From: Acidimicrobium ferrooxidans
Lineage (GTDB): Bacteria; Actinomycetota; Geothermincolia; Fen-727; Anoxymicrobiaceae
DNA: 64,000 nt
Direction: 5' to 3'
Assembly (NCBI GenBank): GCA_020723485.1
Contig: DYIU01000003.1
Location: 62,001 to 126,000 of the forward strand
Shown here: positions 1 to 64,000 of the stretch, one piece after another
How positions within the stretch are numbered: the first letter of the stretch is position 1
Layout of the letters: each line of letters starts with the position of its first letter
Notes under the pieces: generated by a model
Databases searched by the model: none
The model's input: the letters and a program-made list of their open reading frames with translations, nothing else
What the model was told of the DNA's origin: nothing
Translations under genes and position numbers: made by a program

Positions 1-522
1 CCGCATTATCTCACCGAGGGCCCTGCGGTCGTCGACCACGTGCTCGAGGACGTGGACGCAGATCACAGCGTCGAACCGCCCGTCCTGACTGTCGATAGCC
101 GTGATGTCGGTCCTGATGTCCGCCAGCGGAGAGTCTATGTCCGCGGTGACATACTCGAGATTCGTGAGCTCTTTGAACGCCTTCCGGAACCAGTATTCGG
201 GCGCAAAGTGGAGCACCACCATGTGAGAGGTGAAGATGCGGGTCTCACGGCGCAGGTAGAGCCACAGTAACCTGTGCCTCTCGAAAGACCTGCACCTGGG
301 GCACATCGCCCCGGGCCTCCTCGAAGCTCCGTAGGCCTTGAACCTGCGAAAGCTCCCCCCACAGCATGGGCAGCTCACGTTGCTGCCGGCATAGAGAAGG
401 GAGTTCAGCCTTCCATAGATATCGAGCGCGGGACCCAGAAGCGCCACCGGGAGAAGGCGCTTCGCCAGGGCCGCAGCCGACTCTGCGGCCGCCTGCCTGG
501 AAATGGTGGGAGCGCGCCTCAT
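1..522 (-). CDS. SAM-dependent methyltransferase with zinc ribbon (3' end outside window)
   Basis: The minus-strand frame is open from an ATG at 522 to the window edge (174 codons, C-terminus missing). Residues 51-77 carry two Cys pairs (CPCC at 51-54 and CPRC at 74-77) followed by ERHRLLWLYL, the zinc-ribbon head seen in a family of methyltransferases found in cell-envelope glycan loci. Further on, FAPEYWF, a DIDSPLADIRTDI stretch and VICVHVLEHV look like a class I methyltransferase core, the last being the usual post-motif II/III segment. The first 45 residues include a hydrophobic patch (LLPVALLGPALDIYG) that may touch the membrane. The ATG overlaps the stop of the upstream GT2 gene (ATGA), so the two are probably co-translated. 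The exact substrate cannot be told; a sugar or glycan-chain methylation is the likely role. Confidence 0.8.
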   Translation of the reverse strand, partial: MRRAPTISRQAAAESAAALAKRLLPVALLGPALDIYGRLNSLLYAGSNVSCPCCGGSFRRFKAYGASRRPGAMCPRCRSFERHRLLWLYLRRETRIFTSHMVVLHFAPEYWFRKAFKELTNLEYVTADIDSPLADIRTDITAIDSQDGRFDAVICVHVLEHVVDDRRALGEIMR

Positions 523-1490
523 AACTCGCTTACCGTGTCCTCGATCCTGGGGGCGCGCAGCGCCCTCTCCACGGCCCACCTGGCGAGCAGAGTGCGCGGA
601 AGCATCAGGGCGTTGAGGACGTAGGCCTTCCGGAGGGGTTTCCCCTCGAACGAGATGTCTATCATGCCGAGCCACCTCCGCTCCATCGCGAGAGCCCTGT
701 CGCGCAGAAATCTCCAGGAGAAGTTCTTCAGGAGGAAGCGAACGCGGTTGCGGTGATAGAGGTAATAGTAACGCTTCGTGAACCTGCCGGTCGTGACCGA
801 CTCGTGGTGGAGAACCCGGGCTCCGGGGACGTAGACCACCCTGTAACCCATCCTGCGGACGCGCAGGCAGAGGTCGGTTTCCTCGAAGTACGCGGGGTAG
901 TACCCCGCGTCGAACGCCCCCGCTTCCGCGAACGTGCCGCGACCCACCGCGAGCGCAGCCCCGGTGACATAGAACACATCCCTGGCCTCGTCGAACTGTC
1001 CTTCGTCCCTCTCGCCGACGCCGTAGTGCATCGTGAGCCCGTTGTCCCTGACATAACCCCCGGTATGCTGGAGCGTAACGCCGTCCGGGTTGTATACCTT
1101 GCAGCCCGCTACGCCCACGGTCCGGTCGCTCAACGCTTCGACGAGGGCCGAGACCATGTCCGGGTAGACCTCGGTGTCCGGGTTGAGCAGCAGCAGCACG
1201 TCGCCCGAGGCGAGCGACGCCCCGTTGTTGACGGCACCGGCGTAGCCCACGTTCCTCGGAAGCTCGCTCACCAGGCACGCGAGACCTGACTCTGCGGCCT
1301 TCCGCCGGGCCACCATGACCGAGTCGTCCCTCGAGCCGTTGTCCACCAGGACCACCTCGACGGGACAGTAGTCCAGCGAGGCTACCGACTCCAGGCACGG
1401 CCCGATGTGCTCCGAGGAGTTATAGAGGACTATCACCACCGATACCAACGGCAGCCCGCTCTCCGTCTCACTGACCGCCGCTTCTGACAT
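519..1490 (-). CDS. Family 2 glycosyltransferase (rhamnosyltransferase-like)
   Basis: A 323-residue GT-A fold enzyme. It opens with PLVSVVIVLYNSSEHI, has VDNGSRDDS (nucleotide-sugar site) near residue 50, LLNPDTEVYP near 100 (the DxD-type metal site) and YFEETDLCLRVRRMGY near 205 (the conserved acceptor/catalytic ED-D segment). This pattern matches WbbL-like GT2 enzymes that often transfer rhamnose, which fits the rml genes at 44-46 kb. The C-terminus (RYYYLYHRNRVRFLLKNF) looks amphipathic and could sit on the membrane. The ATG at 1490 is preceded by AAGGGGAG. It is divergent from the small gene at 1589; the 98 bp between them contains overlapping TATCAT/TATGAT boxes around 1549-1555 that may serve both directions, although no good -35 is evident. 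Confidence 0.9.
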   Translation of the reverse strand: MSEAAVSETESGLPLVSVVIVLYNSSEHIGPCLESVASLDYCPVEVVLVDNGSRDDSVMVARRKAAESGLACLVSELPRNVGYAGAVNNGASLASGDVLLLLNPDTEVYPDMVSALVEALSDRTVGVAGCKVYNPDGVTLQHTGGYVRDNGLTMHYGVGERDEGQFDEARDVFYVTGAALAVGRGTFAEAGAFDAGYYPAYFEETDLCLRVRRMGYRVVYVPGARVLHHESVTTGRFTKRYYYLYHRNRVRFLLKNFSWRFLRDRALAMERRWLGMIDISFEGKPLRKAYVLNALMLPRTLLARWAVERALRAPRIEDTVSEL

Positions 1491-1588
1491 GCTCCCCTTC
1501 CTCGGTGAATTCCCGGCCGTACCCGGTGCCGGTTCGACCCGAATAGACTATCATATGACCGGAGCAGCGCAGGCGCAGGGGAGGTTTC

Positions 1589-1978
1589 ATGAGAAAGGTG
1601 CTGCCGGTGGCCGCGGCCGTCCTCGCGGTCCTGGTCCTTGCCGGCCTCGCGGGGGTGGCATGGAAGCTCGAGAAGCGCGGCCGGGAAGACCTTGGAGTGG
1701 CAATCGCGGCGGACAACGCGCAGAAGATAGCGCTCGCCCGCTCGCTCCTGCCGCTCCTCGACCGCCTGGGCACACTCCGTTACAACCTGGGCTCACTCGA
1801 GCCCGGTACGGACGCCTACGTGGAGACCGAGCGGGCGGTAACGGAGGCACAGAACCTGCTCGCCTCGCAGATGCCCGCCCTGGCCGCAGGCCGCGACCGG
1901 GACGGGAACGTCGTCCTGGTGCCACTCGACGAGGCCTGGCGCATGCTCAACGACCTGGCCTCCTGGGACAAGGGGTGA
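1589..1978 (+). CDS. Small membrane-anchored protein of unknown function
   Basis: A 129-residue protein beginning MRKVLPVAAAVLAVLVLAG, an uncleaved signal anchor or signal peptide (hydrophobic residues about 4-24), followed by a soluble, mostly helical region rich in Ala, Leu, Arg and Glu. A good ribosome site (GGGGAGG) sits just before the ATG. The competing frames on both strands are low-complexity Arg/Pro/Gly translations and were discarded. The protein is probably periplasmic or on the outer face of the membrane. I do not recognise the family. It is convergent with the glycosidase gene at 2057, with only 78 bp between the stops. Confidence 0.6.
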   Translation: MRKVLPVAAAVLAVLVLAGLAGVAWKLEKRGREDLGVAIAADNAQKIALARSLLPLLDRLGTLRYNLGSLEPGTDAYVETERAVTEAQNLLASQMPALAAGRDRDGNVVLVPLDEAWRMLNDLASWDKG

Positions 1979-2056
1979 CACGGCGGCGGGCCGGGCGTCA
2001 TTCCCACGGGCGCAGGGCCTGCATGTGAAGCCGCCTCCTTGCGACCTCCTTGCCGC

Positions 2057-4513
2057 TCAAAAAGGGCCTGAGTGCCCCGGCTTGTTACCGTAATCAGGCA
2101 GCTGTGACTGCCATTTCTTGTACTCGTTCCAGGCCGGAGTCACACTCCCCGAGTAGGTCCAGAGGCCCGCGAAGCCGGCGTCCCACGAGGTCTGCGGGTC
2201 GACGTCCTGGAATATCCAGATCTTCCTGCAACCGGCGCCGAACAGGCCGCCGACGCCGACCTCGCCTATGGCCCTCCGCTGGCCCTCGTAGGAGAACTCG
2301 GCCTTGCCGGAGTGGGGCCAGCCTATCTCGGTGACCAGCACCTCCCTGCCCCCGTAGCCGTTCTTGGCGCATATGTTGACCACCGTCTGGTAATACCAGG
2401 CCCAGTAATCCGGGTAGTCGTACGGGTGCACCGCGATGCCGTCGCAGATGGTGGCGATGCTGACCGAGTTGTTGACACCGACGGTGGTCCTGCTGTTTGC
2501 TGGTAGTCCGACCAATTGGTTCTGTGTGGTCCCGTCTGCGAACATGTAGGTGACGGTGGCCGTCGCAGCGGAGCCCGATGGGTTCTGCAGGGTCAACCAC
2601 TCCTCGAAGCCTCCCCGGGTCGTCCCCTCGGCGAAGTACAGTGTCTTGCTGCCCTCGGTAGACCCCAGCTCAACGTCCCCTCCGGCCATGCTGTTCTTGT
2701 AGTTGTAGTAAAGAGGCCTCTCGACGACGATCGGCTGGCTCGGGGAGCTCAGCCTCACCGAGACGTCCTTGTCGTTGCCGACAGCCGCGTTGACGCTTAT
2801 GGTCTCACGTGAATGCGCGGCCACGGTTTTGTGCCCGGCCTGAGTGCCTCCCCCGGTGAACATGTAGGTGATGTCCACTTGGGCGGCGGCATCGCCCGGG
2901 TTCATGATGGAGATCCACTCCTCGAACGCGCCGTCGTGGGAGTTGTTCCTGGTCGTACCCTCCGCCAGGAACCAAGACGTCGCCGGGGTCACCGCTCCCG
3001 ACTGGGTGTGGCCGCCGGGCCATGCGCCGTGGTAGTTGAAATACATCGGGCGCTCGGCGAGCACCGGCCTTGTCGACTCGACCAGCGCGGAGACGTCTTT
3101 GTTCTCACCGACAATCTTGTTCACGTTGACCGTCTCTCGGGAGGTAGCGGGCATCGGAAAGCTCTGTACCTTCGTGCCGCCGCCGGGAAACATGTAGGTT
3201 ATCTTGATGGTGGCACCCGAGCTGTTCGGGTTCATGAGCGATATCCACTCTTCCATGCCCGGCTGGGTGGCGCCCTCGGCCAGGTACCACCTGGTGGACG
3301 GCTCCGAGATGCCCGACTCGATGGAACCGCCGGGGTACCTGCCCTGGTAGTTGAAGTACATCGGGCGCTCTACCACCACCGGCTGGACGGACTTTATCTT
3401 CGCGGAGACGTCCCTGTCCTGGCCGACCGCGGCGTTGACGTCCACCGTGTAGCGCGAGTTGGCCTTCATGGTGAAGTACTGGTCCTGCGTTCCCCCGCCG
3501 GGGAACATGTAAGTGATGTTCACGCCGGTATCCACGGCATTGGGGTTCTGAACGCTTATCCACTGCTCGAACCCGGTGTGGGTCGCTCCCTCCGCGAGGT
3601 ACCAGGTCGTTTTAGCTTCCTTGATGCCCTGCTCAACCGTCCCACCCTGCCAGGAGCCGTGGTAGTTGAAGTACATCGGGCGCTCGGCTACGATATCGGT
3701 GTCGCACTGGACCTTCATCGAGATGTCCTGGTTGCCCCCCGCCAGGAGCGTCTCGTAGTTGTAGAAGTCGTTTGAGGACCGGGTGATCCCGTTCAGCATG
3801 GCGCCCGTCGCCACGTACGACCCGTCACCGGGATCCGCCGCCTCGATGGCCTGGTACCCGGAGCGCAGCATGCCCATGTAATCGTAGTCGCAGCGCCCGG
3901 TGAAGTACTTCGTGCCCTCGGCGGCCGGCGGGGCGTCGATGTCCCAGCCCGGCTCCTGCCAGATCTGGTACCAGTCCACGTAATCCTTGTAGCGGGCGGC
4001 CACCGCTCCGCAGAAGTCGCCCCAGTCCTTCATGTTCTTGGGCGGCCCCATGTAAGAAGGCGCCGGCCACGACTTGTTCTCGGCCCAGCTCGGGACCGGA
4101 CCGGTGATGGTGAGCATTATCCCGTTGACGCCGAGGCTCAGGCAGTTGTTTATCTCGTCGTCCAGGCCGCTCCAGGAGAACTGGCCCTTGCCGTTCCGCT
4201 CGATCATCTTCCACTGCACGAAGATGCGGGTGTTCCGTATGGCCGGCCACTCGCCCGACGGTATCTTGGTCTTCATTATCCCTGCGACGTCCTCTGAGAA
4301 CAGGCCCATCACGTACCTGTCGCCGAGGCCGGCGCCGCTGAAGTCTCCCCCCAGAGCTCTCTGAGGGCCCAATACGGTCAATCGACCCGGACCCGTGCCG
4401 GACCCGCCGGGAGATACCATCAGCGCCGCTAGAACCACCGCCGCGCAGACGAAGGCTCCCGCCGCTACCTTCAGTGCCGTGCCTCTCCTGCGTTTCTGCA
4501 TAAAAAAACTCAC
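2057..4513 (-). CDS. Exported TIM-barrel glycosidase with a four-unit repeat domain inserted in the barrel
   Basis: 818 residues counted from a GTG at 4513; an ATG at 4501 is an equally good start. A signal peptide (MQKRRRGTALKVAAGAF...) is followed by the first part of a clan GH-A barrel (about 50-262): FVQWKMIERNGKGQFSW, then IWQEPGWD with the presumed acid/base Glu near 187. At about 263 the barrel is interrupted by a repeat domain (about 263-683, four units of about 105 residues with WYLAEG, NP and ERPMYFNY landmarks). The barrel then resumes with ICDGIAVHPYDYPDYW and VTEIGWPHSG, whose Glu near 729 is the presumed nucleophile. Removing the insert leaves the two Glu residues about 121 apart, normal for GH39-like enzymes. 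The residue before the acid/base Glu is Gln rather than the usual Asn. Likely secreted and acting on wall or capsular polysaccharide. The 142 bp upstream is unusually AT-rich and probably holds the promoter. Confidence 0.85.
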   Translation of the reverse strand: MSFFMQKRRRGTALKVAAGAFVCAAVVLAALMVSPGGSGTGPGRLTVLGPQRALGGDFSGAGLGDRYVMGLFSEDVAGIMKTKIPSGEWPAIRNTRIFVQWKMIERNGKGQFSWSGLDDEINNCLSLGVNGIMLTITGPVPSWAENKSWPAPSYMGPPKNMKDWGDFCGAVAARYKDYVDWYQIWQEPGWDIDAPPAAEGTKYFTGRCDYDYMGMLRSGYQAIEAADPGDGSYVATGAMLNGITRSSNDFYNYETLLAGGNQDISMKVQCDTDIVAERPMYFNYHGSWQGGTVEQGIKEAKTTWYLAEGATHTGFEQWISVQNPNAVDTGVNITYMFPGGGTQDQYFTMKANSRYTVDVNAAVGQDRDVSAKIKSVQPVVVERPMYFNYQGRYPGGSIESGISEPSTRWYLAEGATQPGMEEWISLMNPNSSGATIKITYMFPGGGTKVQSFPMPATSRETVNVNKIVGENKDVSALVESTRPVLAERPMYFNYHGAWPGGHTQSGAVTPATSWFLAEGTTRNNSHDGAFEEWISIMNPGDAAAQVDITYMFTGGGTQAGHKTVAAHSRETISVNAAVGNDKDVSVRLSSPSQPIVVERPLYYNYKNSMAGGDVELGSTEGSKTLYFAEGTTRGGFEEWLTLQNPSGSAATATVTYMFADGTTQNQLVGLPANSRTTVGVNNSVSIATICDGIAVHPYDYPDYWAWYYQTVVNICAKNGYGGREVLVTEIGWPHSGKAEFSYEGQRRAIGEVGVGGLFGAGCRKIWIFQDVDPQTSWDAGFAGLWTYSGSVTPAWNEYKKWQSQLPDYGNKPGHSGPF

Positions 4514-4655
4514 ACCTCTCGCTCGTGTCTCTTTGTTAGACGTCTATGCATTTGTTAGCGTTACAACGTCCACTGTCCTTTTACGAATCGGTTGTTTTTC
4601 TCATGACAGGATAAAACATTATTATCGGTGTGATAAGCATTGCATGCTCGGCGAT

Positions 4656-5846
4656 TCAGCCGGAGAGCACCTCGGCGGCGAATTCCGCGTAGCTCCTCGC
4701 CGAGAGCTGTATATCGTGATTCGTCAGTATGTACTGCCTGCTCCGACAGCCCAGCTCGAGGCGCTCTTCCGGGTTCTCGATGTAGAAGAGCAGCTTCTCC
4801 TCGAGCTCCTCCTCCTCGCGCTCCCCGGTGGTTATCTTCACGCAGCAGTCGTCCGGGAACTCCCGGAAGGCGTAGTGGTCGGACACCATCACGGGCCTGC
4901 CGGCGCCCATCATCTTGACGACGCTGCCGCTCGTCTCGCCGGCGCTCGGATGCCGGAGCGCAACGAAGATGTCCGGCACGTTCAGGTACTCCCTGAAAGT
5001 GCGGGTGTCCACGAAGCCGGTGAACACAACGTCCTCGTCGAGCCCCAGGTCCTCGATCCAGCGCGCCGCTTCACACCCGGGCATTATCTTTCCGACCAGC
5101 ATGAGCTTGACCTTGTTTCCCCGGGCCTTGATTCGGGCAAAGACCCTGAGCAGCGAGTCGATGCGCTTGCTCGACGTCATGTAGCCCAGGGAACCGATTA
5201 CGAACTCGTCGGGGCGGAAACCCAGTATCTCGCGCACCAGCTCGGGCGACCTCATGTGGTCCTCGGGCGGCGGTGCGTAATGGCTGGGGATCTTGCGTAC
5301 CCTGGCCAGCGGGTTTACTTCCAGAACCTTCTGCCTGGCGAACTCGCTGTGGACGATGACGCCCATGCTGCCGTCGACTATCCTGTCGAGCAGCGGGTAC
5401 TCGTACCAGGAGTTCTCGTCGCGGTCCTCCAGCGTGCTCTTCACTATGCTGGAGCGCTCCCCCTTGTAGCAGTAGTCGAGCTCGCGCAGGTACTCCCTCA
5501 GCCGGTTGTTCCCCACGGTCTGGGAGAACACGAAGTGGTGCAATACAGGCTCGTGCAGCACCACCACGCCGGGGTACTCCAGGCAGACGGAATAGATGTA
5601 GGAATGGACGTCGTTGTTGCCCATGTGGTAGATGTGCACGTCGTGGTCGTTCTTGCCGTGGTTCTCGAAAATGCGGCGGTAGCTGTGGATCCTGAAGTAG
5701 TCGTACAGCCATGAGCTTGAAGGCCGGTAATCATCGATGAAGAGCTCTATCCGGCCGTAGCCGGCCAGGTACTCGAGTAGCTCCTCCGAGTAATCCGACA
5801 CCCCCGACTTTATCGGGTTCAAAGGACTGAAGTAGGCGATCTTCAC
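4656..5846 (-). CDS. GT4-family glycosyltransferase
   Basis: 396 residues with a GT-B fold. The N-terminus MKIAYFSPLNPIKSGVSDYS is typical of family 4 retaining transferases. The C-terminal nucleotide-sugar domain starts near 200 (EFVIGSLGYMTSSKRID) and includes LRHPSAGETSGSVVKMMGAG, the counterpart of the EX7E segment in a subgroup where the second Glu is not kept (Met here). It is monocistronic or leads into the glycosidase gene downstream (142 bp gap), and is divergent from the next glycosyltransferase at 6084. Donor and acceptor cannot be deduced. Cytoplasmic, acting on a lipid-linked glycan. Confidence 0.88.
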   Translation of the reverse strand: MKIAYFSPLNPIKSGVSDYSEELLEYLAGYGRIELFIDDYRPSSSWLYDYFRIHSYRRIFENHGKNDHDVHIYHMGNNDVHSYIYSVCLEYPGVVVLHEPVLHHFVFSQTVGNNRLREYLRELDYCYKGERSSIVKSTLEDRDENSWYEYPLLDRIVDGSMGVIVHSEFARQKVLEVNPLARVRKIPSHYAPPPEDHMRSPELVREILGFRPDEFVIGSLGYMTSSKRIDSLLRVFARIKARGNKVKLMLVGKIMPGCEAARWIEDLGLDEDVVFTGFVDTRTFREYLNVPDIFVALRHPSAGETSGSVVKMMGAGRPVMVSDHYAFREFPDDCCVKITTGEREEEELEEKLLFYIENPEERLELGCRSRQYILTNHDIQLSARSYAEFAAEVLSG

Positions 5847-5991
5847 CCGATGGTCTCCCAGCTGTCGCGGGCACGCGCTGCCCCCACCTCGCGCCCCTTC
5901 CCTGAGCCGCTGTGACTCTTATACGGTCCGCCGCGTAAATGGCGGACACCCGCCGCATCCCGGGAGCCCGCCCGTACAGCCGCTTTGATGC

Positions 5992-6005
5992 CCTATAATT
6001 ATAGG
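5992..6005. promoter_or_regulatory. 14-bp palindrome with back-to-back -10 boxes
   Basis: CCTATAATTATAGG is a perfect palindrome that reads TATAAT on both strands. It lies in the 237-bp divergent gap between two glycosyltransferase genes (5846 on minus, 6084 on plus), where a shared promoter is expected. No convincing -35 hexamer is visible on either side, so it could also be a regulator site. The rest of the gap holds nothing I can name. Confidence 0.4.
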
Positions 6006-6083
6006 ACATTTGTGGTTGGTATGCCTTGTTGAGCGCGCCTGCGCCCGTATCGGTGGGCCCAGGCGCCCCGAGTGGGAGGCGCT

Positions 6084-7463
6084 TTGACCAGGGTACTTGT
6101 GGTGGGGCACGTGCCCCTGCCCTTCGAGAACCTGCAGAAATCGTACGCGCCCGGAGCGCGCACCTGGCAGCTCGCCGGGCCTCTTGTCGATGCGGGTCAC
6201 GAGGTGTCCATCGCGGGGATAAGGATACCGTTCGTCTACCCCGACGACATGCCGCCGGTGGTCGAGCATACCGAGCGCGGCTGCCGGATATGCTCGATGA
6301 CAATGGCCGAGGCCGAGGCCGGCAAAGCCATCAGGCGGATGGTGGACGAGTTCGAGCCCGAATGCGTGGTGGGCTCCTGCGCCTATCCTTCTTATGTCGC
6401 CGCCAGCGTCTGGACCGAGCTCCCCATGTGGGCCGACATCTACGGTTGCCAGCTGGCCGAGGGGCAGCTGAAGGCGCACGTGTATCGCGACGACAACTTC
6501 CTGGTCCATTTCCGCAGGATAAACTACGCGGTCGTGATACGCGCCGACCGGTTCTCCACGGTCGGTACGCGCCAGAAGTACGAGCTCATCGGAGAGCTGG
6601 CGTTCGCGGGCAGGCTCACCTCGTCCACCACCGGGTACGACTTCGTCTCCGAGATGCCGAGCTCGTACGCCGACGAGGATATCCCCCCCGAGGGCGCGAG
6701 TGCGCTGAGGCAGCGGGCTCCGGGCGACTTCCTGGTCCTCTGGAGCGGTGGATACAACACCTGGACCGACACCAGGACCCTGTTTGAGGGGCTCTCCTAC
6801 GCTATGGACAGGAACCCGAGGATAAAGTTCGTCTCAACCGGCGGCAGCATCGACGGGCACGACGAGCTGACGTATCCCACCCTGGTGTCCATGGTGCGCG
6901 GCTCCCCGCACCGGGACCGGTTCCTGCTGGAGGGGTGGCTCGACCGCCAGACGGCCCGCTCCTACTACTTCGCATGCAACGTCGGCATCAACATCGACGC
7001 GGAGACCTACGAGGTGATGTTCGGGAGCAGGACCCGGCTGATCGACTGGGCTGTCGCGGGCCTGCCGGCCTTGAGCACCGATCTCTGCGAGCTCACGGAA
7101 GAACTCTCGGCCAGGGGCCTGCTGTTTACCTTCCCGGCTCGCGACCCGGTCGCCCTCGGCACCAGGCTGCTCGAGCTGGCGGCTGAGGAGGAAGAGCTGA
7201 AGGAGACGGGCGGGCGCCTCAGGGAGTACGTGCTCGATAGGTTCAGCCCCCAGGCCACAACCGCCGCCCTGCTCGACTGGGTAGCCCACCCCAGCCACTC
7301 GCCGGACTGGGACCAGCGCAAGGACGAGTTGAGGCCGCCTCCTCCGCCCATCACCCCGGATTCCAGCGCCGCGGCCAAGCTCAGGTTCTACCTGAAGAAC
7401 GAAGGGCTCTCATCTACGGTCAGGCGCGCCCGGGATTTCACAAGGAAGAAACCCGACGACTGA
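6084..7463 (+). CDS. GT4-like glycosyltransferase
   Basis: About 459 residues from a TTG at 6084, which has GGGAGG four bases upstream; a GTG at 6072 in the same frame is possible but has no ribosome site of its own. The N-terminus (TRVLVVGHVPLPFENLQKSY) is a GT-B Rossmann start. The C-terminal half begins near 225 with FLVLWSGGYNTWTDTRTL and includes DAETYEVMFGSRTRLIDWAVAG, a signature of an actinobacterial GT-B group where E-x(6)-R replaces the classical EX7E. The tail (370-459) is Pro-rich then basic (FYLKNEGLSSTVRRARDF), perhaps a membrane contact. It is divergent from the GT4 gene at 4656 and convergent with the membrane transferase at 7473. Confidence 0.82.
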   Translation: MTRVLVVGHVPLPFENLQKSYAPGARTWQLAGPLVDAGHEVSIAGIRIPFVYPDDMPPVVEHTERGCRICSMTMAEAEAGKAIRRMVDEFEPECVVGSCAYPSYVAASVWTELPMWADIYGCQLAEGQLKAHVYRDDNFLVHFRRINYAVVIRADRFSTVGTRQKYELIGELAFAGRLTSSTTGYDFVSEMPSSYADEDIPPEGASALRQRAPGDFLVLWSGGYNTWTDTRTLFEGLSYAMDRNPRIKFVSTGGSIDGHDELTYPTLVSMVRGSPHRDRFLLEGWLDRQTARSYYFACNVGINIDAETYEVMFGSRTRLIDWAVAGLPALSTDLCELTEELSARGLLFTFPARDPVALGTRLLELAAEEEELKETGGRLREYVLDRFSPQATTAALLDWVAHPSHSPDWDQRKDELRPPPPPITPDSSAAAKLRFYLKNEGLSSTVRRARDFTRKKPDD

Positions 7464-7472
7464 GGAGGCCGG

Positions 7473-9581
7473 TCAGTCATCGGACGGGGACGCCGTGCGG
7501 GGCTCAACTCGGAAGAAGCTGAGGTCGTGCGCCTCGGTCCCCCTGTGGACCGGCCTCACGGCGTAGGACTTGCTCAGCCGCGGGAACGAGACCGTGTACT
7601 CCAACTCTTTCTCAAATGAGAAGTCGTCGAATATCTCCGGGTCTGCGGTAAGCATGTTCAACGCGCCCGCCTCCACGAGCACGTCGCGCCCCTCGGCGGA
7701 GTACTTCTCGACCACCTGCCGGAGCGACTCGCTGTCGAGGGTGAACGCCCGTCGCGCGTCGATGCCGTGCTGGTAGCGCAATGGGATACCAAACGCTTCG
7801 CCCGTGAATCCTTCCGTGAAGACGACCACGTCATCGTCCAGCTTCGAGGCGAGGGCCTCGATCTGACGGTTGACCCCGCGGTACTCGACATGGTTGAAGA
7901 CGGGCCATGCGAAGTAGCAGAAAAGCACCACAAAACCTGCTGCCGTGAGCGCCGCAGCGGCCCTCAGCGCGGGCCGACGGGTCTCCCAGAAGCGGCCCGC
8001 CAGGTAGGCGAAGCCGAGGAAGAGGGCGGGTATCACCAGTGGAATGTAACGGCGGAGCAGCCACGGCTGATATCCGTTCGTCACAGCCGACTCAGTGAAC
8101 GCATAGGTGTAGGTGACGACCCCCACAGCCAGAAGGAACGAAAAACCCGGTGTGTCGGACTCGAATATCAGGAGGCAGAGGCCGGCGACGAAGACGAACA
8201 CGGCGACGCCCCCGAAGAACGCCGCGGTGTAGAAGAAGAACTTCTGCGGGCTGGCCGCGGTCACGCCCGGCCTGTGGGGGTAGACGAAGTAGAAGACGAT
8301 GAACGAGACAAGCACCGCGGTTCCCATGACCCCCCTGGCGGCGCGGCTGATCCAGGGGGCCCGCTGCTCGACCAGCCCAAGAAGGCGCTTCCCCGCTCTT
8401 TCCAGCCGGCGATGCAGCGGGGGCGCGTTGAACAGCAGGAAACAGAGACCTGTAGCCCCGAGGAACGCGGCCAGGAACAGCTGCATGTTGGTGAAGCGCC
8501 CCGCCGCCGCCGACAGCCTCCTGAACTGCCCCGCCAGGTAAGAGTACTGAACGAGCAGCATGTAGAACCACAGTAGCAGAAAGCCCACCAGCAGCGCGTT
8601 CACGTGGACGTAGTCGCCGGCCCGAAAGCGGTGCGTGAAAAGCCTCCCGAACATCACCGCCAGCATCAACAAGGGCAGGATCAGCGCTTCCGGCCGCACG
8701 GCCGCTGCGGCTATCGCGGCCGAAGCTGCAGCCAGGGCACTGGCGGTCCCTCGTGTCTCGAGGAACTCCCGGAAGAACAGAGCCGCAACTATCACGAAGA
8801 ACTGACAGAACATCTCGGACAGCGGCTCGCGGGCGAAGTAGAACTGGGGAAAGAACAGGCAGAACAGCACGGCTCCCGCCGCGGCCCCGAAGAGGCCCGT
8901 GAACCTCCTGGCGAGGGCGAAGAGCGCGAGTACCGACAGGAGCGAGAACAGCGGGACCACGAACAGGCCCCCCCAGGTGCCGAAAAGCATTATGAAGATG
9001 CCGATCCAGACCGGCAGCAGGTGGTACAGCAGCGGCTGTATCCTGCCTGTTTGCCTGTCCCTCAGGTGAAACGGCATGAACTGAAGGATCCGCCTCGAGT
9101 AGAACATCTCCAACTCGGCGTCGGTCATGTCTTCCACGGACTTCTCGGTCACATTGACGGCGCCGGTCTGCGCGATGTGGTAGCCGTTGTTGAAGTTGTA
9201 CCCCGAGTCGCCGTCTCCGATGACGAACTCGAACGGACGGAAGAAGCACGCGACCGCCAGCAGGCAGAGGACTATGACTATCGCCGTCTCCCCGGCCTTG
9301 AGACCGTGCGCGAAGATGGCGCGCTTCACCCTGTCGAAAGCCAGGGTCAGCGCCGCGGTGATGACGGCCAGTATGATGTCCAGTAGCCACAGTCTGAGGA
9401 CCCCGGTCTCCGCGAGCACCATGGCCACGAGCGAGGTCGTGACGACGCTGAGCGTTATGATCAGGAGTAACCTGGGCAGCCATTCCATGCGGTGCTCGGC
9501 GAACAACCTGCTCCGGAACAGCGCGTAACCGGGAAGGAAGAATATCAGCGGTAGGCTTATGATGATCCCGAGCACCCTCAA
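7473..9581 (-). CDS. Multi-spanning GT-C-type membrane glycosyltransferase
   Basis: 702 residues with a dozen or more hydrophobic segments (about 1-520) and a soluble C-terminal part (about 540-702). The first large outer loop contains GDGDSGYNFNNGYHIAQTG, in the place where GT-C enzymes carry their catalytic acidic residue and followed by the usual helix. This matches PMT/ArnT-like proteins that use polyprenyl-phosphate sugars outside the membrane. The ATG overlaps the stop of the preceding methyltransferase gene (ATGA), indicating coupling. Likely role: decorating the exported polysaccharide or a wall polymer from the outside. The donor sugar is unknown. Confidence 0.78.
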   Translation of the reverse strand: MRVLGIIISLPLIFFLPGYALFRSRLFAEHRMEWLPRLLLIITLSVVTTSLVAMVLAETGVLRLWLLDIILAVITAALTLAFDRVKRAIFAHGLKAGETAIVIVLCLLAVACFFRPFEFVIGDGDSGYNFNNGYHIAQTGAVNVTEKSVEDMTDAELEMFYSRRILQFMPFHLRDRQTGRIQPLLYHLLPVWIGIFIMLFGTWGGLFVVPLFSLLSVLALFALARRFTGLFGAAAGAVLFCLFFPQFYFAREPLSEMFCQFFVIVAALFFREFLETRGTASALAAASAAIAAAAVRPEALILPLLMLAVMFGRLFTHRFRAGDYVHVNALLVGFLLLWFYMLLVQYSYLAGQFRRLSAAAGRFTNMQLFLAAFLGATGLCFLLFNAPPLHRRLERAGKRLLGLVEQRAPWISRAARGVMGTAVLVSFIVFYFVYPHRPGVTAASPQKFFFYTAAFFGGVAVFVFVAGLCLLIFESDTPGFSFLLAVGVVTYTYAFTESAVTNGYQPWLLRRYIPLVIPALFLGFAYLAGRFWETRRPALRAAAALTAAGFVVLFCYFAWPVFNHVEYRGVNRQIEALASKLDDDVVVFTEGFTGEAFGIPLRYQHGIDARRAFTLDSESLRQVVEKYSAEGRDVLVEAGALNMLTADPEIFDDFSFEKELEYTVSFPRLSKSYAVRPVHRGTEAHDLSFFRVEPRTASPSDD

Positions 9582-11818
9582 GACCGTGACCCCCGTCCGC
9601 GCCTCGCCGCGAAGACCTCAAGAAAGCCGCGGTACCTGGCGAAACCACTGTCCTCGAGTGCGTTCTTCTCCATCCTGAGGAGATGCAGGTCCAGGGAAGC
9701 CCGCTCGAGAGCCTCGAGGCGGGCGCGCAGTTCATCATCGAGCTCGTCGCACCGAGCCGTGACCTCGCTCACCTTCCCGCGGAGCCTCTCGATCTCCGCC
9801 TCCTGGATCGCCAGGATGTCGGTGACCGGCTCGCTCCCCGCCGGCGCTGTGACGCTCCCCCTCCTATAGACCACGACCTCCATCGCGGGCTCGAGCAGCC
9901 CCGCCCTGATGAGCTCTCCCTCGGAGTAGACCAGCAGGCGGGCCACCGCCCTGTCCATGTCAGACGCTCCCTGCCGGCACGCGAGCAGGCTCGCGGCGTC
10001 GCCGAGGGCGGAACCGAATCCGCGGGCCGCCTCAAGGATTAACCCGGAATCGGCGAGCTCCTCGAGGACCTCTGCCTTCGGCCGGTCCTCCAAGCCGCCG
10101 GGGAGAACGGTCCGCCCCTTTCGCGATAACTGCCGCGCCGCTTCGGGAAGTACCTCCAGGAGGCGCTCCAGGCGCGCGTAATCGGCCGGTTCGGGTCGGC
10201 CCACTGCCGAGACCGCCACCAGCGCTCCCCCCTCCGCCACCGCGGCGGCTGCGGCACCCGCTGACCCTGCCCCGGCCCTGCCGTCAACCAGGTCCAGCAG
10301 GACCACCTCGTAACGGCCCGAGGGTTCGGCCGTTCCACCCTCTGCCGACTCGACGGCAAAGCCGCCGGAGGCCTCTACCGCTCGGGCTTGGTCGACCTCC
10401 GCGCAGAGGCCCGCACGCACGGCCGGTCCCGCCATCGCGGGTTCCATCCCCACGAAGAGCGCCCTGGCCGCACGGGCGCCGGCCACGAGCGCCGCCCACC
10501 GGAGCCACAGGACCTCCCCGCCGCAGCCCAGCCCATCGACAAAGCGCCTCGCTGACACAGCCTCCGGCGTGGCCCACGTGAGCTCCTCGAACAGCTGGGC
10601 TGGAACCAGCGGCGCATCGGCGGGAGCAGCCGATCTCACGGGGGGGCGGGTGCTCTCCCGGGCCGCGGGCGCGGCACCGGCGCCTCTCCTGCCTGCCAGC
10701 TTCCTGGCGAGCCCGGCAGCGGCGAAGAGCGGGCCGGTCTTGAGCGCCGCGTTGCCCTCCTGGAGCCGTGAGACCTCGGCGCCTGTCTCCCCGGCAAGTC
10801 TCCTGGCGGCCTCTATCCTCTCGACGGTCTCCTCGTTCGAGCGCTCAAGAACCGCGAACCGCGCGAGCAGCTCCTCGATCACGCGTTCCCCCTCGCGCAC
10901 CCGCCGCCCGCGCTCGAGGTCGGCGTTCGGTATCTCTGGGTCGGAGCGCCTCCTGTAGACGGCCACCACGAAGTCAGATGGCAGCGCACCCCCCTCCACC
11001 AGCAGCTCCTCCAGCTCTGCGGCCAGCCGGAGGAACGCGAGGTCGGATTCACTCGATTCATCGAAGTTCGCCGCGATCCCGGCGAGAAGGGGGTTCAGCA
11101 GCGTGCCGGCGATAGGCCTGCTGCCCAGCGGCTCGAAGTAGCGCTCGATCACTCCCAGGACCTCGGATGACCGCACCGCCTCGGACGGGTCGCCTGTCAC
11201 CATCGAGCATACCTCGGGGCGCTCGAGGCGGCGCCTGGTCCCGGAGATCTTGTGGTCGTAGCGGCACCGCCACGGCAGGAAGCTGAAGATGTCCGAGACA
11301 AGCCGGAGCTGTTCCGGGCTCCACTGGAACCTCGGCGGACCGGTGTACTCGCAGACGGCGAGAAGGCCGCCCTCCCTGAGCCCTGCATGCAGACCGGCGA
11401 CGCAGGATTCCAGGTTGTTGATGTGGTGAAGGGTCGCCGCGGAAAAGATTATGTCGTAGCGCCCGGGCTCGATACTGACCGTTTCAAGGTCTTCCCGCCT
11501 GTATTCCAGCGGCCGGTCGCCGGCGAGCCGTCTGGCGACCTCCAGCGCCCCTTCCGCGACGTCCACACCCTCCATCCGCGAGCAGAGCCCGAGTTCGAGC
11601 ACGGCCCGGTCGACCTCCCCGGTCCCGCAGCCTATCGAGAGGCCGAGGTCGAACGGGCCGTCCGCAAACTCGTCCCTCAGCCAGACGAGCCAGTCACCGT
11701 CCTCGTCTCCGGTTATGCGCCTGTTGATTATCCTGTTGATGGATGGGAGAGCCGACCAGTCGAGGACCGGTCCGCCGCCGGCCCGGGCTTCGGCCTCCGC
11801 GGACCACAGGGCGCCCAC
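9578..11818 (-). CDS. Large two-domain methyltransferase-like protein with coiled coils
   Basis: 746 residues from a GTG at 11818 with only a weak ribosome site (AGAAGG). An N-terminal class I methyltransferase (about 35-290) shows motif I LGLSIGCGTGEVD and IIFSAATLHHINN. A coiled coil follows near 300-360, then a second, weaker alpha/beta domain (about 420-640; LFVGMEPAMAGPA, YEVVLLDLVDG) that lacks a clean glycine-rich SAM loop and may be catalytically inactive. A second coiled coil (about 655-720, IQEAEIERLRGKVSEV) ends the protein. Coiled-coil methyltransferases in ABC-exported O-antigen loci (for example WbdD) cap the chain and set its length; a similar role is possible here. It is translationally coupled to the GT-C gene downstream. 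Confidence 0.72.
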   Translation of the reverse strand: MGALWSAEAEARAGGGPVLDWSALPSINRIINRRITGDEDGDWLVWLRDEFADGPFDLGLSIGCGTGEVDRAVLELGLCSRMEGVDVAEGALEVARRLAGDRPLEYRREDLETVSIEPGRYDIIFSAATLHHINNLESCVAGLHAGLREGGLLAVCEYTGPPRFQWSPEQLRLVSDIFSFLPWRCRYDHKISGTRRRLERPEVCSMVTGDPSEAVRSSEVLGVIERYFEPLGSRPIAGTLLNPLLAGIAANFDESSESDLAFLRLAAELEELLVEGGALPSDFVVAVYRRRSDPEIPNADLERGRRVREGERVIEELLARFAVLERSNEETVERIEAARRLAGETGAEVSRLQEGNAALKTGPLFAAAGLARKLAGRRGAGAAPAARESTRPPVRSAAPADAPLVPAQLFEELTWATPEAVSARRFVDGLGCGGEVLWLRWAALVAGARAARALFVGMEPAMAGPAVRAGLCAEVDQARAVEASGGFAVESAEGGTAEPSGRYEVVLLDLVDGRAGAGSAGAAAAAVAEGGALVAVSAVGRPEPADYARLERLLEVLPEAARQLSRKGRTVLPGGLEDRPKAEVLEELADSGLILEAARGFGSALGDAASLLACRQGASDMDRAVARLLVYSEGELIRAGLLEPAMEVVVYRRGSVTAPAGSEPVTDILAIQEAEIERLRGKVSEVTARCDELDDELRARLEALERASLDLHLLRMEKNALEDSGFARYRGFLEVFAARRGRGSRS

Positions 11819-11873
11819 CTTCTGTTCCCGTTCTTCCGCCTGCGAGCCCGCGCGAATCCCTCCTCAGCTCGAA

Positions 11874-11902
11874 TGCAACAAAATGACCTGACCCCGATTT
11901 TG
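11874..11902. repeat. Single arm of the GGGGTCAG inverted-repeat family
   Basis: The minus strand reads TGCAAAATCGGGGTCAGGTC followed by ATTTTGTTGCA, closely matching arms at 25060 and 31047. Like those, the arm has short inverted ends (TGCAA/TTGCA) and could fold. No partner arm is visible nearby. It lies in the 108-bp gap between two methyltransferase genes. Confidence 0.75.
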
Positions 11903-11926
11903 CAGGAATCCTTCCGACCGGCGCCT

Positions 11927-13210
11927 TCAGTCCGAGCCCCTCAGGCCCTGGCGGGCTACCACGGCGTATTCGCTGTGGCTGAAGAGGATGCGGTTTATCT
12001 TGGCGAAGTTCTGGTTGGCCTGCTGGAAGAGCTCCTGCTGGCGGGGGTCCAGGATGGCTCCGCTCGAGGTGAGCTCCAGTTCCTCCAGGTGCTCCTCCGG
12101 CGGGAGCGGGTTCAGGAACATCACCGTGGGCTCGACGAAACCGTACGTCATGCACAGGAGCCGGAGCGTCTCCGGGTGAAGCGGGTGAACGCGCTGTGAA
12201 TCGTCCAGCGCGTAGCTCGCCACCGCGTACAGCGAGAATGGGTTCGGGGTCTCGATCACCAGCACGGCATCATCGGCGAGCTTCTGCCGGCAGAGGTTGA
12301 GCATCTTTATGAGGCGCCCCGGCGGCTGGTGGCCTGCGAAGCGGGAGAGCACCACCCCGTCCAGCGACGCGTCGTCACACGACTCGATGTACTCGAGTGG
12401 GTCGACCCTGCTCACGTCCAGCTCGTTGTCCCTGCAGTAGCTGACCAGGGTGGGGTTGGTCTCGGTACCCCTCACGGGGATGCCCTCACCAGCCAGCAGC
12501 TGGAGCAGCTCACCCCGGCCGCACCCCATGGCGAGCACGTTACGGCAGTCCCTGAAATACTGGAGGTAGACCCGCTGGCGGTCCTGCACCATGCGCGGCG
12601 AACCGTGTATCCGCTGCTCGAGGGTCAGGATGTCGAGGCTCGAGAGTATCTCGTCGGGCTCCCCCCCGCCGTTGTCCTCTCGCGCTCCGGGCGCCGCCGA
12701 GCCCGGGCTGCTCCTCCTGGCGACCTCGAGCTCGTTCTCGAAGTCGAGCATGCGGCGCTCGAAGTACCTGTTGAGGTAGAGGATGTTGGCGCGGAACAAC
12801 GCCAGGTCGCGGTGCATTATCGTGGAGAGGATGTCCTCGTTGATCTGGATGTGGTCCAGGTACCGCTTCATCTCGTTCACGGTGCGGGTGATGTAGGTGT
12901 TGAACATGCCCTGGTTCTCAATGGCCGGGACCACGTACCACGATGTAAGCCGCCTCACCAGGCGTTGGAAGAAGGAGAAGACCGCCCCCAGCAGGCGCCT
13001 GTCGGAGCCCGGCTCGCCCGGGACGCTCTTGTCGTACAGCGCGTTCGCCAGGTGGAGGTTCTCCATCAGGAGGTTCTCGTCGAACGGCTCTATCCTGTGC
13101 CCGTTCGGCGACTGGTCGCGCAGCTGCCGGCTCAACTCCTCGAGGGTGGGCTCGGCGCCCTCCTCGCCCGTCTTGTGCTTACCGGAAGGGGTCTTTCTGA
13201 ACAAGAACAC
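11927..13210 (-). CDS. Methyltransferase with N-terminal W-Y-x-x-P helical module
   Basis: 427 residues from a GTG at 13210 preceded by GAAAGG. The N-terminal part (about 20-150) holds the helical module also found at 15068, 17296, 30563 and 33801 (FFQRLVRRLTSWYVVPAIEN, then a FN-rich helix). The second half (about 205-400) is a class I methyltransferase: NVLAMGCGRGELLQLL (motif I), GTETNP, GVVLSRFAGHQPP and LVIETPNPFSLYAVASY. The same layout is seen in the protein at 17296, so they are paralogues. The cofactor site looks complete. In the gene order it follows the GT2-GT4 fusion (47-bp gap). Likely modifies a sugar on the growing glycan. Confidence 0.85.
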   Translation of the reverse strand: MFLFRKTPSGKHKTGEEGAEPTLEELSRQLRDQSPNGHRIEPFDENLLMENLHLANALYDKSVPGEPGSDRRLLGAVFSFFQRLVRRLTSWYVVPAIENQGMFNTYITRTVNEMKRYLDHIQINEDILSTIMHRDLALFRANILYLNRYFERRMLDFENELEVARRSSPGSAAPGAREDNGGGEPDEILSSLDILTLEQRIHGSPRMVQDRQRVYLQYFRDCRNVLAMGCGRGELLQLLAGEGIPVRGTETNPTLVSYCRDNELDVSRVDPLEYIESCDDASLDGVVLSRFAGHQPPGRLIKMLNLCRQKLADDAVLVIETPNPFSLYAVASYALDDSQRVHPLHPETLRLLCMTYGFVEPTVMFLNPLPPEEHLEELELTSSGAILDPRQQELFQQANQNFAKINRILFSHSEYAVVARQGLRGSD

Positions 13211-13257
13211 CGCCTTTCATGCGCTTTCATGGCCGCTCGAGGTGATTATACTGCGTT

Positions 13258-15096
13258 TCAGCCGGCAATCTCGATAAGGCGCTTCTTGATGCGGGCGGCC
13301 GCGTCGAGCCAGGTCCAGTTCTCGCGTGCCCACAGCGAAGCCCGGAGGCCTTTGGCCTTCGCCTCTTCACGGTTCTCGTAGACGTGCCTCATGAGCGACG
13401 CCAGGTGGTCCACGTCGGGATCGGCCCACTCGAACCCCTCGTAGTAAGGCCAGGAAGCGTCCGCGGGCACAAGGCCCTTGACCTCAACCGGGTAGCCCAC
13501 GTCCTCGTTGAAGAACTCAGTCTGGGCGCTCCACGCAGTGCTGATTGCGGGGAGGCCGCACGCCATCGCTTCGAGAGTCGGCATGCCCCAGCCCTCGCCC
13601 CGCGTGGGCAGGACGAAGCAGTCGCTCGAGCAGTACAGCGAACCCATCTGGTAGCTCGGTATGTTCTGGTTGACCACCATCACCACCGGTGCGCGGTCCG
13701 CCCTCAGGCGCATGGCTTCCACCTGGCGCTCGATGTTGACACCCGGTTGGGTGTTCGTGACCTTCATCAGGAGGAGCACGTCATCGGAGGAAGAGAACTC
13801 CTGGTTATAGGCCTGCAGTAGGATACCCGGGGCCTTGCGCTCGGCCCACTCGAACACCGAGACGAACACGAAGCGGTCGTCGAAGCTCCACGATCTTATG
13901 TAAGGGTGGAAGTGGTTGGTGTCCACGCCCAGGGGCATGACCTCGATGGGCCTGGTCACCCCGCTCGAAGCGAACGTCTCCCTGTTGAAATGCGAGGGCA
14001 CCCAGACCTCGTCGAGCGCGTTGGCCTGCTCCACCCAGTCCGCCGGTATGCCGGTCACCTCCAGCATGGAGTAGCCGACCCGGAACCGGCCGGAGTTCTT
14101 GAAGAACACGTCCCCCTGCCCGTACACCACCTGGGTCACGTCGAGTTCCTTCGGCTTCCGGCGAACCTCCATTATGCGCTCGTCGTCGTTGGGCGGCTCC
14201 TCCACCCCGTAGACGAAACCGTATCTGACGTCGACGCCGAGCTCCTCGAGCGCAAGCACCAGGTACTGGGAGGAGACGGCATAGCCGGTCGGCGCGTTTA
14301 TCCAGGAGTGCCACATCACGCTGGTGTCGTATCGGCCCGCGCTGTAAGGCTCCCACCTCTTGCGGAACCCCGCCCTCGAGGCGTCCGAGAGCTCGCGTGC
14401 CGACGCGCTCGGGTGCTCGTCGGGGCGACCGACCGCGACCCTGGTCGAGCCGACGCTCACCACCGGCAGGCCCTCCGAACGGACCTTGAGGCAGTAGTCG
14501 AGGTCGGAGTAGACCTCGGTGTACCTTTCGTCAAACCCCCCGGCAGCCTCCAGCGCAGCCCGGGATACGTACATGCACCGCGAGTCCACCCCTTCGACCT
14601 CGCGCGTGAAGTAGTACTGGTTGATGTCCTTCTTGCCGCCCCCTATCTGGAAGGTGTCGCATTCCGGCTGGAGGACGTGGTACCCCGCGTTGATGACATT
14701 GCCCGAGTCGTCGACCACTTTGCACCCTGCGATACCGGCTCCGCGCGAGCCGGCCTCTTCGCGCATCCTGTCCAGCCACTGCCCGTCGACTATCTTCGCC
14801 TCGGAGGTCAACAGCACGACGTCGCCCGCGGCCCGGGCGGTCCCCAGGTTCTTCCGCGCTCCCGGCGGGGCGCCGTCTTCCGCGGCGACCACCTCGAAGC
14901 CCAGGCTTTCCAGGAGCCCCCGGTCGGCTGCAAGCCGCCCCCGGGACACGACCGCCACCCTGTGGACCCCGGACGTCGAAGGAGCTTCTGCAAGGGCCGA
15001 GGCGAGCGAGGCCGCCCGCTCCGTCCCGGTCCAGTCGTGTAGCAACAGTGTCACCGATCCGCCGTTGTCAGTCACCGCGCTCCCCAACTCCTCCAT
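13258..15096 (-). CDS. GT2-GT4 fusion glycosyltransferase
   Basis: 612 residues. The N-terminal third (about 1-245) is GT2-like: KNLGTARAAGDVVLLTSEAK in the DxD region (the acidic pair itself is poorly kept) and YTEVYSDLDYCLKVRSEG near 190. The C-terminal part (about 255-612) is a complete GT4 enzyme with MPLGVDTNHFHP, FVFVSVFEWAERKAPG and an intact EX7E motif in RGEGWGMPTLEAMACG. The ATG at 15096 overlaps the previous gene by 29 bp; a GTG at 15075 with GGGGAG upstream is an alternative and would overlap only 8 bp. The GT4 half closely resembles the single-domain enzyme at 15493, and the whole layout matches the gene at 28767. It may add two sugars in sequence. Confidence 0.87.
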   Translation of the reverse strand: MEELGSAVTDNGGSVTLLLHDWTGTERAASLASALAEAPSTSGVHRVAVVSRGRLAADRGLLESLGFEVVAAEDGAPPGARKNLGTARAAGDVVLLTSEAKIVDGQWLDRMREEAGSRGAGIAGCKVVDDSGNVINAGYHVLQPECDTFQIGGGKKDINQYYFTREVEGVDSRCMYVSRAALEAAGGFDERYTEVYSDLDYCLKVRSEGLPVVSVGSTRVAVGRPDEHPSASARELSDASRAGFRKRWEPYSAGRYDTSVMWHSWINAPTGYAVSSQYLVLALEELGVDVRYGFVYGVEEPPNDDERIMEVRRKPKELDVTQVVYGQGDVFFKNSGRFRVGYSMLEVTGIPADWVEQANALDEVWVPSHFNRETFASSGVTRPIEVMPLGVDTNHFHPYIRSWSFDDRFVFVSVFEWAERKAPGILLQAYNQEFSSSDDVLLLMKVTNTQPGVNIERQVEAMRLRADRAPVVMVVNQNIPSYQMGSLYCSSDCFVLPTRGEGWGMPTLEAMACGLPAISTAWSAQTEFFNEDVGYPVEVKGLVPADASWPYYEGFEWADPDVDHLASLMRHVYENREEAKAKGLRASLWARENWTWLDAAARIKKRLIEIAG

Positions 15097-15496
15097 GGCT
15101 CTTCTCGATGGCCTCGAGCCTGGCCTGGATATCCTCGATGTTCCTGTTGATGTCCGACAGCGCGCCCGCGATGGCCCGGTCGTACTCGCTCATCTCGTCG
15201 GTCAGCGGCTTCACGAACCAGTTGGCTGCGACCAGCACCACCCTCTTGACGAAGCCCACGAGCCAGCCCGTGTACTTCCTGTCAGAGCCCGCGTCGAAGT
15301 ACGTGTCGATTCCCTGCTTGCGCTCGAGTATGTCGAAATAGATGCCGCGGGTGGTCCCGTGCGGGTAGACGTAGTCGAGGCTGAACACCCGCGGCCTCCC
15401 GGCGGCGCTCAGTGTCGGGACGACCGTGGAGGGTTCGGCCACCACGGCCGCTACGTCCTCCATGAGGCCCTTCACATCGACGCCCGCCTCCATCAC
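15068..15496 (-). CDS. Stand-alone W-F-x-x-P helical module protein
   Basis: 142 residues. No enzyme domain is visible. Residues about 75-130 hold the recurring module: LVGFVKRVVLVAANWFVKPL, then DRAIAGALSDINRNIEDIQA, ending in a short coiled coil. The first 70 residues (PRVFSLDYVYPHGTTRGIYF) are shared in general style with the N-termini at 17296 and 30563. The gene overlaps the GT4 gene before it (ATGA, 15493-15496) and the GT2-GT4 gene after it, so it is made together with both. The hydrophobic/basic helix next to W-F suggests membrane contact. I infer a docking or scaffold role for the transferases; function unknown. Confidence 0.72.
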   Translation of the reverse strand: MMEAGVDVKGLMEDVAAVVAEPSTVVPTLSAAGRPRVFSLDYVYPHGTTRGIYFDILERKQGIDTYFDAGSDRKYTGWLVGFVKRVVLVAANWFVKPLTDEMSEYDRAIAGALSDINRNIEDIQARLEAIEKSHGGVGERGD

Positions 15497-17253
15497 GGCC
15501 CCCCGCTCTCCGGCACGTCGCCACCCGGCCCCGCCCCCAGCAGCCCGGCGAACACCGCGACCACGGAAGGTCCCAGCCCCGCGGGGTCTCCGCCGCTCGC
15601 GACAAAAACGCGCGCCGGCTTTATCCCGTACCGCCGCTCAAGGTCATCCCTCTGGTCGTCGGAGAACACCATGAACCGGCAGTCCGAGCGCGCCGCCTGG
15701 CGCATGTTGTCCTCACCGGCGGAGCGCCCGGGCTCCTCGAGGACCACCACCACCTGCCGGAGCGGCACCGGCCCGGTCTCGACGTACTCCATGCCACAGA
15801 CGAGGTCGAGGTTCGGGACGTAATGGTCCTCGCCGCCGAATGCCGGGAGCGGGCCCCGGTACACGGTGAACCTCCGGTCGGAAACCCCGTCGAACGAGTA
15901 ATCCTCCAGGTAGCGGTCCTCTACGAAGCTCCCGTAGCCGGGCAGCAGCAGGTAATCGAACGGGTTTGCTTTCTCGTCCAGCGCGGCGAGACCCTCAAGG
16001 AGTTCACGTCCCAGCCGCCCCTCCGGCGTATCGCCCATGCCGGCCAGGCGGGAGACGTCCAACCCTATCTTGCGGGCGGACGGCCCGCTCTGCGGCCGGT
16101 TGGAGAACGCGGGCTTCCGCTTCGAGGACCGCTCCCGGGCAATCTCCTCGAGGCGCCCGCGTATGCGCTCGCCGCAAAGCTGGAGAGACCATTTCTCCCG
16201 CACGTCCCTTGCGCCCTGCTCGCCCTTGGCCCTTCTCTCCCCGGGGTTCTCGTAGACGTGGCGGAGGAGACGCTTCAGGTGCCCCGTGTCGGTCTCGGCC
16301 CACTTGAAGCCCTCGTAGTACGGGCACTTGGCCTTCGCGTCGATGAGCCGGCTCACCTGCACCGGGTAGCTGTTGGCGTCGGTGAGGAATGTCTGCTGCG
16401 CGCTCCAGTTCGTGGCGATCACCGGCAGGCCGCAGGCCATCGCCTCTAGTATGGGCATCCCCCACCCCTCGCCGCGGGTGGGGAACACGAAGCAGTCGGC
16501 GGAGCGGTACAGCGCTGGGAGCTGCTCGTACTCTATGTACTGGTTCTCGATGAACACTATCTCGCCGCCCCCGGGGTCGAGGTCCATGGCGTCCATCTGC
16601 TTCACGATGTCGACGTCGCCGTCCCAGTTGTCGAACTTGCAGATGAGCACCACCGGCTCTTCCCTGCGGAAAGCCGAGTTGAATGCCTTGAGGAGTATCT
16701 CGGGGGCCTTCCTCTCCCCCCACTCGAAGATGCTCAGGAACGTGAACCTGTCCCCGTGCGGATACCCCTGTTTACCGGGGTTGAAATGCTCGACGTCGAC
16801 CCCGAGCGGCATTATGCATATCGGGCTGGTGACACCGCACCTCCTGAACGTCCACACGTTGAACTCGGTGGGCGTCCAGACCTCGTCCACGCTGTTGAAC
16901 TGGCGGACCCAGTCGGCGGGCAGGCCCGTGGTCTCCAGCATGCTGAAGCCTATCCTGTACCTGGGGTGGAAGGTGCCGCGCTTCACATAGCTGAAGGCGT
17001 CCGCCTGGCCGTATACGAGATGGGGCGTGTTCCGCCCCGGTACGCGCCTCTTGAATACGTTCAGCCGCTCGTCGTCGAGCACCTCGTCCTCGGCTACCGG
17101 GAATACGGTACCCGGGCCGTAGAGGTAGCGGTAGCTCACCTCCACGCCGAGCTGCTCGAGCATCAGGGCCATGGTCCTGGAGACCATCGAGTAGCCTACG
17201 GGCCTGCTGAACGTGGAGTGCCAGCAGACGTCCAGTTGGAACTCCTCACTCAA
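15493..17253 (-). CDS. GT4 glycosyltransferase with an extra C-terminal GT-B half-domain
   Basis: 586 residues. The first 390 form a full GT4 enzyme: DVCWHSTFSRPVGYS at the start, MPLGVDVEHFNPG, FLSIFEWGERKAPE and an intact EX7E segment (RGEGWGMPILEAMACG). After a basic linker (KRKPAFSNRPQSG) a second Rossmann-type domain begins near 395 (KIGLDVSRLAGMG...GRLGRELLEG), looks like the acceptor half of another GT4, and ends at ARVFVASGGDPAGL, just where the donor half would begin. The protein therefore carries one and a half enzymes. It starts 43 bp after the methyltransferase gene at 17296 and overlaps the module gene at 15496. Confidence 0.85.
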   Translation of the reverse strand: MSEEFQLDVCWHSTFSRPVGYSMVSRTMALMLEQLGVEVSYRYLYGPGTVFPVAEDEVLDDERLNVFKRRVPGRNTPHLVYGQADAFSYVKRGTFHPRYRIGFSMLETTGLPADWVRQFNSVDEVWTPTEFNVWTFRRCGVTSPICIMPLGVDVEHFNPGKQGYPHGDRFTFLSIFEWGERKAPEILLKAFNSAFRREEPVVLICKFDNWDGDVDIVKQMDAMDLDPGGGEIVFIENQYIEYEQLPALYRSADCFVFPTRGEGWGMPILEAMACGLPVIATNWSAQQTFLTDANSYPVQVSRLIDAKAKCPYYEGFKWAETDTGHLKRLLRHVYENPGERRAKGEQGARDVREKWSLQLCGERIRGRLEEIARERSSKRKPAFSNRPQSGPSARKIGLDVSRLAGMGDTPEGRLGRELLEGLAALDEKANPFDYLLLPGYGSFVEDRYLEDYSFDGVSDRRFTVYRGPLPAFGGEDHYVPNLDLVCGMEYVETGPVPLRQVVVVLEEPGRSAGEDNMRQAARSDCRFMVFSDDQRDDLERRYGIKPARVFVASGGDPAGLGPSVVAVFAGLLGAGPGGDVPESGGP

Positions 17254-17295
17254 TGTCGCCGTCCTTTTCGCTTGCCCCGTGCCAACAGTCGGCCT

Positions 17296-18588
17296 TCACT
17301 TGGTCGCCACCGCCGCGTAGTCCATGTAGCTGAACAGCACCGAGTTGAGCTTCTCCAGGTTGGCGTTGAGCTCCTCGACCCACGGCTCGTCGGCCGCGGT
17401 CTCGGGGACCACTATCCGGGAAAGGCGCTGGTTCTTCGGCACCGGGTTGGCGAGTTCTATCTCGACGTCGCGGAACCCCGCGGACAGCAGCAGGAACCGC
17501 GTTGTCTCCGGGTGTATGGGCTGGACGTGCGAGAGGTCCGCGTAGAAGAAGCTCGCGAATATGAGGAGGCACTGGGGGTTGGGAGTCTCGATGACCACGT
17601 GGCCCCCCGGCTTCATCTTCCTGTATACCAGGCCGACCAGCTCAATGAGCTCGTCGGGGGTCATGTGCTCGAAGACCTGTGAGAGGAAGACGCCGTCCAC
17701 CGACTCGTCCGCCAGCGCGGACAGGTGCTCGAGGGCCTCGGCCTGCTCGACCGCGAGCCCGAGCTCCGCGCAGAACCGGACCGCGTCTCCCTCTATGTCG
17801 ATGCCGTACCCGTCTATGCCCTTCTCGGACATCAGCTCGAGGAACTCCCCGCGGCCGCAACCGATGTCCAGCACGTTGGAGCAGCCCTCGAAGTGCCTCA
17901 GGTACGGCTGCTGGCGCCGCTTGATGAGCTCGCGGTCGCCCCTGTGGATGCCCTCGAACCAGTAGTAGTCGAAGTGGAACACCTGTCCGGACTTCTCGGG
18001 AGTGACGCGACCGCGCCCGACCGGCTGCGCCGCCGCCTCCTGCCCCGCCCCGGCGGCCGGGGCCGCCTGCCGTTCCGCGGAAGGCTGGGCCCCGTGCCTC
18101 CACTCCCTCTCGAGCCTGCCGATGCGCTCGTCGAACCTCTCCCCCTCCAGCGCCCTGGTGCGCGCGGACAGGTTCTCCTTCTCCAGGACCTCCAGGCGGT
18201 CAGAGACGCTCTTCAGCTGGCCCGCTATCTCGCGCATGGCCCTGGCCGAGGACGCCTGGACGCTGTGGAGCTGCGCGACTACCGGGTTCACGTACCAGTA
18301 GACCGATCTCTGTATCACTCGCTTCACGAACCTCTTGAGCGCGCCGACGAGCTTCCCGGGGAACTTGGGCTCTTCCGCGGGGAATATCTCGTCCAGCGGC
18401 GCCAGGCTCTGGTCGAGCGAGAGGAGGCTGTTCGATATGTTCTGCCAGGCGCCGGGAAGGAGGTAAGTGACGTCCTCGTACTCCCGCACCTCGGAGCGGT
18501 ACTGCTGAACCCTGCCGGTCTGTCTCTCGGCAAGGACGTTGGCGACGTCCCTCAGCACCTCGTCTATGTCGACATCCACCGGGTCCAT
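17296..18588 (-). CDS. Coiled-coil methyltransferase with W-Y-x-x-P module, next to the ABC exporter
   Basis: 430 residues from an ATG with GAGG four bases upstream. Residues about 60-135 are the helical module (LVGALKRFVKRVIQRSVYWY, then VNPVV), followed by a coiled coil (about 125-165, VSDRLEVLEKENLSARTRAL) and a Pro/Ala linker. Residues about 205-400 are a class I methyltransferase: NVLDIGCGRGEFLELM, GYGIDIEGDAV, GVFLSQVFEHMTPDEL and VVIETPNPQCLL. It begins 13 bp after wzt. A membrane-bound, coiled-coil methyltransferase beside a Wzt that has a carbohydrate-binding tail recalls the WbdD-Wzt system, in which methylation ends the chain and marks it for export; this link is inferred from layout. 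Confidence 0.86.
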   Translation of the reverse strand: MDPVDVDIDEVLRDVANVLAERQTGRVQQYRSEVREYEDVTYLLPGAWQNISNSLLSLDQSLAPLDEIFPAEEPKFPGKLVGALKRFVKRVIQRSVYWYVNPVVAQLHSVQASSARAMREIAGQLKSVSDRLEVLEKENLSARTRALEGERFDERIGRLEREWRHGAQPSAERQAAPAAGAGQEAAAQPVGRGRVTPEKSGQVFHFDYYWFEGIHRGDRELIKRRQQPYLRHFEGCSNVLDIGCGRGEFLELMSEKGIDGYGIDIEGDAVRFCAELGLAVEQAEALEHLSALADESVDGVFLSQVFEHMTPDELIELVGLVYRKMKPGGHVVIETPNPQCLLIFASFFYADLSHVQPIHPETTRFLLLSAGFRDVEIELANPVPKNQRLSRIVVPETAADEPWVEELNANLEKLNSVLFSYMDYAAVATK

Positions 18589-18601
18589 CCGTCCTCACCC
18601 C

Positions 18602-19774
18602 CTACCTGAAGACCTGTATCTCGGTCGGCACGTACAAGAGGCCGGCGTCGTCCACGTCGCTCTTCATGTCGAACGGGACGTGCCGGTCCAGCCAGTGGTA
18701 TATGGTCTGCTCGTCACGCGAGTGGATGGCCGCGCTCACCAGGTACCGTCCCTCGAGCATCGGCAGGGACGAGAGGTCGAACTGCACGAAACCCTCCCCG
18801 GTGAGGGTGCCCAGGTCGAGCCCCTTCAGCCGGGTGTTGGTGCCGTAAGCGGTGAAGCCGCGATAGTCGTCTATGGAGAACCCGAACACCGGGTCGGTCA
18901 CCGGCTCGTTGGCCCTCCAGGCGACCCTTATCTTCATCGGCTGGCCGGTGTGGAAGACGGTGGTGGGCTCCTCGGCCTCGTTGAGGAGGGCCACGCCGAG
19001 TATCTCGAGCCGGCGGTCGCCGCGCTCGGAGCCCTCCTCGGCGGTCTCCATCACCTGGTGGTAGTAGTTGACGACCTCGCGCGGCCTGCCCTCTTTCACC
19101 ACCGAGCCGTGGTCGAGCATCACCACGTAGCTGCATATCTCCTTGGTTATCTCGACGTTGTGGGTGACGAAGATTATTGTCTTTCCCGACTCCTGTATCT
19201 CCTCGATGCGCTCAAGGCACTTGCGCTGGAAGGCCTCGTCGCCCACCGCCAGCACCTCGTCGATGATGAGGATGTCCGGGTCGACGTTGATGGCGATGGC
19301 GAAGCCAAGCCGGATGTACATGCCGCTCGAGTAGTTGCGCACGTGGTTGTCGATGAACCTCTCGAGCTCGGCGAAGGCCACTATCTCGTCGAACCTCTTG
19401 TCGACCTCTTTCTTTGAGAACCCCAGGATGGAGGCGTTCAGGTAGACGTTCTCGCGGCCGGTGAGGTCGGGCTGGAAACCGGCGCCCAGCTCGAGCAGCG
19501 CGGCGATGCTGCCGTTGGTGACGACCTTCCCGGAGGTCGGGTACAGTATCTTGGTGACGCACTTGAGCAGGGTGGACTTGCCTGAGCCGTTCGCGCCTAT
19601 GATGCCGAGGGTCTCACCCGGCTTGACGCTCACGCTCACGTCCTTCAGCGCCCAGAACTCCTCGTAGCCGCGCTTTCGGAAGAACAGCACCTTCTCCTTC
19701 AGGCTCTTAACGTTCTCGTGGTAGAGCTTGAACATCTTCGAGACTTCGTCTATCTCTACAGCGTATTCAGCCAT
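18602..19774 (-). CDS. wzt: ABC polysaccharide exporter, ATP-binding subunit with carbohydrate-binding tail
   Basis: 390 residues. The nucleotide-binding domain (about 1-245) has Walker A GANGSGKSTLL, signature NYSSGMYIRLGFA, Walker B ILIIDEVLAVGDEAF and switch His in FVTHNVE. Residues about 255-390 form an extra beta-rich domain (FHTGQPMKIRVAW, VFGFSIDDYRGFTAYGTNT, GRYLVSAAIHSRD) matching the Wzt C-terminal domain that recognises the finished end of the polysaccharide. It pairs with the permease just upstream (16-bp gap). Presence of this domain implies that chain ends are specifically marked before export. Confidence 0.95.
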   Translation of the reverse strand: MAEYAVEIDEVSKMFKLYHENVKSLKEKVLFFRKRGYEEFWALKDVSVSVKPGETLGIIGANGSGKSTLLKCVTKILYPTSGKVVTNGSIAALLELGAGFQPDLTGRENVYLNASILGFSKKEVDKRFDEIVAFAELERFIDNHVRNYSSGMYIRLGFAIAINVDPDILIIDEVLAVGDEAFQRKCLERIEEIQESGKTIIFVTHNVEITKEICSYVVMLDHGSVVKEGRPREVVNYYHQVMETAEEGSERGDRRLEILGVALLNEAEEPTTVFHTGQPMKIRVAWRANEPVTDPVFGFSIDDYRGFTAYGTNTRLKGLDLGTLTGEGFVQFDLSSLPMLEGRYLVSAAIHSRDEQTIYHWLDRHVPFDMKSDVDDAGLLYVPTEIQVFR

Positions 19775-19789
19775 GACTCACCGCCTGAG

Positions 19790-20629
19790 CTAGATCTGCT
19801 CGGCGAAACCGCGCTCCTTCCTCACGAAGTAGTAGTACCCGAAGACCAGCAGGAACACAGCCAGGAGCGAAGTGCCCAGGATGCCCCAGAACGACAGGTA
19901 GTTGACCGCCGGGTACTTGTCCGGAAACTTGTAGACTTTCGCCGCGTAGTAGTGCGGGTTGTAGATGATGAACTGCCAGAGCTGGATTATGTTTGTCATC
20001 GGGTTCAAAAGGTAGAGCCTGAACCACTCCCCCAGTGCGTTCATGGCCATGCCGATGGGATAGACGATGGGGGTCAGCCAGAACCAGGCCATCGTCGCCA
20101 CCTCGACGAAGTGCTGCACGTCGCGGAGGTAGACGTTGGCCGCCGACAGGAACATGCAGAGCCCCAGCGTGAATGTGACCTCGAGGAGGAACACCAGCGG
20201 GAAGAACAGCAGGTAGATGGAGAAGTGCCACCCGATGATGAGCAGGAAGATGAAGAACACCGCCATCTGCATGAAGAAGTGGAAGATATTCGCGCCGATC
20301 GCGGCGAGCGGCAGCGTCTCCCTCGGGAAATAGACCTTCTTGACGAGCCCCGGATTGCCCACAACGGTCCCTACCGACTGCATCAGGCAGTTCACGAAGA
20401 AGAGCCACGGGAGCAGTCCCGACATCAGGTACACGACGAACCAGTTCATTGCGTCGTTCTTCACAAGGATGGAGAACACCAGGCTGAAGACAGCGAGCAT
20501 TATTAGCGGGTTCATGAAAGACCACAGGAACCCGAGGACCGAGCGTTTGTATTTGACCTTGAGCTCTTTTACGGTCAGGTTGTAAAGGAGCTCGCGATGG
20601 ACCCAGAGGTCCTTGAGCCTATCTATCAT
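19790..20629 (-). CDS. wzm: ABC polysaccharide exporter, permease subunit
   Basis: 279 residues with six hydrophobic segments, an ABC-2 type permease. It starts with the amphipathic LYNLTVKELKVKYKRSVLGF, and has the GLLPWLFFVNCL and SAANVYLRDVQHFVEVATMA segments typical of Wzm/TagG/RfbA proteins. It is the first gene of a run on the minus strand that continues through wzt, the methyltransferase and the glycosyltransferases to about 11.9 kb. The ribosome site is weak (AAGAG directly before ATG). Exports the lipid-linked polysaccharide across the cytoplasmic membrane. Confidence 0.95.
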   Translation of the reverse strand: MIDRLKDLWVHRELLYNLTVKELKVKYKRSVLGFLWSFMNPLIMLAVFSLVFSILVKNDAMNWFVVYLMSGLLPWLFFVNCLMQSVGTVVGNPGLVKKVYFPRETLPLAAIGANIFHFFMQMAVFFIFLLIIGWHFSIYLLFFPLVFLLEVTFTLGLCMFLSAANVYLRDVQHFVEVATMAWFWLTPIVYPIGMAMNALGEWFRLYLLNPMTNIIQLWQFIIYNPHYYAAKVYKFPDKYPAVNYLSFWGILGTSLLAVFLLVFGYYYFVRKERGFAEQI

Positions 20630-20679
20630 CTCTTGAGGTTTTCAGTAGTCCTGCCCTTTTTCCCTTGAATGACCGCTAA

Positions 20680-20685
20680 ATTCTA
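20680..20685 (-). promoter_or_regulatory. Possible -10 box for the wzm-wzt operon
   Basis: The minus strand reads TAGAAT about 50 bases before the wzm ATG, in the only AT-rich part of the leader. No clear -35 hexamer is found at the usual spacing. Confidence 0.35.
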
Positions 20686-20816
20686 CCAGAACGCCCCCGG
20701 TGCCGCCCCGCCCGGACAGGCTCGGATCGCGGCCAGATAAGGTTTACGAGATTGCCCGCGAAGGCTGGACATGGGCTTGTTCTGCTGTCACAGCCGTGCG
20801 GTATGCTTGCCCTGGT

Positions 20817-20888
20817 GGGCCCGTCGTCCAATGGGAGGATGCCCGCCTCGTCACGTGGGAGATGGGGGTTCGATTCCCCCCGGGTCCA
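20817..20888 (+). tRNA. tRNA-Asp-like gene with an 8-base anticodon loop
   Basis: 72 bases fold as a cloverleaf. The acceptor stem is GGGCCCG/CGGGTCC plus A73, the D stem GTCC/GGAT, and the T arm GGGGG-TTCGATT-CCCCC. The anticodon stem CCCGC pairs with GTGGG (one G-T) and encloses CTCGTCAC, eight bases. Usual tRNA-Asp has CTGTCAC here, so this gene looks like tRNA-Asp(GTC) with one extra C after T33; read strictly from T33 the triplet would be CGT. No CCA is encoded (CT follows). A weak promoter may lie upstream (TTGTTC at 20777, TATGCT at 20802, 19-base spacing). It could be a working tRNA with an odd loop, a frameshift-reading tRNA, or a pseudogene. Confidence 0.75.
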
Positions 20889-20903
20889 CTCGCCTCTCCC
20901 GCG

Positions 20904-20933
20904 TTGACAGGGCATCCTCACCGTGACGATAAT
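20904..20933 (+). promoter_or_regulatory. Near-consensus sigma70-type promoter after the tRNA
   Basis: TTGACA (20904-20909), an 18-base spacer and GATAAT (20928-20933). It would start transcription near 20940, only about 20 bases before a strong terminator, so no protein gene can be served. It may drive a very short RNA or be chance. Confidence 0.4.
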
Positions 20934-20960
20934 GGTTTCAGACGAGGCGGGCATGGATCG

Positions 20961-20983
20961 GGCCCCGGGAGACCGGGGCCTTT
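20961..20983 (+). terminator. Intrinsic terminator after the tRNA
   Basis: GGCCCCGG-GAGA-CCGGGGCC is a perfect 8-bp GC stem with a four-base loop followed by TTTCCTGTT. It ends plus-strand transcription from the tRNA. The minus-strand membrane gene ends 6 bases further on; read from that side the hairpin lacks a T-run. Confidence 0.8.
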
Positions 20984-20988
20984 CCTGT

Positions 20989-23421
20989 TCACCCTTCAGA
21001 TGCGACGTCAGTCACCGGAGCTTCGGCCCTCTTCTGGCGTCTCCTGTACAACCAGATGCCGAGCAGCACCAGGAAGTAGAGCGCGAGCGCGCCCAGCGCG
21101 GCCAGGGAGATTGCGGCCCCGTTCCTCACGCTCTCCGGGCGGAAGCGGAACTCGACCGTCCGCTGGCCACCTTCGAGCAGGACACCCCTGAACATCAGGT
21201 TTGTCTGGAGGACCTCCCTCTTCCTCCCGTCCACGTAGACTTCCCATCCGGGGTAGAACACCTCTGAGACCACCAGGAGACCGTTGCAGGAGGGGTCGAC
21301 CTCGAGAGTCAGGTGATGCGGCGAACTGGAAGCGACGCGCACTTCGCCTTTGATCGCCTTCAAGACGTCTCTTGGCATCAACATCTGGAACTCTCCGTCG
21401 GTCTCTGCCGGGGCAGCCGCCGGATAAACGACACCCGCGGTCTCTCGCAGCCCCGCTGCGAAGTTCACGCGGGAAAGCTGCCTCAAGTAGTCATATACAT
21501 CATCGTTGTCGAGGAATGCGTAGGCGTCGCTCATCCACGCCCTGGGCATCGCGGTCAGGTTCCTGTACACGAAGACGTTGCCGAATGAACCGATGAGCTC
21601 GAACTTGCCCTCGGCGAGTATCGGGGCGATGCGCCTGCGCGTGAGGAAGTAAGTGTCGTTCATAACGTCGAGCAGTTCCGAGCGCAGGCCCCCCTCGTAG
21701 AACAGTCCCACCTGCACCCCGGGAGCCTGCTGGGGGACGATGAGCCCCCGGTAGTCGTAGAACGTCTCGAGCACAAGCGAGTCGTCACCGGTGGCCTTCT
21801 CAAGGCCGTAGATGGGCCCGTTGTCCAGGGACGGGTACATGGTGTTGGCGTCCGTCTCGACCCTGAACTCACCGGGCTGAGCGGCCACGTAGCGCGACGC
21901 CTCCTTGTCGCCGTAGAGGTCGTCAGGATCCACCTCGACGAATATCCAGAGCGTGTTCATCACTATGAGGTCCACCGCGACCAGCGCCACCAGGCCCGCG
22001 GTGAGCCAGACCTTACCGTTTGCGCGCGAGCGCGCTATGAACAGCAGGAGGACCAGCCCGCCCACCAGCAGGAGCGGCGAGACCAGGCTCAACAGCGCGG
22101 TGCTGTTCGCCGCGCGAAGCCTCGACCCCCTCAGCAGGACGAACGCGGCAAGGCCAGCCGCGAGCAGGGCGACCGCGCCCGCGACGGCGCCCGCGGTCTT
22201 GAGCGCGCTGCGATAGCGCTCGGGGCTCTCCTCGAGCGCGGTGACCAGGTGGTCCGCGCCGAGCCCGGCCAGGAGCGCCGAGGCGAACCCGAACATCACC
22301 AGCACCCGCGCGGGGTCGCGGAACCGGTTGACGAATATCCCCAGCTTGAAGAGGGCTGTCCAGAGGTAACCCCCCGGCCCGAGGGCGAGCAGGAGTGAGA
22401 TCAGGAGCGTTATCCAGAGGAAGACGGCCAGAGCCCGCGGCTTCTTCAGGAGGGCGACCACGCCCAGGGCTCCCCCCACCACGCCGGCGTAGCCGTACGT
22501 CTCCCACATCAGCCACCCGCCGGTGTACTGGCCCAGGGAGCCGCCGAAGAAGTGCGGGAAGACCAGGTTGACGGCCTGCCACCTGGGCAGGCTCGCGGTG
22601 ATCGCCACGTCGTAAGGTACCCTGGACCGCGTCGAGAGCCCGATGAGCTCCCATGTCGGCACGAGCTGCGCCGCCGCGAGCGCCGCGGCCACCGCCACCG
22701 CCGCGGCCAGGGCCCCGAGGCCGAAGAGCGGCCCGGCGGCCTCCTCACCCCTGAAGTGCTGCACCGACATGAGCACGACGAGCCCCAGCAGGACGGCGCA
22801 CAGGTAGAAGATCGACTGCACGTGGCCGGCCGTGAGGGCGATGCCCATGGCGGCGCCGGCAAGGACGGCGTAGTAGAACTTCCGCCGGGTCAGGGCGCGG
22901 TTGAAGAGCAGGAAGACCAGCGGTATCCACGCCGCCGCGCTGTGCTGGTTGATGTGCCCGGCGTGCGCGGCCATGAACCCGCACAGCATGAACGTGAGCG
23001 CCGATACCGCGGCCCCGGCGCGGCCCATCTTCAGGTCTCGCGCCAGGATGTAGGTGAACACACCCGCGAGGTAGAAGTGGAAGACCACGAACGCGCACTG
23101 GGCCTTGAGAGGGAAATCGGCGCCGGCGAACCCGTAGACGCCGACCATGAGCAGGTTGACCGGGTACAGGAGCGCGGTCTGATAGGAAGCGAAGAACGGT
23201 TGGCCGGACAGGATGTAGGGGCTCCAGAGGGGGAACGTGCCCCCGGCTATGGAGTTCACCTCGTACACCCTCGCGGGGTAGAACTGGCGGATGAAATCGA
23301 GCTCCACCCCGAACGACCAGTTGCGCTGGAAAAGGACCCGGGCGAAAACGATCGCAACGAGGCCCAGCAGCCCGGCGATCATCAACCAGTCGGCGGAGCC
23401 CCAGCGATTCTCCCGGCTCAC
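20989..23421 (-). CDS. YfhO-family multi-spanning membrane protein
   Basis: 810 residues with about 13 hydrophobic segments and a soluble, beta-rich C-terminal part (about 500-770) before a last membrane helix. The first outer loop has ELDFIRQFYPARVYEVNSI and FPLWSPYILSGQPFFASYQT, a signature of the YfhO family of GT-C-like enzymes. Family members such as YfhO add sugars to lipoteichoic acid from polyprenyl-phosphate donors, so an outer-face glycosylation role is likely. The C-terminal LLVVSEVFYPGWEVYVDG segment is also typical. The ATG overlaps the stop of the gene before it (4 bp), forming a run with the two membrane genes upstream. Confidence 0.88.
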   Translation of the reverse strand: MSRENRWGSADWLMIAGLLGLVAIVFARVLFQRNWSFGVELDFIRQFYPARVYEVNSIAGGTFPLWSPYILSGQPFFASYQTALLYPVNLLMVGVYGFAGADFPLKAQCAFVVFHFYLAGVFTYILARDLKMGRAGAAVSALTFMLCGFMAAHAGHINQHSAAAWIPLVFLLFNRALTRRKFYYAVLAGAAMGIALTAGHVQSIFYLCAVLLGLVVLMSVQHFRGEEAAGPLFGLGALAAAVAVAAALAAAQLVPTWELIGLSTRSRVPYDVAITASLPRWQAVNLVFPHFFGGSLGQYTGGWLMWETYGYAGVVGGALGVVALLKKPRALAVFLWITLLISLLLALGPGGYLWTALFKLGIFVNRFRDPARVLVMFGFASALLAGLGADHLVTALEESPERYRSALKTAGAVAGAVALLAAGLAAFVLLRGSRLRAANSTALLSLVSPLLLVGGLVLLLFIARSRANGKVWLTAGLVALVAVDLIVMNTLWIFVEVDPDDLYGDKEASRYVAAQPGEFRVETDANTMYPSLDNGPIYGLEKATGDDSLVLETFYDYRGLIVPQQAPGVQVGLFYEGGLRSELLDVMNDTYFLTRRRIAPILAEGKFELIGSFGNVFVYRNLTAMPRAWMSDAYAFLDNDDVYDYLRQLSRVNFAAGLRETAGVVYPAAAPAETDGEFQMLMPRDVLKAIKGEVRVASSSPHHLTLEVDPSCNGLLVVSEVFYPGWEVYVDGRKREVLQTNLMFRGVLLEGGQRTVEFRFRPESVRNGAAISLAALGALALYFLVLLGIWLYRRRQKRAEAPVTDVASEG

Positions 23422-25019
23422 GGCCCCGCCCGCTTCTTGAGGATCAGCACCCCGTCTCGATCGAAGACCGGCTCGTATTCGCCGCCTGCCTCCAGGCGCC
23501 TGACGACGTTCCTGTAGTACCTGCCGTCCTCCGGCAGGGGCAGCTTGGAGGTCCCCCTGTCGAGGGCCACGTACTCGACGCCCGGGACCGGCGCTCCCGG
23601 CCGCGGCTCGCCCTTCACCCAGGACCTGAATGAGTACGGGAACGTTATCCTCATGCCCTCTTTATCGAGTGTCAGGACGAACGAGCGGTCGACCAGGGAG
23701 GAGAACGGGTCAGGGAACCTGTAGGCCCTGTTGCGCTCCGCCAGGTGCGCGAGGAGGAACACCTGCGCCGAGACCGAGGCGTCGTCCGGTATGAGCGAGA
23801 GCCCCTCCCGGATCGTCTCGACGTGCGCGTCGGAGGTGTAAGCGCTGGTCCTCCACCCGCCGGAGAGGGGGCTCGGGCCGTAGTATATGTTCGCGCCCAC
23901 CACGCAGAGCACCATTATGACGGCAACTGCCCCGACGGCCTTTCCGGCCCTGGGGCTCCCCTCGGCCCAGGTCTTGAGCCGCCTCAGCCCGAATACGACC
24001 GCTATGAAGACGAACGGGATAATGGCCGCCGTGTACTGGAAAGCTATCGTGTGCTGCGGCTCGAAGTCGCTCACCATGTTTATAAGGAACGCGGGAATGG
24101 CGGGCAGCAGGAACACGGGCGCGAAGAGGCACAGGAACGCCACCGGTAGCAGCAGGTCGAACACGTATCGCAGGTTCTGGCGGGTCGCCAGTATGTTGAA
24201 GGTGCGCAGGGGATGCAGGACCATGTTCTTGAGGGCCTCGCTCGGTGTCTGGCCGAACTGCCCCAGGCGACCCGAGTACTGGTACCCGGCCGGCGAGAAC
24301 GCCGGGAGAAGCACCAGGACCGCGAGCAGGAAGTAGACGAACGAGCCTATCGCCACTATCTTGCCGGCTCGCCTGTCGTACAGGAAGTAGACGACGATGC
24401 CCAGCACCAGCACCGCCAGGACCATGTCCTCCTTGCAGAAAGCGGCTCCCGCGCAGCAGGCGTAGAACCAGCCGTACTTCTTCCGTTCTATGGCCAGGAA
24501 AGCGAAGAGAAGAAACGTCAGGCCGAGCGCCTCCGGGTGGAAGTCGAAGAGGTTCAGGTACTGGAGCGCCGGGTACGTCAGGTAGGCGGCCGCCACCGCC
24601 ACCGCCACCGGACGGCTTCCCACCTTGTCCCTGGCCAGCAGGTAGAGCGGGAGAGCCCCGAGGGCGAGCACGGCGGTCTGCACGGTGAGAAGCGCCGGCA
24701 CGTTCCCCCTTACCCAGTAGAGGGGGACCAGCAGGACCAGTATCGGGGCGAAGTGGTCGCCGTAGAGGTTCATCCCCCTTATCGTGCTCACCGGCGCCTG
24801 GAAGCGCGACATCTTCCAGACGACCTGGCTGAAGATGGCGGTGTCCAGGTTGGAGGCGCGGAAGTTGGCGTACCTCATGATGCAGAGGGTGGTGAACAGG
24901 GCGGCGTACGCCGCCATGATTATGAAGACCAGGATGAGTACCCGGTCGAACTCTTTCTTCTCTTTTGCGGGCGCGTCCGGCCGTTCGGCCCCATGCACCG
25001 TCTGGGCGGTTTGCTCCAT
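23418..25019 (-). CDS. DUF2079-family membrane protein (GT-C-like)
   Basis: About 533 residues from an ATG at 25019. The frame also opens at an ATG at 25067, but that codon lies inside an inverted-repeat element, so it is unlikely to be the native start. Around 12 hydrophobic segments are present. The conserved outer loop FRASNLDTAIFSQVVWKMSR and NLYGDHFAPILVLLVPLYW define DUF2079, a GT-C-like family often found with polysaccharide genes. A lumenal domain ends the protein (about 400-533). It is coupled to the YfhO gene by a 4-bp overlap. Substrate unknown. Confidence 0.83.
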   Translation of the reverse strand: MEQTAQTVHGAERPDAPAKEKKEFDRVLILVFIIMAAYAALFTTLCIMRYANFRASNLDTAIFSQVVWKMSRFQAPVSTIRGMNLYGDHFAPILVLLVPLYWVRGNVPALLTVQTAVLALGALPLYLLARDKVGSRPVAVAVAAAYLTYPALQYLNLFDFHPEALGLTFLLFAFLAIERKKYGWFYACCAGAAFCKEDMVLAVLVLGIVVYFLYDRRAGKIVAIGSFVYFLLAVLVLLPAFSPAGYQYSGRLGQFGQTPSEALKNMVLHPLRTFNILATRQNLRYVFDLLLPVAFLCLFAPVFLLPAIPAFLINMVSDFEPQHTIAFQYTAAIIPFVFIAVVFGLRRLKTWAEGSPRAGKAVGAVAVIMVLCVVGANIYYGPSPLSGGWRTSAYTSDAHVETIREGLSLIPDDASVSAQVFLLAHLAERNRAYRFPDPFSSLVDRSFVLTLDKEGMRITFPYSFRSWVKGEPRPGAPVPGVEYVALDRGTSKLPLPEDGRYYRNVVRRLEAGGEYEPVFDRDGVLILKKRAGP

Positions 25020-25059
25020 CAAATATGTTTTCTTCCAAGGCCGCCCGTATACCTCGAAA

Positions 25060-25154
25060 CGCAACATCGGGGTCAGGTCACTTTGTTGCGCTTCCTGTCG
25101 GCAATCGTTCCGGGCTCTCGAAACGCAACAAAGTGACCTGACCCCGATGTTGCG
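25060..25154. repeat. Paired inverted-repeat element, perfect 31-bp arms
   Basis: The left arm (25060-25090, CGCAACATCGGGGTCAGGTC then ACTTTGTTGCG) is repeated exactly in inverse orientation at 25124-25154, with 33 bases between. Each arm also has its own short inverted ends (CGCAACA/TGTTGCG), so single-arm and whole-element hairpins compete. It lies between two co-oriented membrane-protein genes and may affect readthrough. Related copies are at 11874, 31047, 40810 and 54935. Confidence 0.92.
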
Positions 25155-25167
25155 CCAAACGGGTGCC

Positions 25168-26880
25168 CTAGCGGGTGGGTATCTCGAAAACGCCTATGTC
25201 CACCTCGTGCGGCTGCGGGAGCGCGTAATCCTCGTTGAACAGGGCGACGAGCTTCAGCCGGTCCACCTCGGCCTGGGTCAGGCCCATGTCCGCGAACCTC
25301 ACGGCGAAGATCGGGGGAAGCTCCGGCCCGACCACAAGGTCGACGGGTCTGGGCTGGGAGTCCTTGCCGACGACGAGATACCTGACGCCGGCCGCGGAGA
25401 GCTTGTCGAGCAGCCCGGGGGCCTTGTAGTCTGCGTCCTCTATCGGGTCGCCGGACGGGACGGGCTGCACATAGTAGAGCGGGCCGTCGTAGGCGTAGCT
25501 CAGGTCGGGCCCGAAGTCGGAGGCGACCTTCTGGCCATCCTTGACGTTGTCTTCCAGCCACTCAGCTATCTTGAAGAGCGCCTTTCCGCCGTAGTCGTCT
25601 GAGAGCTCGCTGGAGTGCAGCCTGATGACCGCCCTCCCCCGGTCGATCTCGTGGCCGATGGTGTAGGCGAAACCGCCGGCCAGGGCGACGATGACGACAG
25701 CGAACAGCACGACCGCGGTCCCCCGGAGCAGGGCCGCCCCGGCCGAGCCGATCTTCCCGGAGATCTGCTCTCTCTTGTCCCATGTGAGCTTCATCGCCCT
25801 GTAGGAGAGCTCTCCCGTCTGCTGGAAGAAGTAGCCCGCCAGGAGGGCTATGGCGGGTATCGCCGGGACCATGTACCTCTCATACGTCCAGTACCAGAAG
25901 ATGTGGAAGCCGACGAACATGGCGATCCAGCCGAATAGTATGAGGAAGGCCTTCCACTTCCGGATGAGCGCGAGCGCCGCGCCGAGGTAGGCGAGGCCCA
26001 TCACGAGCTTGTCGAGGGTGGCCGACCAACCGTACGTCTTGACGCGGGTCCGGAGCACCCCTATGGTGAGCGGGCTCTTGTGCTTCGTATAGACGTCGGA
26101 GTACTTCGTCAGGTGGCCCGTGGTTATGAGGTTCCGCAGCAGGAATATCCCGAACGGGAGCCCGACCAGTGCGAGCTCCACCGGGACCTCCCAGAGCGAT
26201 ATCTCCGCGTCCTTCCAGTAGAGCAGCAGGATGAGCGCGAGCAGAGGGAAGAGCAGCAGCCCCTGGACCCGTGTCAGGAGCGCGAACCCCCCGACCGCCG
26301 CCCCGCCCAGCCTGCGGGCGCGCGATCCCCGCGCGCAGCCCGACAGCCAGAGGTAGACAGCCGCCGTAAACCCAAGCGTGAAGAGGCCCTCCGCCATCGG
26401 CAGGCAGGCCCACTTGAGGAACGCGGGCTGGAACGTGAGGACCGCGGCCCCGAGGACGCCGGCCACCCGGCCGAACAGCTCCTTCCCGATGAGGAAGGTG
26501 AACAGGATTGCGAATACCGCGCCGAGGATGGAGATATGGCCCGCCGCAACCGCCATGTCCTTTATGACAAGCGAGGCGAGCATTATCAGGAAGGAGTACC
26601 CCGGCGGGTAGAGAGTGTACGCGGACCCCCGCACGGTGTACCCCAGGCCGCTCTTCATGGAACGCGCCAGGACCATGTAGTAGTAGCTGTCGGTGGTGTA
26701 CTCGTTGTGCAGGTAGAAGTAATGGCGCAGCAGCAGGAACGCTGTGACCATGAGGCCCGCCACCAGAACCAGCGGGACCACCGTCCGGGCGACCTCGTAC
26801 GCCTTCTGGACCCTGGGGTCCCGCGCACGGAAGCCCCCGTCCTCCCCGTTGCCCCGCTCGGGGCCGCCCGGGGCGCTCAA
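25168..26880 (-). CDS. GT39/ArnT-like membrane glycosyltransferase
   Basis: 570 residues, about 12 hydrophobic segments. The first outer loop reads YTTDSYYYMVLARSMKSGLG followed by LYPPGYSFLIML, matching the GT-C (PMT/ArnT) pattern in which the acidic residue of the first loop is catalytic. A soluble C-terminal region (about 430-570) follows, with VRYLVVGKDSQPRPVDLVVG. An N-terminal polar tail (residues 1-35) precedes the first helix. It is divergent from the radical SAM gene and leads, across the repeat element, into the DUF2079 and YfhO genes. Likely uses a polyprenyl-phosphate sugar at the outer face. Confidence 0.8.
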   Translation of the reverse strand: MSAPGGPERGNGEDGGFRARDPRVQKAYEVARTVVPLVLVAGLMVTAFLLLRHYFYLHNEYTTDSYYYMVLARSMKSGLGYTVRGSAYTLYPPGYSFLIMLASLVIKDMAVAAGHISILGAVFAILFTFLIGKELFGRVAGVLGAAVLTFQPAFLKWACLPMAEGLFTLGFTAAVYLWLSGCARGSRARRLGGAAVGGFALLTRVQGLLLFPLLALILLLYWKDAEISLWEVPVELALVGLPFGIFLLRNLITTGHLTKYSDVYTKHKSPLTIGVLRTRVKTYGWSATLDKLVMGLAYLGAALALIRKWKAFLILFGWIAMFVGFHIFWYWTYERYMVPAIPAIALLAGYFFQQTGELSYRAMKLTWDKREQISGKIGSAGAALLRGTAVVLFAVVIVALAGGFAYTIGHEIDRGRAVIRLHSSELSDDYGGKALFKIAEWLEDNVKDGQKVASDFGPDLSYAYDGPLYYVQPVPSGDPIEDADYKAPGLLDKLSAAGVRYLVVGKDSQPRPVDLVVGPELPPIFAVRFADMGLTQAEVDRLKLVALFNEDYALPQPHEVDIGVFEIPTR

Positions 26881-27083
26881 GTGCCGTGGCCCTCTATGCG
26901 GCTGCGGAGCGGTGCCTGCGACATCTGTTATCCATGCTCCCTGTCAGACTTCGAGACCCGGATTTGAAGGGTCCGGCCCGGTCGGACCGGCGCGTCCCCG
27001 GGGTACGGTATCAGTGCAAAGAATATTACAACGGCCGGCGGGCGGTCACCTGCCGGGAGCTGGTCCACCGGTTTTCACTCTCA

Positions 27084-27092
27084 TGGTATAGT
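27084..27092 (+). promoter_or_regulatory. Extended -10 promoter for the radical SAM gene
   Basis: TGGTATAGT gives an extended -10 (TGn before TATAGT) about 44 bases before the ATG at 27136. A -35 is not obvious, as usual for this class. It supports the start at 27136 instead of the GTG at 27091, which overlaps the -10 box. Confidence 0.45.
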
Positions 27093-27135
27093 GTCGGAGT
27101 CCGGGCCCTGGCCAGGAAGCGGGTGGTCATCGAGG

Positions 27136-28524
27136 ATGAGAAGAATACTGCTGGTGGTGCCGATAAACAGGAGCTACGTCGTGATGCCTCCCCTGGGCCT
27201 GGGGTACCTGGCAACCGTCGCCAGGGAAGCGGGCTGCGACCCTGACATCCTGGACTGCCTGAAGCGCGGGTTAGATTTCGAGCAGTTCGAAAAGTACGTC
27301 GCCGTGAACCCGGCGGACATCTACGGCCTCAGCATGATGACCTACGACTTCACCCCGGCGAAGGAGCACATCAGGATAATCAGGAAGCATTCCCCCGACA
27401 GCGTGATACTGCTGGGCGGCGCCCATCCGAGCGGCGATTACGAGAACATCCTCGCCGACTTCCCGGAGGCCGACTTCGCGTTCCGCGGCGAAGCCGAGCT
27501 CGGCTTCAGAATGCTCCTGGACGAGCTTGGCAAGGACGAGCGGACGCGGGATTACGGCAGGATTCCGAACCTCGTCTACAGGAACGGGGGCGAGGTAAGG
27601 ACCGGGCGGTGGGGAGTGGTGGACAACCCGGATGACATAAGCTTCCCTGCGTGGGACCTGATGGACCCCAGGACCTACCCCGAGGCCCCCCACGGCGGCT
27701 TTGCCAGGGGGTTCCCGGTGGCGCCCACCATCATCACGCGGGGCTGCCCTTTCAAGTGCACGTTCTGCTCGGGCAAGACGGTGACCGGTAACGTGGTGCG
27801 CAAGAGATCCATAAAGAACGTGATGGAAGAGGTCAGGTTCCTGGTTCGCGAGTACGGGGTAAGGGAGATCCACATCGAGGACGAGAACTTCACCATGCAC
27901 AAAGGCCTGGTAATGGAGTTCTGCGAGAGCCTCATAAGCGAGAAGCTGGACCTGTCCTGGGCTTGTCCGTCGGGCGTCCGGCTCGACACCCTCGATGCGG
28001 AGATGCTCTCCGCCATGAAGGAGTCCGGGTGCTACTCGCTTGCGGTGGGAATCGAGTTCGGGACCGACCGGATACACGAGCTGACCAAGAAGCGGCTGAC
28101 CCTCGAGACGATAGTGAAGCAGCTCGACCTCCTGGGCCGGTATGACATAAAGACGACCGGCTTTTTCCTCATGGGGATCCCGGGCGAGACGAAAGAGGAC
28201 ATGCTCGAGACCATCAGGTTCGCCAGGAAGGTCAGGATAGACCGCGCGCAGTTCAACAACTTCATGCCGCTGCCCGGGTCGGAGATCTACGACGAGCTCA
28301 GGAGCAGGGGCGAGCTCGATTCCATCGACCCCGACCACTTCTTCGTCCACGACGTGGGCTACGTCCCGGAGGGCATGACCAGGCGGGAGATAAAGAACCT
28401 GCAGCGGAGGGCGTACCTGCGCTTCTACCTGCGCCCGAGGATAATCTTCGGCCTGCTGAGGGACATAAAGACGCCGCGCCACTTCTACCTGCTGATGAAG
28501 CGCTTCGTCGACGGCCTGAGTTGA
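27136..28524 (+). CDS. B12-binding-type radical SAM enzyme
   Basis: 462 residues. An N-terminal cobalamin-binding-like Rossmann domain (about 1-145: VVMPPLGLGYLATVAREAG, VILLGGAHPSGDYENIL) lacks the classical DxHxxG His. The radical SAM core starts near 200 with TRGCPFKCTFCSGKTV, giving the CxxxCxxC cluster site; HIEDENFTMH, GVRLDTLDAE, AVGIEFGTDRIH and FFLMGIPGETKEDM are the usual following strands. The C-terminus is basic (RPRIIFGLLRDIKTPRHFYL). Family members methylate unreactive carbons or rearrange sugars and lipids; with glycan genes on both sides a sugar or polyprenyl modification is plausible. Transcribed alone on the plus strand. Confidence 0.88.
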   Translation: MRRILLVVPINRSYVVMPPLGLGYLATVAREAGCDPDILDCLKRGLDFEQFEKYVAVNPADIYGLSMMTYDFTPAKEHIRIIRKHSPDSVILLGGAHPSGDYENILADFPEADFAFRGEAELGFRMLLDELGKDERTRDYGRIPNLVYRNGGEVRTGRWGVVDNPDDISFPAWDLMDPRTYPEAPHGGFARGFPVAPTIITRGCPFKCTFCSGKTVTGNVVRKRSIKNVMEEVRFLVREYGVREIHIEDENFTMHKGLVMEFCESLISEKLDLSWACPSGVRLDTLDAEMLSAMKESGCYSLAVGIEFGTDRIHELTKKRLTLETIVKQLDLLGRYDIKTTGFFLMGIPGETKEDMLETIRFARKVRIDRAQFNNFMPLPGSEIYDELRSRGELDSIDPDHFFVHDVGYVPEGMTRREIKNLQRRAYLRFYLRPRIIFGLLRDIKTPRHFYLLMKRFVDGLS

Positions 28525-28574
28525 TAGTAAGGAGCGGGAGACTGGGCCCGTTCAATGTGTCCCAACCCACCAGG

Positions 28575-28744
28575 GCTCCCCGCAGGTTTGAATCACAGCA
28601 GTTAACAGTAGCTTTCAATAATATTATTATGAATCACCACGCACAGCTTTGGGATGAGTTTCCGGCTCGACCTGTTAATATTGAGACTGTTTGTAATATA
28701 TTGTTTACTACTGACCACTGTTGTGATTCAAACCTGCGGGGAGC
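28575..28744. mobile_element. 170-bp AT-rich element with 37-bp imperfect inverted ends (MITE-like)
   Basis: The left end (28575-28611) begins GCTCCCCGCAGGTTTGAATC, and the right end (28708-28744) is its inverse with about five mismatches. The 96-bp centre is much more AT-rich than the surroundings (for example AATAATATTATTATG) and has no coding potential. No target-site duplication is clear. It differs from the GGGGTCAG family. It lies between convergent ends of the radical SAM gene and a glycosyltransferase gene, and the long stem could also act as a bidirectional terminator. Confidence 0.7.
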
Positions 28745-28766
28745 ACGGGGGAGCGCACATTCTCAA

Positions 28767-30563
28767 CTACGCGAGCCGCTCCAGCATTCTTGAGGCGATG
28801 CGGTCCCAGGACAGCTCGCTCCGGACCCGCTCGGAGGCGGCCAGCGCCGCGCGGCGCGCTTCAGGAGCGCCCTCATACACCTCGCGCATGGCGCTCCTGA
28901 GCCTGCCGTAGTATGGGTCCGCCCAGGTCAGCCCCGGCTCGGGCGCCGGCGCCTTAACGCTCTCCACCCCTCTGACAGCCTCCCCGTCCACGAGTTCGCC
29001 GGCGCAGCCCCAGTCGGTCGCCACCACCGGCACCCCGCAGGCGAGCGCTTCGGCGACCTCCGGCGCCGGCCCGGCGCTCCTGCCGGCGTGCACAAGGCAG
29101 TCCGCGGAGCGGTACAGCACCCCGGACTGGTAGGCCGGCACGTCGTGGTCCATGACGAACACCACCGGCGCGCGGTCGAACGGCAGGCCCATCGCCTCCA
29201 CCGCCTCCTCCACCTCCGCCCCGGGGGCGGGCGATGTGACCTTCAGCACCAGGACCGCCTTCTCGTCGAGTGAGAACTCGTCGGTAAACGCCTTGATAAG
29301 GGCCTCCCAGGCGACCTCGGGGCCCCACTCGACGCAGGACAGGAACGCGAACCTGCCCTCCAGGGGATACCCCTTGATGCCCGGGTGGAAGTAATCCGGG
29401 TCGACGCCCAGGGGCATCACCGCGACCTCCTTCTTCACCCCGGAGGCCAGGGCCGCCTCGCGCTGGGACTCACCCGGCACCCATATCTCGTCCAGCCGGT
29501 TCATCTCCTTGACCCACTCGGGCTTGAACCGGTCGTAAGGTGTGAAGACAAAGCCGACGTTGCGGGCGCCGTCGGCCCGCTCGAGCATGTCGGCCGGGCC
29601 GAAGAGGACCTGCGGCCGGTCACGGTCGCGCCCGCGGTTCTTCATGTCATTGATGCGGAAGTCCGCCAGCTCCGCCCTCTCGGCGCCCTCGAGGAACCCG
29701 AGGTTCACGTCCACCGCGGCGCGGTCGAACGCCCACAGCAGCTTGGCGCTCGCCCTGGAGTAAACGTCCTCCCCGGAGATGTAGGAGTGCCAGGTCAGCC
29801 TGCGGGTATAGCGCCCGTCTATTGCGTCCTTCCACTTGGAGAGAAAGACCTCCCTGGAGCGGCGGAACGTCCCGGAGAAGTCCATGCGGTTGAGATCGGT
29901 GGACGCATTCTCCAGGTGTTTCACGGTAGCGCCCCCGCACCGCATGACCCGGTAGCCGGCCCGGCGCGCCTTCATGCAGTAGTCGGTGTCCTCGAAGTAG
30001 GAGAAGTACTCCTCGTCGAGAGGCCCCACCTCGTCTATCAGTTCGCGCTTGATGTAGGCGCAGGCGAAGATGACCCCCTCGACCTCGGCGTCGCCGGTGT
30101 ACTGGTTGATGTCCCTCTCGTCGCCCGGGTACTCCTGCCCCCAGTAGCTCGGAACGGGCATGTAGGTGCCGGCGTGCACCAGGTCGCCCTCGGCGTTCAC
30201 CAGCCGGCAGCCCACCACCCCGATGTCGGGCGCGGAGTAAGCCGTCTCCTGCATGCGCTCCAGCCAGTCGCCCTGGACCATCTCGGTGTCGTTGTTGAGG
30301 AGCACGACGTCCGTGTCGCAGGCCGTTATCCCCGCGTTGTTCCCCTTGACGAACCCGACGTTCTCGGCGTTCCCGATGACGGTTATGCCTTCGACCCCCC
30401 GCAGGTACTCCAGTGTGCCGTCGGTGCTCGCGTTGTCGACCGCGATCACGCGGAAGTCGGGGTGGGTGGTGCGCTCGAGCACCGAGGAAACGCAGGCGCG
30501 CGTCACGTCGAGGCCGTTCCACGAGAGCACTATCACGGTGACGGGCCGGGTTGCTTCTGCCAC
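28767..30563 (-). CDS. GT2-GT4 fusion glycosyltransferase with an altered GT4 site
   Basis: 598 residues from a GTG that overlaps the previous stop by one base (TAGTG). The N-terminal GT2 domain (about 1-250) is complete: VTVIVLSWNGLDVTRACV, VDNASTDGT, VLLNNDTEM (DxD-type) and YFSYFEDTDYCMKARRAGY. The C-terminal GT4 domain (about 258-598) has MPLGVDPDYFHPG and FLSCVEWGPEVAW, but in the EX7E segment, RSAGPAPEVAEALACG, the first Glu aligns with Ala; the second is kept. The GT4 half may be weak or inactive. It has the same architecture as the gene at 13258 and is likewise preceded by a stand-alone module gene. Confidence 0.87.
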   Translation of the reverse strand: MAEATRPVTVIVLSWNGLDVTRACVSSVLERTTHPDFRVIAVDNASTDGTLEYLRGVEGITVIGNAENVGFVKGNNAGITACDTDVVLLNNDTEMVQGDWLERMQETAYSAPDIGVVGCRLVNAEGDLVHAGTYMPVPSYWGQEYPGDERDINQYTGDAEVEGVIFACAYIKRELIDEVGPLDEEYFSYFEDTDYCMKARRAGYRVMRCGGATVKHLENASTDLNRMDFSGTFRRSREVFLSKWKDAIDGRYTRRLTWHSYISGEDVYSRASAKLLWAFDRAAVDVNLGFLEGAERAELADFRINDMKNRGRDRDRPQVLFGPADMLERADGARNVGFVFTPYDRFKPEWVKEMNRLDEIWVPGESQREAALASGVKKEVAVMPLGVDPDYFHPGIKGYPLEGRFAFLSCVEWGPEVAWEALIKAFTDEFSLDEKAVLVLKVTSPAPGAEVEEAVEAMGLPFDRAPVVFVMDHDVPAYQSGVLYRSADCLVHAGRSAGPAPEVAEALACGVPVVATDWGCAGELVDGEAVRGVESVKAPAPEPGLTWADPYYGRLRSAMREVYEGAPEARRAALAASERVRSELSWDRIASRMLERLA

Positions 30564-31033
30564 TACCGCTCCTCCCCCTTCTCCAGCCTGTCCAGCCTCT
30601 CCTCGAGCGCGCGGATGCGCTCGTCCGCCTCGGATTTCTCGAGCTCCGCTACGCGGCCGGAGACCTCATCCAGGTTGTTGGCGAGGTCGTGCAGCGTGCG
30701 GGTGACCAGCATGTTGAACTTTCGCACCTGGTGGACGATGGGGTTGATGTACCAGCGCAGGCCCGAGCGCGCCGCCCGCTTGAACGCCACCACCAGCCTG
30801 CCCACCAGCCGGCGCCGCGAGCCGAGCTCGAACTCCGGGTCTATCTCCCAGTTCCTCGAGACCATGTCCAGGTTGACGACCAGGGTCTTCGAGTAGGGAG
30901 GGTAAAGAAAGGCCAGGTTGGGCGAGGCCACCCTCTGCTCCTTCCAGAACTCCGCGAGGAGGGTGTCGGGCGCCGCTACCGCGCGGTTCACCTCCTCCAT
31001 CACCACGTCGACGTCAACGCCTTTTGCCTGCAT
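30563..31033 (-). CDS. Stand-alone W-Y-x-x-P helical module protein
   Basis: 156 residues with no catalytic domain. Residues about 68-110 contain RRLVGRLVVAFKRAARSGLR, WYINPIV and a following FNMLVTRTLHDLANNL helix; residues 115-156 form a charged coiled coil (RVAELEKSEADERIRALEER). It corresponds to the module at 15068 and to the N-termini at 11927 and 17296. Its stop shares one base with the GTG of the GT2-GT4 fusion gene, so they are co-translated. An adaptor or membrane tether for the transferase is inferred from context; function unproven. Confidence 0.72.
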   Translation of the reverse strand: MQAKGVDVDVVMEEVNRAVAAPDTLLAEFWKEQRVASPNLAFLYPPYSKTLVVNLDMVSRNWEIDPEFELGSRRRLVGRLVVAFKRAARSGLRWYINPIVHQVRKFNMLVTRTLHDLANNLDEVSGRVAELEKSEADERIRALEERLDRLEKGEER

Positions 31034-31046
31034 CGTCCCTCGCTTT

Positions 31047-31137
31047 CACACCGGGGTCAGGTCGTTTTGTTGCATACGCCGCCCCCCACCGGGTCAATCC
31101 ACTCGAAATGCAACCAAACGACCTGACCCCGGTGTGC
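31047..31137. repeat. Paired inverted-repeat element, 29-bp arms
   Basis: Left arm 31047-31075 (CACACCGGGGTCAGGTCGTT then TTGTTGCAT) and right arm 31109-31137 are inverse copies with one mismatch, 33 bases apart, the same spacing as the element at 25060. It fills the gap between the ketopantoate reductase-like gene and the module gene. Confidence 0.9.
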
Positions 31138-31140
31138 ATG

Positions 31141-32175
31141 TCAGCCTTCCGGGTAGTAGAAGGACACATCGGGCAGTTCGATCTTTTCCAGGTTGGAGAA
31201 CGAGTACTCCAGGCTGCCGGCCTGGATGCGCAGGATCATGTCCGTCACCTGGTCGTTGACCGGCGTCGGCACGCTGGCCTCAGATGACTTCTCTGAGAGG
31301 TAGCCGTTGAGCGCGCCGACCTCGCTCGGCAGCCCCCTCATGATGTCCTGGAGCATGCTGCCCACGATGCCCCTGTGGGGCGTGTATATCATCTTGAGCA
31401 CGTTGCGGGCGTTCTCGACGCTCTCCTTCGTGATGTCCAGCATCACTACCGGGTTGAGCCCCTGCAGCGGCTCCATCGTGATGCCCAGGCCCTGCGCAGT
31501 CCTGATGGTCTCGAGCATGACGCAGAGGGCCGCGTCAGACGCCCCGTCGTCGTCGATGATGTCACCGTAGTTGCAGCCGAGCACCGTCGAGAGGCCGGAC
31601 ATCGCCACGTTCACCAGGAGCTTGCTCCAGCGCACGCCGACGAGGTTCATCGTTATCTCGGCCTTCCCGGCGCTGTCGAGGACCTCCTTCAGGTTCCCCA
31701 GGCGCTCCGTCACCGAGCCGTCGAGCTCGCCGATGTCGTAGGTCATCTTGTCCGGCTCGGTCGTTAGCTCCGAGACGCCCGGCCCTTTCCAGGTGGCCCC
31801 CCAGCCGACCGCGCCGCCCAGTGTCCGCTCCCTGCCGATGAAGGAGGCGACCCTCTCCTCCGGCACCCCGTTCTGGAGCGTCACCAGCATGCTGTTCTCG
31901 TCCATGTGCTCGCGCGCCTGGGGGAGCGCGACCTCGTCGTACGTGGCCTTGGCCAGGTAGACGACCAGGTCGTAGACTCCGTCCATCCTGTCCGGTGTTA
32001 TCGCCCGGACCGGCGTTACCAGCTCCATGCACCCGACGACTTTCGCTCCGTCGGCGTTGAGTGCGTTCACGTGCTCCTCGTTGGCGTCGACGAGCACCAC
32101 GTCCAGCCCCGCCTTCGAGAGAAGGGCACCGGCTATGGTGCCCAGTGAGCCCGCTCCCATCACCGCTGTTCTCAT
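31141..32175 (-). CDS. 2-dehydropantoate 2-reductase (ketopantoate reductase) family protein
   Basis: 344 residues. An N-terminal NADPH-binding Rossmann fold with GAGSLGTIAGALLSKAG at residues 8-24, then TLQNGVPEE and GGAVGWGATW as in ApbA/PanE. The C-terminal helical domain carries KLLVNVAMSGLSTVLGCNYG (conserved Lys and Asn) and SMLQDIMRGLPSEVGALNGY, the usual substrate segment. The reaction in the family is NADPH-dependent reduction of ketopantoate in pantothenate synthesis. At 344 residues it is slightly longer than typical PanE (about 300), so a related keto-acid reductase is possible. It appears unrelated to the glycan genes around it. Confidence 0.87.
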   Translation of the reverse strand: MRTAVMGAGSLGTIAGALLSKAGLDVVLVDANEEHVNALNADGAKVVGCMELVTPVRAITPDRMDGVYDLVVYLAKATYDEVALPQAREHMDENSMLVTLQNGVPEERVASFIGRERTLGGAVGWGATWKGPGVSELTTEPDKMTYDIGELDGSVTERLGNLKEVLDSAGKAEITMNLVGVRWSKLLVNVAMSGLSTVLGCNYGDIIDDDGASDAALCVMLETIRTAQGLGITMEPLQGLNPVVMLDITKESVENARNVLKMIYTPHRGIVGSMLQDIMRGLPSEVGALNGYLSEKSSEASVPTPVNDQVTDMILRIQAGSLEYSFSNLEKIELPDVSFYYPEG

Positions 32176-32229
32176 GTCTTGTGTTCCTTTCGCTATTGGA
32201 ACTGTCTTTGAAGCGCAGCCCGCTCGCCG

Positions 32230-33474
32230 TCAGCCGCGAGGCCCGCTACGCGTGAGTTCCTCGTAGACTCCCTTTACCACGCGGTACTTGCTGTCCCAGG
32301 TGAACTCGGCGAGCACCCTCTCGCGGCCCGCCCGGCCCAGCGCGCTCGCGTATTCGCTGTCCCGGAGCAGGCTTCTTATGGACAGGGCGAGCTCCTTGGA
32401 GTCGGCGAACGGGACCAGCAGCCCGTCCACCCCGTCGCGCACGAGACCCGGGATGCCGCCCGCGCGGGCCCCGACTACCGGCTTGCCGTAGAACCACGCC
32501 TCCAGGAAGACTATCCCGAAGGAGTCGGAGCGCGACGGAAGGACCAGCAGGTCGCATGCGTCGAGCAGGTCCAGCTTCTCCCTGTCCGGGATGAAATCGA
32601 GCAACAGGCATTTCGAGCGTATCTTCTCCGGGAGCTTCTCGTGGAAGCGCCGGAAGTCCTCGATGTCGGTGCCCGCGAGCACCAGGGTCGAGGGGTCCCC
32701 GCCCTTCCAGAGGGACTCCATCGCTTCGACCAGGGTGAACGTGCCCTTGTCATACGTCCGCGGCCCGATGTAGCAGACAATCGGGCCTATCACCCCGTGC
32801 CGGCGGCGGAACCTCTCTCCCTTCCCCCCCACGAGTTCGCCGGGGTTTATGCCCATTCCCAGCAGGACCATCTTCTCCACGGGGTAGCCCGCGCCGGCCA
32901 GGAAGTCACGCTCTATGTCGGTCTGCACGAACACGCGGTCGCAGCTCTTCACCAGCTCCAGCTGGTGCGGCCTCGTGTAATGCCTCCGCACGTCGTCGCT
33001 GCCGCTTTCCCCGAGGTGGAAGAACGGCGACATCACCAGCGGGATGCCCTGCCGGGCCGCCACCCTGTACGCCGTGTAGAGAATCGAGTCGTAAGGAAGC
33101 GCGGTCGCGTGGACTATGTCGAAGGGCTCCGGGCTCCATATCCGGCGCAGCATCCCCGGGACCAGCGGTGACGGGAAAGAGAAGAGGCTCTTCGCCGTGA
33201 GTCCCGGCGCCTTCCCGAGCACCCGGAGCGCCTGGGCGTGCTTGGGCAGCCTCCTGACGTCGAACCGGTGTACCTCGACCCCGTTGTGGACTTCGCAGGG
33301 CCTGTCGATGCGCTCCTTCCCCGGCAGCCAGTAGTGCTGTATGTCAATCGCGTCCGTGGTATAGACGGTGACCTCGTCTCCGTCCGACACCAGCCGCTCT
33401 GAGAGCTCGATGAAGAACTTCTCGGAGCCCCCGCGGGCCGGCCAGTAGCGGTGGATGACGTGCAGGCACCTCAT
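32230..33474 (-). CDS. GT4-family glycosyltransferase
   Basis: 414 residues. N-terminus MRCLHVIHRYWPARGGSEKF is typical of GT4 mannosyl/glucosyl-transferases (GG loop for acceptor binding). The donor domain starts near 225 (GPIVCYIGPRTYDKGTFTLV) and has RSDSFGIVFLEAWFYGKPVVG, where the first Glu of EX7E is a conservative Asp. Its ATG overlaps the stop of an rmlD remnant (ATGA, 33471-33474), a leftover of a former rmlD-transferase operon. Cytoplasmic; donor unknown. Confidence 0.9.
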   Translation of the reverse strand: MRCLHVIHRYWPARGGSEKFFIELSERLVSDGDEVTVYTTDAIDIQHYWLPGKERIDRPCEVHNGVEVHRFDVRRLPKHAQALRVLGKAPGLTAKSLFSFPSPLVPGMLRRIWSPEPFDIVHATALPYDSILYTAYRVAARQGIPLVMSPFFHLGESGSDDVRRHYTRPHQLELVKSCDRVFVQTDIERDFLAGAGYPVEKMVLLGMGINPGELVGGKGERFRRRHGVIGPIVCYIGPRTYDKGTFTLVEAMESLWKGGDPSTLVLAGTDIEDFRRFHEKLPEKIRSKCLLLDFIPDREKLDLLDACDLLVLPSRSDSFGIVFLEAWFYGKPVVGARAGGIPGLVRDGVDGLLVPFADSKELALSIRSLLRDSEYASALGRAGRERVLAEFTWDSKYRVVKGVYEELTRSGPRG

Positions 33475-33641
33475 CGGGGCCCCCTGCGGGGGGTCGCGGG
33501 CTCCAATATCCTGTCGGCGACCGCGCGGCGGTCGGTGACGTCCAGGTCGAGGTGGTGAGCGATCATCTCGTGGGTCTTGCCGGAAGCGCGCAATATCTCG
33601 GTGCCAAGCTGGCCGCTGCTGCCCGTGAGGAGGATTTTCAT
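33471..33641 (-). pseudogene. rmlD: N-terminal remnant of dTDP-4-dehydrorhamnose reductase (rmlD)
   Basis: A 56-codon frame from ATG 33641 reads MKILLTGSSGQLGTEILRAS and then LDLDVTDRRAVADRILEP, the classical RmlD start with its NAD(P)-binding GxxGxxG loop. It ends after ATPRRGPR at a stop overlapping the next transferase start. Full RmlD is close to 290 residues, so more than 80 percent is missing, including the YxxxK site. rmlA, rmlB and rmlC are intact at 44-46 kb, so a working rmlD is expected elsewhere in the genome if dTDP-rhamnose is made. Confidence 0.75.
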
Positions 33642-33747
33642 AGCCTCGAATCTAACCTCGGGATGCTGTCGTAACCTCGAATCAGTCTACCATAATGAGT
33701 TTTTCGTCCCCCCCGCGCGGCGGCCTGCAAGAGGAGCCCCCTTCGGG

Positions 33748-33753
33748 TATAAT
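33748..33753 (+). promoter_or_regulatory. -10 box for the 33.8-39.6 kb operon
   Basis: TATAAT lies 47 bases before the TTG start at 33801 on the plus strand, in the divergent gap behind the rmlD remnant. No strong -35 is visible at 16-18 bases. Confidence 0.4.
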
Positions 33754-33800
33754 CCTTGTGCCGCCCGCGCGGCACCCCGGCCCCCGATCCGGAGGTACTC

Positions 33801-34751
33801 TTGGCACCCGAATTCAAGCTGGAAGGCGAAGGCGTAGACACGGCCGCCCTGGAAGAGGAACTCTCGCGCAGGGTGGCGGACAGGCGCAGGGCCGGCGTGT
33901 ACACACACGAGGTCGAGGCCGCGCTCGCCGAGCGGCTCCCCGAAGAGGAGGACCCATCCTCGCTTCCCCCGATAGCCGCACTGGACTACGCCGCGACGAG
34001 GGCCGGCGCGAGCTGGGAGGTCTCCGCGGCGTACCCGGTCGAGACAGAGAAGCGGTTGATCCGTCCGCTGGTCATCTTCGCCAAGCGCATCGCCCGCGTC
34101 TGGGCCCGCGTGGCGGTGGGCCCGATACAGCGGGAGCAGACGGCGTTCAACCGCCACGTCGCCTGCGCCCTGGAGGCGCTGAAGAGGCAGGCAGTGGCGG
34201 AGAGGGCTGAAGCCCTGGCCGACGAGGCCGACCTGGCGGCCCTCGCGGGGGCCATGGTCGCCGGGGACGAAGCGGAAGCGATGGCGGGTGCCGTATCGGA
34301 CGCCCTCGCGGACGCTCATGCGGTCACGGCGGTCGGGCCGTGCCATCCCGGCCTGCTCGAGGCGCTCGAAGCCGACGGCAGGTCAGTGCACCGTGTCTCG
34401 CCGCCCACCTCCTGGGACACGGGCGGCCCCTCCACCGGCACGGGGCCCGAGGCGTTCCTGTCCCAGGCGGCCGAGCGCAGCATCGGCGCGGTCCTTGTCT
34501 GCGAGCTCGCGTTCTGGCTCAGGCCGGAAGCGCTCATCAGGATAGCGCGGCGCTCCTACCTCGCACTCGAGGCCGGTGGCCGGGCGGTATTCGCGGTGCA
34601 CGGTTTCGCGGCCGGCGCACCGGCGCCCGCCTGGTGCTCTCCCGAGGTGGTGGCTGCGGCAATGGAACTCGCCGGATTCATCGACATTGCGCCGACCGTG
34701 CTCGAAAGCGGCGGGCCCCCCGGGTTCGTGGTGTCGGCCGGGAAACGTTGA
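33801..34751 (+). CDS. Degenerate methyltransferase-like protein with the helical module
   Basis: About 316 residues from a TTG at 33801, chosen because GGAGG lies five bases upstream; the frame is open further upstream without a ribosome site. Residues about 70-135 resemble the module at 17296 and 30563 (RLIRPLVIFAKRIARVWARV, then FNRHVACALEALKRQ), although the W-Y-x-x-P core has become VAVGPIQ. The C-terminal part (about 165-316) has methyltransferase-like order (VLVCELAFWLRPEALIRIAR, VFAVHGF) but at the motif I place reads AVGPCHPGLLEAL, without the glycine-rich SAM loop. Probably inactive as an enzyme. First gene of a coupled plus-strand operon. Confidence 0.72.
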   Translation: MAPEFKLEGEGVDTAALEEELSRRVADRRRAGVYTHEVEAALAERLPEEEDPSSLPPIAALDYAATRAGASWEVSAAYPVETEKRLIRPLVIFAKRIARVWARVAVGPIQREQTAFNRHVACALEALKRQAVAERAEALADEADLAALAGAMVAGDEAEAMAGAVSDALADAHAVTAVGPCHPGLLEALEADGRSVHRVSPPTSWDTGGPSTGTGPEAFLSQAAERSIGAVLVCELAFWLRPEALIRIARRSYLALEAGGRAVFAVHGFAAGAPAPAWCSPEVVAAAMELAGFIDIAPTVLESGGPPGFVVSAGKR

Positions 34752-35959
34752 CCGGAGCCACCTTGCCGGCCGCGAGCGCCCCAGGATTCCACCCGGCCTT
34801 CGTCGTCCCCCGCTACGGAGAGGAAGTAGTAGGCGGCGCCGAGGACCTCGCGCGCAGGACGGCAGAGGAGCTCTCCGGCCGCGGCTGCCGCGTGAGCGTC
34901 CTCACCACCCGCGCCCTAGACCACCACACCTGGCGCGACCATTATCCCCCAGGGACCTCGGACCTGAACGGCGTGGAGGTCACGAGGTTCGACGCGCGGA
35001 CCCGCCTGGGCGAGCCGCGCGTGCAGAGGGTGCTCGAGGCGCTCGCGGGGGGCGAGCAGGTATCGGAGGCCGAGCAGCTGCTGTGGCTCGAGGGCGTGGT
35101 GACCAGCCAGGCCCTCTTCGAGCACCTGCAGGGGAACGGGGACTCCTACTCTCACCTGGTGTTCCTCCCGTACCTCTTCGGCACAACGTACTTCGGCTCG
35201 CGGATACACCCCGGGCGCTCATGGATAGTCCCGTGCCTGCACGACGAGCCCTATGCCCACCAGACGCTCATCCGGCGAATGCTGCTCGGTGTCAACGGGC
35301 TGATGTTCAACAGCCCCGGCGAGAAGCGCCTGGCGTCCCGGCTCCTCGAAGTCGAAGACCCCGGGCCGGTCGTGGGCATGGGATTCCGGCCGCGGGCGGG
35401 AGACCCTGCCGCTTTCCGCGACCGCACCAGCGTTCGCGGCGACTTCGTCCTTTACGCCGGCAGGAGGGAGGAGGGCAAGAACACGCCGCTGCTCGTAGAC
35501 TACTTCCGCCGGTTCCTGGCCCAGAACCCCGGGAAGGCTTCACTCGTGCTCATGGGCGCGGGCGACGTCAGGGTCCCGCCCGACGCCTCGCATGCAGTAT
35601 TCGACCTGGGCCGCGTGAGCGAGCGCCACAAGTGGGACGGCTACGCCGCCGCGAGCGTATTCTGCCAGCCCTCGGTGAACGAGAGCCTCTCGATCGTGCT
35701 CCTCGAGTCGTGGCTGGCGGGCGCGCCGGCGCTGGTCCACCGCGACTGCGACGTGACGAGCGAGCACGCGCGCTCCAGCGGCGGGGGACTGACGTTCGGC
35801 GACTACCCGGAGTTCGCCGAAGCGCTGCTGATGCTCCTCGGCGACCGGGACCTCGCAAAAGGCATGGGCGAGGCGGGAAGGCGGTACGTCGAGGAAGAGT
35901 ATAATTGGGATTCGGTCATCGAGCGCCTGCTCGGGGCACTGGGAGTGACACTGCATTGA
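34748..35959 (+). CDS. GT4-family glycosyltransferase
   Basis: About 403 residues. The start is taken as the TTG at 34748 that overlaps the preceding stop (TTGA); another TTG at 34763 has GGAG five bases upstream. N-terminal half: PAFVVPRYGEEVVGGAEDLA, with the GG loop. Donor half from about 230: DFVLYAGRREEGKNTPLLVD and NESLSIVLLESWLAGAPALV, an intact EX7E motif. The extended frame upstream of 34748 is only the shadow of the previous gene. Followed at once by another GT4 gene (TTGA overlap). Likely acts in sequence with its neighbours on one lipid-linked glycan. Confidence 0.88.
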   Translation: MTGATLPAASAPGFHPAFVVPRYGEEVVGGAEDLARRTAEELSGRGCRVSVLTTRALDHHTWRDHYPPGTSDLNGVEVTRFDARTRLGEPRVQRVLEALAGGEQVSEAEQLLWLEGVVTSQALFEHLQGNGDSYSHLVFLPYLFGTTYFGSRIHPGRSWIVPCLHDEPYAHQTLIRRMLLGVNGLMFNSPGEKRLASRLLEVEDPGPVVGMGFRPRAGDPAAFRDRTSVRGDFVLYAGRREEGKNTPLLVDYFRRFLAQNPGKASLVLMGAGDVRVPPDASHAVFDLGRVSERHKWDGYAAASVFCQPSVNESLSIVLLESWLAGAPALVHRDCDVTSEHARSSGGGLTFGDYPEFAEALLMLLGDRDLAKGMGEAGRRYVEEEYNWDSVIERLLGALGVTLH

Positions 35960-37035
35960 GAGTAACCCAGCTCTGCGCGCGAATAGAGTTCGGCGACGCG
36001 GTCAGCAACCACGTCCTCGAGATCGACAGGGCCCTCGCCTCGTGGGGCCTCGAGACCTCGGTCTACGCGAACACCCTGGACACGTTCGGTCTCCAGCGCG
36101 CCCGCCCGGACACCGGGTACGACCCGTCCGCGGCCTCCGGGGACGACGTCCTCATGTACCATTACTCGCTGTTCTGTCCCAACTACGAGCAGTACATGCA
36201 GGCCCCCTGCAAGCGTATCCTCATCTACCACAACATCACCCCGCCCGAGTACTTCGCCGCCTACGACAAGGGCGTGGCGGAGTTCTGCAGGATGGGGCGG
36301 GAGCTGCTGGGGCGGCTGAACGTCTGCGACCTCGCGCTCGGCGACTCCGAGTACAACCGCCTGGAGCTCATCGACAGCGGGTTCTCCCCGGGGGCCACGG
36401 GAGTGCTCCCGATATTCGTGGATTACGAGGGCCTGAAGGCGAAGCGAAGCGGGAGCGGGCCGATGGCCGCCTACGGGCGTTCGTTCAAGGTGCTCTTCGT
36501 GGGCAGGGCCGTGCCCAACAAGCGCATCGAGGACGTCCTGAGGGCGTTCTTCTACTACAACCGGTGCGTGAACTCCGACTCCCACCTGTTCCTGGTGGGC
36601 CCCTCCTGGGTGGACAGGTACGACGCCCAGCTGAGGTGGCTCCTCGACTCGTTCGGGCTCTGGGGCAACGTGCACTTCACCGGGCGCGTCAGCGACCCTG
36701 ACCTCGCGTCCTGCTACTCCGGGGCGGACGTCTTCCTCTCGATGAGCGAGCACGAGGGGTTCGCCGTGCCGCTGGTCGAGAGCATGGCGTTCGACCTGCC
36801 GGTGGTGGCCTACTCCTCGACCGCGATCCCGTACACCCTCGAGGGCGCCGGGATCGCCTTCGGGCGAAAGGACTTCCCGATGGTGGGCGAGCTCCTCGAG
36901 CAGGTGCGGACCGAGGAGGGCCTGAGGGATTCAATGCTCGCCTCCCAGCGCGCGCGGCTCGAGAGCTTCTCCCCCGGGGCGGTCCGCTCGAGCCTCCGGG
37001 AAGCGCTCGAGCGTGTCGCGGGGGGACTCGGGTGA
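35956..37035 (+). CDS. GT4-family glycosyltransferase
   Basis: About 359 residues from the TTG at 35956 (TTGA overlap with the gene before). N-terminus RVTQLCARIEFGDAVSNHVL is typical of a GT4 group acting on mannose- or rhamnose-type acceptors. The donor domain (from about 170) has KVLFVGRAVPNKRIEDVLRA and MSEHEGFAVPLVESMAFDLP, with EX7E intact. The stop overlaps the GTG of the methyltransferase gene that follows (GTGA). Confidence 0.9.
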   Translation: MRVTQLCARIEFGDAVSNHVLEIDRALASWGLETSVYANTLDTFGLQRARPDTGYDPSAASGDDVLMYHYSLFCPNYEQYMQAPCKRILIYHNITPPEYFAAYDKGVAEFCRMGRELLGRLNVCDLALGDSEYNRLELIDSGFSPGATGVLPIFVDYEGLKAKRSGSGPMAAYGRSFKVLFVGRAVPNKRIEDVLRAFFYYNRCVNSDSHLFLVGPSWVDRYDAQLRWLLDSFGLWGNVHFTGRVSDPDLASCYSGADVFLSMSEHEGFAVPLVESMAFDLPVVAYSSTAIPYTLEGAGIAFGRKDFPMVGELLEQVRTEEGLRDSMLASQRARLESFSPGAVRSSLREALERVAGGLG

Positions 37036-38093
37036 CGGGCGGCGATCAGGCGCCGTCCACACAGGCGGTCGAGGTCGAGGTCCCGGGAGGCGGTGGTCTC
37101 GAGGTCTCCATCTGGACTCCCGCGGGAGAGCGCCTGGGGTCCTGGAGCTTCCCGGAAGCGCCGCCGGGCGACGCGACGGTCCTGGTGGACTGGCGGGCCG
37201 ACGGGCCCGGGGTGCTGACCCTCGAGACACCCGGCGCCCTGCTGTCCCCCGCCGGCGGAGAGCGCGACACCGGGGTCGTGGTGAGGCCCGATATGGAGCT
37301 GCGGCTCAAAGCCGGGGGCGTGTCCCGCACTCTGGCGGTCCACGTGAGCGACACCGCGGCCCTGGAGAAGTACTACCAGCAGGAGTCCCACCAGGACGAG
37401 TACGTCGTCGAGCACCCGTTCTTCCACGCGTTCCACGAGGCGCGCCTTCGCACCCTTGGGGCCATCTTCAGGAAGTACATCAGCCCCGGCAGCAGGGTCC
37501 TCGACGTGGGCTCCGGGTACAGCATCTTCTTCCTTATCACGACGGACTGGCCTTACGACATGACGTGCTGCGACCTCGACTCCGCCGCGATGGATAAGAT
37601 GCGCGGACTGGTGCCGGGCTGGGAATGGGTGGTGGCGGACGCGGCGGACCTCCCGTGGGACGACGCCTCCTTCGACGCGGTATACGCCGGCGAGATAATC
37701 GAACACGTGCCGGATACCGGCGCGGCCCTCGCCGAGTGGAGGCGGGTGCTGGCCCCCGGCGGGACCCTCATCCTCTCGACGCCCAACCGGGACCGCCTTC
37801 TCGCGCGAGCCAACAGGAGTGAGATACCGGTCCACCCGGAGCACGTCCGCGAGATGAACCTCCCCGAGCTGCGCGGGGCCCTCTCTTCGCACGGGTTCGA
37901 GGTCCTCAGGACGACCGGCATATACCTGGAGCTCGCGCTCAACTGGTACAGGCCCCCCGGCCTGCGGGTGGACATGCTGGTCTCGCTCGCCGGCGAGCCC
38001 CGGCACAAGCCCCTTTACAGGCCCTTCATGTGGATGGGGAGGCTCGCTCCCCGTCGGGCTTTCGACCTGGTGGCGGTATGCAGGAGGAAGTGA
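37032..38093 (+). CDS. SAM-dependent methyltransferase with N-terminal beta domain
   Basis: 353 residues from a GTG overlapping the previous stop. Residues 1-110 form a beta-rich domain (VEVEVPGGGGLEVSIWTPAG, VLTLETPGALLSP) of unknown role, possibly carbohydrate-binding. Residues about 120-300 are a class I methyltransferase: VLDVGSGYSIFFLI (motif I), CCDLDSAAMDKM, AVYAGEIIEHVPDTG and GTLILSTPNRDRLLARANR. The ending RPPGLRVDMLVSLAGEPRHK is common in this family of glycan-locus enzymes. Likely methylates a sugar of the glycan built by the two preceding GT4 enzymes. Confidence 0.86.
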   Translation: MTGGDQAPSTQAVEVEVPGGGGLEVSIWTPAGERLGSWSFPEAPPGDATVLVDWRADGPGVLTLETPGALLSPAGGERDTGVVVRPDMELRLKAGGVSRTLAVHVSDTAALEKYYQQESHQDEYVVEHPFFHAFHEARLRTLGAIFRKYISPGSRVLDVGSGYSIFFLITTDWPYDMTCCDLDSAAMDKMRGLVPGWEWVVADAADLPWDDASFDAVYAGEIIEHVPDTGAALAEWRRVLAPGGTLILSTPNRDRLLARANRSEIPVHPEHVREMNLPELRGALSSHGFEVLRTTGIYLELALNWYRPPGLRVDMLVSLAGEPRHKPLYRPFMWMGRLAPRRAFDLVAVCRRK

Positions 38094-39598
38094 AAGGCCG
38101 CGGGCCGGCCGGCAGGGCCGTCAGGGACGGCGCCGCGCGCGCCGCCTCCGCCTGGACGCGGCTTCCCGGCCGCACCAGGGTGGGGATTCTGATATTCCTC
38201 GGCTGCCTGCTCGCCTACAGCCTGGTGCTGTTCCTGGTGCCCCGCTACAAGGGTGCGACCACCGCCCAGGGAGACGAGCCGCACTACCTGCTCGTAGCCG
38301 AGAGCATAATCCGCGACGGCGACGTCTTCCTCACGAACAACTACCAGGCGAAGCAGTACCGGCCGTACTTCGAGTCCGACGAGATAATGTGGCACGTGAC
38401 CAACGGCCGCGGCGGGCGGTACGTGTCGACGCACCCCATATGGCTTTCAATAGTCGTGCTCCCCGGCTTCTGGCTGTTCGGGTACAAAGGGGCGGCGCTC
38501 ACGATGATACTCTTCGCGAGCGCGGCGGCGGCTCTCTCGTTCCTGGTGGCCGACCGGTTCGCGAGCAGGGCGGTCGCCGCCGGGGTCACGGTCTTCCTGT
38601 TCCTGAGCTACCCGCTCGTATTCTACTCGAGGCTCATCTTCCCGGAGACCGCCGCATACTTCCTGGTCGCACTGGCGCTGTGGAGCGCCTGGCGGCTCAG
38701 GGAATCGGGCAGGGCCCTGCACGCGGGGCTCATCGGGCTTGCCAGCGGGATGCTCCTGCTCTTCCACCCCAAGTTCATTGCCATCTCGGCCTGCCTGTTC
38801 TTCCTCTTCCTGCTGGTGCGCCCGAAGCGTGACAGGAGGCTGCTCGCGGCCTGGGTGGCTCCCGCGGCGCTCGCACTCCTGGTGCTGGTGATAATCACGG
38901 CAGTGGGCTTCGGGCTGAACCTCCCCCAGGGACTGACAGCGTCGGGGGGCAGCAGGTTCCAGGGCGGGTACTGGGGGACCAACTCGGGCTGGGGGATACC
39001 GGGGATGTTCCTGGACCGCGCCTGGGGCCTCTTCATTTTCGCGCCTTTCTACATCCTGTTCCTGCACGGCCTGGCCACCCCGACCAACAGCTTCGAGTGG
39101 GAGCGCTGGTGGGTCTTCTTCCCCGTGTGCATCGGCCTTCACACGCTCCTCCTGGGCTTCTTCCAGTCGTGGAACGGAGGCGCGGCCCCGGTACAGAGGT
39201 ACCTGGTGTCCCTCGCGCCGCTCTTCATCGTCTGCATCGCGCTGTTCGTAGACCGGGTGCGCTCGAGGTGGGCGTGGGGCGCGGCCGGCGTCCTGGCGCT
39301 GCTCCAGATAGTCACGACGGTGTGGGGCTTCCGGTTCTTCGTGGGCGTCTACGGCATGGAGAACGCCGACAACATCTTCCTGCCGCATTTCCTGGGCAGC
39401 GGCCCGGTGAAGAGCTTCATCCTCTTCGTGTTTCCGCTGTTCCACCCCACGGGTGAAAGGGCCGTAGCTCTCACGATAGGCTGGGTGATACTCCTGGCGG
39501 GCACGGCGTGCGCCGCGCGCCGGTACTACATGAGGCACGGGGGCGGGAGGCTCTCCCCCCTGGTCGACATACATCCTTTTGTACGCGCCGCGGACTAA
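38078..39598 (+). CDS. Multi-spanning GT-C-type membrane glycosyltransferase
   Basis: About 506 residues from the ATG at 38078, overlapping the methyltransferase gene by 16 bp; a GTG at 38090 is another option. Ten or more hydrophobic segments follow a basic N-terminal tail. The first outer loop has AQGDEPHYLLVAESIIRDGD, the acidic GDEPHYL signature of GT39/GT83-like enzymes. Later VSTHPIWLSIVVLPGFWLFG and FYSRLIFPETAAYFLVALAL agree with that group. Last gene of the plus-strand operon; its stop overlaps, tail to tail, the stop of the small gene at 39595. Confidence 0.82.
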   Translation: MQEEVKGRGPAGRAVRDGAARAASAWTRLPGRTRVGILIFLGCLLAYSLVLFLVPRYKGATTAQGDEPHYLLVAESIIRDGDVFLTNNYQAKQYRPYFESDEIMWHVTNGRGGRYVSTHPIWLSIVVLPGFWLFGYKGAALTMILFASAAAALSFLVADRFASRAVAAGVTVFLFLSYPLVFYSRLIFPETAAYFLVALALWSAWRLRESGRALHAGLIGLASGMLLLFHPKFIAISACLFFLFLLVRPKRDRRLLAAWVAPAALALLVLVIITAVGFGLNLPQGLTASGGSRFQGGYWGTNSGWGIPGMFLDRAWGLFIFAPFYILFLHGLATPTNSFEWERWWVFFPVCIGLHTLLLGFFQSWNGGAAPVQRYLVSLAPLFIVCIALFVDRVRSRWAWGAAGVLALLQIVTTVWGFRFFVGVYGMENADNIFLPHFLGSGPVKSFILFVFPLFHPTGERAVALTIGWVILLAGTACAARRYYMRHGGGRLSPLVDIHPFVRAAD

Positions 39599-39792
39599 GC
39601 GCGCCTGGCGAGCCTCCATGCAAGGCCGAGGGCGAGGAACACCGGCGCGAGCGCGATGAACGCGGCGGTCTGCACCTTCTTCCAGAACACGTGACGCTCC
39701 TCGAAACGGAGCTCACTGTACCTCCGCGCGTCGATAACGAACGTGCGCGCCCCGTGGTAGAGGACCCTCGCGAGGTAGGAGGCCAGCGCCAT
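39595..39792 (-). CDS. Small single-span membrane protein
   Basis: 65 residues from the ATG at 39792, which has AAGGAGGG upstream and lies 2 bases after the methyltransferase stop. An in-frame start at 39810 is less likely. The first half is basic and amphipathic (YLARVLYHGARTFVIDARRY), and residues about 46-62 form a membrane helix (AAFIALAPVFLALGLAW). The coupling suggests a partner or anchor for the methyltransferase. Family not recognised. Confidence 0.6.
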   Translation of the reverse strand: MALASYLARVLYHGARTFVIDARRYSELRFEERHVFWKKVQTAAFIALAPVFLALGLAWRLARRA

Positions 39793-39794
39793 GC

Positions 39795-40790
39795 TCAGCC
39801 CTCCTTCCACGCGGTCGCCAGGAACTCGTTCCCGTAACCGAGCCCGCTCGGCAGAGCGTCGGCCGTCTCCAGGGCAGCGCGCACGGCCCTGAAGAGCCCC
39901 GGGCTGCCCAGAAGCCTCGCGAAGAGGCCCGGGAACACCTCGTCGAACATGAGGGTGTACAGAGTGTGGACGACGAGGGTCTCGACCCGGACGAGGCCGG
40001 CGCCGGCGAGCAGGCCGGCGAGCTCCTCCGGCTCCAGGAAGTTCTCGCGCTCGTGCCCTGCCTGGTTATCGACCCCCAGGTCGTACCTGCCGCGCGAGGT
40101 CACGCGCTGCCACCAGTGCCACGTCCATCGGTCCCGGCGGCACGTGGTATAGATGAGCAGCCTGCCGCCCGGCCTCAGGACACGCGCCATCTCGGAGACC
40201 ATCGCCTCGTGATCGGAGACGTGTTCGATGACACCGTAGCTCATCGCCATGTCGAAGGCGCCGTCGGCGAACGGCAGTCGGAGCGCGTCAGCGGAGAAGA
40301 ACCTGTTGCCGTAAGGGTTGCACGACGCTGCAGTCGAGACCGCCGCTCCACTGAAATCGATCCCGACCCCGTGGGTGCCGTACACCGCGCTCATCACCGC
40401 GAGCATGATGCCGGTGCTGCAGCCCACGTCCAGCAGGCGTTCCCCCGGACGCGGATCCAGGGAGTCGGTGACCTCGCGGCACCTCATTCCCAGCCAGCTG
40501 GGCTGCAGGGTGTGGTGCGCGGTCGCGATGTCCACGCAGTACTCCAGATGGCGCCTCACGTCGTCGGGGTTGGCGTAATCGGACATCCTGGCCGAGGAGA
40601 CCTTGCCGTCGTACACGTCACGCTGGAGCCTTGCGAACTCCTCGAGCGTGAGCGGGTCGACGAAGTCCATGGCTCCCGCCCTGAACCCGAAGACCGCCTC
40701 GCAGCCGGGACACGAGGCCTCCCGGCCCTCTGTGGGGTCGGCCAGCCTCTCACCGCAGCGCGGGCACATGAGGAAATCGATTCCGGGCAT
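39795..40790 (-). CDS. Class I methyltransferase with zinc-ribbon head
   Basis: 331 residues. Cys pairs CPRCGERL (residues 9-12) and CPGC (27-30) form a Trm112-like zinc ribbon. The methyltransferase core (about 115-260) shows LLDVGCSTGIMLAVM, GVGIDFSGAA, MAMSYGVIEHVSDHE and GGRLLIYTTCRRDRWTWHWW. The C-terminus is helical. Substrate unknown; a glycan or lipid-linked sugar fits the locus. Preceded by a paired inverted-repeat element that separates it from the repeat-ring protein upstream. Confidence 0.87.
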   Translation of the reverse strand: MPGIDFLMCPRCGERLADPTEGREASCPGCEAVFGFRAGAMDFVDPLTLEEFARLQRDVYDGKVSSARMSDYANPDDVRRHLEYCVDIATAHHTLQPSWLGMRCREVTDSLDPRPGERLLDVGCSTGIMLAVMSAVYGTHGVGIDFSGAAVSTAASCNPYGNRFFSADALRLPFADGAFDMAMSYGVIEHVSDHEAMVSEMARVLRPGGRLLIYTTCRRDRWTWHWWQRVTSRGRYDLGVDNQAGHERENFLEPEELAGLLAGAGLVRVETLVVHTLYTLMFDEVFPGLFARLLGSPGLFRAVRAALETADALPSGLGYGNEFLATAWKEG

Positions 40791-40809
40791 GGCAGGAATG
40801 ATAACACAT

Positions 40810-40926
40810 GGGGTCAGACCATTTTCGTTCCATAAGCAACATCAGCCACATCAGCCACAGGTGAAGGTGACAACGCGTTGCGTAAGTCAACCAGTGTTGC
40901 TTATGGAACGAAAATGGTCTGACCCC
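40810..40926. repeat. Paired inverted-repeat element, perfect 32-bp arms
   Basis: Left arm 40810-40841 (GGGGTCAGACCATTTTCGTT then CCATAAGCAACA) is exactly inverted at 40895-40926, with 53 bases between, in which TCAGCCACA is nearly duplicated. It differs from the 25060 and 31047 arms by GACC for GGTC and a longer centre, but shares the GGGGTCAG start and the GCAACA end. The outer edge abuts the last codon and stop of the repeat-ring gene at 40926. Confidence 0.92.
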
Positions 40927-43667
40927 TATAGGCCGGTGTAGCCCTCGGCGAAGTACCAGGTGGTGGAGGGCGCCTTCACCCCGGCCGTATCGTGACCGTC
41001 GCGCCACCCGCCCTGGTAGTCGAAGTACATCGCCCGCTCTGCTATGACCTGCGCCCCGTTCACGCCCTCGACCAGCGTGGAGACGTCGGCGTTGTCAAAG
41101 CCGGGCTGCTCGTCTATGTGGATGGTGTACCGCGACCTCGCCTTGAGCGTGTCCGTGCGCGACCACTTGTGGCCGTCGCTCCTCATGAAGGTGGTCTTGA
41201 CCTGGACGGCGCTGTTGCCGGGGTTCATCAGCAGCACCCAGCTGTCGAAGGAGCCTCCGGTGTATCCTTCGGCCATGTACCAGCGCTCGGACAGCTCGCT
41301 GACGCCGGCCGCGTCGTGTCCCCCGTCGCGCCCGTCGGAGTTAAAATACATCGCCCTCTCCGCGATGACGCCCGCGTCGGAGCTCACCTCGGTGGAGACC
41401 TCCGCCGCGCCGAACCCCGGCACGTCGTCGACCTTGACGGTCTTCCGGCTCTTAGCCCCGAGCGTGTAGGAGACCTGCTTCTGGTACCCGTCTTTTCTGA
41501 GGAACGAAAGGGTCACCTTCGCGGGAGAGGTCCCCGGGTTCTGGACCAGGACGTAGGTGTCGTAGCTCTGCGCGGTGTAACCTTCGGGCAGGTACCAGTT
41601 CTGCTGCGGGCCGTTCACTCCCACCGCGTTGTGCCCTCCGATGAAACCGTTGTAGTTGAAGTACATCGAGCGCTCACATATCACGTCACCGGTGGCGTTC
41701 ACCTCGGTTGAGACCGACGCGTTCTCGAGCCCGGGCACGTCCTTGACGTTCAGGGTGAACCTGCTCTCCGCCTTCGCCTCGAACGACCTGTTGATCGGCG
41801 TGCCGCCCTCCCGCATGAACGTCATGTCTACCCGCACGTCGGATTTGCCGGGGTTCTGCACCGTGACGTACTCGTCGAAGTTGGGCGCGGTGTAGCCTTC
41901 CGCGAGGTACCAGTGCCGCGATGGGGCGGTCGCGCCGCACGAGTTGGTGCCGCCTTTCCACTTCCCCTGAAAGTTGAAGTACATGGAGCGCTCGCAGATT
42001 ATCGGCACATCAGAGGTCACCCTGGTGCTCAGGCCGACCCCGGGCATGTGCTGGTTCACGAAGACGGTCGAGCGGGACCCCGGCTTGACGGTCCAGTTGA
42101 CGGTCTTCTTCTCCGCCTTCTCGTTCATGAACTCTATCTTCGCGTTCGCCTTGGCCGTTCCCGGGTTCATGAGGGTGATGTACTCGTGGAAGTTCGCCGG
42201 CGGGGGCGGCGGGGGGGGCTCGTATCCGGTGAGGATGGCCCCGCTGTGGTCGGCGGTGCGCCTGAACATCGGCCACGGGAACAGGGCCGAATCGCTGCCG
42301 CTGCGCCTGGTGCCGCAGTCGAAGATATAGAAGCTCCCACCTCCGCTGTCAGCGCCGGTCCCCACCGCGGCCTCCACCTTCCCGTCCTTGTTGAAGTCAC
42401 CGACCGCGGGGGCGGTTAGCACGAAGTTGTCGAGCACCTGGTTCCAGACGCAGGTGCCCCAGGCGTTCCACGCGCCGATGGCCTGCCCGGAGCCCATGAT
42501 TATCTCCGGCTTACCGTCGCTGTCGACGTCGCCCATTGAAGGGGAGCCCCTGTTCGGCCCGCCGAAAGCGGCCTGCTGCCACAGGACCTGTCCGTTCCCC
42601 CTTATGAGCATCAGCGTGTCGGCGCCCCTGCCCGCCACAGGGTAGCTCGCTATGGCTATCTCCTTCATCCCGTCGCCGTCGATATCACCTATCGCGGGGG
42701 ATGACATGGTGCACCCGGCGGCCGCCACGGGCCACCCGGGTGCATCGGAGCCGTCGTGGTTCCAGGCGTAGACCCGGAACCCCTCGGTGGTGAGCCTTCC
42801 CGTGGCGGTGTAGTAATGGCCCGTTCCGACCACTATCTCGTAGTACCCGTCGTTGTCGATGTCGGCGCACGCCGGCGAGGACCATATGACCTCCGGTGTG
42901 CACTTGGGGAACCCGGGCTGGATGCCGCCGTCACCGTTGAAGACGAAGAGCAGCCCCCCGGCGGGGTAGGGCCACCCGCTCCCACCCGTGCAGTCGCCCC
43001 CGATCACGACTTCCTTCATGCCGTCCCGGTCCAGGTCGGCCAGGGCCGGCGAGGACCAGACGGTGTCCTTGCTGTCGAACGGCCAGCCCGGCAGCAGCCC
43101 TCCGCTGTAGCTCCACGCGTAGATGAAGTGGCCCCAGCAGCCCACCACCACGTCGGCGGCGCCGTCCCCGTTTATGTCGCCGACCGCCGGCGTCCCGTAC
43201 ACGCCGACGAAGCCGCTGATGTTGACGGTCTGCTTGGGCCAGCCCCACTGAGTCAGGTCCCAGCCGTTGCACGCGACACCCCAGACCACCCCGTTCATGT
43301 CACCGAAGAAGACTTCCTTGTTGCCGTTCCCGTCCACGTCGTAGCAGGCCGCTCCTCCCCTGATGGACGCGCCCACGTACTTCTGCCACCGGATGTCCCA
43401 GCCACCCTGCGCGTTGACTCCGAAGCAGTACATCGTCCCGTTCGTGTTTCCCGCCAGGACCTCGTCCCTGCCGTCGCCGTCGATGTCGGCCACGGTCGCC
43501 TTGGAATCATTGAACGTCGAGTTCACCGGGTAATGCTTGAGTATCGGCTTGTTGATGTTCGCCGACCGTGCCCTTCCCGGGAGCGCCATGAGCACGAGCG
43601 AGAGCGAGAGCAGGAGAACGACGAGCGCCGCCAGGCGCCTCCGTTCAGTGTGAATGACTGTAGCCAT
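40926..43667 (-). CDS. Exported FG-GAP propeller protein with a C-terminal four-unit repeat ring
   Basis: 913 residues from the ATG at 43667 (GAGGTGG upstream); an earlier in-frame start at 43727 would bury the signal peptide. After the signal sequence come eight calcium-loop repeats of FG-GAP/VCBS type (DIDGDGRDEVLAG, DVDGNGNKEVFFG, DINGDGAADVVVG and others), about residues 50-465, expected to form a beta-propeller. A Pro-rich linker (PPPPPPPANF) leads to the four-unit repeat domain (about 491-913), which starts at NFHEYITLMNPG without the WYLAEG strand and ends with the stub WYFAEGYTGL. Likely a cell-surface binding protein. The 245 bp upstream to rmlB holds a TATAAAT -10-like box but no firm promoter. 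Confidence 0.87.
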   Translation of the reverse strand: MATVIHTERRRLAALVVLLLSLSLVLMALPGRARSANINKPILKHYPVNSTFNDSKATVADIDGDGRDEVLAGNTNGTMYCFGVNAQGGWDIRWQKYVGASIRGGAACYDVDGNGNKEVFFGDMNGVVWGVACNGWDLTQWGWPKQTVNISGFVGVYGTPAVGDINGDGAADVVVGCWGHFIYAWSYSGGLLPGWPFDSKDTVWSSPALADLDRDGMKEVVIGGDCTGGSGWPYPAGGLLFVFNGDGGIQPGFPKCTPEVIWSSPACADIDNDGYYEIVVGTGHYYTATGRLTTEGFRVYAWNHDGSDAPGWPVAAAGCTMSSPAIGDIDGDGMKEIAIASYPVAGRGADTLMLIRGNGQVLWQQAAFGGPNRGSPSMGDVDSDGKPEIIMGSGQAIGAWNAWGTCVWNQVLDNFVLTAPAVGDFNKDGKVEAAVGTGADSGGGSFYIFDCGTRRSGSDSALFPWPMFRRTADHSGAILTGYEPPPPPPPANFHEYITLMNPGTAKANAKIEFMNEKAEKKTVNWTVKPGSRSTVFVNQHMPGVGLSTRVTSDVPIICERSMYFNFQGKWKGGTNSCGATAPSRHWYLAEGYTAPNFDEYVTVQNPGKSDVRVDMTFMREGGTPINRSFEAKAESRFTLNVKDVPGLENASVSTEVNATGDVICERSMYFNYNGFIGGHNAVGVNGPQQNWYLPEGYTAQSYDTYVLVQNPGTSPAKVTLSFLRKDGYQKQVSYTLGAKSRKTVKVDDVPGFGAAEVSTEVSSDAGVIAERAMYFNSDGRDGGHDAAGVSELSERWYMAEGYTGGSFDSWVLLMNPGNSAVQVKTTFMRSDGHKWSRTDTLKARSRYTIHIDEQPGFDNADVSTLVEGVNGAQVIAERAMYFDYQGGWRDGHDTAGVKAPSTTWYFAEGYTGL

Positions 43668-43912
43668 TAGTCCACCTCGATTAAAGAATAATTGCGCGAC
43701 CGGCCCAGCCGGTCTCACGGCCCGCACGGTCCAGGCTCTCCTGTTCTTTTTATCGGCCCGGCGTGCGCATTCTTGATTCGGCCTCCGCCATTTATAACGA
43801 GATTCCGGCCGATATTTGCGCGTGGAGAGTCCGAATGGCTCAATCGGGCTACCGGTCCATACGAAGAATGGTCAATTGACTTTTCCGGAACGGCCCGGGT
43901 CCGAGGCGCCCT

Positions 43913-44881
43913 TCAGGCCCCGGCGGCCTTGAGGGGCTCCCACCAGGAGCGGTTGTCGACGTACCAGCGGACCGTCTCGGCGAGCATGTTCTCGAAGTCC
44001 GTGCGGGGCCTGTAGCCGAGCGCGGCAAGCTTTCTGAAGTCGAGCGAGTAGCGGCGGTCGTGTCCCAGCCTGTCGGGGACGTGCTCTATGAGCGACTCGG
44101 GCTTTCCCAGCGCGGCCAGTATCCCGTGCGTTATCTCGGAGTTGGTGCGCTCCTGCCCCCCTCCGATGTTGTAGACCTCGCCGGGGATTCCCTCGCGCAG
44201 TACGAGGTCTATCGCCGCGCAGTTGTCGGTGACGAAGAGCCAATCCCGCACGTTCATGCCGTCGCCGTAGAGGGGCAGCCGCCTGTCCTCCATGGCGTTG
44301 GTGATGAACAGCGGTATGAGCTTCTCGGGGTACTGGTAAGGCCCGAAGTTGTTGCTGGACCGCGTGACGATGACCGGCATGCCGTAGGTCTTGTGATAAG
44401 CGCGCACCAGCAGGTCTCCCCCGGCCTTGCTGGCGGAGTACGGGCTGTTCGGCTTGAGCGGCGAGCTCTCCGTGAACGAGCCGTCCTCTATGCTGCCGTA
44501 GACCTCGTCCGTCGATATCTGGACGTACCTCGCGGTGCCTTCGCGCCTGCACGCCTCGAGCAGGTTGAACGTCCCGAAGACGTCGGTCTGTATGAACTCG
44601 GCGGGCCCCGTGATGGAGCGGTCGACGTGGCTCTCCGCGGCGAAGTTGACCACGGCGTCGAAACCCTCGGCAACGAGGCGCCCCACCAGCTCCGCGTCGC
44701 AGATGTCGCCCTTTTCGAAGGTGTAGTCGCGGCCGCCCTCCACGTCGCGCAGGTTATCCGGGTTGCCGGCGTAAGTGAGCTTGTCCAGGTTGGTTATCGA
44801 GACGCCCTCGTGCCCGGCGAACATGAACCTTATGAAGTTGGAGCCGATGAACCCGCAGCCCCCCGTTACAAGTAGCTTCAA
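43913..44881 (-). CDS. rmlB: dTDP-glucose 4,6-dehydratase
   Basis: About 322 residues starting at a TTG at 44881 with GAGGGG seven bases upstream, giving the family N-terminus KLLVTGGCGFIGSNFIRFMF; the ATG at 44896 overlapping rmlC's stop is possible. The Rossmann loop GGCGFIG, the STDEVYGS segment with the catalytic Asp/Glu neighbourhood, and YSASKAGGDLL (YxxxK) are all present, as is RSSNNFGPYQYPEKLIP. Converts dTDP-glucose to dTDP-4-keto-6-deoxyglucose, the branch point for rhamnose and other deoxysugars. Last gene of rmlA-rmlC-rmlB. Confidence 0.95.
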   Translation of the reverse strand: MKLLVTGGCGFIGSNFIRFMFAGHEGVSITNLDKLTYAGNPDNLRDVEGGRDYTFEKGDICDAELVGRLVAEGFDAVVNFAAESHVDRSITGPAEFIQTDVFGTFNLLEACRREGTARYVQISTDEVYGSIEDGSFTESSPLKPNSPYSASKAGGDLLVRAYHKTYGMPVIVTRSSNNFGPYQYPEKLIPLFITNAMEDRRLPLYGDGMNVRDWLFVTDNCAAIDLVLREGIPGEVYNIGGGQERTNSEITHGILAALGKPESLIEHVPDRLGHDRRYSLDFRKLAALGYRPRTDFENMLAETVRWYVDNRSWWEPLKAAGA

Positions 44882-44892
44882 TTCGGAGCCCC

Positions 44893-45348
44893 TCATCCCA
44901 TCTTGATTTCCCAGTCGTAAGGTATCTCGGGCGTGTCGTACGGCAGGCGGTGCTCGTCGGGCTCGTCATAGTCGTACAGCTCGTTGGGCACGTTCACCAC
45001 GTACGCCTCGCAATCGCTGATGCACTTCCAGCCGTGGTGGACACCGCGCGGGATGTGGACCAGCACCGGGTTGTGCTCGCCGGGGAACACCTCCTGGACC
45101 TCGCCGCGGGTCGTCGAGCCCTCCCTGCCGTCGAAGAGCACGAGCTTTATCATTCCCTTGACGCATACCACGTTGTCGTCCTGCTTCCTGTGCATGTGCC
45201 AGCCCTTGATGACACCGGGATACGTGGTGGTCAGGTACGTCTGCCCGAACCGCTCGAAGACCTCGTCGTCGCTGCGCAGCATCTCCATCAGGTGCCCTCT
45301 CTCGTCGGACACCACCCTGAGCTTCTTTATCTCCACTCCGTCGATCAT
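44893..45348 (-). CDS. rmlC: dTDP-4-dehydrorhamnose 3,5-epimerase family cupin
   Basis: 151 residues, shorter than classical RmlC (about 180). The cupin core shows GVIKGWHMHRKQDDNVVCVK and HIPRGVHHGWKC, with His residues at the usual places, and the ending PEIPYDWEIKMG is typical of a short RmlC-like group. GGGGAG precedes the ATG. Lying between rmlA and rmlB it is expected to epimerise dTDP-4-keto-6-deoxyglucose, though members of the short group can also be single-position epimerases or ketoisomerases, so the final sugar is not certain. Confidence 0.83.
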   Translation of the reverse strand: MIDGVEIKKLRVVSDERGHLMEMLRSDDEVFERFGQTYLTTTYPGVIKGWHMHRKQDDNVVCVKGMIKLVLFDGREGSTTRGEVQEVFPGEHNPVLVHIPRGVHHGWKCISDCEAYVVNVPNELYDYDEPDEHRLPYDTPEIPYDWEIKMG

Positions 45349-45390
45349 GTCGCTCCCCTGAGACTTAACTGATCAGGCCTGACCCGGGTG

Positions 45391-46455
45391 TTAAATTATG
45401 CCGACGCGGCTGTTGTCGCCGAGCATGAAGCGGTAGGCGTTCGGCTTCAGGGGCGAGCGGCCCACCTCGACGTTCTGGCCGATGAGGCTGTCCTCGATCC
45501 TGCCGGGGATGTCCACCACCCGGCTGTTCTCGAGGATGATGCTGTGCTCGATCTCCGAGCCGACGACCTCCACCCCGAAATAGATGCTCGTGTAAGGCCC
45601 GATGAACGAGTTCACTATCCTGGTGCCCTCGCCGATGATTGCCGGGCCCCGGACGGTGCTCCCGATTATCTCCGCGCCCTTCTCGACGACCACGGTGCCC
45701 TCGGTCCTGGACTCGCTGTCCACGTGGCCCTCGCATGCGGGCTCCATGGTCTCGAGCATGATGCGGTTCGCCTCGAGCATGTCCTCCAGCCTACCGGTGT
45801 CTTTCCACCACCCGTCTATGACGTGTGGGTCGACCGCAAGCCCGTTGTCGATCAGCCACTGGATGGCGTCCGTGATCTCGAGCTCACCCCGGCCTGAGGG
45901 CTTTATCGCCTTGCAGGCGTCCATTATGTTCCCGTCGAACATGTAGACCCCCACCAGGGCCAGGTCGCTGGCCGGCTTGTCCGGCTTCTCCACCAGGCGG
46001 ACCACCCTGCCGCCCTCCAGCTCCGCGACCCCGAAGCGCTGCGGCTCCTTTACCCGGGCGAGCAGTATCTGGCTGTTCGGCTTGTTCGTCCTGAACTCGT
46101 CGGCGAGGCCCTTGATGCCGTCCTTGATGAGGTTGTCGCCCAGGTACATGACGAAGTCCTCACCGGCCAGGTACTCCTCGGAGACAAGCACGGCGTGGGC
46201 GAGCCCCAGCGGCTGCTCCTGGTGGATGTACCGCACGTTGAGACCCCACGGCGAGCCGTCCCCCACCGCCTGGATTATCTCCTTCGATGTCTCGCCGACC
46301 ACTATGCCGACGTCATCCACGCCCGCCTCCTTGATCGCCTCGAGCCCGTAGAAAAGCACGGGCTTGTTAGCTATTGGGACGAGCTGCTTGGCCATCGTGT
46401 GAGTTATCGGACGCAGCCTCGTTCCGAAACCGCCGCAGAGTATGAGTGCTTTCAT
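45391..46455 (-). CDS. rmlA: Glucose-1-phosphate thymidylyltransferase, long form
   Basis: 354 residues. N-terminal nucleotidyltransferase: MKALILCGGFGTRLRPITHT, with the pyrophosphorylase signature GGxGTRLRP, then FVMYLGDNLI and VEKPDKPASDLALVGVYMF. The C-terminal part (about 245-354) is a left-handed beta-helix of hexapeptides (IIGSTVRGPAIIGEGTRIVN), as in the roughly 355-residue StrD-type enzymes of actinobacteria and archaea. Makes dTDP-glucose from dTTP and glucose-1-phosphate. The 42-bp gap to rmlC contains CCTGACCCGGGTGTT, which resembles a decayed GGGGTCAG arm. Confidence 0.94.
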   Translation of the reverse strand: MKALILCGGFGTRLRPITHTMAKQLVPIANKPVLFYGLEAIKEAGVDDVGIVVGETSKEIIQAVGDGSPWGLNVRYIHQEQPLGLAHAVLVSEEYLAGEDFVMYLGDNLIKDGIKGLADEFRTNKPNSQILLARVKEPQRFGVAELEGGRVVRLVEKPDKPASDLALVGVYMFDGNIMDACKAIKPSGRGELEITDAIQWLIDNGLAVDPHVIDGWWKDTGRLEDMLEANRIMLETMEPACEGHVDSESRTEGTVVVEKGAEIIGSTVRGPAIIGEGTRIVNSFIGPYTSIYFGVEVVGSEIEHSIILENSRVVDIPGRIEDSLIGQNVEVGRSPLKPNAYRFMLGDNSRVGII

Positions 46456-46544
46456 GGGCTTTATCTCCTCCAGGCGCGCTAGGCGACGTGGTGAATGTTA
46501 CCATCAGGGCGCCGGCTTTCTCAACAACGGGTAGCGCCCGCGCC

Positions 46545-47162
46545 TCACTTCCATTCGGAGGGCCTGGGCGGCGCCGGCGGTGGAGGAGGCGGGACGGGCT
46601 GCCGCTGGGGCGCGTGCGGTGGGTCCGCGGCGGCCGTCACCGTGTCGATGTTCACCACCGGCCCGGACCCGGGTCCCCGCGGCGGACCGGCGGAGCCGTC
46701 GGCGGGCGGTTGCGGCTCTATGCCCGGTATCCTCTCTCCGCAGTGCTCGCAGAACACGGCGCCGGGCACCTGGATGGCTCCGCACCTGGGGCAGTACCTC
46801 CCGCCGGCCCCGCCCGGAACCGCGGCCGGGGCAGCGGCCGGGAACGGTGCGGTAGGATACTGCGGGTACGGCTGCTGCCCGTACTCGGGGTATCCGCCGG
46901 GATAGTAGTGCGTCTGCGCGGCGCGCCTTCGGCTCGAGTCCTGGGAATAGAGCACAAGGTATACGAGGAGCGCCGCTACCCCGCACATTATGCCCCAGAC
47001 GATGGCCAGCGCTTCGTTCCGGCCGGAGTTCTTAGCGAAGTACCAGCAGCCGTACGCGCACGCCGCGCTCGCCGCCAGGCCGAAGATGAGAGAGACGGCG
47101 CTCGAGATGATCTCGTCGTTGGCGGCCGCGATGTGAATGGCCGCCGGTATCATGGACGTCAT
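46545..47162 (-). CDS. Membrane protein with C-terminal double-CxxC zinc ribbon
   Basis: 205 residues from the ATG at 47162, six bases after the deacetylase stop. Two hydrophobic segments (about 16-41 and 50-70) are followed by a Tyr/Pro/Gly-rich linker (YYPGGYPEYGQQPYPQYP), a zinc ribbon YCPRCGAIQVPGAVFCEHCG near 125-145, and a Pro-rich tail (PPPPPPAPPRP). The longer minus-strand frame that reaches back to 47636 is the antisense-like shadow of the deacetylase. Family not recognised; coupled to the deacetylase gene. Confidence 0.7.
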   Translation of the reverse strand: MTSMIPAAIHIAAANDEIISSAVSLIFGLAASAACAYGCWYFAKNSGRNEALAIVWGIMCGVAALLVYLVLYSQDSSRRRAAQTHYYPGGYPEYGQQPYPQYPTAPFPAAAPAAVPGGAGGRYCPRCGAIQVPGAVFCEHCGERIPGIEPQPPADGSAGPPRGPGSGPVVNIDTVTAAADPPHAPQRQPVPPPPPPAPPRPSEWK

Positions 47163-47167
47163 GTCGC

Positions 47168-48208
47168 TCACTCGGGCTGAAGCACGCCGGAGAGGGTCGT
47201 GAGCTCGAAGCCGCCGGCCCTGAGGTTGCTCACGATCTCGATGAGGGACGAGGCGGTGTACTTGCCGAGCGTATGCATCAGCACAATCTCCCCGCCCTCG
47301 ACCCCGACTGTGGCCCGGTCCCTTATCTCGGCCTGGATCGTCCCCGGCTCCCAGTCCAGCGTATCCCTGTCCCAGGTCACCACCGCGTACCCCCGGCTCG
47401 CGGATACCAGCTGCACCCTCGCGTCCATGTCCCCGTAGGGAGGTCTGAAGTAGGCCGAGATCTCCGCGCCGGTGACCTCCCGGACCGCCTCGGCGGTTCG
47501 GTCCAGCTCGCGGGCTATCTGCTCGTTCGTAAGGGTGGTGAACATCGGGTGCGAGTAGGAGTGGTTCGCTATCTCGAACCCGCGGTCGACGGCGGCGCGC
47601 AGTATCCCGGGGTTCTTGTAGCACCACGCCCCGCACACGAATATCGTCGCAGGCGCCCGGAGCCTGGTCAGCTCGTCGATGACCGCTCGCGCGGCCGTGG
47701 GCTCGGCCACGTCACTGGTGTCGAACGTCAGCGCCACCCGCTTCTTGCGGCTGTTCCCGCTCGATATCACCGCCACGTCCCGCGGCCCATCGGGGGGAAG
47801 GCTCGGCGGCAGTATCAGGTAGCCGCCGTCAGGCTTGAACGCGAGCTGCCGCGGCGGAAGGCTGTAGCCGCGCAGGAGCCCCATCTCGCGGAGCCTCGTG
47901 AGTGAGACCACCTCACCCTGCGCCTCCTTGCCCCCGAGCGGCACCAGGTAATCGAGGCCCTTCACCCTCGAATCGAGGGACCCGTCGGGGGGCAGGGCAT
48001 GGAGCCTTCCCCCTTCGGCTTCCAGGGCGTTCACGACGCCCTGGCGGGGGGCCGCCACCCGCGGGGGCACGCCCAGGGCGAAGTGGAAGGAGCCCGCCGC
48101 GAGCGCGAGAACGAGCAGGAGCGCCACCGCCTTGCCGTTTACGTCGGAGTGCGCGATGAGCGGCGTTCCGCCTTTTCCTGTGCCCTTCCCTGCCCGACTT
48201 CCTCTCAT
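47168..48208 (-). CDS. Membrane-anchored polysaccharide deacetylase (CE4/NodB)
   Basis: 346 residues with an N-terminal membrane anchor (GKAVALLLVLALAAGSFHFA, about 25-45). The NodB domain spans about 150-340: VALTFDTSDVAEPTA (motif 1), ANHSYSHPMF (motif 2, zinc His pair), AYFRPPYGDMD (motif 3) and EIVLMHTLGKY (motif 5 His). Motif 1 has DTSD where the usual TFDDG has two adjacent Asp, so the zinc site may use a different residue. Family members remove acetyl groups from peptidoglycan or capsular amino sugars. It follows the SpoIID-type gene by 24 bp and probably shares its transcript. Confidence 0.87.
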   Translation of the reverse strand: MRGSRAGKGTGKGGTPLIAHSDVNGKAVALLLVLALAAGSFHFALGVPPRVAAPRQGVVNALEAEGGRLHALPPDGSLDSRVKGLDYLVPLGGKEAQGEVVSLTRLREMGLLRGYSLPPRQLAFKPDGGYLILPPSLPPDGPRDVAVISSGNSRKKRVALTFDTSDVAEPTAARAVIDELTRLRAPATIFVCGAWCYKNPGILRAAVDRGFEIANHSYSHPMFTTLTNEQIARELDRTAEAVREVTGAEISAYFRPPYGDMDARVQLVSASRGYAVVTWDRDTLDWEPGTIQAEIRDRATVGVEGGEIVLMHTLGKYTASSLIEIVSNLRAGGFELTTLSGVLQPE

Positions 48209-48232
48209 CGCTCCCGCCAGTACGTCCGCCGC

Positions 48233-50443
48233 CTACAGGCCGGTGTAACCTTCCGCGAAGTACCACACGTTGGACGGGGAGGTCACGCCCACGGTGTCGT
48301 GGCCGCCGTCGCGCAAGCAGTAGCCGTCCGTGTAGACAAAATACACGGCGCGCTCCGCTATGACCTTCAACCCGTTCAGAGATTGGACTGTCGTAGCCAC
48401 CTCGGTGTCGGCGAGCCCCTCGACCTGGTCCACCGGTATGGTGAAGCGGGACCTCGCCTTGACCGTGTACTCTTTCTGAACCGAGCCGCCCCCGGGGGTG
48501 TTGAAGGTCACCCTGACCTGCGCGGGCGCGGCCTCGGGGTTCTGTATCATGACCCAGGTGTCGAACCTGCCCCCGGTGTAGCCCTCTGCCAGGTACCAGG
48601 TCTCGGCCGGTGACTGCACGCCTATGCTCGCGTGCCCGTCGTCGAGCCCGCAACCGTTGTAATCGAAGTACATGGCGCGCTCGGCTATGAACTCCACGCC
48701 GTTCGACGAGACCAGGCTCGTGGAGAACCCTGCGTTCTCGAGTCCGGCGATGTTGTCGGCGTGGACAGTGTACCGGGAGTGCGGCGCGAGCTCGTAGGTG
48801 CGCCTGATGTTCCTGCCGTCCTCCCTCATGAACGCGGCGTCCACCGAGCACACCTGCTCGCCGGGATTCTGCATGAGCACGTAAGTGTCGAACTTCTGCC
48901 CGGTGTAGCCTTCCGCCAGGTACCACGTCGGCGAGGGAGCGGTCACTCCGGGGCTGTTGCTCCCACCGTCCGCCCCGTAGTAATTGAAGTAGGACGAGCG
49001 CTCGGCGATTATGCCGTTGCCGTTGGTGCACTCGACCAGGGCGGAGACATCTGTCTCCTCGAGACCGGGGACCCCATCGAGCATGAGAGTCATTCGTGAA
49101 GCGGGCGGGGCCTGGGCGGTGTGCTCGATGGTCCCGCCGCCGGGCAGCATGAAGGTGAACCTGACGTCGGCCGGGGCCTGCTCGGGGTTCTGAACGGTGA
49201 TGTAGGTCTCGAAGGTGCCGCCGGTATACCCCTCGGCGAAGTACCATCGCTGCTGCGGGCTGGTCGCGCCGGCGCTCACGCTCCCGCCGTTGAAGCTGCC
49301 CCGGCAGTCGAAGTAGAGCGCGCGCTCGGCTATCACCGGCGCATCGGATACCACCTTGGTGGAGACCTCCTGGAACTGCAGGTAGTCGTTGACCTTGAGC
49401 GTGAACCGCGAGTTGGCGCCGACCTCCTCCGCCTGCACCGAGTTGGTGCCATCCGGCTGCATGAAGGTGAACGTGACGACGGTGGGCTGCGGGTTCGGGT
49501 TCAGGACGCAGATGTACTCGTCGAAGTTGGAGCGCACTATGTCGTACTTCGTGCTCTGGAATCCCAGGAGACCCTGGATGGTGCTCCCGGGGACCGACTT
49601 CACCCCCCCGGAGCCGGTGAGCCGCGCCGTCCGGACCCTGCCGCCGGGAGTCCTGTTCGAGAGGTCCATCACGTACAGGATCCCGACCGCGGTGTCCGAT
49701 CGGGAGTTGAGCCTCGCCTCCAGCTCCGACCGGCGGAATGTGGCGTTCCAGGAGTAACGAGGAGAGTACTGGCAGTACGAGTCGGGCTTTCCCCTCAGGT
49801 ACGGGATGGCCGAGCCGCCCCAGACGTCCTCGTTGTTCTCGGAGTGGCCCCCGCAGGAGCCGCAGTAAGCCGCGATTATCGGCTGGCCGTTGTAGGTCAT
49901 TATCTGGCCCACCGTGGCGTCTACAGCGGCGTTGTTGTTCGGGTAGTTGGGAATGTTCTTGTTCTCGTCGCACGCCTGGCAGCAGTCGCCGCTCGAGCAT
50001 ATGTCGAACCCCTGCGCCGTGTGCTTGTTCCGGGCGATGACGGACAGCGTGTAGGTCCGCGCCGCGACGTAGAGGGCCTTGAGCTCCTCCATGGGGTAGT
50101 TGTCGGGCTCCTCCTGTAGGTGATGCAGGTAATCGTGCATGGTCCATACCCGTATCTGCCCGTCGCGCCCCTTTACCCTGACGGGGCGGTTCTCGTCCGT
50201 GGCGGAAAAGGCGATGCCGGTGTAGTAGTAGCTGAGGATGGTGCGGTAGTCCTGACCTTCCTTGGCCCTGTAGTACACGCCGTCCATGCACATCCCGACG
50301 CCGTGCGCGCGGCCGGTGCCGCTGAAGTAGTAGACCGGGTCGCCGGCCCCGGCGCTCTCGGAAGAGGCCGGGCTCAGCACGAGCGAGAGCATCAGTGCCG
50401 CCATCAGCACGGCTGCTGGTATTCTTTTCCAGAAGTGCGACAT
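48233..50443 (-). CDS. Exported SpoIID-domain protein with a C-terminal four-unit repeat ring
   Basis: 736 residues. Signal peptide 1-30. Residues about 35-290 form a SpoIID/LytB domain: GTGRAHGVGMCMDGVYYRAK comes first, then MEELKALYVAARTYTLSVIA with the conserved Glu, and VGQIMTYNGQPIIAAYCGSC. SpoIID proteins cleave stem-peptide-free glycan strands or stimulate amidases, matching the amidase gene two genes upstream. The repeat domain (about 306-736) begins at NFDEYICVLNP without its WYLAEG strand and ends in the stub WYFAEGYTGL. Transcription probably starts at a promoter in the AT-rich 63-bp gap just upstream. Ribosome site AAAAGG. Confidence 0.87.
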   Translation of the reverse strand: MSHFWKRIPAAVLMAALMLSLVLSPASSESAGAGDPVYYFSGTGRAHGVGMCMDGVYYRAKEGQDYRTILSYYYTGIAFSATDENRPVRVKGRDGQIRVWTMHDYLHHLQEEPDNYPMEELKALYVAARTYTLSVIARNKHTAQGFDICSSGDCCQACDENKNIPNYPNNNAAVDATVGQIMTYNGQPIIAAYCGSCGGHSENNEDVWGGSAIPYLRGKPDSYCQYSPRYSWNATFRRSELEARLNSRSDTAVGILYVMDLSNRTPGGRVRTARLTGSGGVKSVPGSTIQGLLGFQSTKYDIVRSNFDEYICVLNPNPQPTVVTFTFMQPDGTNSVQAEEVGANSRFTLKVNDYLQFQEVSTKVVSDAPVIAERALYFDCRGSFNGGSVSAGATSPQQRWYFAEGYTGGTFETYITVQNPEQAPADVRFTFMLPGGGTIEHTAQAPPASRMTLMLDGVPGLEETDVSALVECTNGNGIIAERSSYFNYYGADGGSNSPGVTAPSPTWYLAEGYTGQKFDTYVLMQNPGEQVCSVDAAFMREDGRNIRRTYELAPHSRYTVHADNIAGLENAGFSTSLVSSNGVEFIAERAMYFDYNGCGLDDGHASIGVQSPAETWYLAEGYTGGRFDTWVMIQNPEAAPAQVRVTFNTPGGGSVQKEYTVKARSRFTIPVDQVEGLADTEVATTVQSLNGLKVIAERAVYFVYTDGYCLRDGGHDTVGVTSPSNVWYFAEGYTGL

Positions 50444-50477
50444 TCGTTAAAACCTTTTACCGTTGATTTTGTTAACT

Positions 50478-50505
50478 ATAGTATATATTTGTTGTTTTTG
50501 TGCAA
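50478..50505 (-). promoter_or_regulatory. Promoter of the SpoIID-deacetylase unit
   Basis: Minus strand: TTGCAC (50505-50500), 16 bases, TACTAT (50483-50478), in a strikingly AT-rich gap. A start near 50471 would leave a leader of under 30 bases before the ATG at 50443. Confidence 0.55.
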
Positions 50506-50506
50506 T

Positions 50507-52888
50507 CTACCTTCCCGTATATCCCTCCGCGAAGTACCACGTCTGCGCGGGGCCCCTGACCGCGGGGGCGCAGGAGCCGCCGGGCTTCCCGGCGTACCGG
50601 AAGTACATGGAGCGCTCGACCACCACCGGACGGCTGCTCGCCATCACGGCGGACACCTCCTCCGAAGCCAGGCCCGGCTCGCCGTCCACCGGAAGTGTAT
50701 AACGCGAATGGGCGCTCACCCGGTACATCCTGTCAATGTACCGCCCGCTCGTGAGCATGAACCGCACCAGCAGGTCGGCGTCCTCGTCGCCCGGGTTCAA
50801 GACGGTGACGTAAGTGTCGAAGTCACCCGACGTGTATCCCTCGGCCAGGTACCATTCAGTTGCCGGCGCGGGGCACCCGAGGGCGTCGTGGCCCCCGGTT
50901 ATCCCGTTGTACGTGAAGTACATCGACCGCTCCGCGGCTATCGGCAGGTCGCTTTGAAGCTTCACCGAGAACGCCTTCGCGCTCCAGCCGCCTATCCTGT
51001 CTACGGCGACCGTACGCCGCGAGCGCGCGTCGACCGTTAACGACTTGTTGGCGGTGGACCCGTTCTCAGCCACCAGGGTCATGATGACGTTCGCAGGCGT
51101 GGCGGCGGGATTCGCTAGCAGGATGTATGAGTCGAATCCGCCGGCGGTGTACCCCTCGGCGAAATACCATTCGGTCGACAGGTACGGAAGGCCCTGGGAG
51201 TTGTGGCCCTCTCTGATCCCGTTGTAATCGAAGTACATCGAGCGTTCCACCACGACCGGGCGCCCGGAGGAGACCCTGGTCGAGAACTGGGCTCTCTCCA
51301 TCCCCGGGACCTGGTCCACCGCCACCGTGTACCTCGAGTACGGAGCCACGTTGCACTTGAGGTCCTGCGTGGCTCCCCCCTCGGTCATGAACGATACGGT
51401 GGTGTCTGCGACCTCGGCCCCGGGATTCTGGACGACGACGTAGGTATCGAATCCATAGTCGGTGCAGCCCTCCGCGAGGAACCAGTCGGTGGCGGGGGCG
51501 GTCGAGCCAGGGCTTGCGTGCCCCCCGGGGAACCTGTCCAGGTACCTGAAGTACATGGCCCGCTCGGCTATCACCCGGCCGCTCAGCACCTCGACTGTCG
51601 TGGAGGCTTCCTCATTGACCAGGGTGTCGTCCATCCTCACCGTTTTCCTGCTGAATGGCTCGAGGCTCCGCTCCTCTACCACCCTGCGGCCGTCCCTCAG
51701 CATGTAGGTAAGCCTTGCCCGCGCGCTCTCGCCGGCCGGGTTGCACATCACGATGTAAGTATCGAACGACTCGGGCTCGGGTTCGTTTATGACCCTCTTC
51801 CCCCAGGCGAAATGGTCGCTCCAGTAACCGGACAGGTAATCCACGCTGACGCCGGCGTTGCTTCCCGTGGAATGGATGAACAGGCCACGCCCTATGTACA
51901 TGCCGGCGTGCCCGACGTAGCTGGACGATGCCGGGTCCTTGTACCAGAATATCGGGTCGCCCGGCAGCAGCTGCTCTCTCGGGACCGTCTGGTAGCGCCC
52001 GTCGCGAGCCTGGTCGTCGGCGGTCCTCTGCATCGGGTAGCCCAGGTTGCTCTGCAGCACGAAGTAAGTGAGCCCGGAACAGTCGTAGCCTCCCTCCGCG
52101 TCGGACTCGCCGCCCCACACGTAGGGGTAGCCGACCTTGGCGAAAGCGCTGTCGAGCGCCCTGCCCCGCTGCGGCCCGGCCAGCGGGCTCTGGCAGCCGA
52201 GGCGGGTGAAGACCTCCTTCACGTACTCCAGGCGCCATTCATCGTACTCCTGCGCCTTCTGTATGCTGTAGGCGAGCTCTCCGCGCGGGTACGGGTTCAC
52301 CGGCCAGGCGCGCGTGTCCCTGTGCCTCAGGTGCAGGTCGCTGGCGACTATCGACTGGCCCGAGTAGGGAGGGGCCCCCGGCCAGAGACCCCACGCGCAG
52401 TAGGCCGGTCCGTCGGCCCCGTCGAGGCCGAGGCCTTTGACGAGCCCCGCCAGGCAGCTGACCGTGGAGTGAGTCTCGCTCGGCCTGAACGAGCCGTCCG
52501 GGTAAGGGTTCATGTAGCCGTGCTTGACGGCGATGTTCGCGTACCGGTAGTCGGGATTCGAATCGGCGAGGTCGGTGAAGTGGATCCCGGGGTCCGGCTG
52601 CTCGGACGCCCGGTTGAACACCTTGACCATCGTACACGCGTACTCGAGGCGCTTCACCGGCTCGTTCGGGTAGAAGTTGCCGTCGTCGGCGCCGTTCATG
52701 TAACCACGGCTCGTCACGTAGTCTATGGCGGCCTGGATGTCCGCGGGCTGGCCGGCGGTATCCGGGAACGTCTGCGCCAGTGTCAGGCCCGGGGCCAGCC
52801 CTGCCAGCACGAGCAGCGCCACGGAAGCAGCCAGCGCGGCCGCGGCCCTGCGCGAGCGCATGCCCGTTCCTGTTCCTGAAGCGCCCAT
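50507..52888 (-). CDS. S-layer-homology, NlpC/P60 endopeptidase with a C-terminal four-unit repeat ring
   Basis: 793 residues from the ATG at 52888, which shares a base with the amidase stop (TGATG). Signal peptide about 10-40. Two clear SLH units (FPDTAGQPADIQAAIDYVTS; FTDLADSNPDYRYANIAVKH) and a weak third cover about 40-215, which should bind the protein to a secondary wall polymer. NlpC/P60 follows (about 245-360): YDCSGLTYFV with the catalytic Cys, VGHAGMYIGRGLFIHST with the catalytic His and the polar third residue. The repeat domain (about 374-793) starts at SFDTYIVMCNP and ends in the stub WYFAEGYTGR. Expected to cleave peptide stems or cross-links at the cell surface. Confidence 0.9.
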   Translation of the reverse strand: MGASGTGTGMRSRRAAAALAASVALLVLAGLAPGLTLAQTFPDTAGQPADIQAAIDYVTSRGYMNGADDGNFYPNEPVKRLEYACTMVKVFNRASEQPDPGIHFTDLADSNPDYRYANIAVKHGYMNPYPDGSFRPSETHSTVSCLAGLVKGLGLDGADGPAYCAWGLWPGAPPYSGQSIVASDLHLRHRDTRAWPVNPYPRGELAYSIQKAQEYDEWRLEYVKEVFTRLGCQSPLAGPQRGRALDSAFAKVGYPYVWGGESDAEGGYDCSGLTYFVLQSNLGYPMQRTADDQARDGRYQTVPREQLLPGDPIFWYKDPASSSYVGHAGMYIGRGLFIHSTGSNAGVSVDYLSGYWSDHFAWGKRVINEPEPESFDTYIVMCNPAGESARARLTYMLRDGRRVVEERSLEPFSRKTVRMDDTLVNEEASTTVEVLSGRVIAERAMYFRYLDRFPGGHASPGSTAPATDWFLAEGCTDYGFDTYVVVQNPGAEVADTTVSFMTEGGATQDLKCNVAPYSRYTVAVDQVPGMERAQFSTRVSSGRPVVVERSMYFDYNGIREGHNSQGLPYLSTEWYFAEGYTAGGFDSYILLANPAATPANVIMTLVAENGSTANKSLTVDARSRRTVAVDRIGGWSAKAFSVKLQSDLPIAAERSMYFTYNGITGGHDALGCPAPATEWYLAEGYTSGDFDTYVTVLNPGDEDADLLVRFMLTSGRYIDRMYRVSAHSRYTLPVDGEPGLASEEVSAVMASSRPVVVERSMYFRYAGKPGGSCAPAVRGPAQTWYFAEGYTGR

Positions 52889-54777
52889 CACCTGGTGCAC
52901 CCCTCCGCGAAGTACCACTCGAGAGACGGCTGCGTTACGCCGAGAGCCGAGTCCCCACCGGACTTTCCCCCGTACGAGTAATACTTCGCCCTTTCGACCA
53001 CGAGCGGCCCGGCGCTCTCGACGGTGGTGGCGAACGCGACACCGCTCATACCACTGACGTCGTTGACCTTCACCGTGCGCCGCCTGTGCGCGGGCACCTC
53101 TATCCTGTGAGTACGCTCGCTCCCGTCCTCGAGCATGAAGCTGAGCAGGGCCTCGGTGTCGGCGTCACCCGGGTTCATGAGCAGCACGTAGGTGTCGAAC
53201 CCCGGCCCCGTGTAGCCCTCGGCCAGGTACCACCTGCTCGCAGGCTCGAGCACCGCGGTGGAGTTGGTGCCCTCCGCTATCCCGTTGTAGTCGAAGTACA
53301 TCGACCTCTCGGCGATGACGGGGGAGCCCGATTCCACCAGGAACGAGACATCGGTGTTCTCGAGGCCGGGCACCTCGTCGACGTGCACGGTGCGCCTGCT
53401 CTGGGGTGCGAGCCGGTAATCCCGCGAGATCGCGGCACCGTCCGGGAGTATATATGTCACCCTTGCGGTGGCGGCCGAGCCCTCGGGGTTCTGAAGCGTG
53501 ACGTACGTGTCGAAGTCCCCACCGGTGTAGCCCTCAGCCATGTACCAGCGGGTGCCGGGCGCGGTCAGTCCCGCCGAGTCGTGCCCGCCCGACGCCCCCT
53601 TGTAGTCGGTGAAGTACATCGCCCGCTCGACCACCACCGGCGACTGGGCGTTGACCTTGACCGAGAAGTCGGCCTCCTCCACTCCCTCGACCGTCGAGCA
53701 GTCGAGCGTGAACCTGGAGTGCGGGGCCAGCTCGTATGTCTCCTGCGCATTGAACCCGTCGTCGCGCATGAACTGTATCGTGACGTAGGTCTCCGAGTCG
53801 GCAGGATTCTGGACGACCACGTACGTGGAGAATCCCCAGTCCGTGGAGCCCTCCGCAAGGTACCACTCGTAGGCCGGCGCCGTTATCCCCGGCGACCCGT
53901 GGCCCCCGGAGCCCCCCGCGAAATCGAAGTACATGGCCCTTTCGGCGACCACCGGCACCCCGTTCGTGCTCTTCACCAGCGTGGCGACGTCGTTGTTGAA
54001 CACAAACTCGTCCAGGTGTACCGTGCGCCTGGTCCGCGGCGGCACCAGCTCCGGGTAGACCTCCTCCAGTCCGTCGCCCCTCATGTAGTGCATCTCCACC
54101 TCGGCGGCCCTCTCCGGGTCCGGGTTCGTGAGGAGGACGAATTCGTCGAAGCGCCCGGGGTCGATGAGGTAGAAGTAAATGCCCGCCGCCACTCCGTCGG
54201 CGATCTGCTGACGGAACTCCGGGTCCTGCAGGAGCCCGGCCTCCTCGGCGTTGGAGACGAAGGCGCCCTCGATGAGCGCCGAAGTCATGTCCGTGTTGCG
54301 GAGCACGTAGAAGCCGGCCTCCTTGACGCCCCTGTCCGGGCGCTGGATGCGCCTCACGACCTCCGTGTGTATGCACGTCGCCAGGCGCTTTCCCTCGGGC
54401 GAATCGTAGTATGAGTAGGTCTCGGTCCCCTGGCTGGTCGTCATGTAGGCGTTGTTGTGGATGCTCACGAAGATGTCCGCGTGGGCCGAGTTGGCGATCT
54501 GGCAGCGCTGCTCGAGCGATAGCGTCACGTCGGTCGTGCGTGTCATGATGACCCTGTAGCCAAGCGATTGGAGGATGGGCCTCACGCGCAGCGCGATGTC
54601 GAGGTTGGGGTCCTTCTCCATGACGCCGTTGTAGTTCGCCCCGGAGTCGTCCCCGCCGTGTCCCGGGTCCAGGCACACAAGGGCGGCCCCGCCGCCCTCA
54701 TCGGCGGAGCGGACGGCCGGCGCGGCTCCCAGCAGGAGCAGCGCCACGGCCGCGGCTACGATCAGCTTTCTGGCCAT
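52888..54777 (-). CDS. N-acetylmuramoyl-L-alanine amidase (amidase_3) with a C-terminal four-unit repeat ring
   Basis: 629 residues from the ATG at 54777; a TTG at 54795 in frame is less likely because the signal peptide begins MARKLIVAAAVALLLLG. The amidase_3 domain (about 30-205) has all four landmarks: CLDPGHGGDDSG (zinc His), VMEKDPNLDIA (zinc Glu), FVSIHNNAYM (zinc His) and ALIEGAFVSNAEE (catalytic Glu). The repeat domain (about 209-629, 421 residues) starts at RFDEFVLLTNP and closes with the stub WYFAEGCTR. It cuts between muramic acid and the stem peptide. A hairpin with a T-run lies between its promoter region and the start codon. Confidence 0.92.
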   Translation of the reverse strand: MARKLIVAAAVALLLLGAAPAVRSADEGGGAALVCLDPGHGGDDSGANYNGVMEKDPNLDIALRVRPILQSLGYRVIMTRTTDVTLSLEQRCQIANSAHADIFVSIHNNAYMTTSQGTETYSYYDSPEGKRLATCIHTEVVRRIQRPDRGVKEAGFYVLRNTDMTSALIEGAFVSNAEEAGLLQDPEFRQQIADGVAAGIYFYLIDPGRFDEFVLLTNPDPERAAEVEMHYMRGDGLEEVYPELVPPRTRRTVHLDEFVFNNDVATLVKSTNGVPVVAERAMYFDFAGGSGGHGSPGITAPAYEWYLAEGSTDWGFSTYVVVQNPADSETYVTIQFMRDDGFNAQETYELAPHSRFTLDCSTVEGVEEADFSVKVNAQSPVVVERAMYFTDYKGASGGHDSAGLTAPGTRWYMAEGYTGGDFDTYVTLQNPEGSAATARVTYILPDGAAISRDYRLAPQSRRTVHVDEVPGLENTDVSFLVESGSPVIAERSMYFDYNGIAEGTNSTAVLEPASRWYLAEGYTGPGFDTYVLLMNPGDADTEALLSFMLEDGSERTHRIEVPAHRRRTVKVNDVSGMSGVAFATTVESAGPLVVERAKYYSYGGKSGGDSALGVTQPSLEWYFAEGCTR

Positions 54778-54797
54778 CAGTCCCACAACCCTCAAAG

Positions 54798-54839
54798 AAA
54801 AAACCAGGCGCGACCGGAGGACGACCTCCGGCTCCCTGG
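54798..54839 (-). terminator. Intrinsic terminator, possibly an attenuator before the amidase gene
   Basis: On the minus strand CCAGG...CCTGG encloses CCGGAGG-TCGT-CCTCCGG, followed at once by TTTTTT. It stands 105 bases after the stop of the 54944 gene and 21 bases before the amidase ATG. A possible -10 (TAAAAT) and AT-rich leader lie between 54840 and 54900, so it may also regulate the amidase gene. Confidence 0.65.
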
Positions 54840-54934
54840 CAAAAGGATTCTTATTCTGTTCGGTTCAACATTTTAACACAGATTTACTTCTCTCATCGGT
54901 ACGGCCGCTCCTTCGCATGAGCGGCGTGCACAAC

Positions 54935-54946
54935 GGGGTCAGGTCA
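54935..54946. repeat. Short GGGGTCAG repeat fragment overlapping a stop codon
   Basis: GGGGTCAGGTCA matches the start of the 25060 and 31047 arms; the rest of the arm is not kept. The stop codon of the gene at 54944 (TGA on minus) is part of this fragment. Confidence 0.5.
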
Positions 54947-57900
54947 GCGGCCGCGGACGCCCAGGGACCCGGTCCCGCCGCTGCGGCCGTTGAAGTAGAG
55001 CGACCGCTCGACGATCACCGGGCCGTTCGCGCTCACTTTCGTGCTTACCTCCGCGGCCGGCAGCACGTCGTCCACGCTCACCGTGAACCGGCTCCGCGCG
55101 CCCACGGTATAGGAGCGGTAGGTGTTCATGCCCCCGGGCTCCATGAAAGTCATCGTCACCGCGCGCGCGTCGTCTCCCGGGTTCTGAACGGTCAGGTAGG
55201 TCTCGAAGCCCTGGTCAGTGTAGCCTTCTGCCAGGTACCACTCGGAGTCGGGCGTCGGCGTGCCTATGCACGCGTGTCCGTCGGAGCGGTCGTTCCAGTA
55301 CATCGCCCTCTCGACCAGCACCGGGTGCTGGGCGCGGACCTTCACGGAGATCTCGCTCGCCTCGAGATACGCGTCGGCGAGCACCGTGAAGCGAGTCTGC
55401 GGCGGCAGGAGGTACCTCTTGAAGGTGTTCGAGCCGTCCGGCTCCATGAATATGACGGTCACGTTGTTGTACGAGTCCTGCGGATTCTGTATGACCACCC
55501 AGGTCTCGAAGCCCTGGTCTGTGTAACCCTCCGCCAGGAACCAGGTCCTCGAGGTGGAGCACGCTCCCAGCGAACACGTCCCGGAGGTCATGTAATTAAG
55601 GTACTGCGCCCTCTCCACCACCACCGGCTGGGAGCTCTCTATGGCGGTCGACACCGACTGCGCCGGGATGACGTCGTCGACGTGTATCGTGAAACGCGAG
55701 CGCGCCCCCACCTGGTACTGCCTGGTCTCGTTTCCGGCGCCGGGGGTCATGAAAGTCGCGGTGACATCCGCTGCGGTATCGCCGGGGTTCTGCACCAGCA
55801 CGTACTCGTCGAAGTCATCGGCGGTGTAGCCTTCGGCTAGGTACCACGTCTTCGAGGGCTCGGAGACGCCTATCGAGTCGTGCCCCGCCCGCCTGTCATT
55901 GAAATACATGGCCCGCTCCACCGCGACCGGCCGGTCCGAGCTGACTCGGGCGCTCACCTCGGCGTCCGGCAGTATCTCGTCCACCGTTATGGTGAACCGG
56001 CTCGCCGCCGGCACCGTGTATGACCGCTCTACGTTGGCGCCGCCCGGCATCATGAACGTCACTTCCACCGCGGCGGGCTGCGCCTCCGGGTTCTGAATCG
56101 TGATGTACTCCTCGAACTCTCCCCCCGTGGCGTTCCGGCCCGTGAACCCCTCCGCGAGGTACCAGTCGAGAGCGAGGTCCGGCACGGAGTTGTTCACGAA
56201 GACGGGTGCGGCCGCGGGGCGCAGCTCGTGGGCCGCGTCCTCCGGCACGGCGTCGATCCTGGCGGTGTAGACGCCGTCACCGACCACCGCACCTCCGCCG
56301 TCCCGCCCATCCCAGGTGAAACTCGACGCCCCGGCGCCCCTGTCGGCTGAGGCGAAGGACCGTACCCTCTGCGACCCCTCCCATATGGAGGGGCTCACCT
56401 CGGACGCGAGCGGGAGGTTGTACGATACGGTGGCCGCGTCGTTCACGCCGTCCGAGTTGGGGCTGATGGCGTGCCCGCCCGCGCTCATCCCTGTGATGTC
56501 GGCGACGTTCCTCCGCGCCGGCGCGGGCAGCAGCGTCGGGTTCGTGACGGTCGGCGGGCTACCCGCGCTCGCGAAATCGAGGACAGGCACCCTGTCGGCT
56601 TCACTTGCGGCCGCCCAGTCCGCCCGCGGGAAGACGGGCACCTTGAGCGGATAGGCGGAAGGCTCGTAGTACAGGGCGTCATCGGGTACGTCCAGGGTGA
56701 GGCCGGCCGCCGCGTCTATGAGGCCCAGGCTCGACACGCCCCTCGGGTAGTATCCCAGGCTCTGCTCATAGGTCGTAGCAGCGGCGCTGCGGGTCCCGCC
56801 GCCGCTCCTCCCGGGGAGCGCCGGGGTGAGCCTCTCGGAGGCGCCTCCGCCCGTGCCGCCCGGGTAGACCACCACGTCCCAGAAAGTCCCCCAGAGGCTC
56901 TTGGCAAAGTACTGCTCGAGGCTCCAGTATCGCGCCCAGAGCGCGGTGGGATTGGCTCCGTTGAGGTTGACCCCGAGCATGCATGCCGCCTGGTCGCGCC
57001 AGACGTTCTGAGACACCCACTCGTTGTAGGCGTCGTAGCTGGAATGGGTGCACCCGTAGGTCTTTAGGGTAGCGGCAGTGGAGTTGGCGAGGTCGGTGCG
57101 CATCCTCGCCGTGTTCGTCGAGGTGAACCCGGCGGCGCGCGTCCCGTTGAGCAGGTATACCAGGCCGTTGGACGGGTAGATGCTGTACGCCTCCCTGTCC
57201 TCCGCGAGCACGTCCGAGTCCCAGGCCACCGCGAAATGGTCGGAGAGCCACATGTCGTAGTCGAGAGCCTGGTTTATCGCCTCGACCTGGCCCTGGCACG
57301 CCGCGGCGAACGTGACGTTCAGGGCGGTGGGATCGGCCAGCGCCATCTCGCGCGCGGCCCGGTGCGCCGCCAGGCACTTTACGCCCAGGTACGCCTGGTC
57401 CTTCCCGAACTGGATCGCGAGTGAGCCCTGGTCCACGGTGTTGCCGGTGTACTGGTCCGGCATCCCGTTGCCGTTCGTGTCGCAGTTGGTCATGAATCCC
57501 GCGAGCTCCCTCACGAGCGCGAGCTTGCCTTTCATGTATGACGTGTCCCCGGTCGACTTCCAGTACTTGTAGAGCATGAGGATGTAGTTCGCGTTCTCCT
57601 CCACCGCCATGTTGTTCGGGTAAGCCTGCCCCGTGGCGGCGTCCCCCATTCCCATGTCGTGCGACATGTAGACGCCCTGCTGCGCGGTCTTCGTATACAG
57701 TGCCCACTCATCCATCGTCATCTTCAGAAGGTCGGGCCAGAAATAGTAATAGAACCACGCCTGGTTGTACTCGGCGTCGATGGTGCTGTGGAACCTGCAG
57801 GTTCCCTCCCAGGTGCTGAACCACTCTCTAGCGTAGTCGGACACGGCCCACCAGGTGTTCATCAGGTAACTCTGGAAGCCGTAGGCCATGAGCTCCTTCG

Positions 57901-59521
57901 CGGGCCCCGCACCCGCGGTTGGAAGCTTCAGGTAGTCCTCGGAGGAGAACGTGCTGTCGAAGAACTCCGAGCGGGTCTCGATAGCGTCCCCGGCGGTGCG
58001 CTGTGAGAGCGCGTAGTCGACGACCGCATCCACGTTGGCGAACTGCTTCGTGTACTTGAACTCGTACGTGCTGTCGGTGTAGGAGGAGTTTGAGACGCGC
58101 AGTATCTTGTCGTCCACGTACCCCGCCAGCACAAAGTGCTTGGTGTCGGAGGCGCCCGCAGCCAGCGTCGGGGTCCAGACGGCGCCCGAATACCCCCTCG
58201 GGTAGAAGCTGTAGAGAGGCTTCTTGTAGTCGGGGTAGGTCTTTGGGTAGTCCATGGGGGAAACATATTCGGTCCAGAGGGTGTCCGGTGTGAAGTCGGT
58301 GAAGTCGGCCTCGGTCAAGCCGCGGAAATTCACGTCAGCTGCCTCGTCTAAGGGCACCGCCAGCGCCTCGACGGAATCCTTGGCCTTCCCGCTGTTGAAG
58401 GTCTCGTCGTAGTAGGTGTAGTTCGTCGAACTCCTGCATCCAGAGGCCTCCGCGGTCGTGTAATCGGCGACGCCGCTGTAAGTGAAGTCCAGGCGATGGG
58501 GCCTCGCGAAGATGAGATCGGGTTGGGCCTCGGATCCGCTGTTGTTCGTCACAGTCACGTCCACGTACATGAAAGGCGCCCCGGAGAGTTCTTCGGCGCC
58601 CGGGTAGAACGGCGAGCGGAACTTTACCTCGACCTCGTACGGAATCCCTGCCTCCGTGCAGGTATAGGTCTGGGAGGTCATGGTCTGGCTGAAGGCCATG
58701 TTATCCCAGACCTGGTACCGGTCGGTGAACGGCAGGCACCGCATGTCGGCCCCGTCCCAGAGGCCGAGTACCAGGTCTTCCAGGTCGCCGGTCCCCTCGC
58801 CCAGCGAGCTCAGGCGCGCGGTCAGCTTCTGCGGCAGCAGGTTCAGCCAGAAGCGCGAGCCGAGCCTCCCCAGGGCGGTCTCGTAGGATTCCTGCCCGGT
58901 GGAGTTGGTGAACCGGTTGGGGACCTCCATGTTGAGGCGGCTCTTCGAGGCATCGATCTCGACCGCGTTCGCGGACCCTCGGTAGACCCTTACGGTGCAC
59001 ACGGTCGCGTAATCCCTGCAGCCCGCTTCATTATACGAGCGGAACCGTACGCCTAACCTGCCATCCGCGTCAGTCGTCCGACCGGTATAGGTAACCTGGT
59101 ATGCGCTGTCCTTACCCACTTTCGCGTATATATCCAGTAGAGAAATCTTCTTCTCATACGTGCCATTGTCGGTCAGGTAGACGTTAAAGACCCTTTTCCC
59201 GGAAGCGGAGAAATCGTGCTCGACGAAGCTCAGTTCTACACTGTAGTCGGTATTGGGCAGAAGATTGGCCACGGTGTACGAGAACCACTTGCCCTCCCTC
59301 TGGCGCTGGAACTTGTATTCCTGCTTCGTGGAGGTATTGGTGCCGCTGATAGCCTGCGAGGTGAAGGTGGAGGGCACGGTGACGTCGTTGGTGCCCGCCT
59401 CGTGGCGCAGCTCCACTATCGGCTGACCCGCTCCTGCCAGGGCCGCCCCCGCCAGGAGCAGGAGCGCGGCGGCCGCGCAGGCCGTGGCAATCAATACTAT
59501 CCTGAGAAGCCTTGAGTCCAT
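54944..59521 (-). CDS. Giant exported glycosidase-like protein with malectin-like, FlgD-Ig-like and repeat-ring domains
   Basis: 1525 residues. Signal peptide 1-30. A malectin-like beta domain (about 35-185, DYSVELSFVEHDFSASGKRV) probably binds sugar. A large region (about 185-960) has a beta domain then a predicted (alpha/alpha) barrel with RFHSTIDAEYNQAWFYYYFW, GVYMSHDMGMGDAATGQAYP, MAVEENANYILMLYKYW and QVEAINQALDYDMWLSDHFA; this order recalls GH52 or DUF4965-type enzymes, but I cannot settle the family. A FlgD-type Ig unit follows (about 1005-1105, ISPNSDGVNDAATVSYNL). The four-unit repeat domain (about 1119-1525) starts with a full DWYLAEGFTG and has no C-terminal stub; the protein stops at SLGVRGR inside a GGGGTCAG fragment. 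Confidence 0.8.
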   Translation of the reverse strand: MDSRLLRIVLIATACAAAALLLLAGAALAGAGQPIVELRHEAGTNDVTVPSTFTSQAISGTNTSTKQEYKFQRQREGKWFSYTVANLLPNTDYSVELSFVEHDFSASGKRVFNVYLTDNGTYEKKISLLDIYAKVGKDSAYQVTYTGRTTDADGRLGVRFRSYNEAGCRDYATVCTVRVYRGSANAVEIDASKSRLNMEVPNRFTNSTGQESYETALGRLGSRFWLNLLPQKLTARLSSLGEGTGDLEDLVLGLWDGADMRCLPFTDRYQVWDNMAFSQTMTSQTYTCTEAGIPYEVEVKFRSPFYPGAEELSGAPFMYVDVTVTNNSGSEAQPDLIFARPHRLDFTYSGVADYTTAEASGCRSSTNYTYYDETFNSGKAKDSVEALAVPLDEAADVNFRGLTEADFTDFTPDTLWTEYVSPMDYPKTYPDYKKPLYSFYPRGYSGAVWTPTLAAGASDTKHFVLAGYVDDKILRVSNSSYTDSTYEFKYTKQFANVDAVVDYALSQRTAGDAIETRSEFFDSTFSSEDYLKLPTAGAGPAKELMAYGFQSYLMNTWWAVSDYAREWFSTWEGTCRFHSTIDAEYNQAWFYYYFWPDLLKMTMDEWALYTKTAQQGVYMSHDMGMGDAATGQAYPNNMAVEENANYILMLYKYWKSTGDTSYMKGKLALVRELAGFMTNCDTNGNGMPDQYTGNTVDQGSLAIQFGKDQAYLGVKCLAAHRAAREMALADPTALNVTFAAACQGQVEAINQALDYDMWLSDHFAVAWDSDVLAEDREAYSIYPSNGLVYLLNGTRAAGFTSTNTARMRTDLANSTAATLKTYGCTHSSYDAYNEWVSQNVWRDQAACMLGVNLNGANPTALWARYWSLEQYFAKSLWGTFWDVVVYPGGTGGGASERLTPALPGRSGGGTRSAAATTYEQSLGYYPRGVSSLGLIDAAAGLTLDVPDDALYYEPSAYPLKVPVFPRADWAAASEADRVPVLDFASAGSPPTVTNPTLLPAPARRNVADITGMSAGGHAISPNSDGVNDAATVSYNLPLASEVSPSIWEGSQRVRSFASADRGAGASSFTWDGRDGGGAVVGDGVYTARIDAVPEDAAHELRPAAAPVFVNNSVPDLALDWYLAEGFTGRNATGGEFEEYITIQNPEAQPAAVEVTFMMPGGANVERSYTVPAASRFTITVDEILPDAEVSARVSSDRPVAVERAMYFNDRRAGHDSIGVSEPSKTWYLAEGYTADDFDEYVLVQNPGDTAADVTATFMTPGAGNETRQYQVGARSRFTIHVDDVIPAQSVSTAIESSQPVVVERAQYLNYMTSGTCSLGACSTSRTWFLAEGYTDQGFETWVVIQNPQDSYNNVTVIFMEPDGSNTFKRYLLPPQTRFTVLADAYLEASEISVKVRAQHPVLVERAMYWNDRSDGHACIGTPTPDSEWYLAEGYTDQGFETYLTVQNPGDDARAVTMTFMEPGGMNTYRSYTVGARSRFTVSVDDVLPAAEVSTKVSANGPVIVERSLYFNGRSGGTGSLGVRGR

Positions 59522-59649
59522 GCTACGTAGAACGATAGTCCAATCGCAAAGTAATCGCCATGACTGAGAATTCTCGCGGGGCCCCGGGGTTCCTCCAGCG
59601 CCGGCCGGCAGGGCCGCGCGGGCAGATCGTGCTCAGTTCCCTCGATTCA

Positions 59650-59679
59650 TTGACACCGCCAAATCACGGGACGTAGACT
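59650..59679 (+). promoter_or_regulatory. Near-consensus promoter of the antiporter operon
   Basis: TTGACA (59650-59655), 18 bases, TAGACT (59674-59679). A start near 59686 gives a leader of about 74 bases before the GTG at 59760. It lies in the 238-bp divergent gap between the giant surface-protein gene and the antiporter genes. Confidence 0.6.
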
Positions 59680-59759
59680 ATTCGCCATATTACGGTACCT
59701 TTTCGGCCGGCTGACCGTTTGAGCGCCTCCTCGAAGCTTGACGACATTATGGAGCGGCA

Positions 59760-60290
59760 GTGAGGGCAGGGTCTCTTGCACGAAGGTTCATCCAGTCGCT
59801 TCCGCTCGCTCTCGTTCTCTTCATCTTCTGGGTGATCTTCACCGCCAGGTTCAACTGGCACCACCTTCTGCTGGGAGCCGTGGTCTCGCTCCTGCTGTCA
59901 TGGCTGTCCTTCTACCTCCTGGCCGGCAGGCTCGACCCGCACCTGAACGCCCACATGGCCCTGCGCTTCCCGGTGTTCGCAGCGCTCCTATTCTGGGAGA
60001 TAATCAAGGCCAACTGGGACGTTTTGAAGAGGATATTCGCGCCCTCGTTCCCCATATCGCCCCAGATCGTCGAGTTCGATTCCTACCTGGAATCCGACAT
60101 CGCCAAGACCGTGCTCGCCAACTCCATAACGCTCACCCCGGGAACCGTGACCATCGAGATCAAAGGCTCCAAGTTCTTCATACACTGCCTGCACGACGAC
60201 TTCACCGAGGACCCGGGCAGCGGGACGCTCCAGCGCATGACCGCGTGGCTCCTCCAGGAGGGACCACCCGAGATGAGGAGGCTCCGATGA
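59760..60290 (+). CDS. mrpE: Mrp/Mnh antiporter subunit E
   Basis: 176 residues from a GTG with GGAG five bases upstream. Two or three membrane helices (LALVLFIFWVIFTARFNWHH, VVSLLLSWLSFYLL) are followed by the cytoplasmic domain with VLANSITLTPGTVTIEIKGS and IHCLHDDFTE, the MrpE/MnhE signature. Equivalent to MbhA in membrane-bound hydrogenases. First gene of the cluster; its stop overlaps the next start (ATGA). Confidence 0.93.
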   Translation: MRAGSLARRFIQSLPLALVLFIFWVIFTARFNWHHLLLGAVVSLLLSWLSFYLLAGRLDPHLNAHMALRFPVFAALLFWEIIKANWDVLKRIFAPSFPISPQIVEFDSYLESDIAKTVLANSITLTPGTVTIEIKGSKFFIHCLHDDFTEDPGSGTLQRMTAWLLQEGPPEMRRLR

Positions 60291-60559
60291 ACGTCTTCCT
60301 GCTCGCGGTGGCGGCGGCGATAACAGTAAACGCCTTCCTCTGCCTCTACCAGGCCGCGCGGGGGCCGACCATACAGGACAGGCTCATCAGCATCAACATA
60401 GTCAACACGAAAGCACTGGTCATACTACTCATCCTGTTCTTCGTCATCGGGCAGCCGGCGATGTACCTGGACATCGCGCTGGTCTACGCGCTGTTGAATT
60501 TCGTGGTGACCGTCGCGCTGTCGCGGTACGTGGAGACCGAAAGGGGGGCCCGTGGCTGA
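60287..60559 (+). CDS. mrpF: Mrp/Mnh antiporter subunit F
   Basis: 90 residues from the ATG at 60287 (ATGA overlap). Three helices. ARGPTIQDRLISINIVNTKA holds the conserved GPxxxDRL segment of MrpF. The longer frame starting at 59738 is only an upstream extension through mrpE. The stop lies inside mrpG's start region (8-bp overlap). Confidence 0.93.
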   Translation: MNVFLLAVAAAITVNAFLCLYQAARGPTIQDRLISINIVNTKALVILLILFFVIGQPAMYLDIALVYALLNFVVTVALSRYVETERGARG

Positions 60560-60899
60560 GGTCGTCCGCAATGTCCTGGTGGCCGCGCTCTGCTGCTCGG
60601 GGATAGTCTTCTTCCTGGGCGGGACGGTGGGCCTGCTGCGCTGCCCCGACCTCTACGCAAGGCTGCACCCCTCGACGAAGTGCGACACCCTGGGCGCCTG
60701 TTCCGTCATACTGGCCCTCATCATACTTTCCGGGTTCTCGATGGTGGTCCTCAAACTGCTGGCGGTGACGTTCTTCCTGATGCTCTCGAGCGCGGTCTGC
60801 GGCCACGCCATCGGCCGCAGCGCTTTCAAGAGCGGGGTGGTCCCGTGGCACAAGCCGGGAGTCGAACCCCTGCCGCCCATGGAGGTGGAGGAGCCTTGA
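60552..60899 (+). CDS. mrpG: Mrp/Mnh antiporter subunit G
   Basis: 115 residues from a GTG at 60552. Three helices, with LGGTVGLLRCPDLYARLHPS and TKCDTLG, the conserved GLLRxPDxYxRxHxxTKxxTLG motif of MrpG (Cys replaces Phe/Leu after Arg). Stop overlaps the next start (TTGA). Confidence 0.94.
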   Translation: MAEVVRNVLVAALCCSGIVFFLGGTVGLLRCPDLYARLHPSTKCDTLGACSVILALIILSGFSMVVLKLLAVTFFLMLSSAVCGHAIGRSAFKSGVVPWHKPGVEPLPPMEVEEP

Positions 60900-61141
60900 A
60901 CTGGACGGTGAACCTCCTGCTGATGCTGTTCCTACTCGCGACGGCCGTAGTGGCGATAACGCTCAAGGACCTGCTCGCCGCGGTGGTGGTGTTCAGCGCT
61001 TACAGCCTGATGATGGCGATGCTCTGGACGCAGCTACGAGCCCCCGACCTGGCGCTCACCGAGGCCGCGGTCGGGGCCGGGGTCACCACCGTCCTCTTCA
61101 TCATCGTGGTCTACAGGACGGTGCGGAGGGAGGACCGGTGA
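60896..61141 (+). CDS. DUF4040/MbhD-like antiporter subunit
   Basis: 81 residues from a TTG at 60896 (TTGA overlap with mrpG). Three helices. LLAAVVVFSAYSLMMAMLWT and APDLALTEAAVGAGVTTVLF match DUF4040, the segment found at the end of MrpA in classical antiporters and as the separate subunit MbhD in membrane-bound hydrogenases and Mbx complexes. A stand-alone copy here shows the Mbh-like gene order. Stop overlaps the following ATG. Confidence 0.88.
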   Translation: MNWTVNLLLMLFLLATAVVAITLKDLLAAVVVFSAYSLMMAMLWTQLRAPDLALTEAAVGAGVTTVLFIIVVYRTVRREDR

Positions 61142-61893
61142 AGCGGCTGCTCGTGCTCGTGGCGCTGGCGGTGATAGGCGTAACGCTGCTCTACGGCATC
61201 GGCAAGATGCCGCCCATGGACAGCCGCGCTTCGCCGGACAAGACGCACGTGGTGCCTCGATACCTCGGGCACGGCGAGGAGGAGGCGGGAGCGAAGAACA
61301 TCATCACCGGCGTCATCCTGAACTACAGGGGCTACGACACGATGGGCGAGGTCTCGGTCATATTCAGCGCGCTGTGCGCGGTCATCGCCATCCTCGACCG
61401 CGAGAAGAAGGGCCGGAGCCGCTCGGGGGTCGACGCCTCCCGGGTCAGGACCAGCCTGATAGTGACCACGGTGGTCCGCTTCAGCCTGCCGGTGGTGATG
61501 CTCTTCGCCGTATACACGATGCTCCACGGGGAGCCTTCACCCGGCGGGGGCTTCCAGGGCGGGGCCATCGTCGGGGCGAGCATAATACTCTTCACGATAG
61601 TGTTCGGCCTCGCGGTCTCCACGAAGCGCATCCCGCCGGGCGCCCGCGTCCCGATGGAGAGCGTCAACATGCTGGGATTCCTTTCGATGGGATTCATCGG
61701 GCTCGCCTTCGGCGTGCAGTTCCTGACGTACATCCTGCCGGGCCTGGGGGTGGCGGCCGCCGAGACGGTGCGGAAGCTGATGCTCGACGTCATCGAGCTG
61801 GGAATCGGCATAGGGGGCGGGATCATATTCATCAGCATCGTTTTCTCGATGATACGAGAGGACAGGTATGAACTTCAGCAGGATGTTCCATAA
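61138..61893 (+). CDS. MbhE-MnhB fusion antiporter subunit
   Basis: 251 residues. The first part (about 1-85) is MbhE-like: helix, then HVVPRYLGHGEEEAGAKNII and LNYRGYDTMGEVSVIFSALC. The second part (about 100-245) is MrpB/MnhB: VMLFAVYTMLHGEPSPGGGF, QGGAIVGASIILFTIVFG, and a final helix pair. In Mbh clusters these are two genes (mbhE, mbhF). The junction is the polar DREKKGRSRSGVDASRVRTS. The stop overlaps mrpC by 26 bp. Confidence 0.88.
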   Translation: MKRLLVLVALAVIGVTLLYGIGKMPPMDSRASPDKTHVVPRYLGHGEEEAGAKNIITGVILNYRGYDTMGEVSVIFSALCAVIAILDREKKGRSRSGVDASRVRTSLIVTTVVRFSLPVVMLFAVYTMLHGEPSPGGGFQGGAIVGASIILFTIVFGLAVSTKRIPPGARVPMESVNMLGFLSMGFIGLAFGVQFLTYILPGLGVAAAETVRKLMLDVIELGIGIGGGIIFISIVFSMIREDRYELQQDVP

Positions 61894-62266
61894 CCTCAAC
61901 TACGTGGTCTCGGTGCTGCTGTTCCTCATCGGGCTCTACGCGGTCACTGTCAAGCCGAACCTCATCAAGAAGCTGATCGGCCTCAATATCATGGAGACGT
62001 CCGTCTTCCTCTTCATCGTGTCGATCGGGATGGTCGAAAGCGGGCAGGCGCCGATAGTGACCGAGGGCGTGAAGACCTCGCAGATGGTGAACCCCATCCC
62101 CCAAGCGCTCATCCTCACCGGCATAGTGGTGGCGGTCAGCACCACCGCCGTCGCCCTGTCGCTGTGCCTGCGTCTTCACGAGCGATACGGCACCCTTAAT
62201 TCCGACGAGATACTCGCGTCCATTACCGACGTCTCCCAGCTCGGCCGCCCCTGGGAGGAATTTTGA
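61868..62266 (+). CDS. mrpC: Mrp/Mnh antiporter subunit C (NuoK-like)
   Basis: 132 residues, three helices. LIGLYAVTVKPNLIKKLIGL, NIMETSVFLFIVSIG and NPIPQALILTGIVVAVSTTA are the NuoK/MrpC signature, including the membrane Glu of the first conserved helix pair. Begins inside the end of the MnhB-type gene and its stop overlaps mrpD's TTG. Confidence 0.93.
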   Translation: MNFSRMFHNLNYVVSVLLFLIGLYAVTVKPNLIKKLIGLNIMETSVFLFIVSIGMVESGQAPIVTEGVKTSQMVNPIPQALILTGIVVAVSTTAVALSLCLRLHERYGTLNSDEILASITDVSQLGRPWEEF

Positions 62267-63768
62267 GCTGGGCGCTGGGGGTCGCCGCAGACCACCCGGT
62301 CCTCCTCGTCGCGGTACCGCTGCTATTCGCGGCCCTGTGCCCGATCTGGGCGATGTGGAAGAGGAGCGCGTGCTTCCCCTGGGCGATGGCCGGCATGTCG
62401 GTCACGGCCTTCCTGGCCTGGTCTCTCATCGGCGACGTCAGCCCGCGCAGGGCGCTCACCTACAACCTGAGCGGCTGGAGGCCTCCGTGGGGCATCCAGA
62501 TAAGGATAGACTACGTCGGCCTCCTCATGGTCTGCATAATCACGGCGGTCGGACTGCTCATCGTGCTCTATTCGTGGAGGTACGTCGAGCACGACCTCAA
62601 GCCCGAGAGGGTCCCCTACTACTACACGCTGCTCCTGCTCATTATGACGGCCATGATCGGCTTCTCCGTCACCGGGGACCTGTTCAACATGTTTGTCATG
62701 ATGGAGATATTCTCCATAACCTCCTACGCCCTGGTGGCTATTTCCGGGATGAAGGAGGCGGTCAGGGCCGCCTTCAAGTACCTGCTGATGGGGGCGACCT
62801 CGAGCCTCACCGTGCTTCTCGCCATCGCTTTCCTGTACTCGGCGACCGGCAGCCTCAACATGCTCGACATCTCCCTCCAGCTGAAGTCCACGAGCTACGT
62901 GCAGGTCGCCGCCGTGGCCCTGATCCTCTTCGTGGTGGGTTTCTCGGTCAAGGCCGCTCTGTTCCCCGTTCACGTGTGGCTCCCCGACGCGCACTCCATC
63001 GCGCCCTCGCCGGTGAGCGCCCTGCTGTCCGCCCTGGTCATCAAGATGGGGATAATCGGCCTCTTCCGGGTCTTCTTCACCGTCTACGGACCGGGCTTCG
63101 CGGCGCGCTCCGGCACGTGGAACGGCGTCATCGACGTCGTCTCCTGGCTCGCGGTCGCCTCGATCCTGGTGGGAGCCGCTCTCGCCATCATCCAGCGTGA
63201 CTTCAAGGTGATGATCGCTTACTCATCGATAGTGCACATAGGGTACATACTCCTGGGCCTGACGGTGCTCTCGGGAAACGGCACCGTGGGAGGGCTCTTC
63301 GACATCCTCGCCCACGCCATGGGCAAGGGGTGCTTCTTCATGGTCGCCGGGATAATGATCTACAAGGGAAACCGCAGGCAGATACACGAGCTCAGGGGGG
63401 TCGGGAGGACCATGCCCGTGACGGCCTGGGCGTTCACGATAGCGGCGCTATCGATTGTGGGAATACCGCCGACCGCCGGTTTCATGGCGAAGTTCTACAT
63501 CCTCTGGGGCTGTATCCAGCGCGGCAAGTACCACTTCGTGGTGCTGGCCCTGATAGGCAGCCTGCTGACGGCGGTGTACTGCTTCAGGGTCGTCTATTAC
63601 ATGTTCTTCACCGGCGCCCGGAGGCCGGACGCGCGCCTCGACGAGGGCCCGGTGACGATGTACGCTCCGGCCGCGCTGCTGGCGGCGGGGACGGTGTTCT
63701 TCGGCATCTTCGCGAATCTATTGATACCGTCGCTCACTGCGGCGGCCCGTCTGGTACTGGCCAGGTAG
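62263..63768 (+). CDS. mrpD: Mrp/Mnh antiporter subunit D (NuoM/N-like proton-pumping subunit)
   Basis: 501 residues from a TTG at 62263 (TTGA overlap with mrpC). About 14 helices. GDLFNMFVMMEIFSITSYAL carries the essential Glu of helix 5; GFSVKAALFPVHVWLPDAHS carries the Lys of helix 7 and the HxWLPDAH motif; IAYSSIVHIGYILLGL and FDILAHAMGKGCFFM complete the second half-channel. Exchanges Na+ for H+, or couples to an oxidoreductase if the cluster is Mbh/Mbx-type. Confidence 0.94.
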   Translation: MSWALGVAADHPVLLVAVPLLFAALCPIWAMWKRSACFPWAMAGMSVTAFLAWSLIGDVSPRRALTYNLSGWRPPWGIQIRIDYVGLLMVCIITAVGLLIVLYSWRYVEHDLKPERVPYYYTLLLLIMTAMIGFSVTGDLFNMFVMMEIFSITSYALVAISGMKEAVRAAFKYLLMGATSSLTVLLAIAFLYSATGSLNMLDISLQLKSTSYVQVAAVALILFVVGFSVKAALFPVHVWLPDAHSIAPSPVSALLSALVIKMGIIGLFRVFFTVYGPGFAARSGTWNGVIDVVSWLAVASILVGAALAIIQRDFKVMIAYSSIVHIGYILLGLTVLSGNGTVGGLFDILAHAMGKGCFFMVAGIMIYKGNRRQIHELRGVGRTMPVTAWAFTIAALSIVGIPPTAGFMAKFYILWGCIQRGKYHFVVLALIGSLLTAVYCFRVVYYMFFTGARRPDARLDEGPVTMYAPAALLAAGTVFFGIFANLLIPSLTAAARLVLAR

Positions 63769-63780
63769 AAGGAGGGGCAC

Positions 63781-64000
63781 GTGAGCAGGCAGACCAGTTC
63801 CGTGTTGCCGGTGATAATCGTGTTTGCCCCATGGCTCGCGCTCGCGGGCGCCGCGGCATGGGGCAGGTCGCGACCCAGGCTGGCTAAGGCGTTCTACGTG
63901 GGCAGCACCGTGCTCGCGCTCGGCCTCATCCTGCCTCTCTACGGACGCGCCCTGGACGGCGTTGTCACCAAGCAGCACCTGGTGGAGGTCGTAACGGGCA
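63781..64000 (+). CDS. Second large antiporter-type subunit (cut by window end)
   Basis: 73 codons from a GTG at 63781 with GGAGGGG upstream, 12 bases after mrpD. Two hydrophobic segments (VLPVIIVFAPWLALAGAAAW; VGSTVLALGLILPLYG) separated by a short basic loop match the N-terminus of NuoL/MrpA/MrpD-like proteins. A second antiporter-like subunit after mrpD is the order of Mbx clusters (MbxH, MbxH'), but the identity needs the missing part. Confidence 0.6.
   Translation, partial: MSRQTSSVLPVIIVFAPWLALAGAAAWGRSRPRLAKAFYVGSTVLALGLILPLYGRALDGVVTKQHLVEVVTG

Follow-up and report, generated by a model that had tools for sequence, protein, structure and literature searches.

An 818-residue open reading frame in the analysed window (the whole 64,000-nucleotide stretch, positions 62001-126000 of contig C11 of genome G000, which is 3.36 Mb in size) probably encodes a PslG-like retaining glycoside hydrolase that carries, in its alpha5-beta6 loop and opposite the active site, a self-closing pseudo-tetramer of four ASRAH domains. 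Computation gave a single barrel with its catalytic pair, the site of the insert, its four units, permuted registers, homologues in which the site is empty and inheritance of the units by position. The reading frame is intact and is laid out as follows.

2057..4513, minus strand: 818-residue ORF, predicted secreted PslG-like (clan GH-A) barrel with a nested four-ASRAH-domain ring (sequence, AlphaFold2, Foldseek, profile)
4394..4513, minus strand: putative signal peptide or N-terminal hydrophobic segment, about residues 1-40 (sequence MSFFMQKRRRGTALKVAAGAFVCAAVVLAALMV, by eye)
3728..4333, minus strand: barrel part 1, residues 61-262, beta1 to alpha5 (predicted secondary structure, homologue alignments)
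3953..3955, minus strand: codon of Glu187 (WQEPGW), presumed acid/base, aligned with PslG Glu165 (profile alignment)
2459..3727, minus strand: insert, residues 263-685, with four units and in permuted register C (phase 1 to 99) (sequence, unit census, model)
3413..3727, minus strand: insert unit 1, residues 263-367 (sequence; model strand 223-242, pLDDT >90)
3098..3412, minus strand: insert unit 2, residues 368-472 (sequence)
2768..3097, minus strand: insert unit 3, residues 473-582 (sequence)
2459..2767, minus strand: insert unit 4, residues 583-685 (sequence)
2060..2458, minus strand: barrel part 2, residues 686-818, beta6 to alpha8 (C-flank alignment, model)
2327..2329, minus strand: codon of Glu729 (VTEIGW), presumed nucleophile, aligned with PslG Glu276 (profile alignment)

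The first-pass annotation had described one clan GH-A barrel split by a repeat insert, and the two points at which it is interrupted were found where that annotation had placed them: LLAGGNQ, after which the barrel breaks, occupies residues 256-262, and the barrel resumes at ICDGIAVHPYDYPDYW from residue 689. A barrel profile (A6) was built from eight barrels, two of them naturally insert-free and the other six aligned with the insert removed, and its best match among solved structures is PslG (GH39; E 1.9e-9). This match covers profile positions 50-332 of 352 in a single stretch over both flanks and across the junction; the runner-up matches, the beta-xylosidases 4m29/4ekj (E 2e-7), cover the N-terminal half only. 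An AlphaFold2 model of residues 41-818 (pLDDT 82.5, pTM 0.83) contains one barrel, with all eight beta/alpha elements present in order and the insert between alpha5 and beta6, and PslG also heads the Foldseek hits to the full model. Flanks that fail to join, or that match different families, were looked for and did not occur, and the profile, the full-chain model and the empty-site homologues described below together bear out the split barrel. In TIM barrels the alpha-to-beta loops face away from the active site, and the position of the insert in the alpha5-beta6 loop therefore places it on the opposite face.

The profile alignment pairs Glu187 and Glu729 with PslG Glu165 and Glu276, which are the acid/base and the nucleophile, respectively (PMC11912335, PMC9075953), and the two glutamates lie at beta4 and beta7, where such a pair is expected. 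The claimed distance of 542 residues between them was confirmed; the insert measures 423 residues rather than the 421 first counted, leaving 119 instead of about 121 between the glutamates of the insert-free barrel, compared with 111 in PslG. Searches with Pfam and NCBIfam returned no glycosidase family above cutoff for the whole window protein or its flanks, and phmmer of the joined barrel against the PDB gave no match, PslG surfacing only with the homologue profile. Across the barrels the Pfam GH39 model found no match; only GH42, GH5 and GH10 did, in some members and mostly weakly, and the few family matches were GH42-like. The GH39 assignment thus holds in the sense that PslG is the nearest relative, but not by the GH39 family model itself. 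Taken together, sequence and modelling point to a secreted retaining glycoside hydrolase of clan GH-A, PslG/GH39-like, as the candidate activity.

The split barrel is found throughout the class, with named records that include Candidatus Geothermincola and Solincola (Actinomycetota), and both the insertion site and the register are always identical in the relatives examined. Homologues without the insert, which the first-pass annotation had suggested seeking, also exist: L074 and L075 align straight through the site and form one clade (support 100/99). Across nine genomes of the order, unit i is best matched by unit i in 283/288 comparisons, which argues that the four-unit insert has been inherited as a whole within the order.

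The insert itself belongs to a recognizable type of domain. Pfam detects four DUF5719 stretches in the window protein (E 3e-16; 59.7 bits against a cutoff of 26.2), and the ASRT model (PF07100) scores 20.7 bits on it, below its curated cutoff of 25. Unit by unit, Foldseek gave TM1070 and ASRT as the closest structures, the top matches having a TM-score to target of 0.82-0.84. The signature given for the ASRAH superfamily is a conserved Trp in the first strand and an Asn at the end of the second (PMC2739507); the Trp is kept in the window units as the W of WYLAEG, with Leu in unit 4, and the Asn as the N of xxNP in 4/4 units. By eye, these units lack the His/Cys pair of the TM1070 pocket. Each unit of the insert is, on predicted fold and shared motifs, an ASRAH domain (TM1070/ASRT fold, Pfam DUF5719-like). 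De Souza, Iyer and Aravind (2009) present TM1070 as a tetramer, predict sugar binding for the superfamily and describe secreted versions as dyads or, when fused to an amidase, as tetrads (PMC2739507). The insert is not a product of chance, given the four DUF5719 stretches, 149 matches in the same genome, the shared site and register across the class and the positional matching of units.

Units were counted by running a unit model on the repeat regions fetched from this genome and on loci of four relatives. With truncated arrays removed, the sample comprised 131 complete arrays from five genomes; arrays with runs of N (X) were left out of the counts (L107:1471-4860, L119:1-2289 and L135:3101-4444). 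Exactly four units are present in 125/131 arrays, the number of the ASRAH tetrads, and one array has about eight. The phase at which an array ends returns to the phase at which it starts, with a median circular gap of 1 residue (IQR -3 to 3; within 15 residues in 111/113 arrays). Three registers, A, B and C, are represented by 106/12/6 arrays. Register A consists of four whole ASRAH domains; in register B, visible among the paralogues in the window, the WYFAEG strand no longer heads the first domain and has moved to the protein C-terminus; register C is the inserted form, which the glycosidase shares with one other, unrelated host (L093 twice, L200). Because the register shifts while the total is kept at four, these are circular permutations, which need both chain ends to lie in one domain.

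The insert starts at D[IV]S and stops at the VN..VS/VG turn, and its units are 105, 105, 110 and 103 residues long, unit 3 having a 5-residue extra loop that is kept at the same position within the order. It had been said to start and end in mid-unit, which is so if units are counted from WYLAEG, but from D[IV]S there are four whole units; the mid-unit start depends on the chosen unit origin, yet is informative. The barrel model shows the insert's first strand (model residues 223-242) as a full strand with pLDDT >90, and when a register-B array was folded alone (pLDDT 91.4, pTM 0.90) its C-terminal WYF strand at residues 431-436 was also formed, with pLDDT ~94. We infer that the first strand of unit 1, which precedes any WYLAEG start, completes the domain that unit 4 begins. 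When the isolated ring was searched with Foldseek, the matches were single domains, and none was a solved structure with the entire ring in one chain. The constancy at four units, the return of phase in three registers and the formed displaced end strands support the prediction that the four-unit block is a closed single-chain pseudo-tetramer; the closure of this presumed ring is deduced from DSSP, pLDDT and pTM of the predictions.

A closed ring had also been argued from the insertion itself, on the ground that a loop can accept a domain only if its ends are close. The ring is supported by the census, the registers and the models, but that argument is weak alone because two tandem CBM4 modules are inserted in a GH10 barrel and because the site is occupied by 1, 2, 3 or 5 units in some homologues. 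These same facts would suit four independent beta-sandwich beads in a row, each with close ends and forming no closed ring: one unit is present in L072 and L080 (degenerate), two in L084, three in L078, L081, L082 and L083 and five in L073:2296-5064 (G002:C103), and the two CBM4 modules are a ringless precedent (PMC7848910). The variation in number is in part open to another explanation, since exact DNA repeats of 150 bp or more lie within 4/5 of the two-or-three-unit arrays in the census versus 3/125 of those with four units (Fisher p 1.5e-5), a pattern that collapse of near-identical units in short-read assembly, or their loss by recombination, would produce. Some of it may be real, because L082, L083 and L084 have at most 73 bp of exact repeat between units. 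The exceptions suggest that four units are not strictly required, unless they are degenerate copies or the result of assembly collapse; most of them are either degenerate or built of near-identical units in which such collapse could have occurred. We nonetheless consider a row of beads improbable: it is opposed by the near-constant count of four across five genomes, by the return of end phase to start phase in each of the three registers, by the pTM of the isolated array and by single-domain relatives that are homotetrameric (PMC2739507). An initial reading of the unit-number variation as refuting the ring was set aside after the census. The five-unit array of L073, which is degenerate in its first half-unit and in its last unit, could be a step in shifting the ring opening.

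Two further explanations concern the barrel and the gene. A decayed or non-catalytic barrel, serving as a carrier for a ring that is the functional part, would fit the lack of a Pfam glycosidase model at cutoff and the presence of WQEPGW instead of the usual NEP at beta4. We reject it as very unlikely, since both glutamates are invariant in 8/8 aligned barrels, Glu729 is present in 25/25 aligned C-flanks and the f5 relatives retain WNEPGWD. That the fused gene is an assembly chimera of a glycosidase gene and a ring gene, the abundance of ring genes in this genome being a setting for misjoins, is in practice refuted and has a negligible chance of being correct: both junctions are in frame, many independent assemblies show the same site and register, and the units are orthologous by position.

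The gene for the split barrel, which we continue to read as a PslG-like hydrolase with a nested four-domain ring, lies next to a glycosyltransferase gene.

4656..5846, minus strand: glycosyltransferase (Glycos_transf_1) directly upstream of the split-barrel ORF, a pair that recurs in relatives

A same-strand glycosyltransferase gene is directly upstream of the split-barrel gene in the window, L062, L070, L064 and L077, and one is directly downstream in L077 and L079; the gene for PslG is similarly placed in the psl exopolysaccharide cluster (PMC11912335). In the mechanism we propose, the pseudo-tetramer would close as the insert's leading strand completes its last ASRAH domain, and, with both ends of the insert in one domain, it could be joined to a short barrel loop. 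The ring may then bind a surface glycan and so tether the enzyme, and the barrel may act on an exopolysaccharide that the neighbouring glycosyltransferases produce, in the manner of PslG and the psl cluster. The simplest reading, by analogy, would be a ring-tethered PslG-like endoglycosidase of surface polysaccharide.

Several known systems resemble parts of this protein. PslG of Pseudomonas aeruginosa (GH39; PDB 4zn2, 5bx9, 9g17) is the best profile and fold match of the barrel, with both catalytic glutamates aligned, and is likewise a glycosidase whose gene lies among glycosyltransferase genes of an exopolysaccharide cluster (PMC11912335, PMC9075953), but it has no insert between alpha5 and beta6, and its similarity to the window barrel is distant. 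The ASRAH superfamily (ASRT, TM1070; Pfam ASRT, DUF5719) shares fold and motifs with the window units, and its published account already includes secreted amidase-fused tetrads and suggests tetrameric assembly (PMC2739507). The accessible part of that account contains neither nesting in another domain nor circularly permuted registers, whereas here there are three registers and about 75-80 copies of the ring in one genome. The GH10 xylanases Pm25 and Xyn10C also have binding modules nested in a clan GH-A barrel, but theirs are two modules of another family, CBM4, between beta3 and alpha3 (PMC7848910), whereas the window enzyme carries four modules in a closed set between alpha5 and beta6, on the opposite barrel face. 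Within the same genome, L134:10156-12396 (G000:C11) joins the same ring and a GH17-like clan GH-A barrel in one chain, with the ring un-nested and N-terminal to the barrel. Our literature search on single-chain permuted tetramers returned nothing fitting. Nested binding modules in glycosidase barrels and ASRAH tetrads were thus already known; what is new is the combination of a nested ring with a PslG-like barrel, the evidence for closure that comes from natural circular permutations of a single-chain pseudo-tetramer, and the repeated use of the ring in one genome. If correct, this would offer protein engineering a natural four-fold scaffold that can be inserted in a loop and, for an uncultured class of actinobacteria, a testable candidate for the means of surface attachment.

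The about 75-80 ORFs of this genome with a four-unit ring include five others in the window.

40929..42203, minus strand: four-unit ring, register B, with the WYFAEG strand at the extreme C-terminus, after FG-GAP repeats
48236..49540, minus strand: four-unit ring, register B, after a SpoIID domain; folded alone, pTM 0.90
50510..51787, minus strand: four-unit ring, register B, after SLH and NlpC/P60 domains
52891..54231, minus strand: four-unit ring, register B, after an N-acetylmuramoyl-L-alanine amidase
54947..56197, minus strand: four-unit ring, register A, C-terminal in a 1562-residue protein (malectin, GtaA six-hairpin)

The four register-B rings are a one-strand circular permutation of the register-A ring at 54947-56197, and the gene at 52891-54864 has the amidase-tetrad architecture published for ASRAH (PMC2739507). 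By a simple length rule, the ring is C-terminal in 63 cases, N-terminal in 5, internal in 5 and alone or nearly so in 8. The other rings are joined to secreted enzymes and binding domains, among them TIG, subtilase, SpoIID, YkuD, M23, amidase and polysaccharide deacetylase, which would suit a part that serves surface binding in general. It is conceivable, although we hold this as a tentative and rather doubtful proposal, that the ring is a circularly closed plug-in module, opened at three points and fused to more than 70 secreted proteins at either end or internally, that holds enzymes at the cell surface through one shared envelope glycan in a role akin to SLH, LysM and CWB2. The second host of an inserted, register-C ring (L093:4178-7564 and L093:7483-10959 in G000:C3; L200 in G001:C21) has helical-looking flanks with no Pfam match. 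A single protein in the window, at 50510-53164, combines SLH domains, NlpC/P60 and the ring, and a 2024-residue ORF at L104:3753-9824 (G000:C3) has about eight units, equal to two rings.

Follow-up and report, generated by a model that had tools for sequence, protein, structure and literature searches.

The DNA analysed here (the window) is a stretch of 64,000 nucleotides of contig DYIU01000003.1. Four neighbouring genes in it code for a glycosidase-like, an Amidase_3, an SLH and NlpC/P60 and a SpoIID protein, all of which terminate in a common domain of four repeats, hereafter the ring (Table 1). These genes are followed by the gene for a ring-less deacetylase, by rmlA-rmlC-rmlB, and by a gene combining FG-GAP repeats with a ring. 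The Pfam matches agree with the original prediction that wall- or glycan-cutting enzymes with a common ring adjoin one another beside a deacetylase and dTDP-sugar genes; the block boundary set there at 46545 is too narrow, since the FG-GAP gene also belongs to the block. From 59521 to 39795, eleven genes lie on one strand with gaps of −31 to +185 bp, and the cassette is therefore operon-like. A run of at least four neighbouring ring genes has a chance probability of P = 0.0007 if the 77 ring genes of the genome are scattered among an assumed number of about 3,196 genes. The long GTG ORF listed earlier at 46545-47636 (−) runs into the frame of the deacetylase, and its shorter version, coding for a zinc-ribbon protein with a homologue in one relative (L138) among the relative stretches compared, is the likelier gene.

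Table 1. Genes and ring domains of the window
Feature	Position	Strand	Length (aa)	Basis or remark
Malectin + GH-like (GtaA six-hairpin) + FlgD_ig + ring	54944-59521	−	1525	Pfam
Ring of GH-like protein	54947-56170	−		canonical register (W strand at N-terminal end); AlphaFold-modelled
Amidase_3 + ring, predicted secreted	52888-54795	−	635	Pfam Amidase_3 6.9e-56
Ring of amidase	52891-54156	−		register C103
Two SLH + NlpC/P60 + ring	50507-52918	−	803	Pfam NLPC_P60 5.3e-19
Ring of NlpC/P60 protein	50510-51772	−		register C103
SpoIID/LytB-type protein + ring	48233-50443	−	736	Pfam SpoIID 1.9e-12
Ring of SpoIID protein	48236-49531	−		register C103
Polysaccharide deacetylase (PdaB/PdaA-like), no ring	47168-48208	−		Pfam Polysacc_deac_1 4.9e-30
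Zinc-ribbon protein	46545-47180	−		
RmlA	45391-46455	−		rmlA_long above cut-off
RmlC-like cupin	44893-45348	−		TIGR01221 below cut-off
RmlB dTDP-glucose 4,6-dehydratase	43913-44896	−		above cut-off
FG-GAP beta-propeller + ring	40926-43727	−	933	Pfam
Ring of FG-GAP protein	40929-42197	−		register C103; AlphaFold-modelled
Methyltransferase	39795-40790	−		last gene of same-strand block
Wzt-type ABC ATPase with Wzt_C	18602-19774	−		at least 21 kb from ring cassette
Sixth ring protein, mid-chain ring	2057-4513	−		register C50; outside cassette clade

The nearest named NCBIfam model for the amidase is CwlD, with a score (138.3) below the equivalog cut-off of 221.6, and the deacetylase likewise lies below the PdaA and PdaB equivalog cut-offs (134.5 versus 237.4 for PdaB). 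In the alignment, the first motif of the deacetylase reads TFDTSD; NodB-type deacetylases have TFDDGP at this place. For the GH-like ring protein, sequence comparison with the PDB gave no match at E ≤ 0.01. The SpoIID protein passes the SpoIID_LytB domain model (148.9 versus 83.3) but not the spore_II_D equivalog (123.9 versus 234.8). According to the excerpted text of PMC6635528, in which no ring is mentioned, Chlamydiales use a SpoIID-type enzyme outside sporulation, with naked glycan strands as its substrate; the present enzyme differs in sharing an operon-like block with an amidase and in a SpoIID domain that looks circularly permuted.

The AlphaFold models of the FG-GAP ring and of the GH-like ring, a circular permutant, have pLDDT values of 96.9 and 94.4 and pTM values of 0.93 and 0.91, respectively. 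Among PDB folds, both are closest to TM1070 (1nc7), with Z 17.2 (rmsd 2.1, 107 aligned) for the former and Z 16.2 for the latter; ASRT folds match at Z of about 13 and 12.5, and the next rows lie below 7. The ring unit in these predicted models is thus the eight-stranded β-sandwich fold of TM1070/ASRT. From sequence alone, the ring profile A1 finds 1nc7 at E 1.2e-4, and the Pfam ASRT family matches window ring proteins at 1.7e-4 and 4.4e-4, short of its cut-off. For DUF5719 (PF18986), each of the six ring proteins of the window scores above the cut-off, with 30.8-65.2 bits versus 26.2 and partial coverage of the profile. As a kind of domain the ring is already known: all of its repeats are ASRAH domains, members of the ASRT/TM1070 superfamily (Pfam DUF5719). 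A β-propeller is ruled out as the ring fold, each unit being a β-sandwich with 1nc7 as its best fold, and fibronectin and complement chains, which gave the top long Foldseek alignments with TM below 0.2, were set aside.

The ASRAH domain was published in 2009 as a predicted sugar-binding sandwich that also occurs as secreted tetrads fused to an amidase (PMC2739507), the only relevant paper among the matches listed for ASRAH; the earlier statement that no named system combines these parts was therefore too strong. The present rings share with this superfamily the eight-stranded sandwich, the tetramer or tetrad organization, the amidase fusion, the predicted sugar-type cleft and two marker residues. 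The first, a tryptophan at the start of strand 1, is found in all 28 filled units of the wall rings (defined below) and is the commonest residue elsewhere, often replaced by F or Y; the second, an asparagine at the end of strand 2, is found in 32/32 wall units and in 254/256 units of other rings. ASRAH family 2, a secreted tetrad with an N-acetylmuramoyl-L-alanine amidase, is matched by the cassette amidase only, the remaining cassette proteins carrying different domains. Unlike the published superfamily, the rings here are single chains on many cargos, and in the unit alignment the wall rings do not keep the His/Cys ligand signature of ASRT proper (SHEshChhN): the two ligand positions, 2 and 6 of the unit and equivalent to His25 and Cys29 of TM1070, hold mostly D/E and T/L/V, respectively, so that C is not the usual residue at position 6. 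What is new is the scale, with 77 ring ORFs in one genome, and the form, with tetrads cut open at four registers. DUF5719, for which the literature search found no mention, has its full-length type in one protein of a relative (G038; 354 bits, 1-318 of 319), whereas its match to the window rings is partial and repeated. The ASRAH family 3 lipoprotein is marked by neighbouring WhiB and glycosyltransferase genes; in G038, a distance of about 20 kb separates the DUF5719 gene from the nearest WhiB gene.

Among the 77 ring ORFs, 73 contain one tetrad (3.6-4.2 units), one contains two, and three are fragments. The end of the ring falls at about position 88 of the unit in 58 ORFs, 76 in 9, 103 in 7 and 50 in 3, with the total still at four. 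Four cut-open registers at a constant four units, together with the predicted models, imply that the ring is probably closed. The likeness of units by position across registers is weak, and own-position likeness is seen mainly in the C87 class.

As the family is predicted to bind sugars, the ring may be a wall address tag. We consider it probable that the cassette represents a conserved operon for wall remodelling and that its enzymes share the ring as a multivalent tag with predicted glycan binding, functionally similar to CWB2. In this tag, four ASRAH β-sandwiches of a single chain would close into a ring, as a one-polypeptide equivalent of the ASRT/TM1070 homotetramer. Every ring domain appears to keep the position of the predicted sugar cleft of the superfamily, so that, with four like sites, the ring could bind a repeating glycan in the wall of the producing cell through avidity. 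The putatively exported enzymes would be retained non-covalently in the wall, where the CwlD-like amidase may strip the stem peptides, the SpoIID-type enzyme cut the denuded glycan, the NlpC/P60 enzyme cut stem peptides and the PdaA/B-like deacetylase trim the glycan, and the presumably co-transcribed dTDP-sugar enzymes may provide a sugar of the anchoring polymer. It should be mentioned here that SLH domains are already present in the NlpC protein, that the deacetylase has no ring and an unusual first motif, and that the ASRT signature is absent from the wall rings, all of which run counter to the tag reading.

The comparison with C. difficile CWB2, as described in the excerpted text of PMC4973711, reveals both likeness and difference. 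Tandem repeats on many wall proteins and a polymer locus by the protein cluster are common features, but CWB2 has three repeats of an unrelated domain, and its non-covalent anchoring to a wall polymer is demonstrated there, whereas it is predicted for the rings. The CWB2 domain is absent from the five cassette ring proteins (Pfam, E ≤ 0.01). As to SLH anchoring, the NlpC/P60 protein, one of these five, has two SLH repeats, and the genome yielded no further SLH protein.

Most ring ORFs of the genome carry non-wall cargo, including β-propellers, TIG, subtilases, papain-like proteases, metallophosphatases, Ig and fn3 domains. The non-ring parts were scanned in 81 of 83 cases (L107:2972-5749 and L118:7066-7290 being left out), single Pfam scans cover most ring proteins (not L081, L087, L092, L105, L118, L126 and L127:8094), and the cargo labels of L098, L107:5032 and L110 come from phmmer comparison with window domains. 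According to a crude script, a hydrophobic N-terminal stretch, consistent with export, is present in 69 of the 74 full ring ORFs, a later TM-like stretch in 3 and an LPxTG-like C-terminus in none. Such diverse cargo argues that the ring could serve exported proteins in general as a docking or assembly module (e.g., a scaffold or sheath with protein-protein contacts) without wall glycan specificity, for which wall enzymes would be one cargo class among many; the lack of glycosyltransferase-gene enrichment (see below) points the same way. However, we regard this alternative as unlikely, because a sugar-type cleft is a feature of the superfamily (PMC2739507) and the ring sequence subtype tracks peptidoglycan-enzyme cargo.

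The latter point emerges from a tree of 72 rings of the genome. Each comes from an ORF that has four full units and no others; the double-ring L103, L127:8094-9788, in which one unit is split, and three fragments are left out. The five cassette rings fall into one clade of 8 (98/90), which also includes two YkuD (L,D-transpeptidase) rings from unlinked genes, and a wall ring subtype therefore exists. A Pfam peptidoglycan-enzyme domain is present in 5/8 members of this clade, which was delimited post hoc starting from the cassette rings, versus 3/64 outside. The cargo label changes 5 times on the tree versus 7.7 times after shuffling, with 2 of 500 shuffles as low. The correspondence is incomplete in both directions: three clade members are not peptidoglycan enzymes by Pfam (FG-GAP and two GH-like), and three of the eight peptidoglycan-enzyme rings lie outside (SpoIID L098, M23 L099 and L106). 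Local duplication could be partly behind the likeness of the cassette rings. A broader and more tentative reading, less likely than not, is a ring code of the Solincola/Geothermincola-related class, in which the sequence subtype of closed glycan-binding rings, rather than cargo or gene position, might set the envelope site. The wall subtype (three registers) would then direct the amidase, SpoIID and NlpC/P60 proteins and the L,D-transpeptidases to a common polymer. Dozens of exported proteins per genome, about 75 in the present one, would carry such rings.

Ring content is class-wide. Of 75 class-wide loci fetched by ring similarity, 40 have cassette-type cargo and 13 YkuD-type cargo, the latter assigned by BLAST to L124/L127 and Pfam-checked in 2/13; CAP cargo in relatives was Pfam-checked in 3/7. 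Some rings are joined to GH-like or lyase-like domains (L112, L109, L132), as might be expected if the rings were carbohydrate-binding modules for foreign polysaccharides, such as nutrient or biofilm glycans, with enzymes acting on other cells or debris. This is very improbable in view of the class-wide ring content and of the cassette cargo, which resembles sporulation-type self-wall enzymes (CwlD-, SpoIID- and Pda-like) beside dTDP-sugar genes.

The original prediction suggested, as one example, that the common ring may target the enzymes to the polysaccharide exported by the adjacent locus; in its specific form, the cassette rings would bind the polysaccharide made and exported by the adjacent rml/glycosyltransferase/Wzm-Wzt locus. 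Several features fit such a link. The wall-enzyme block with adjoining rmlA-C-B is kept in 10 of 12 order relatives, the contigs of the other two ending too soon; the cassette rings share a clade; SpoIID with a ring immediately precedes wzm-wzt in one genus beyond the order (G020-G022; 3 of the 7 outside-order genomes examined); Wzt_C lies 26-30 kb from rmlC on the same contig in G000, G001 and G007; and a putative polymer locus adjoins the CWB2 anchors of C. difficile (PMC4973711, excerpted text). However, ring genes occur throughout the genome and only 4 of 77 lie within 5 kb of glycosyltransferases, where 6.6 are expected (P 0.86, circular shifts), so a genome-wide tie to polysaccharide loci is not supported. 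Moreover, the YkuD rings of this clade are encoded at a distance of more than 75 kb on the contig, G009 has the wall-enzyme block and no Wzt_C match, and the stretches read of G013, G015, G018 and G019 contain wzm-wzt but no SpoIID with a ring. Phmmer 'Wzt' labels without an adjoining Wzm, which may be other ABC ATPases, were not counted. The proposed survey of ring, wzm-wzt and rml co-occurrence was carried out and is undiscriminating within the class, because Wzt_C and RmlC are each present in 29/30 relatives. On balance, the original interpretation finds partial support; specific binding to the adjacent-locus polysaccharide is doubtful, and we rate it slightly below the docking module.

To our knowledge, little is known about how deep-branching uncultured actinobacteria retain exported proteins at their surface. 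The matches listed for Geothermincolia, Solincola and Geothermincola include none on surface proteins, as judged from title and abstract start, and OPB41 gave no match in the literature search. If the wall address tag is indeed an anchor, one domain would explain where some 75 proteins of the genome end up, as a new non-covalent wall-attachment module alongside SLH and CWB2, and the polymer of the conserved dTDP-sugar/wall-enzyme operon would be a candidate ligand for the extracellular ASRAH family. The natural circular permutants, for their part, offer a clean handle on ring closure.

The cassette's wall-enzyme genes lie in a run of eleven minus-strand genes in the order GH-like with ring, Amidase_3 with ring, SLH-NlpC/P60 with ring, SpoIID with ring, polysaccharide deacetylase, zinc-ribbon protein, rmlA, rmlC-like cupin, rmlB, FG-GAP with ring, and methyltransferase. 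Pfam and the gene layout bear out the original prediction that wall-enzyme genes with a common ring lie together here. Its gene list is correct overall, except that the deacetylase carries no ring; its range starts in what is probably a spurious long frame and leaves out the FG-GAP ring protein. Individual features are collected in the table below.

Coordinates and observations for individual genes and proteins (L-numbers denote ring loci; other positions refer to the window)
Feature	Position	Strand	Observation
Gene block	59521 down to 39795	minus	eleven genes; intergenic gaps -31 to +185 bp
Deacetylase	47168-48208	minus	motif 1 is TFDTSD by alignment to 7y51 (TFDDGP in NodB-type enzymes); metal-binding Asp may have moved or been lost
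SpoIID with ring	48233-50443	minus	residues 41-82 align to the C-terminal part (279-320), and 111-277 to 79-248, of solved SpoIID 4rwr; domain looks circularly permuted
Sixth ring protein of the window	2057-4513		ring mid-chain, register C50; no other confident Pfam domain
Two-ring protein	L103:8253-14324		2024 residues; nine TIG domains separate its two tetrad rings
Second GH-like gene with ring	L107:2972-8163		gene seems divided between two overlapping frames, perhaps by a frameshift or because of a duplicated neighbour
Rhamnogalacturonan-lyase-like protein (PcRGLX)	L109:3730-7686		C103-register ring outside the cassette clade

In the five cassette ring proteins, the C-terminal domain consists of four repeats of ~105 residues each. 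The repeats match DUF5719 in Pfam and, weakly, ASRT, and searching the PDB with a profile built from 17 repeats retrieves TM1070 (1nc7) from sequence alone (E 1.2e-4). The nearest solved folds of two rings modelled with AlphaFold (pLDDT 96.9 and 94.4; pTM 0.93 and 0.91) are TM1070 (Z 17.2 and 16.2) and ASRT (Z about 13 and 12.5), all later matches being far lower (Z < 7). Because of these profile and fold matches, the unit is assigned as an ASRAH domain, a superfamily defined by De Souza, Iyer and Aravind, with predicted sugar binding, in which solo members form tetramers and secreted members form dyads or amidase-fused tetrads (PMC2739507). The claim that no named system combines these parts needs correction, since the amidase plus tetrad is already described there. 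As a domain the ring belongs to a known kind; its novelty lies in the great expansion, the single-chain form and the wall-associated subtype.

The repeat is present in 77 ORFs of the genome, 73 of which span 3.6-4.2 units; one (L103) has two tetrads and three are fragments. The final unit stops close to position 88 in 58 ORFs, 76 in nine, 103 in seven (two fragments included) and 50 in three, the total staying at four units despite the differing starts and ends. In the canonical register the W strand lies at the N-terminal end; four proteins of the window (SpoIID, NlpC, amidase and FG-GAP) have it at the C-terminal end, and their last strand must therefore complete the first domain. Together with the confident models, these naturally occurring circular permutants would imply that the two chain ends of the ring meet.

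DUF5719 matches occur in all 30 class relatives searched (from at least 7 to 63 each among the matches scored). Of 149 genomes sampled from the phylum, the 13 that belong to the class each have at least 32 matches, and 20 of the 136 outside it have 1-3 weak ones. Named records among the ring loci include Candidatus Solincola, Geothermincola and Geohydrothermomicrobium. Among 81 non-ring parts, TIG leads the Pfam tally (10 members), followed by virginiamycin-B-lyase-type propellers, metallophosphatases, SGL and Big_13 (4 each) and by subtilases, papain- and C39-like proteases, YkuD, M23, SpoIID and deacetylases (2 each). A crude script finds a hydrophobic stretch near the N-terminus in 69 of the 74 full ring ORFs and an LPxTG-like end in none. 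SLH, a usual alternative anchor, is found in one protein of the genome, the cassette's NlpC. Given this diverse cargo, the ring is a general module of proteins that are probably exported.

The cassette is special, as supported by synteny, ring phylogeny and class-wide cargo. Ten of the 12 order relatives (G001, G003, G005-G012; deacetylase not found in G009 and G010) have the SpoIID-ring gene next to the deacetylase/rmlA-C-B block, the contigs of G002 and G004 ending too soon to show it. The stretches read in seven genomes from beyond the order did not show the block, and in four of them there was no ring SpoIID either; in G020-G022, one genus outside the order, SpoIID-ring directly precedes wzm-wzt. 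The same arrangement outside the order is seen at L045, L056, L066, L077 and L150-L152. Phylogeny of 72 rings groups the five from the cassette with a GH paralog and two rings of YkuD proteins in one clade (98/90; inner six rings 98/85), which covers three registers and distant loci. Peptidoglycan-enzyme domains accompany 5/8 clade members versus 3/64 other rings, requiring 5 changes on the tree against a shuffle mean of 7.7 (2/500 shuffles as low). Ring similarity alone gathered 75 class-wide loci: 40 cassette-type (25 SpoIID, 9 FG-GAP, 4 NlpC, 1 amidase, 1 GH), partly expected because cassette rings were the query, 13 YkuD-type, 7 CAP, 5 propeller-like and 10 other. The held-out part is the 13/75 YkuD, the genome itself having two YkuD among its ring proteins. 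The CAP-domain group (L020, L021, L023, L028, L029, L030, L055) has rings near the wall type.

Wall rings, those of the cassette clade, and other rings differ at positions important for the predicted cleft. They diverge most at position 99: 22 of the 28 filled wall units have Tyr there, other rings mostly Thr or Ser. At position 6, Cys is found in 86/256 other-ring units, and the 32 wall units carry mostly Thr, Leu or Val. At position 2, 20/32 wall units have Asp and other rings mostly Glu. These two correspond to Cys29 and His25 of TM1070, as mapped from PMC2739507 and the TM1070 profile alignment.

The cassette amidase is nearest CwlD and the deacetylase nearest PdaB and PdaA, with all equivalog cut-offs missed, and the SpoIID scores above the SpoIID_LytB cut-off; judged by sequence, these enzymes resemble sporulation-type wall enzymes. 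PMC6635528 describes a SpoIID homologue, in a chlamydial relative, whose activity on naked glycan is unconnected with sporulation. In a plausible denudation route, the amidase would remove the peptides, SpoIID and the deacetylase would then act on the bare glycan, and NlpC/P60 would cut stem peptides, like rings holding the ring-bearing enzymes on one wall glycan. Computation establishes the fold, the repeats, the registers, the synteny and the clade; ring closure, export, binding, the ligand and the order of reactions are inferred. We consider it more likely than not that the ring serves as a glycan-binding address tag. The original interpretation is supported in part, its underlying observation being confirmed.

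A tie between the ring and the adjacent polysaccharide, the proposed target, is shown only weakly: the cassette/rml synteny favours such targeting, but ring genes in general are not enriched near glycosyltransferases (4/77 within 5 kb versus 6.6 expected in this genome). The suggested survey of ring against wzm/wzt and rml genes cannot separate them because almost every genome of the class has Wzt_C and RmlC (each in 29/30 relatives). Both occur in G032 and G034, which have no ring, and G009 has the block with no Wzt_C match found. A direct ligand link is possible by analogy with C. difficile, where, according to PMC4973711, PSII binds CWB2 proteins and its presumed biosynthetic locus sits directly downstream from the S-layer/cell-wall-protein locus. 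In G000, G001 and G007, a distance of 26-30 kb separates Wzt_C from rmlC on one contig.
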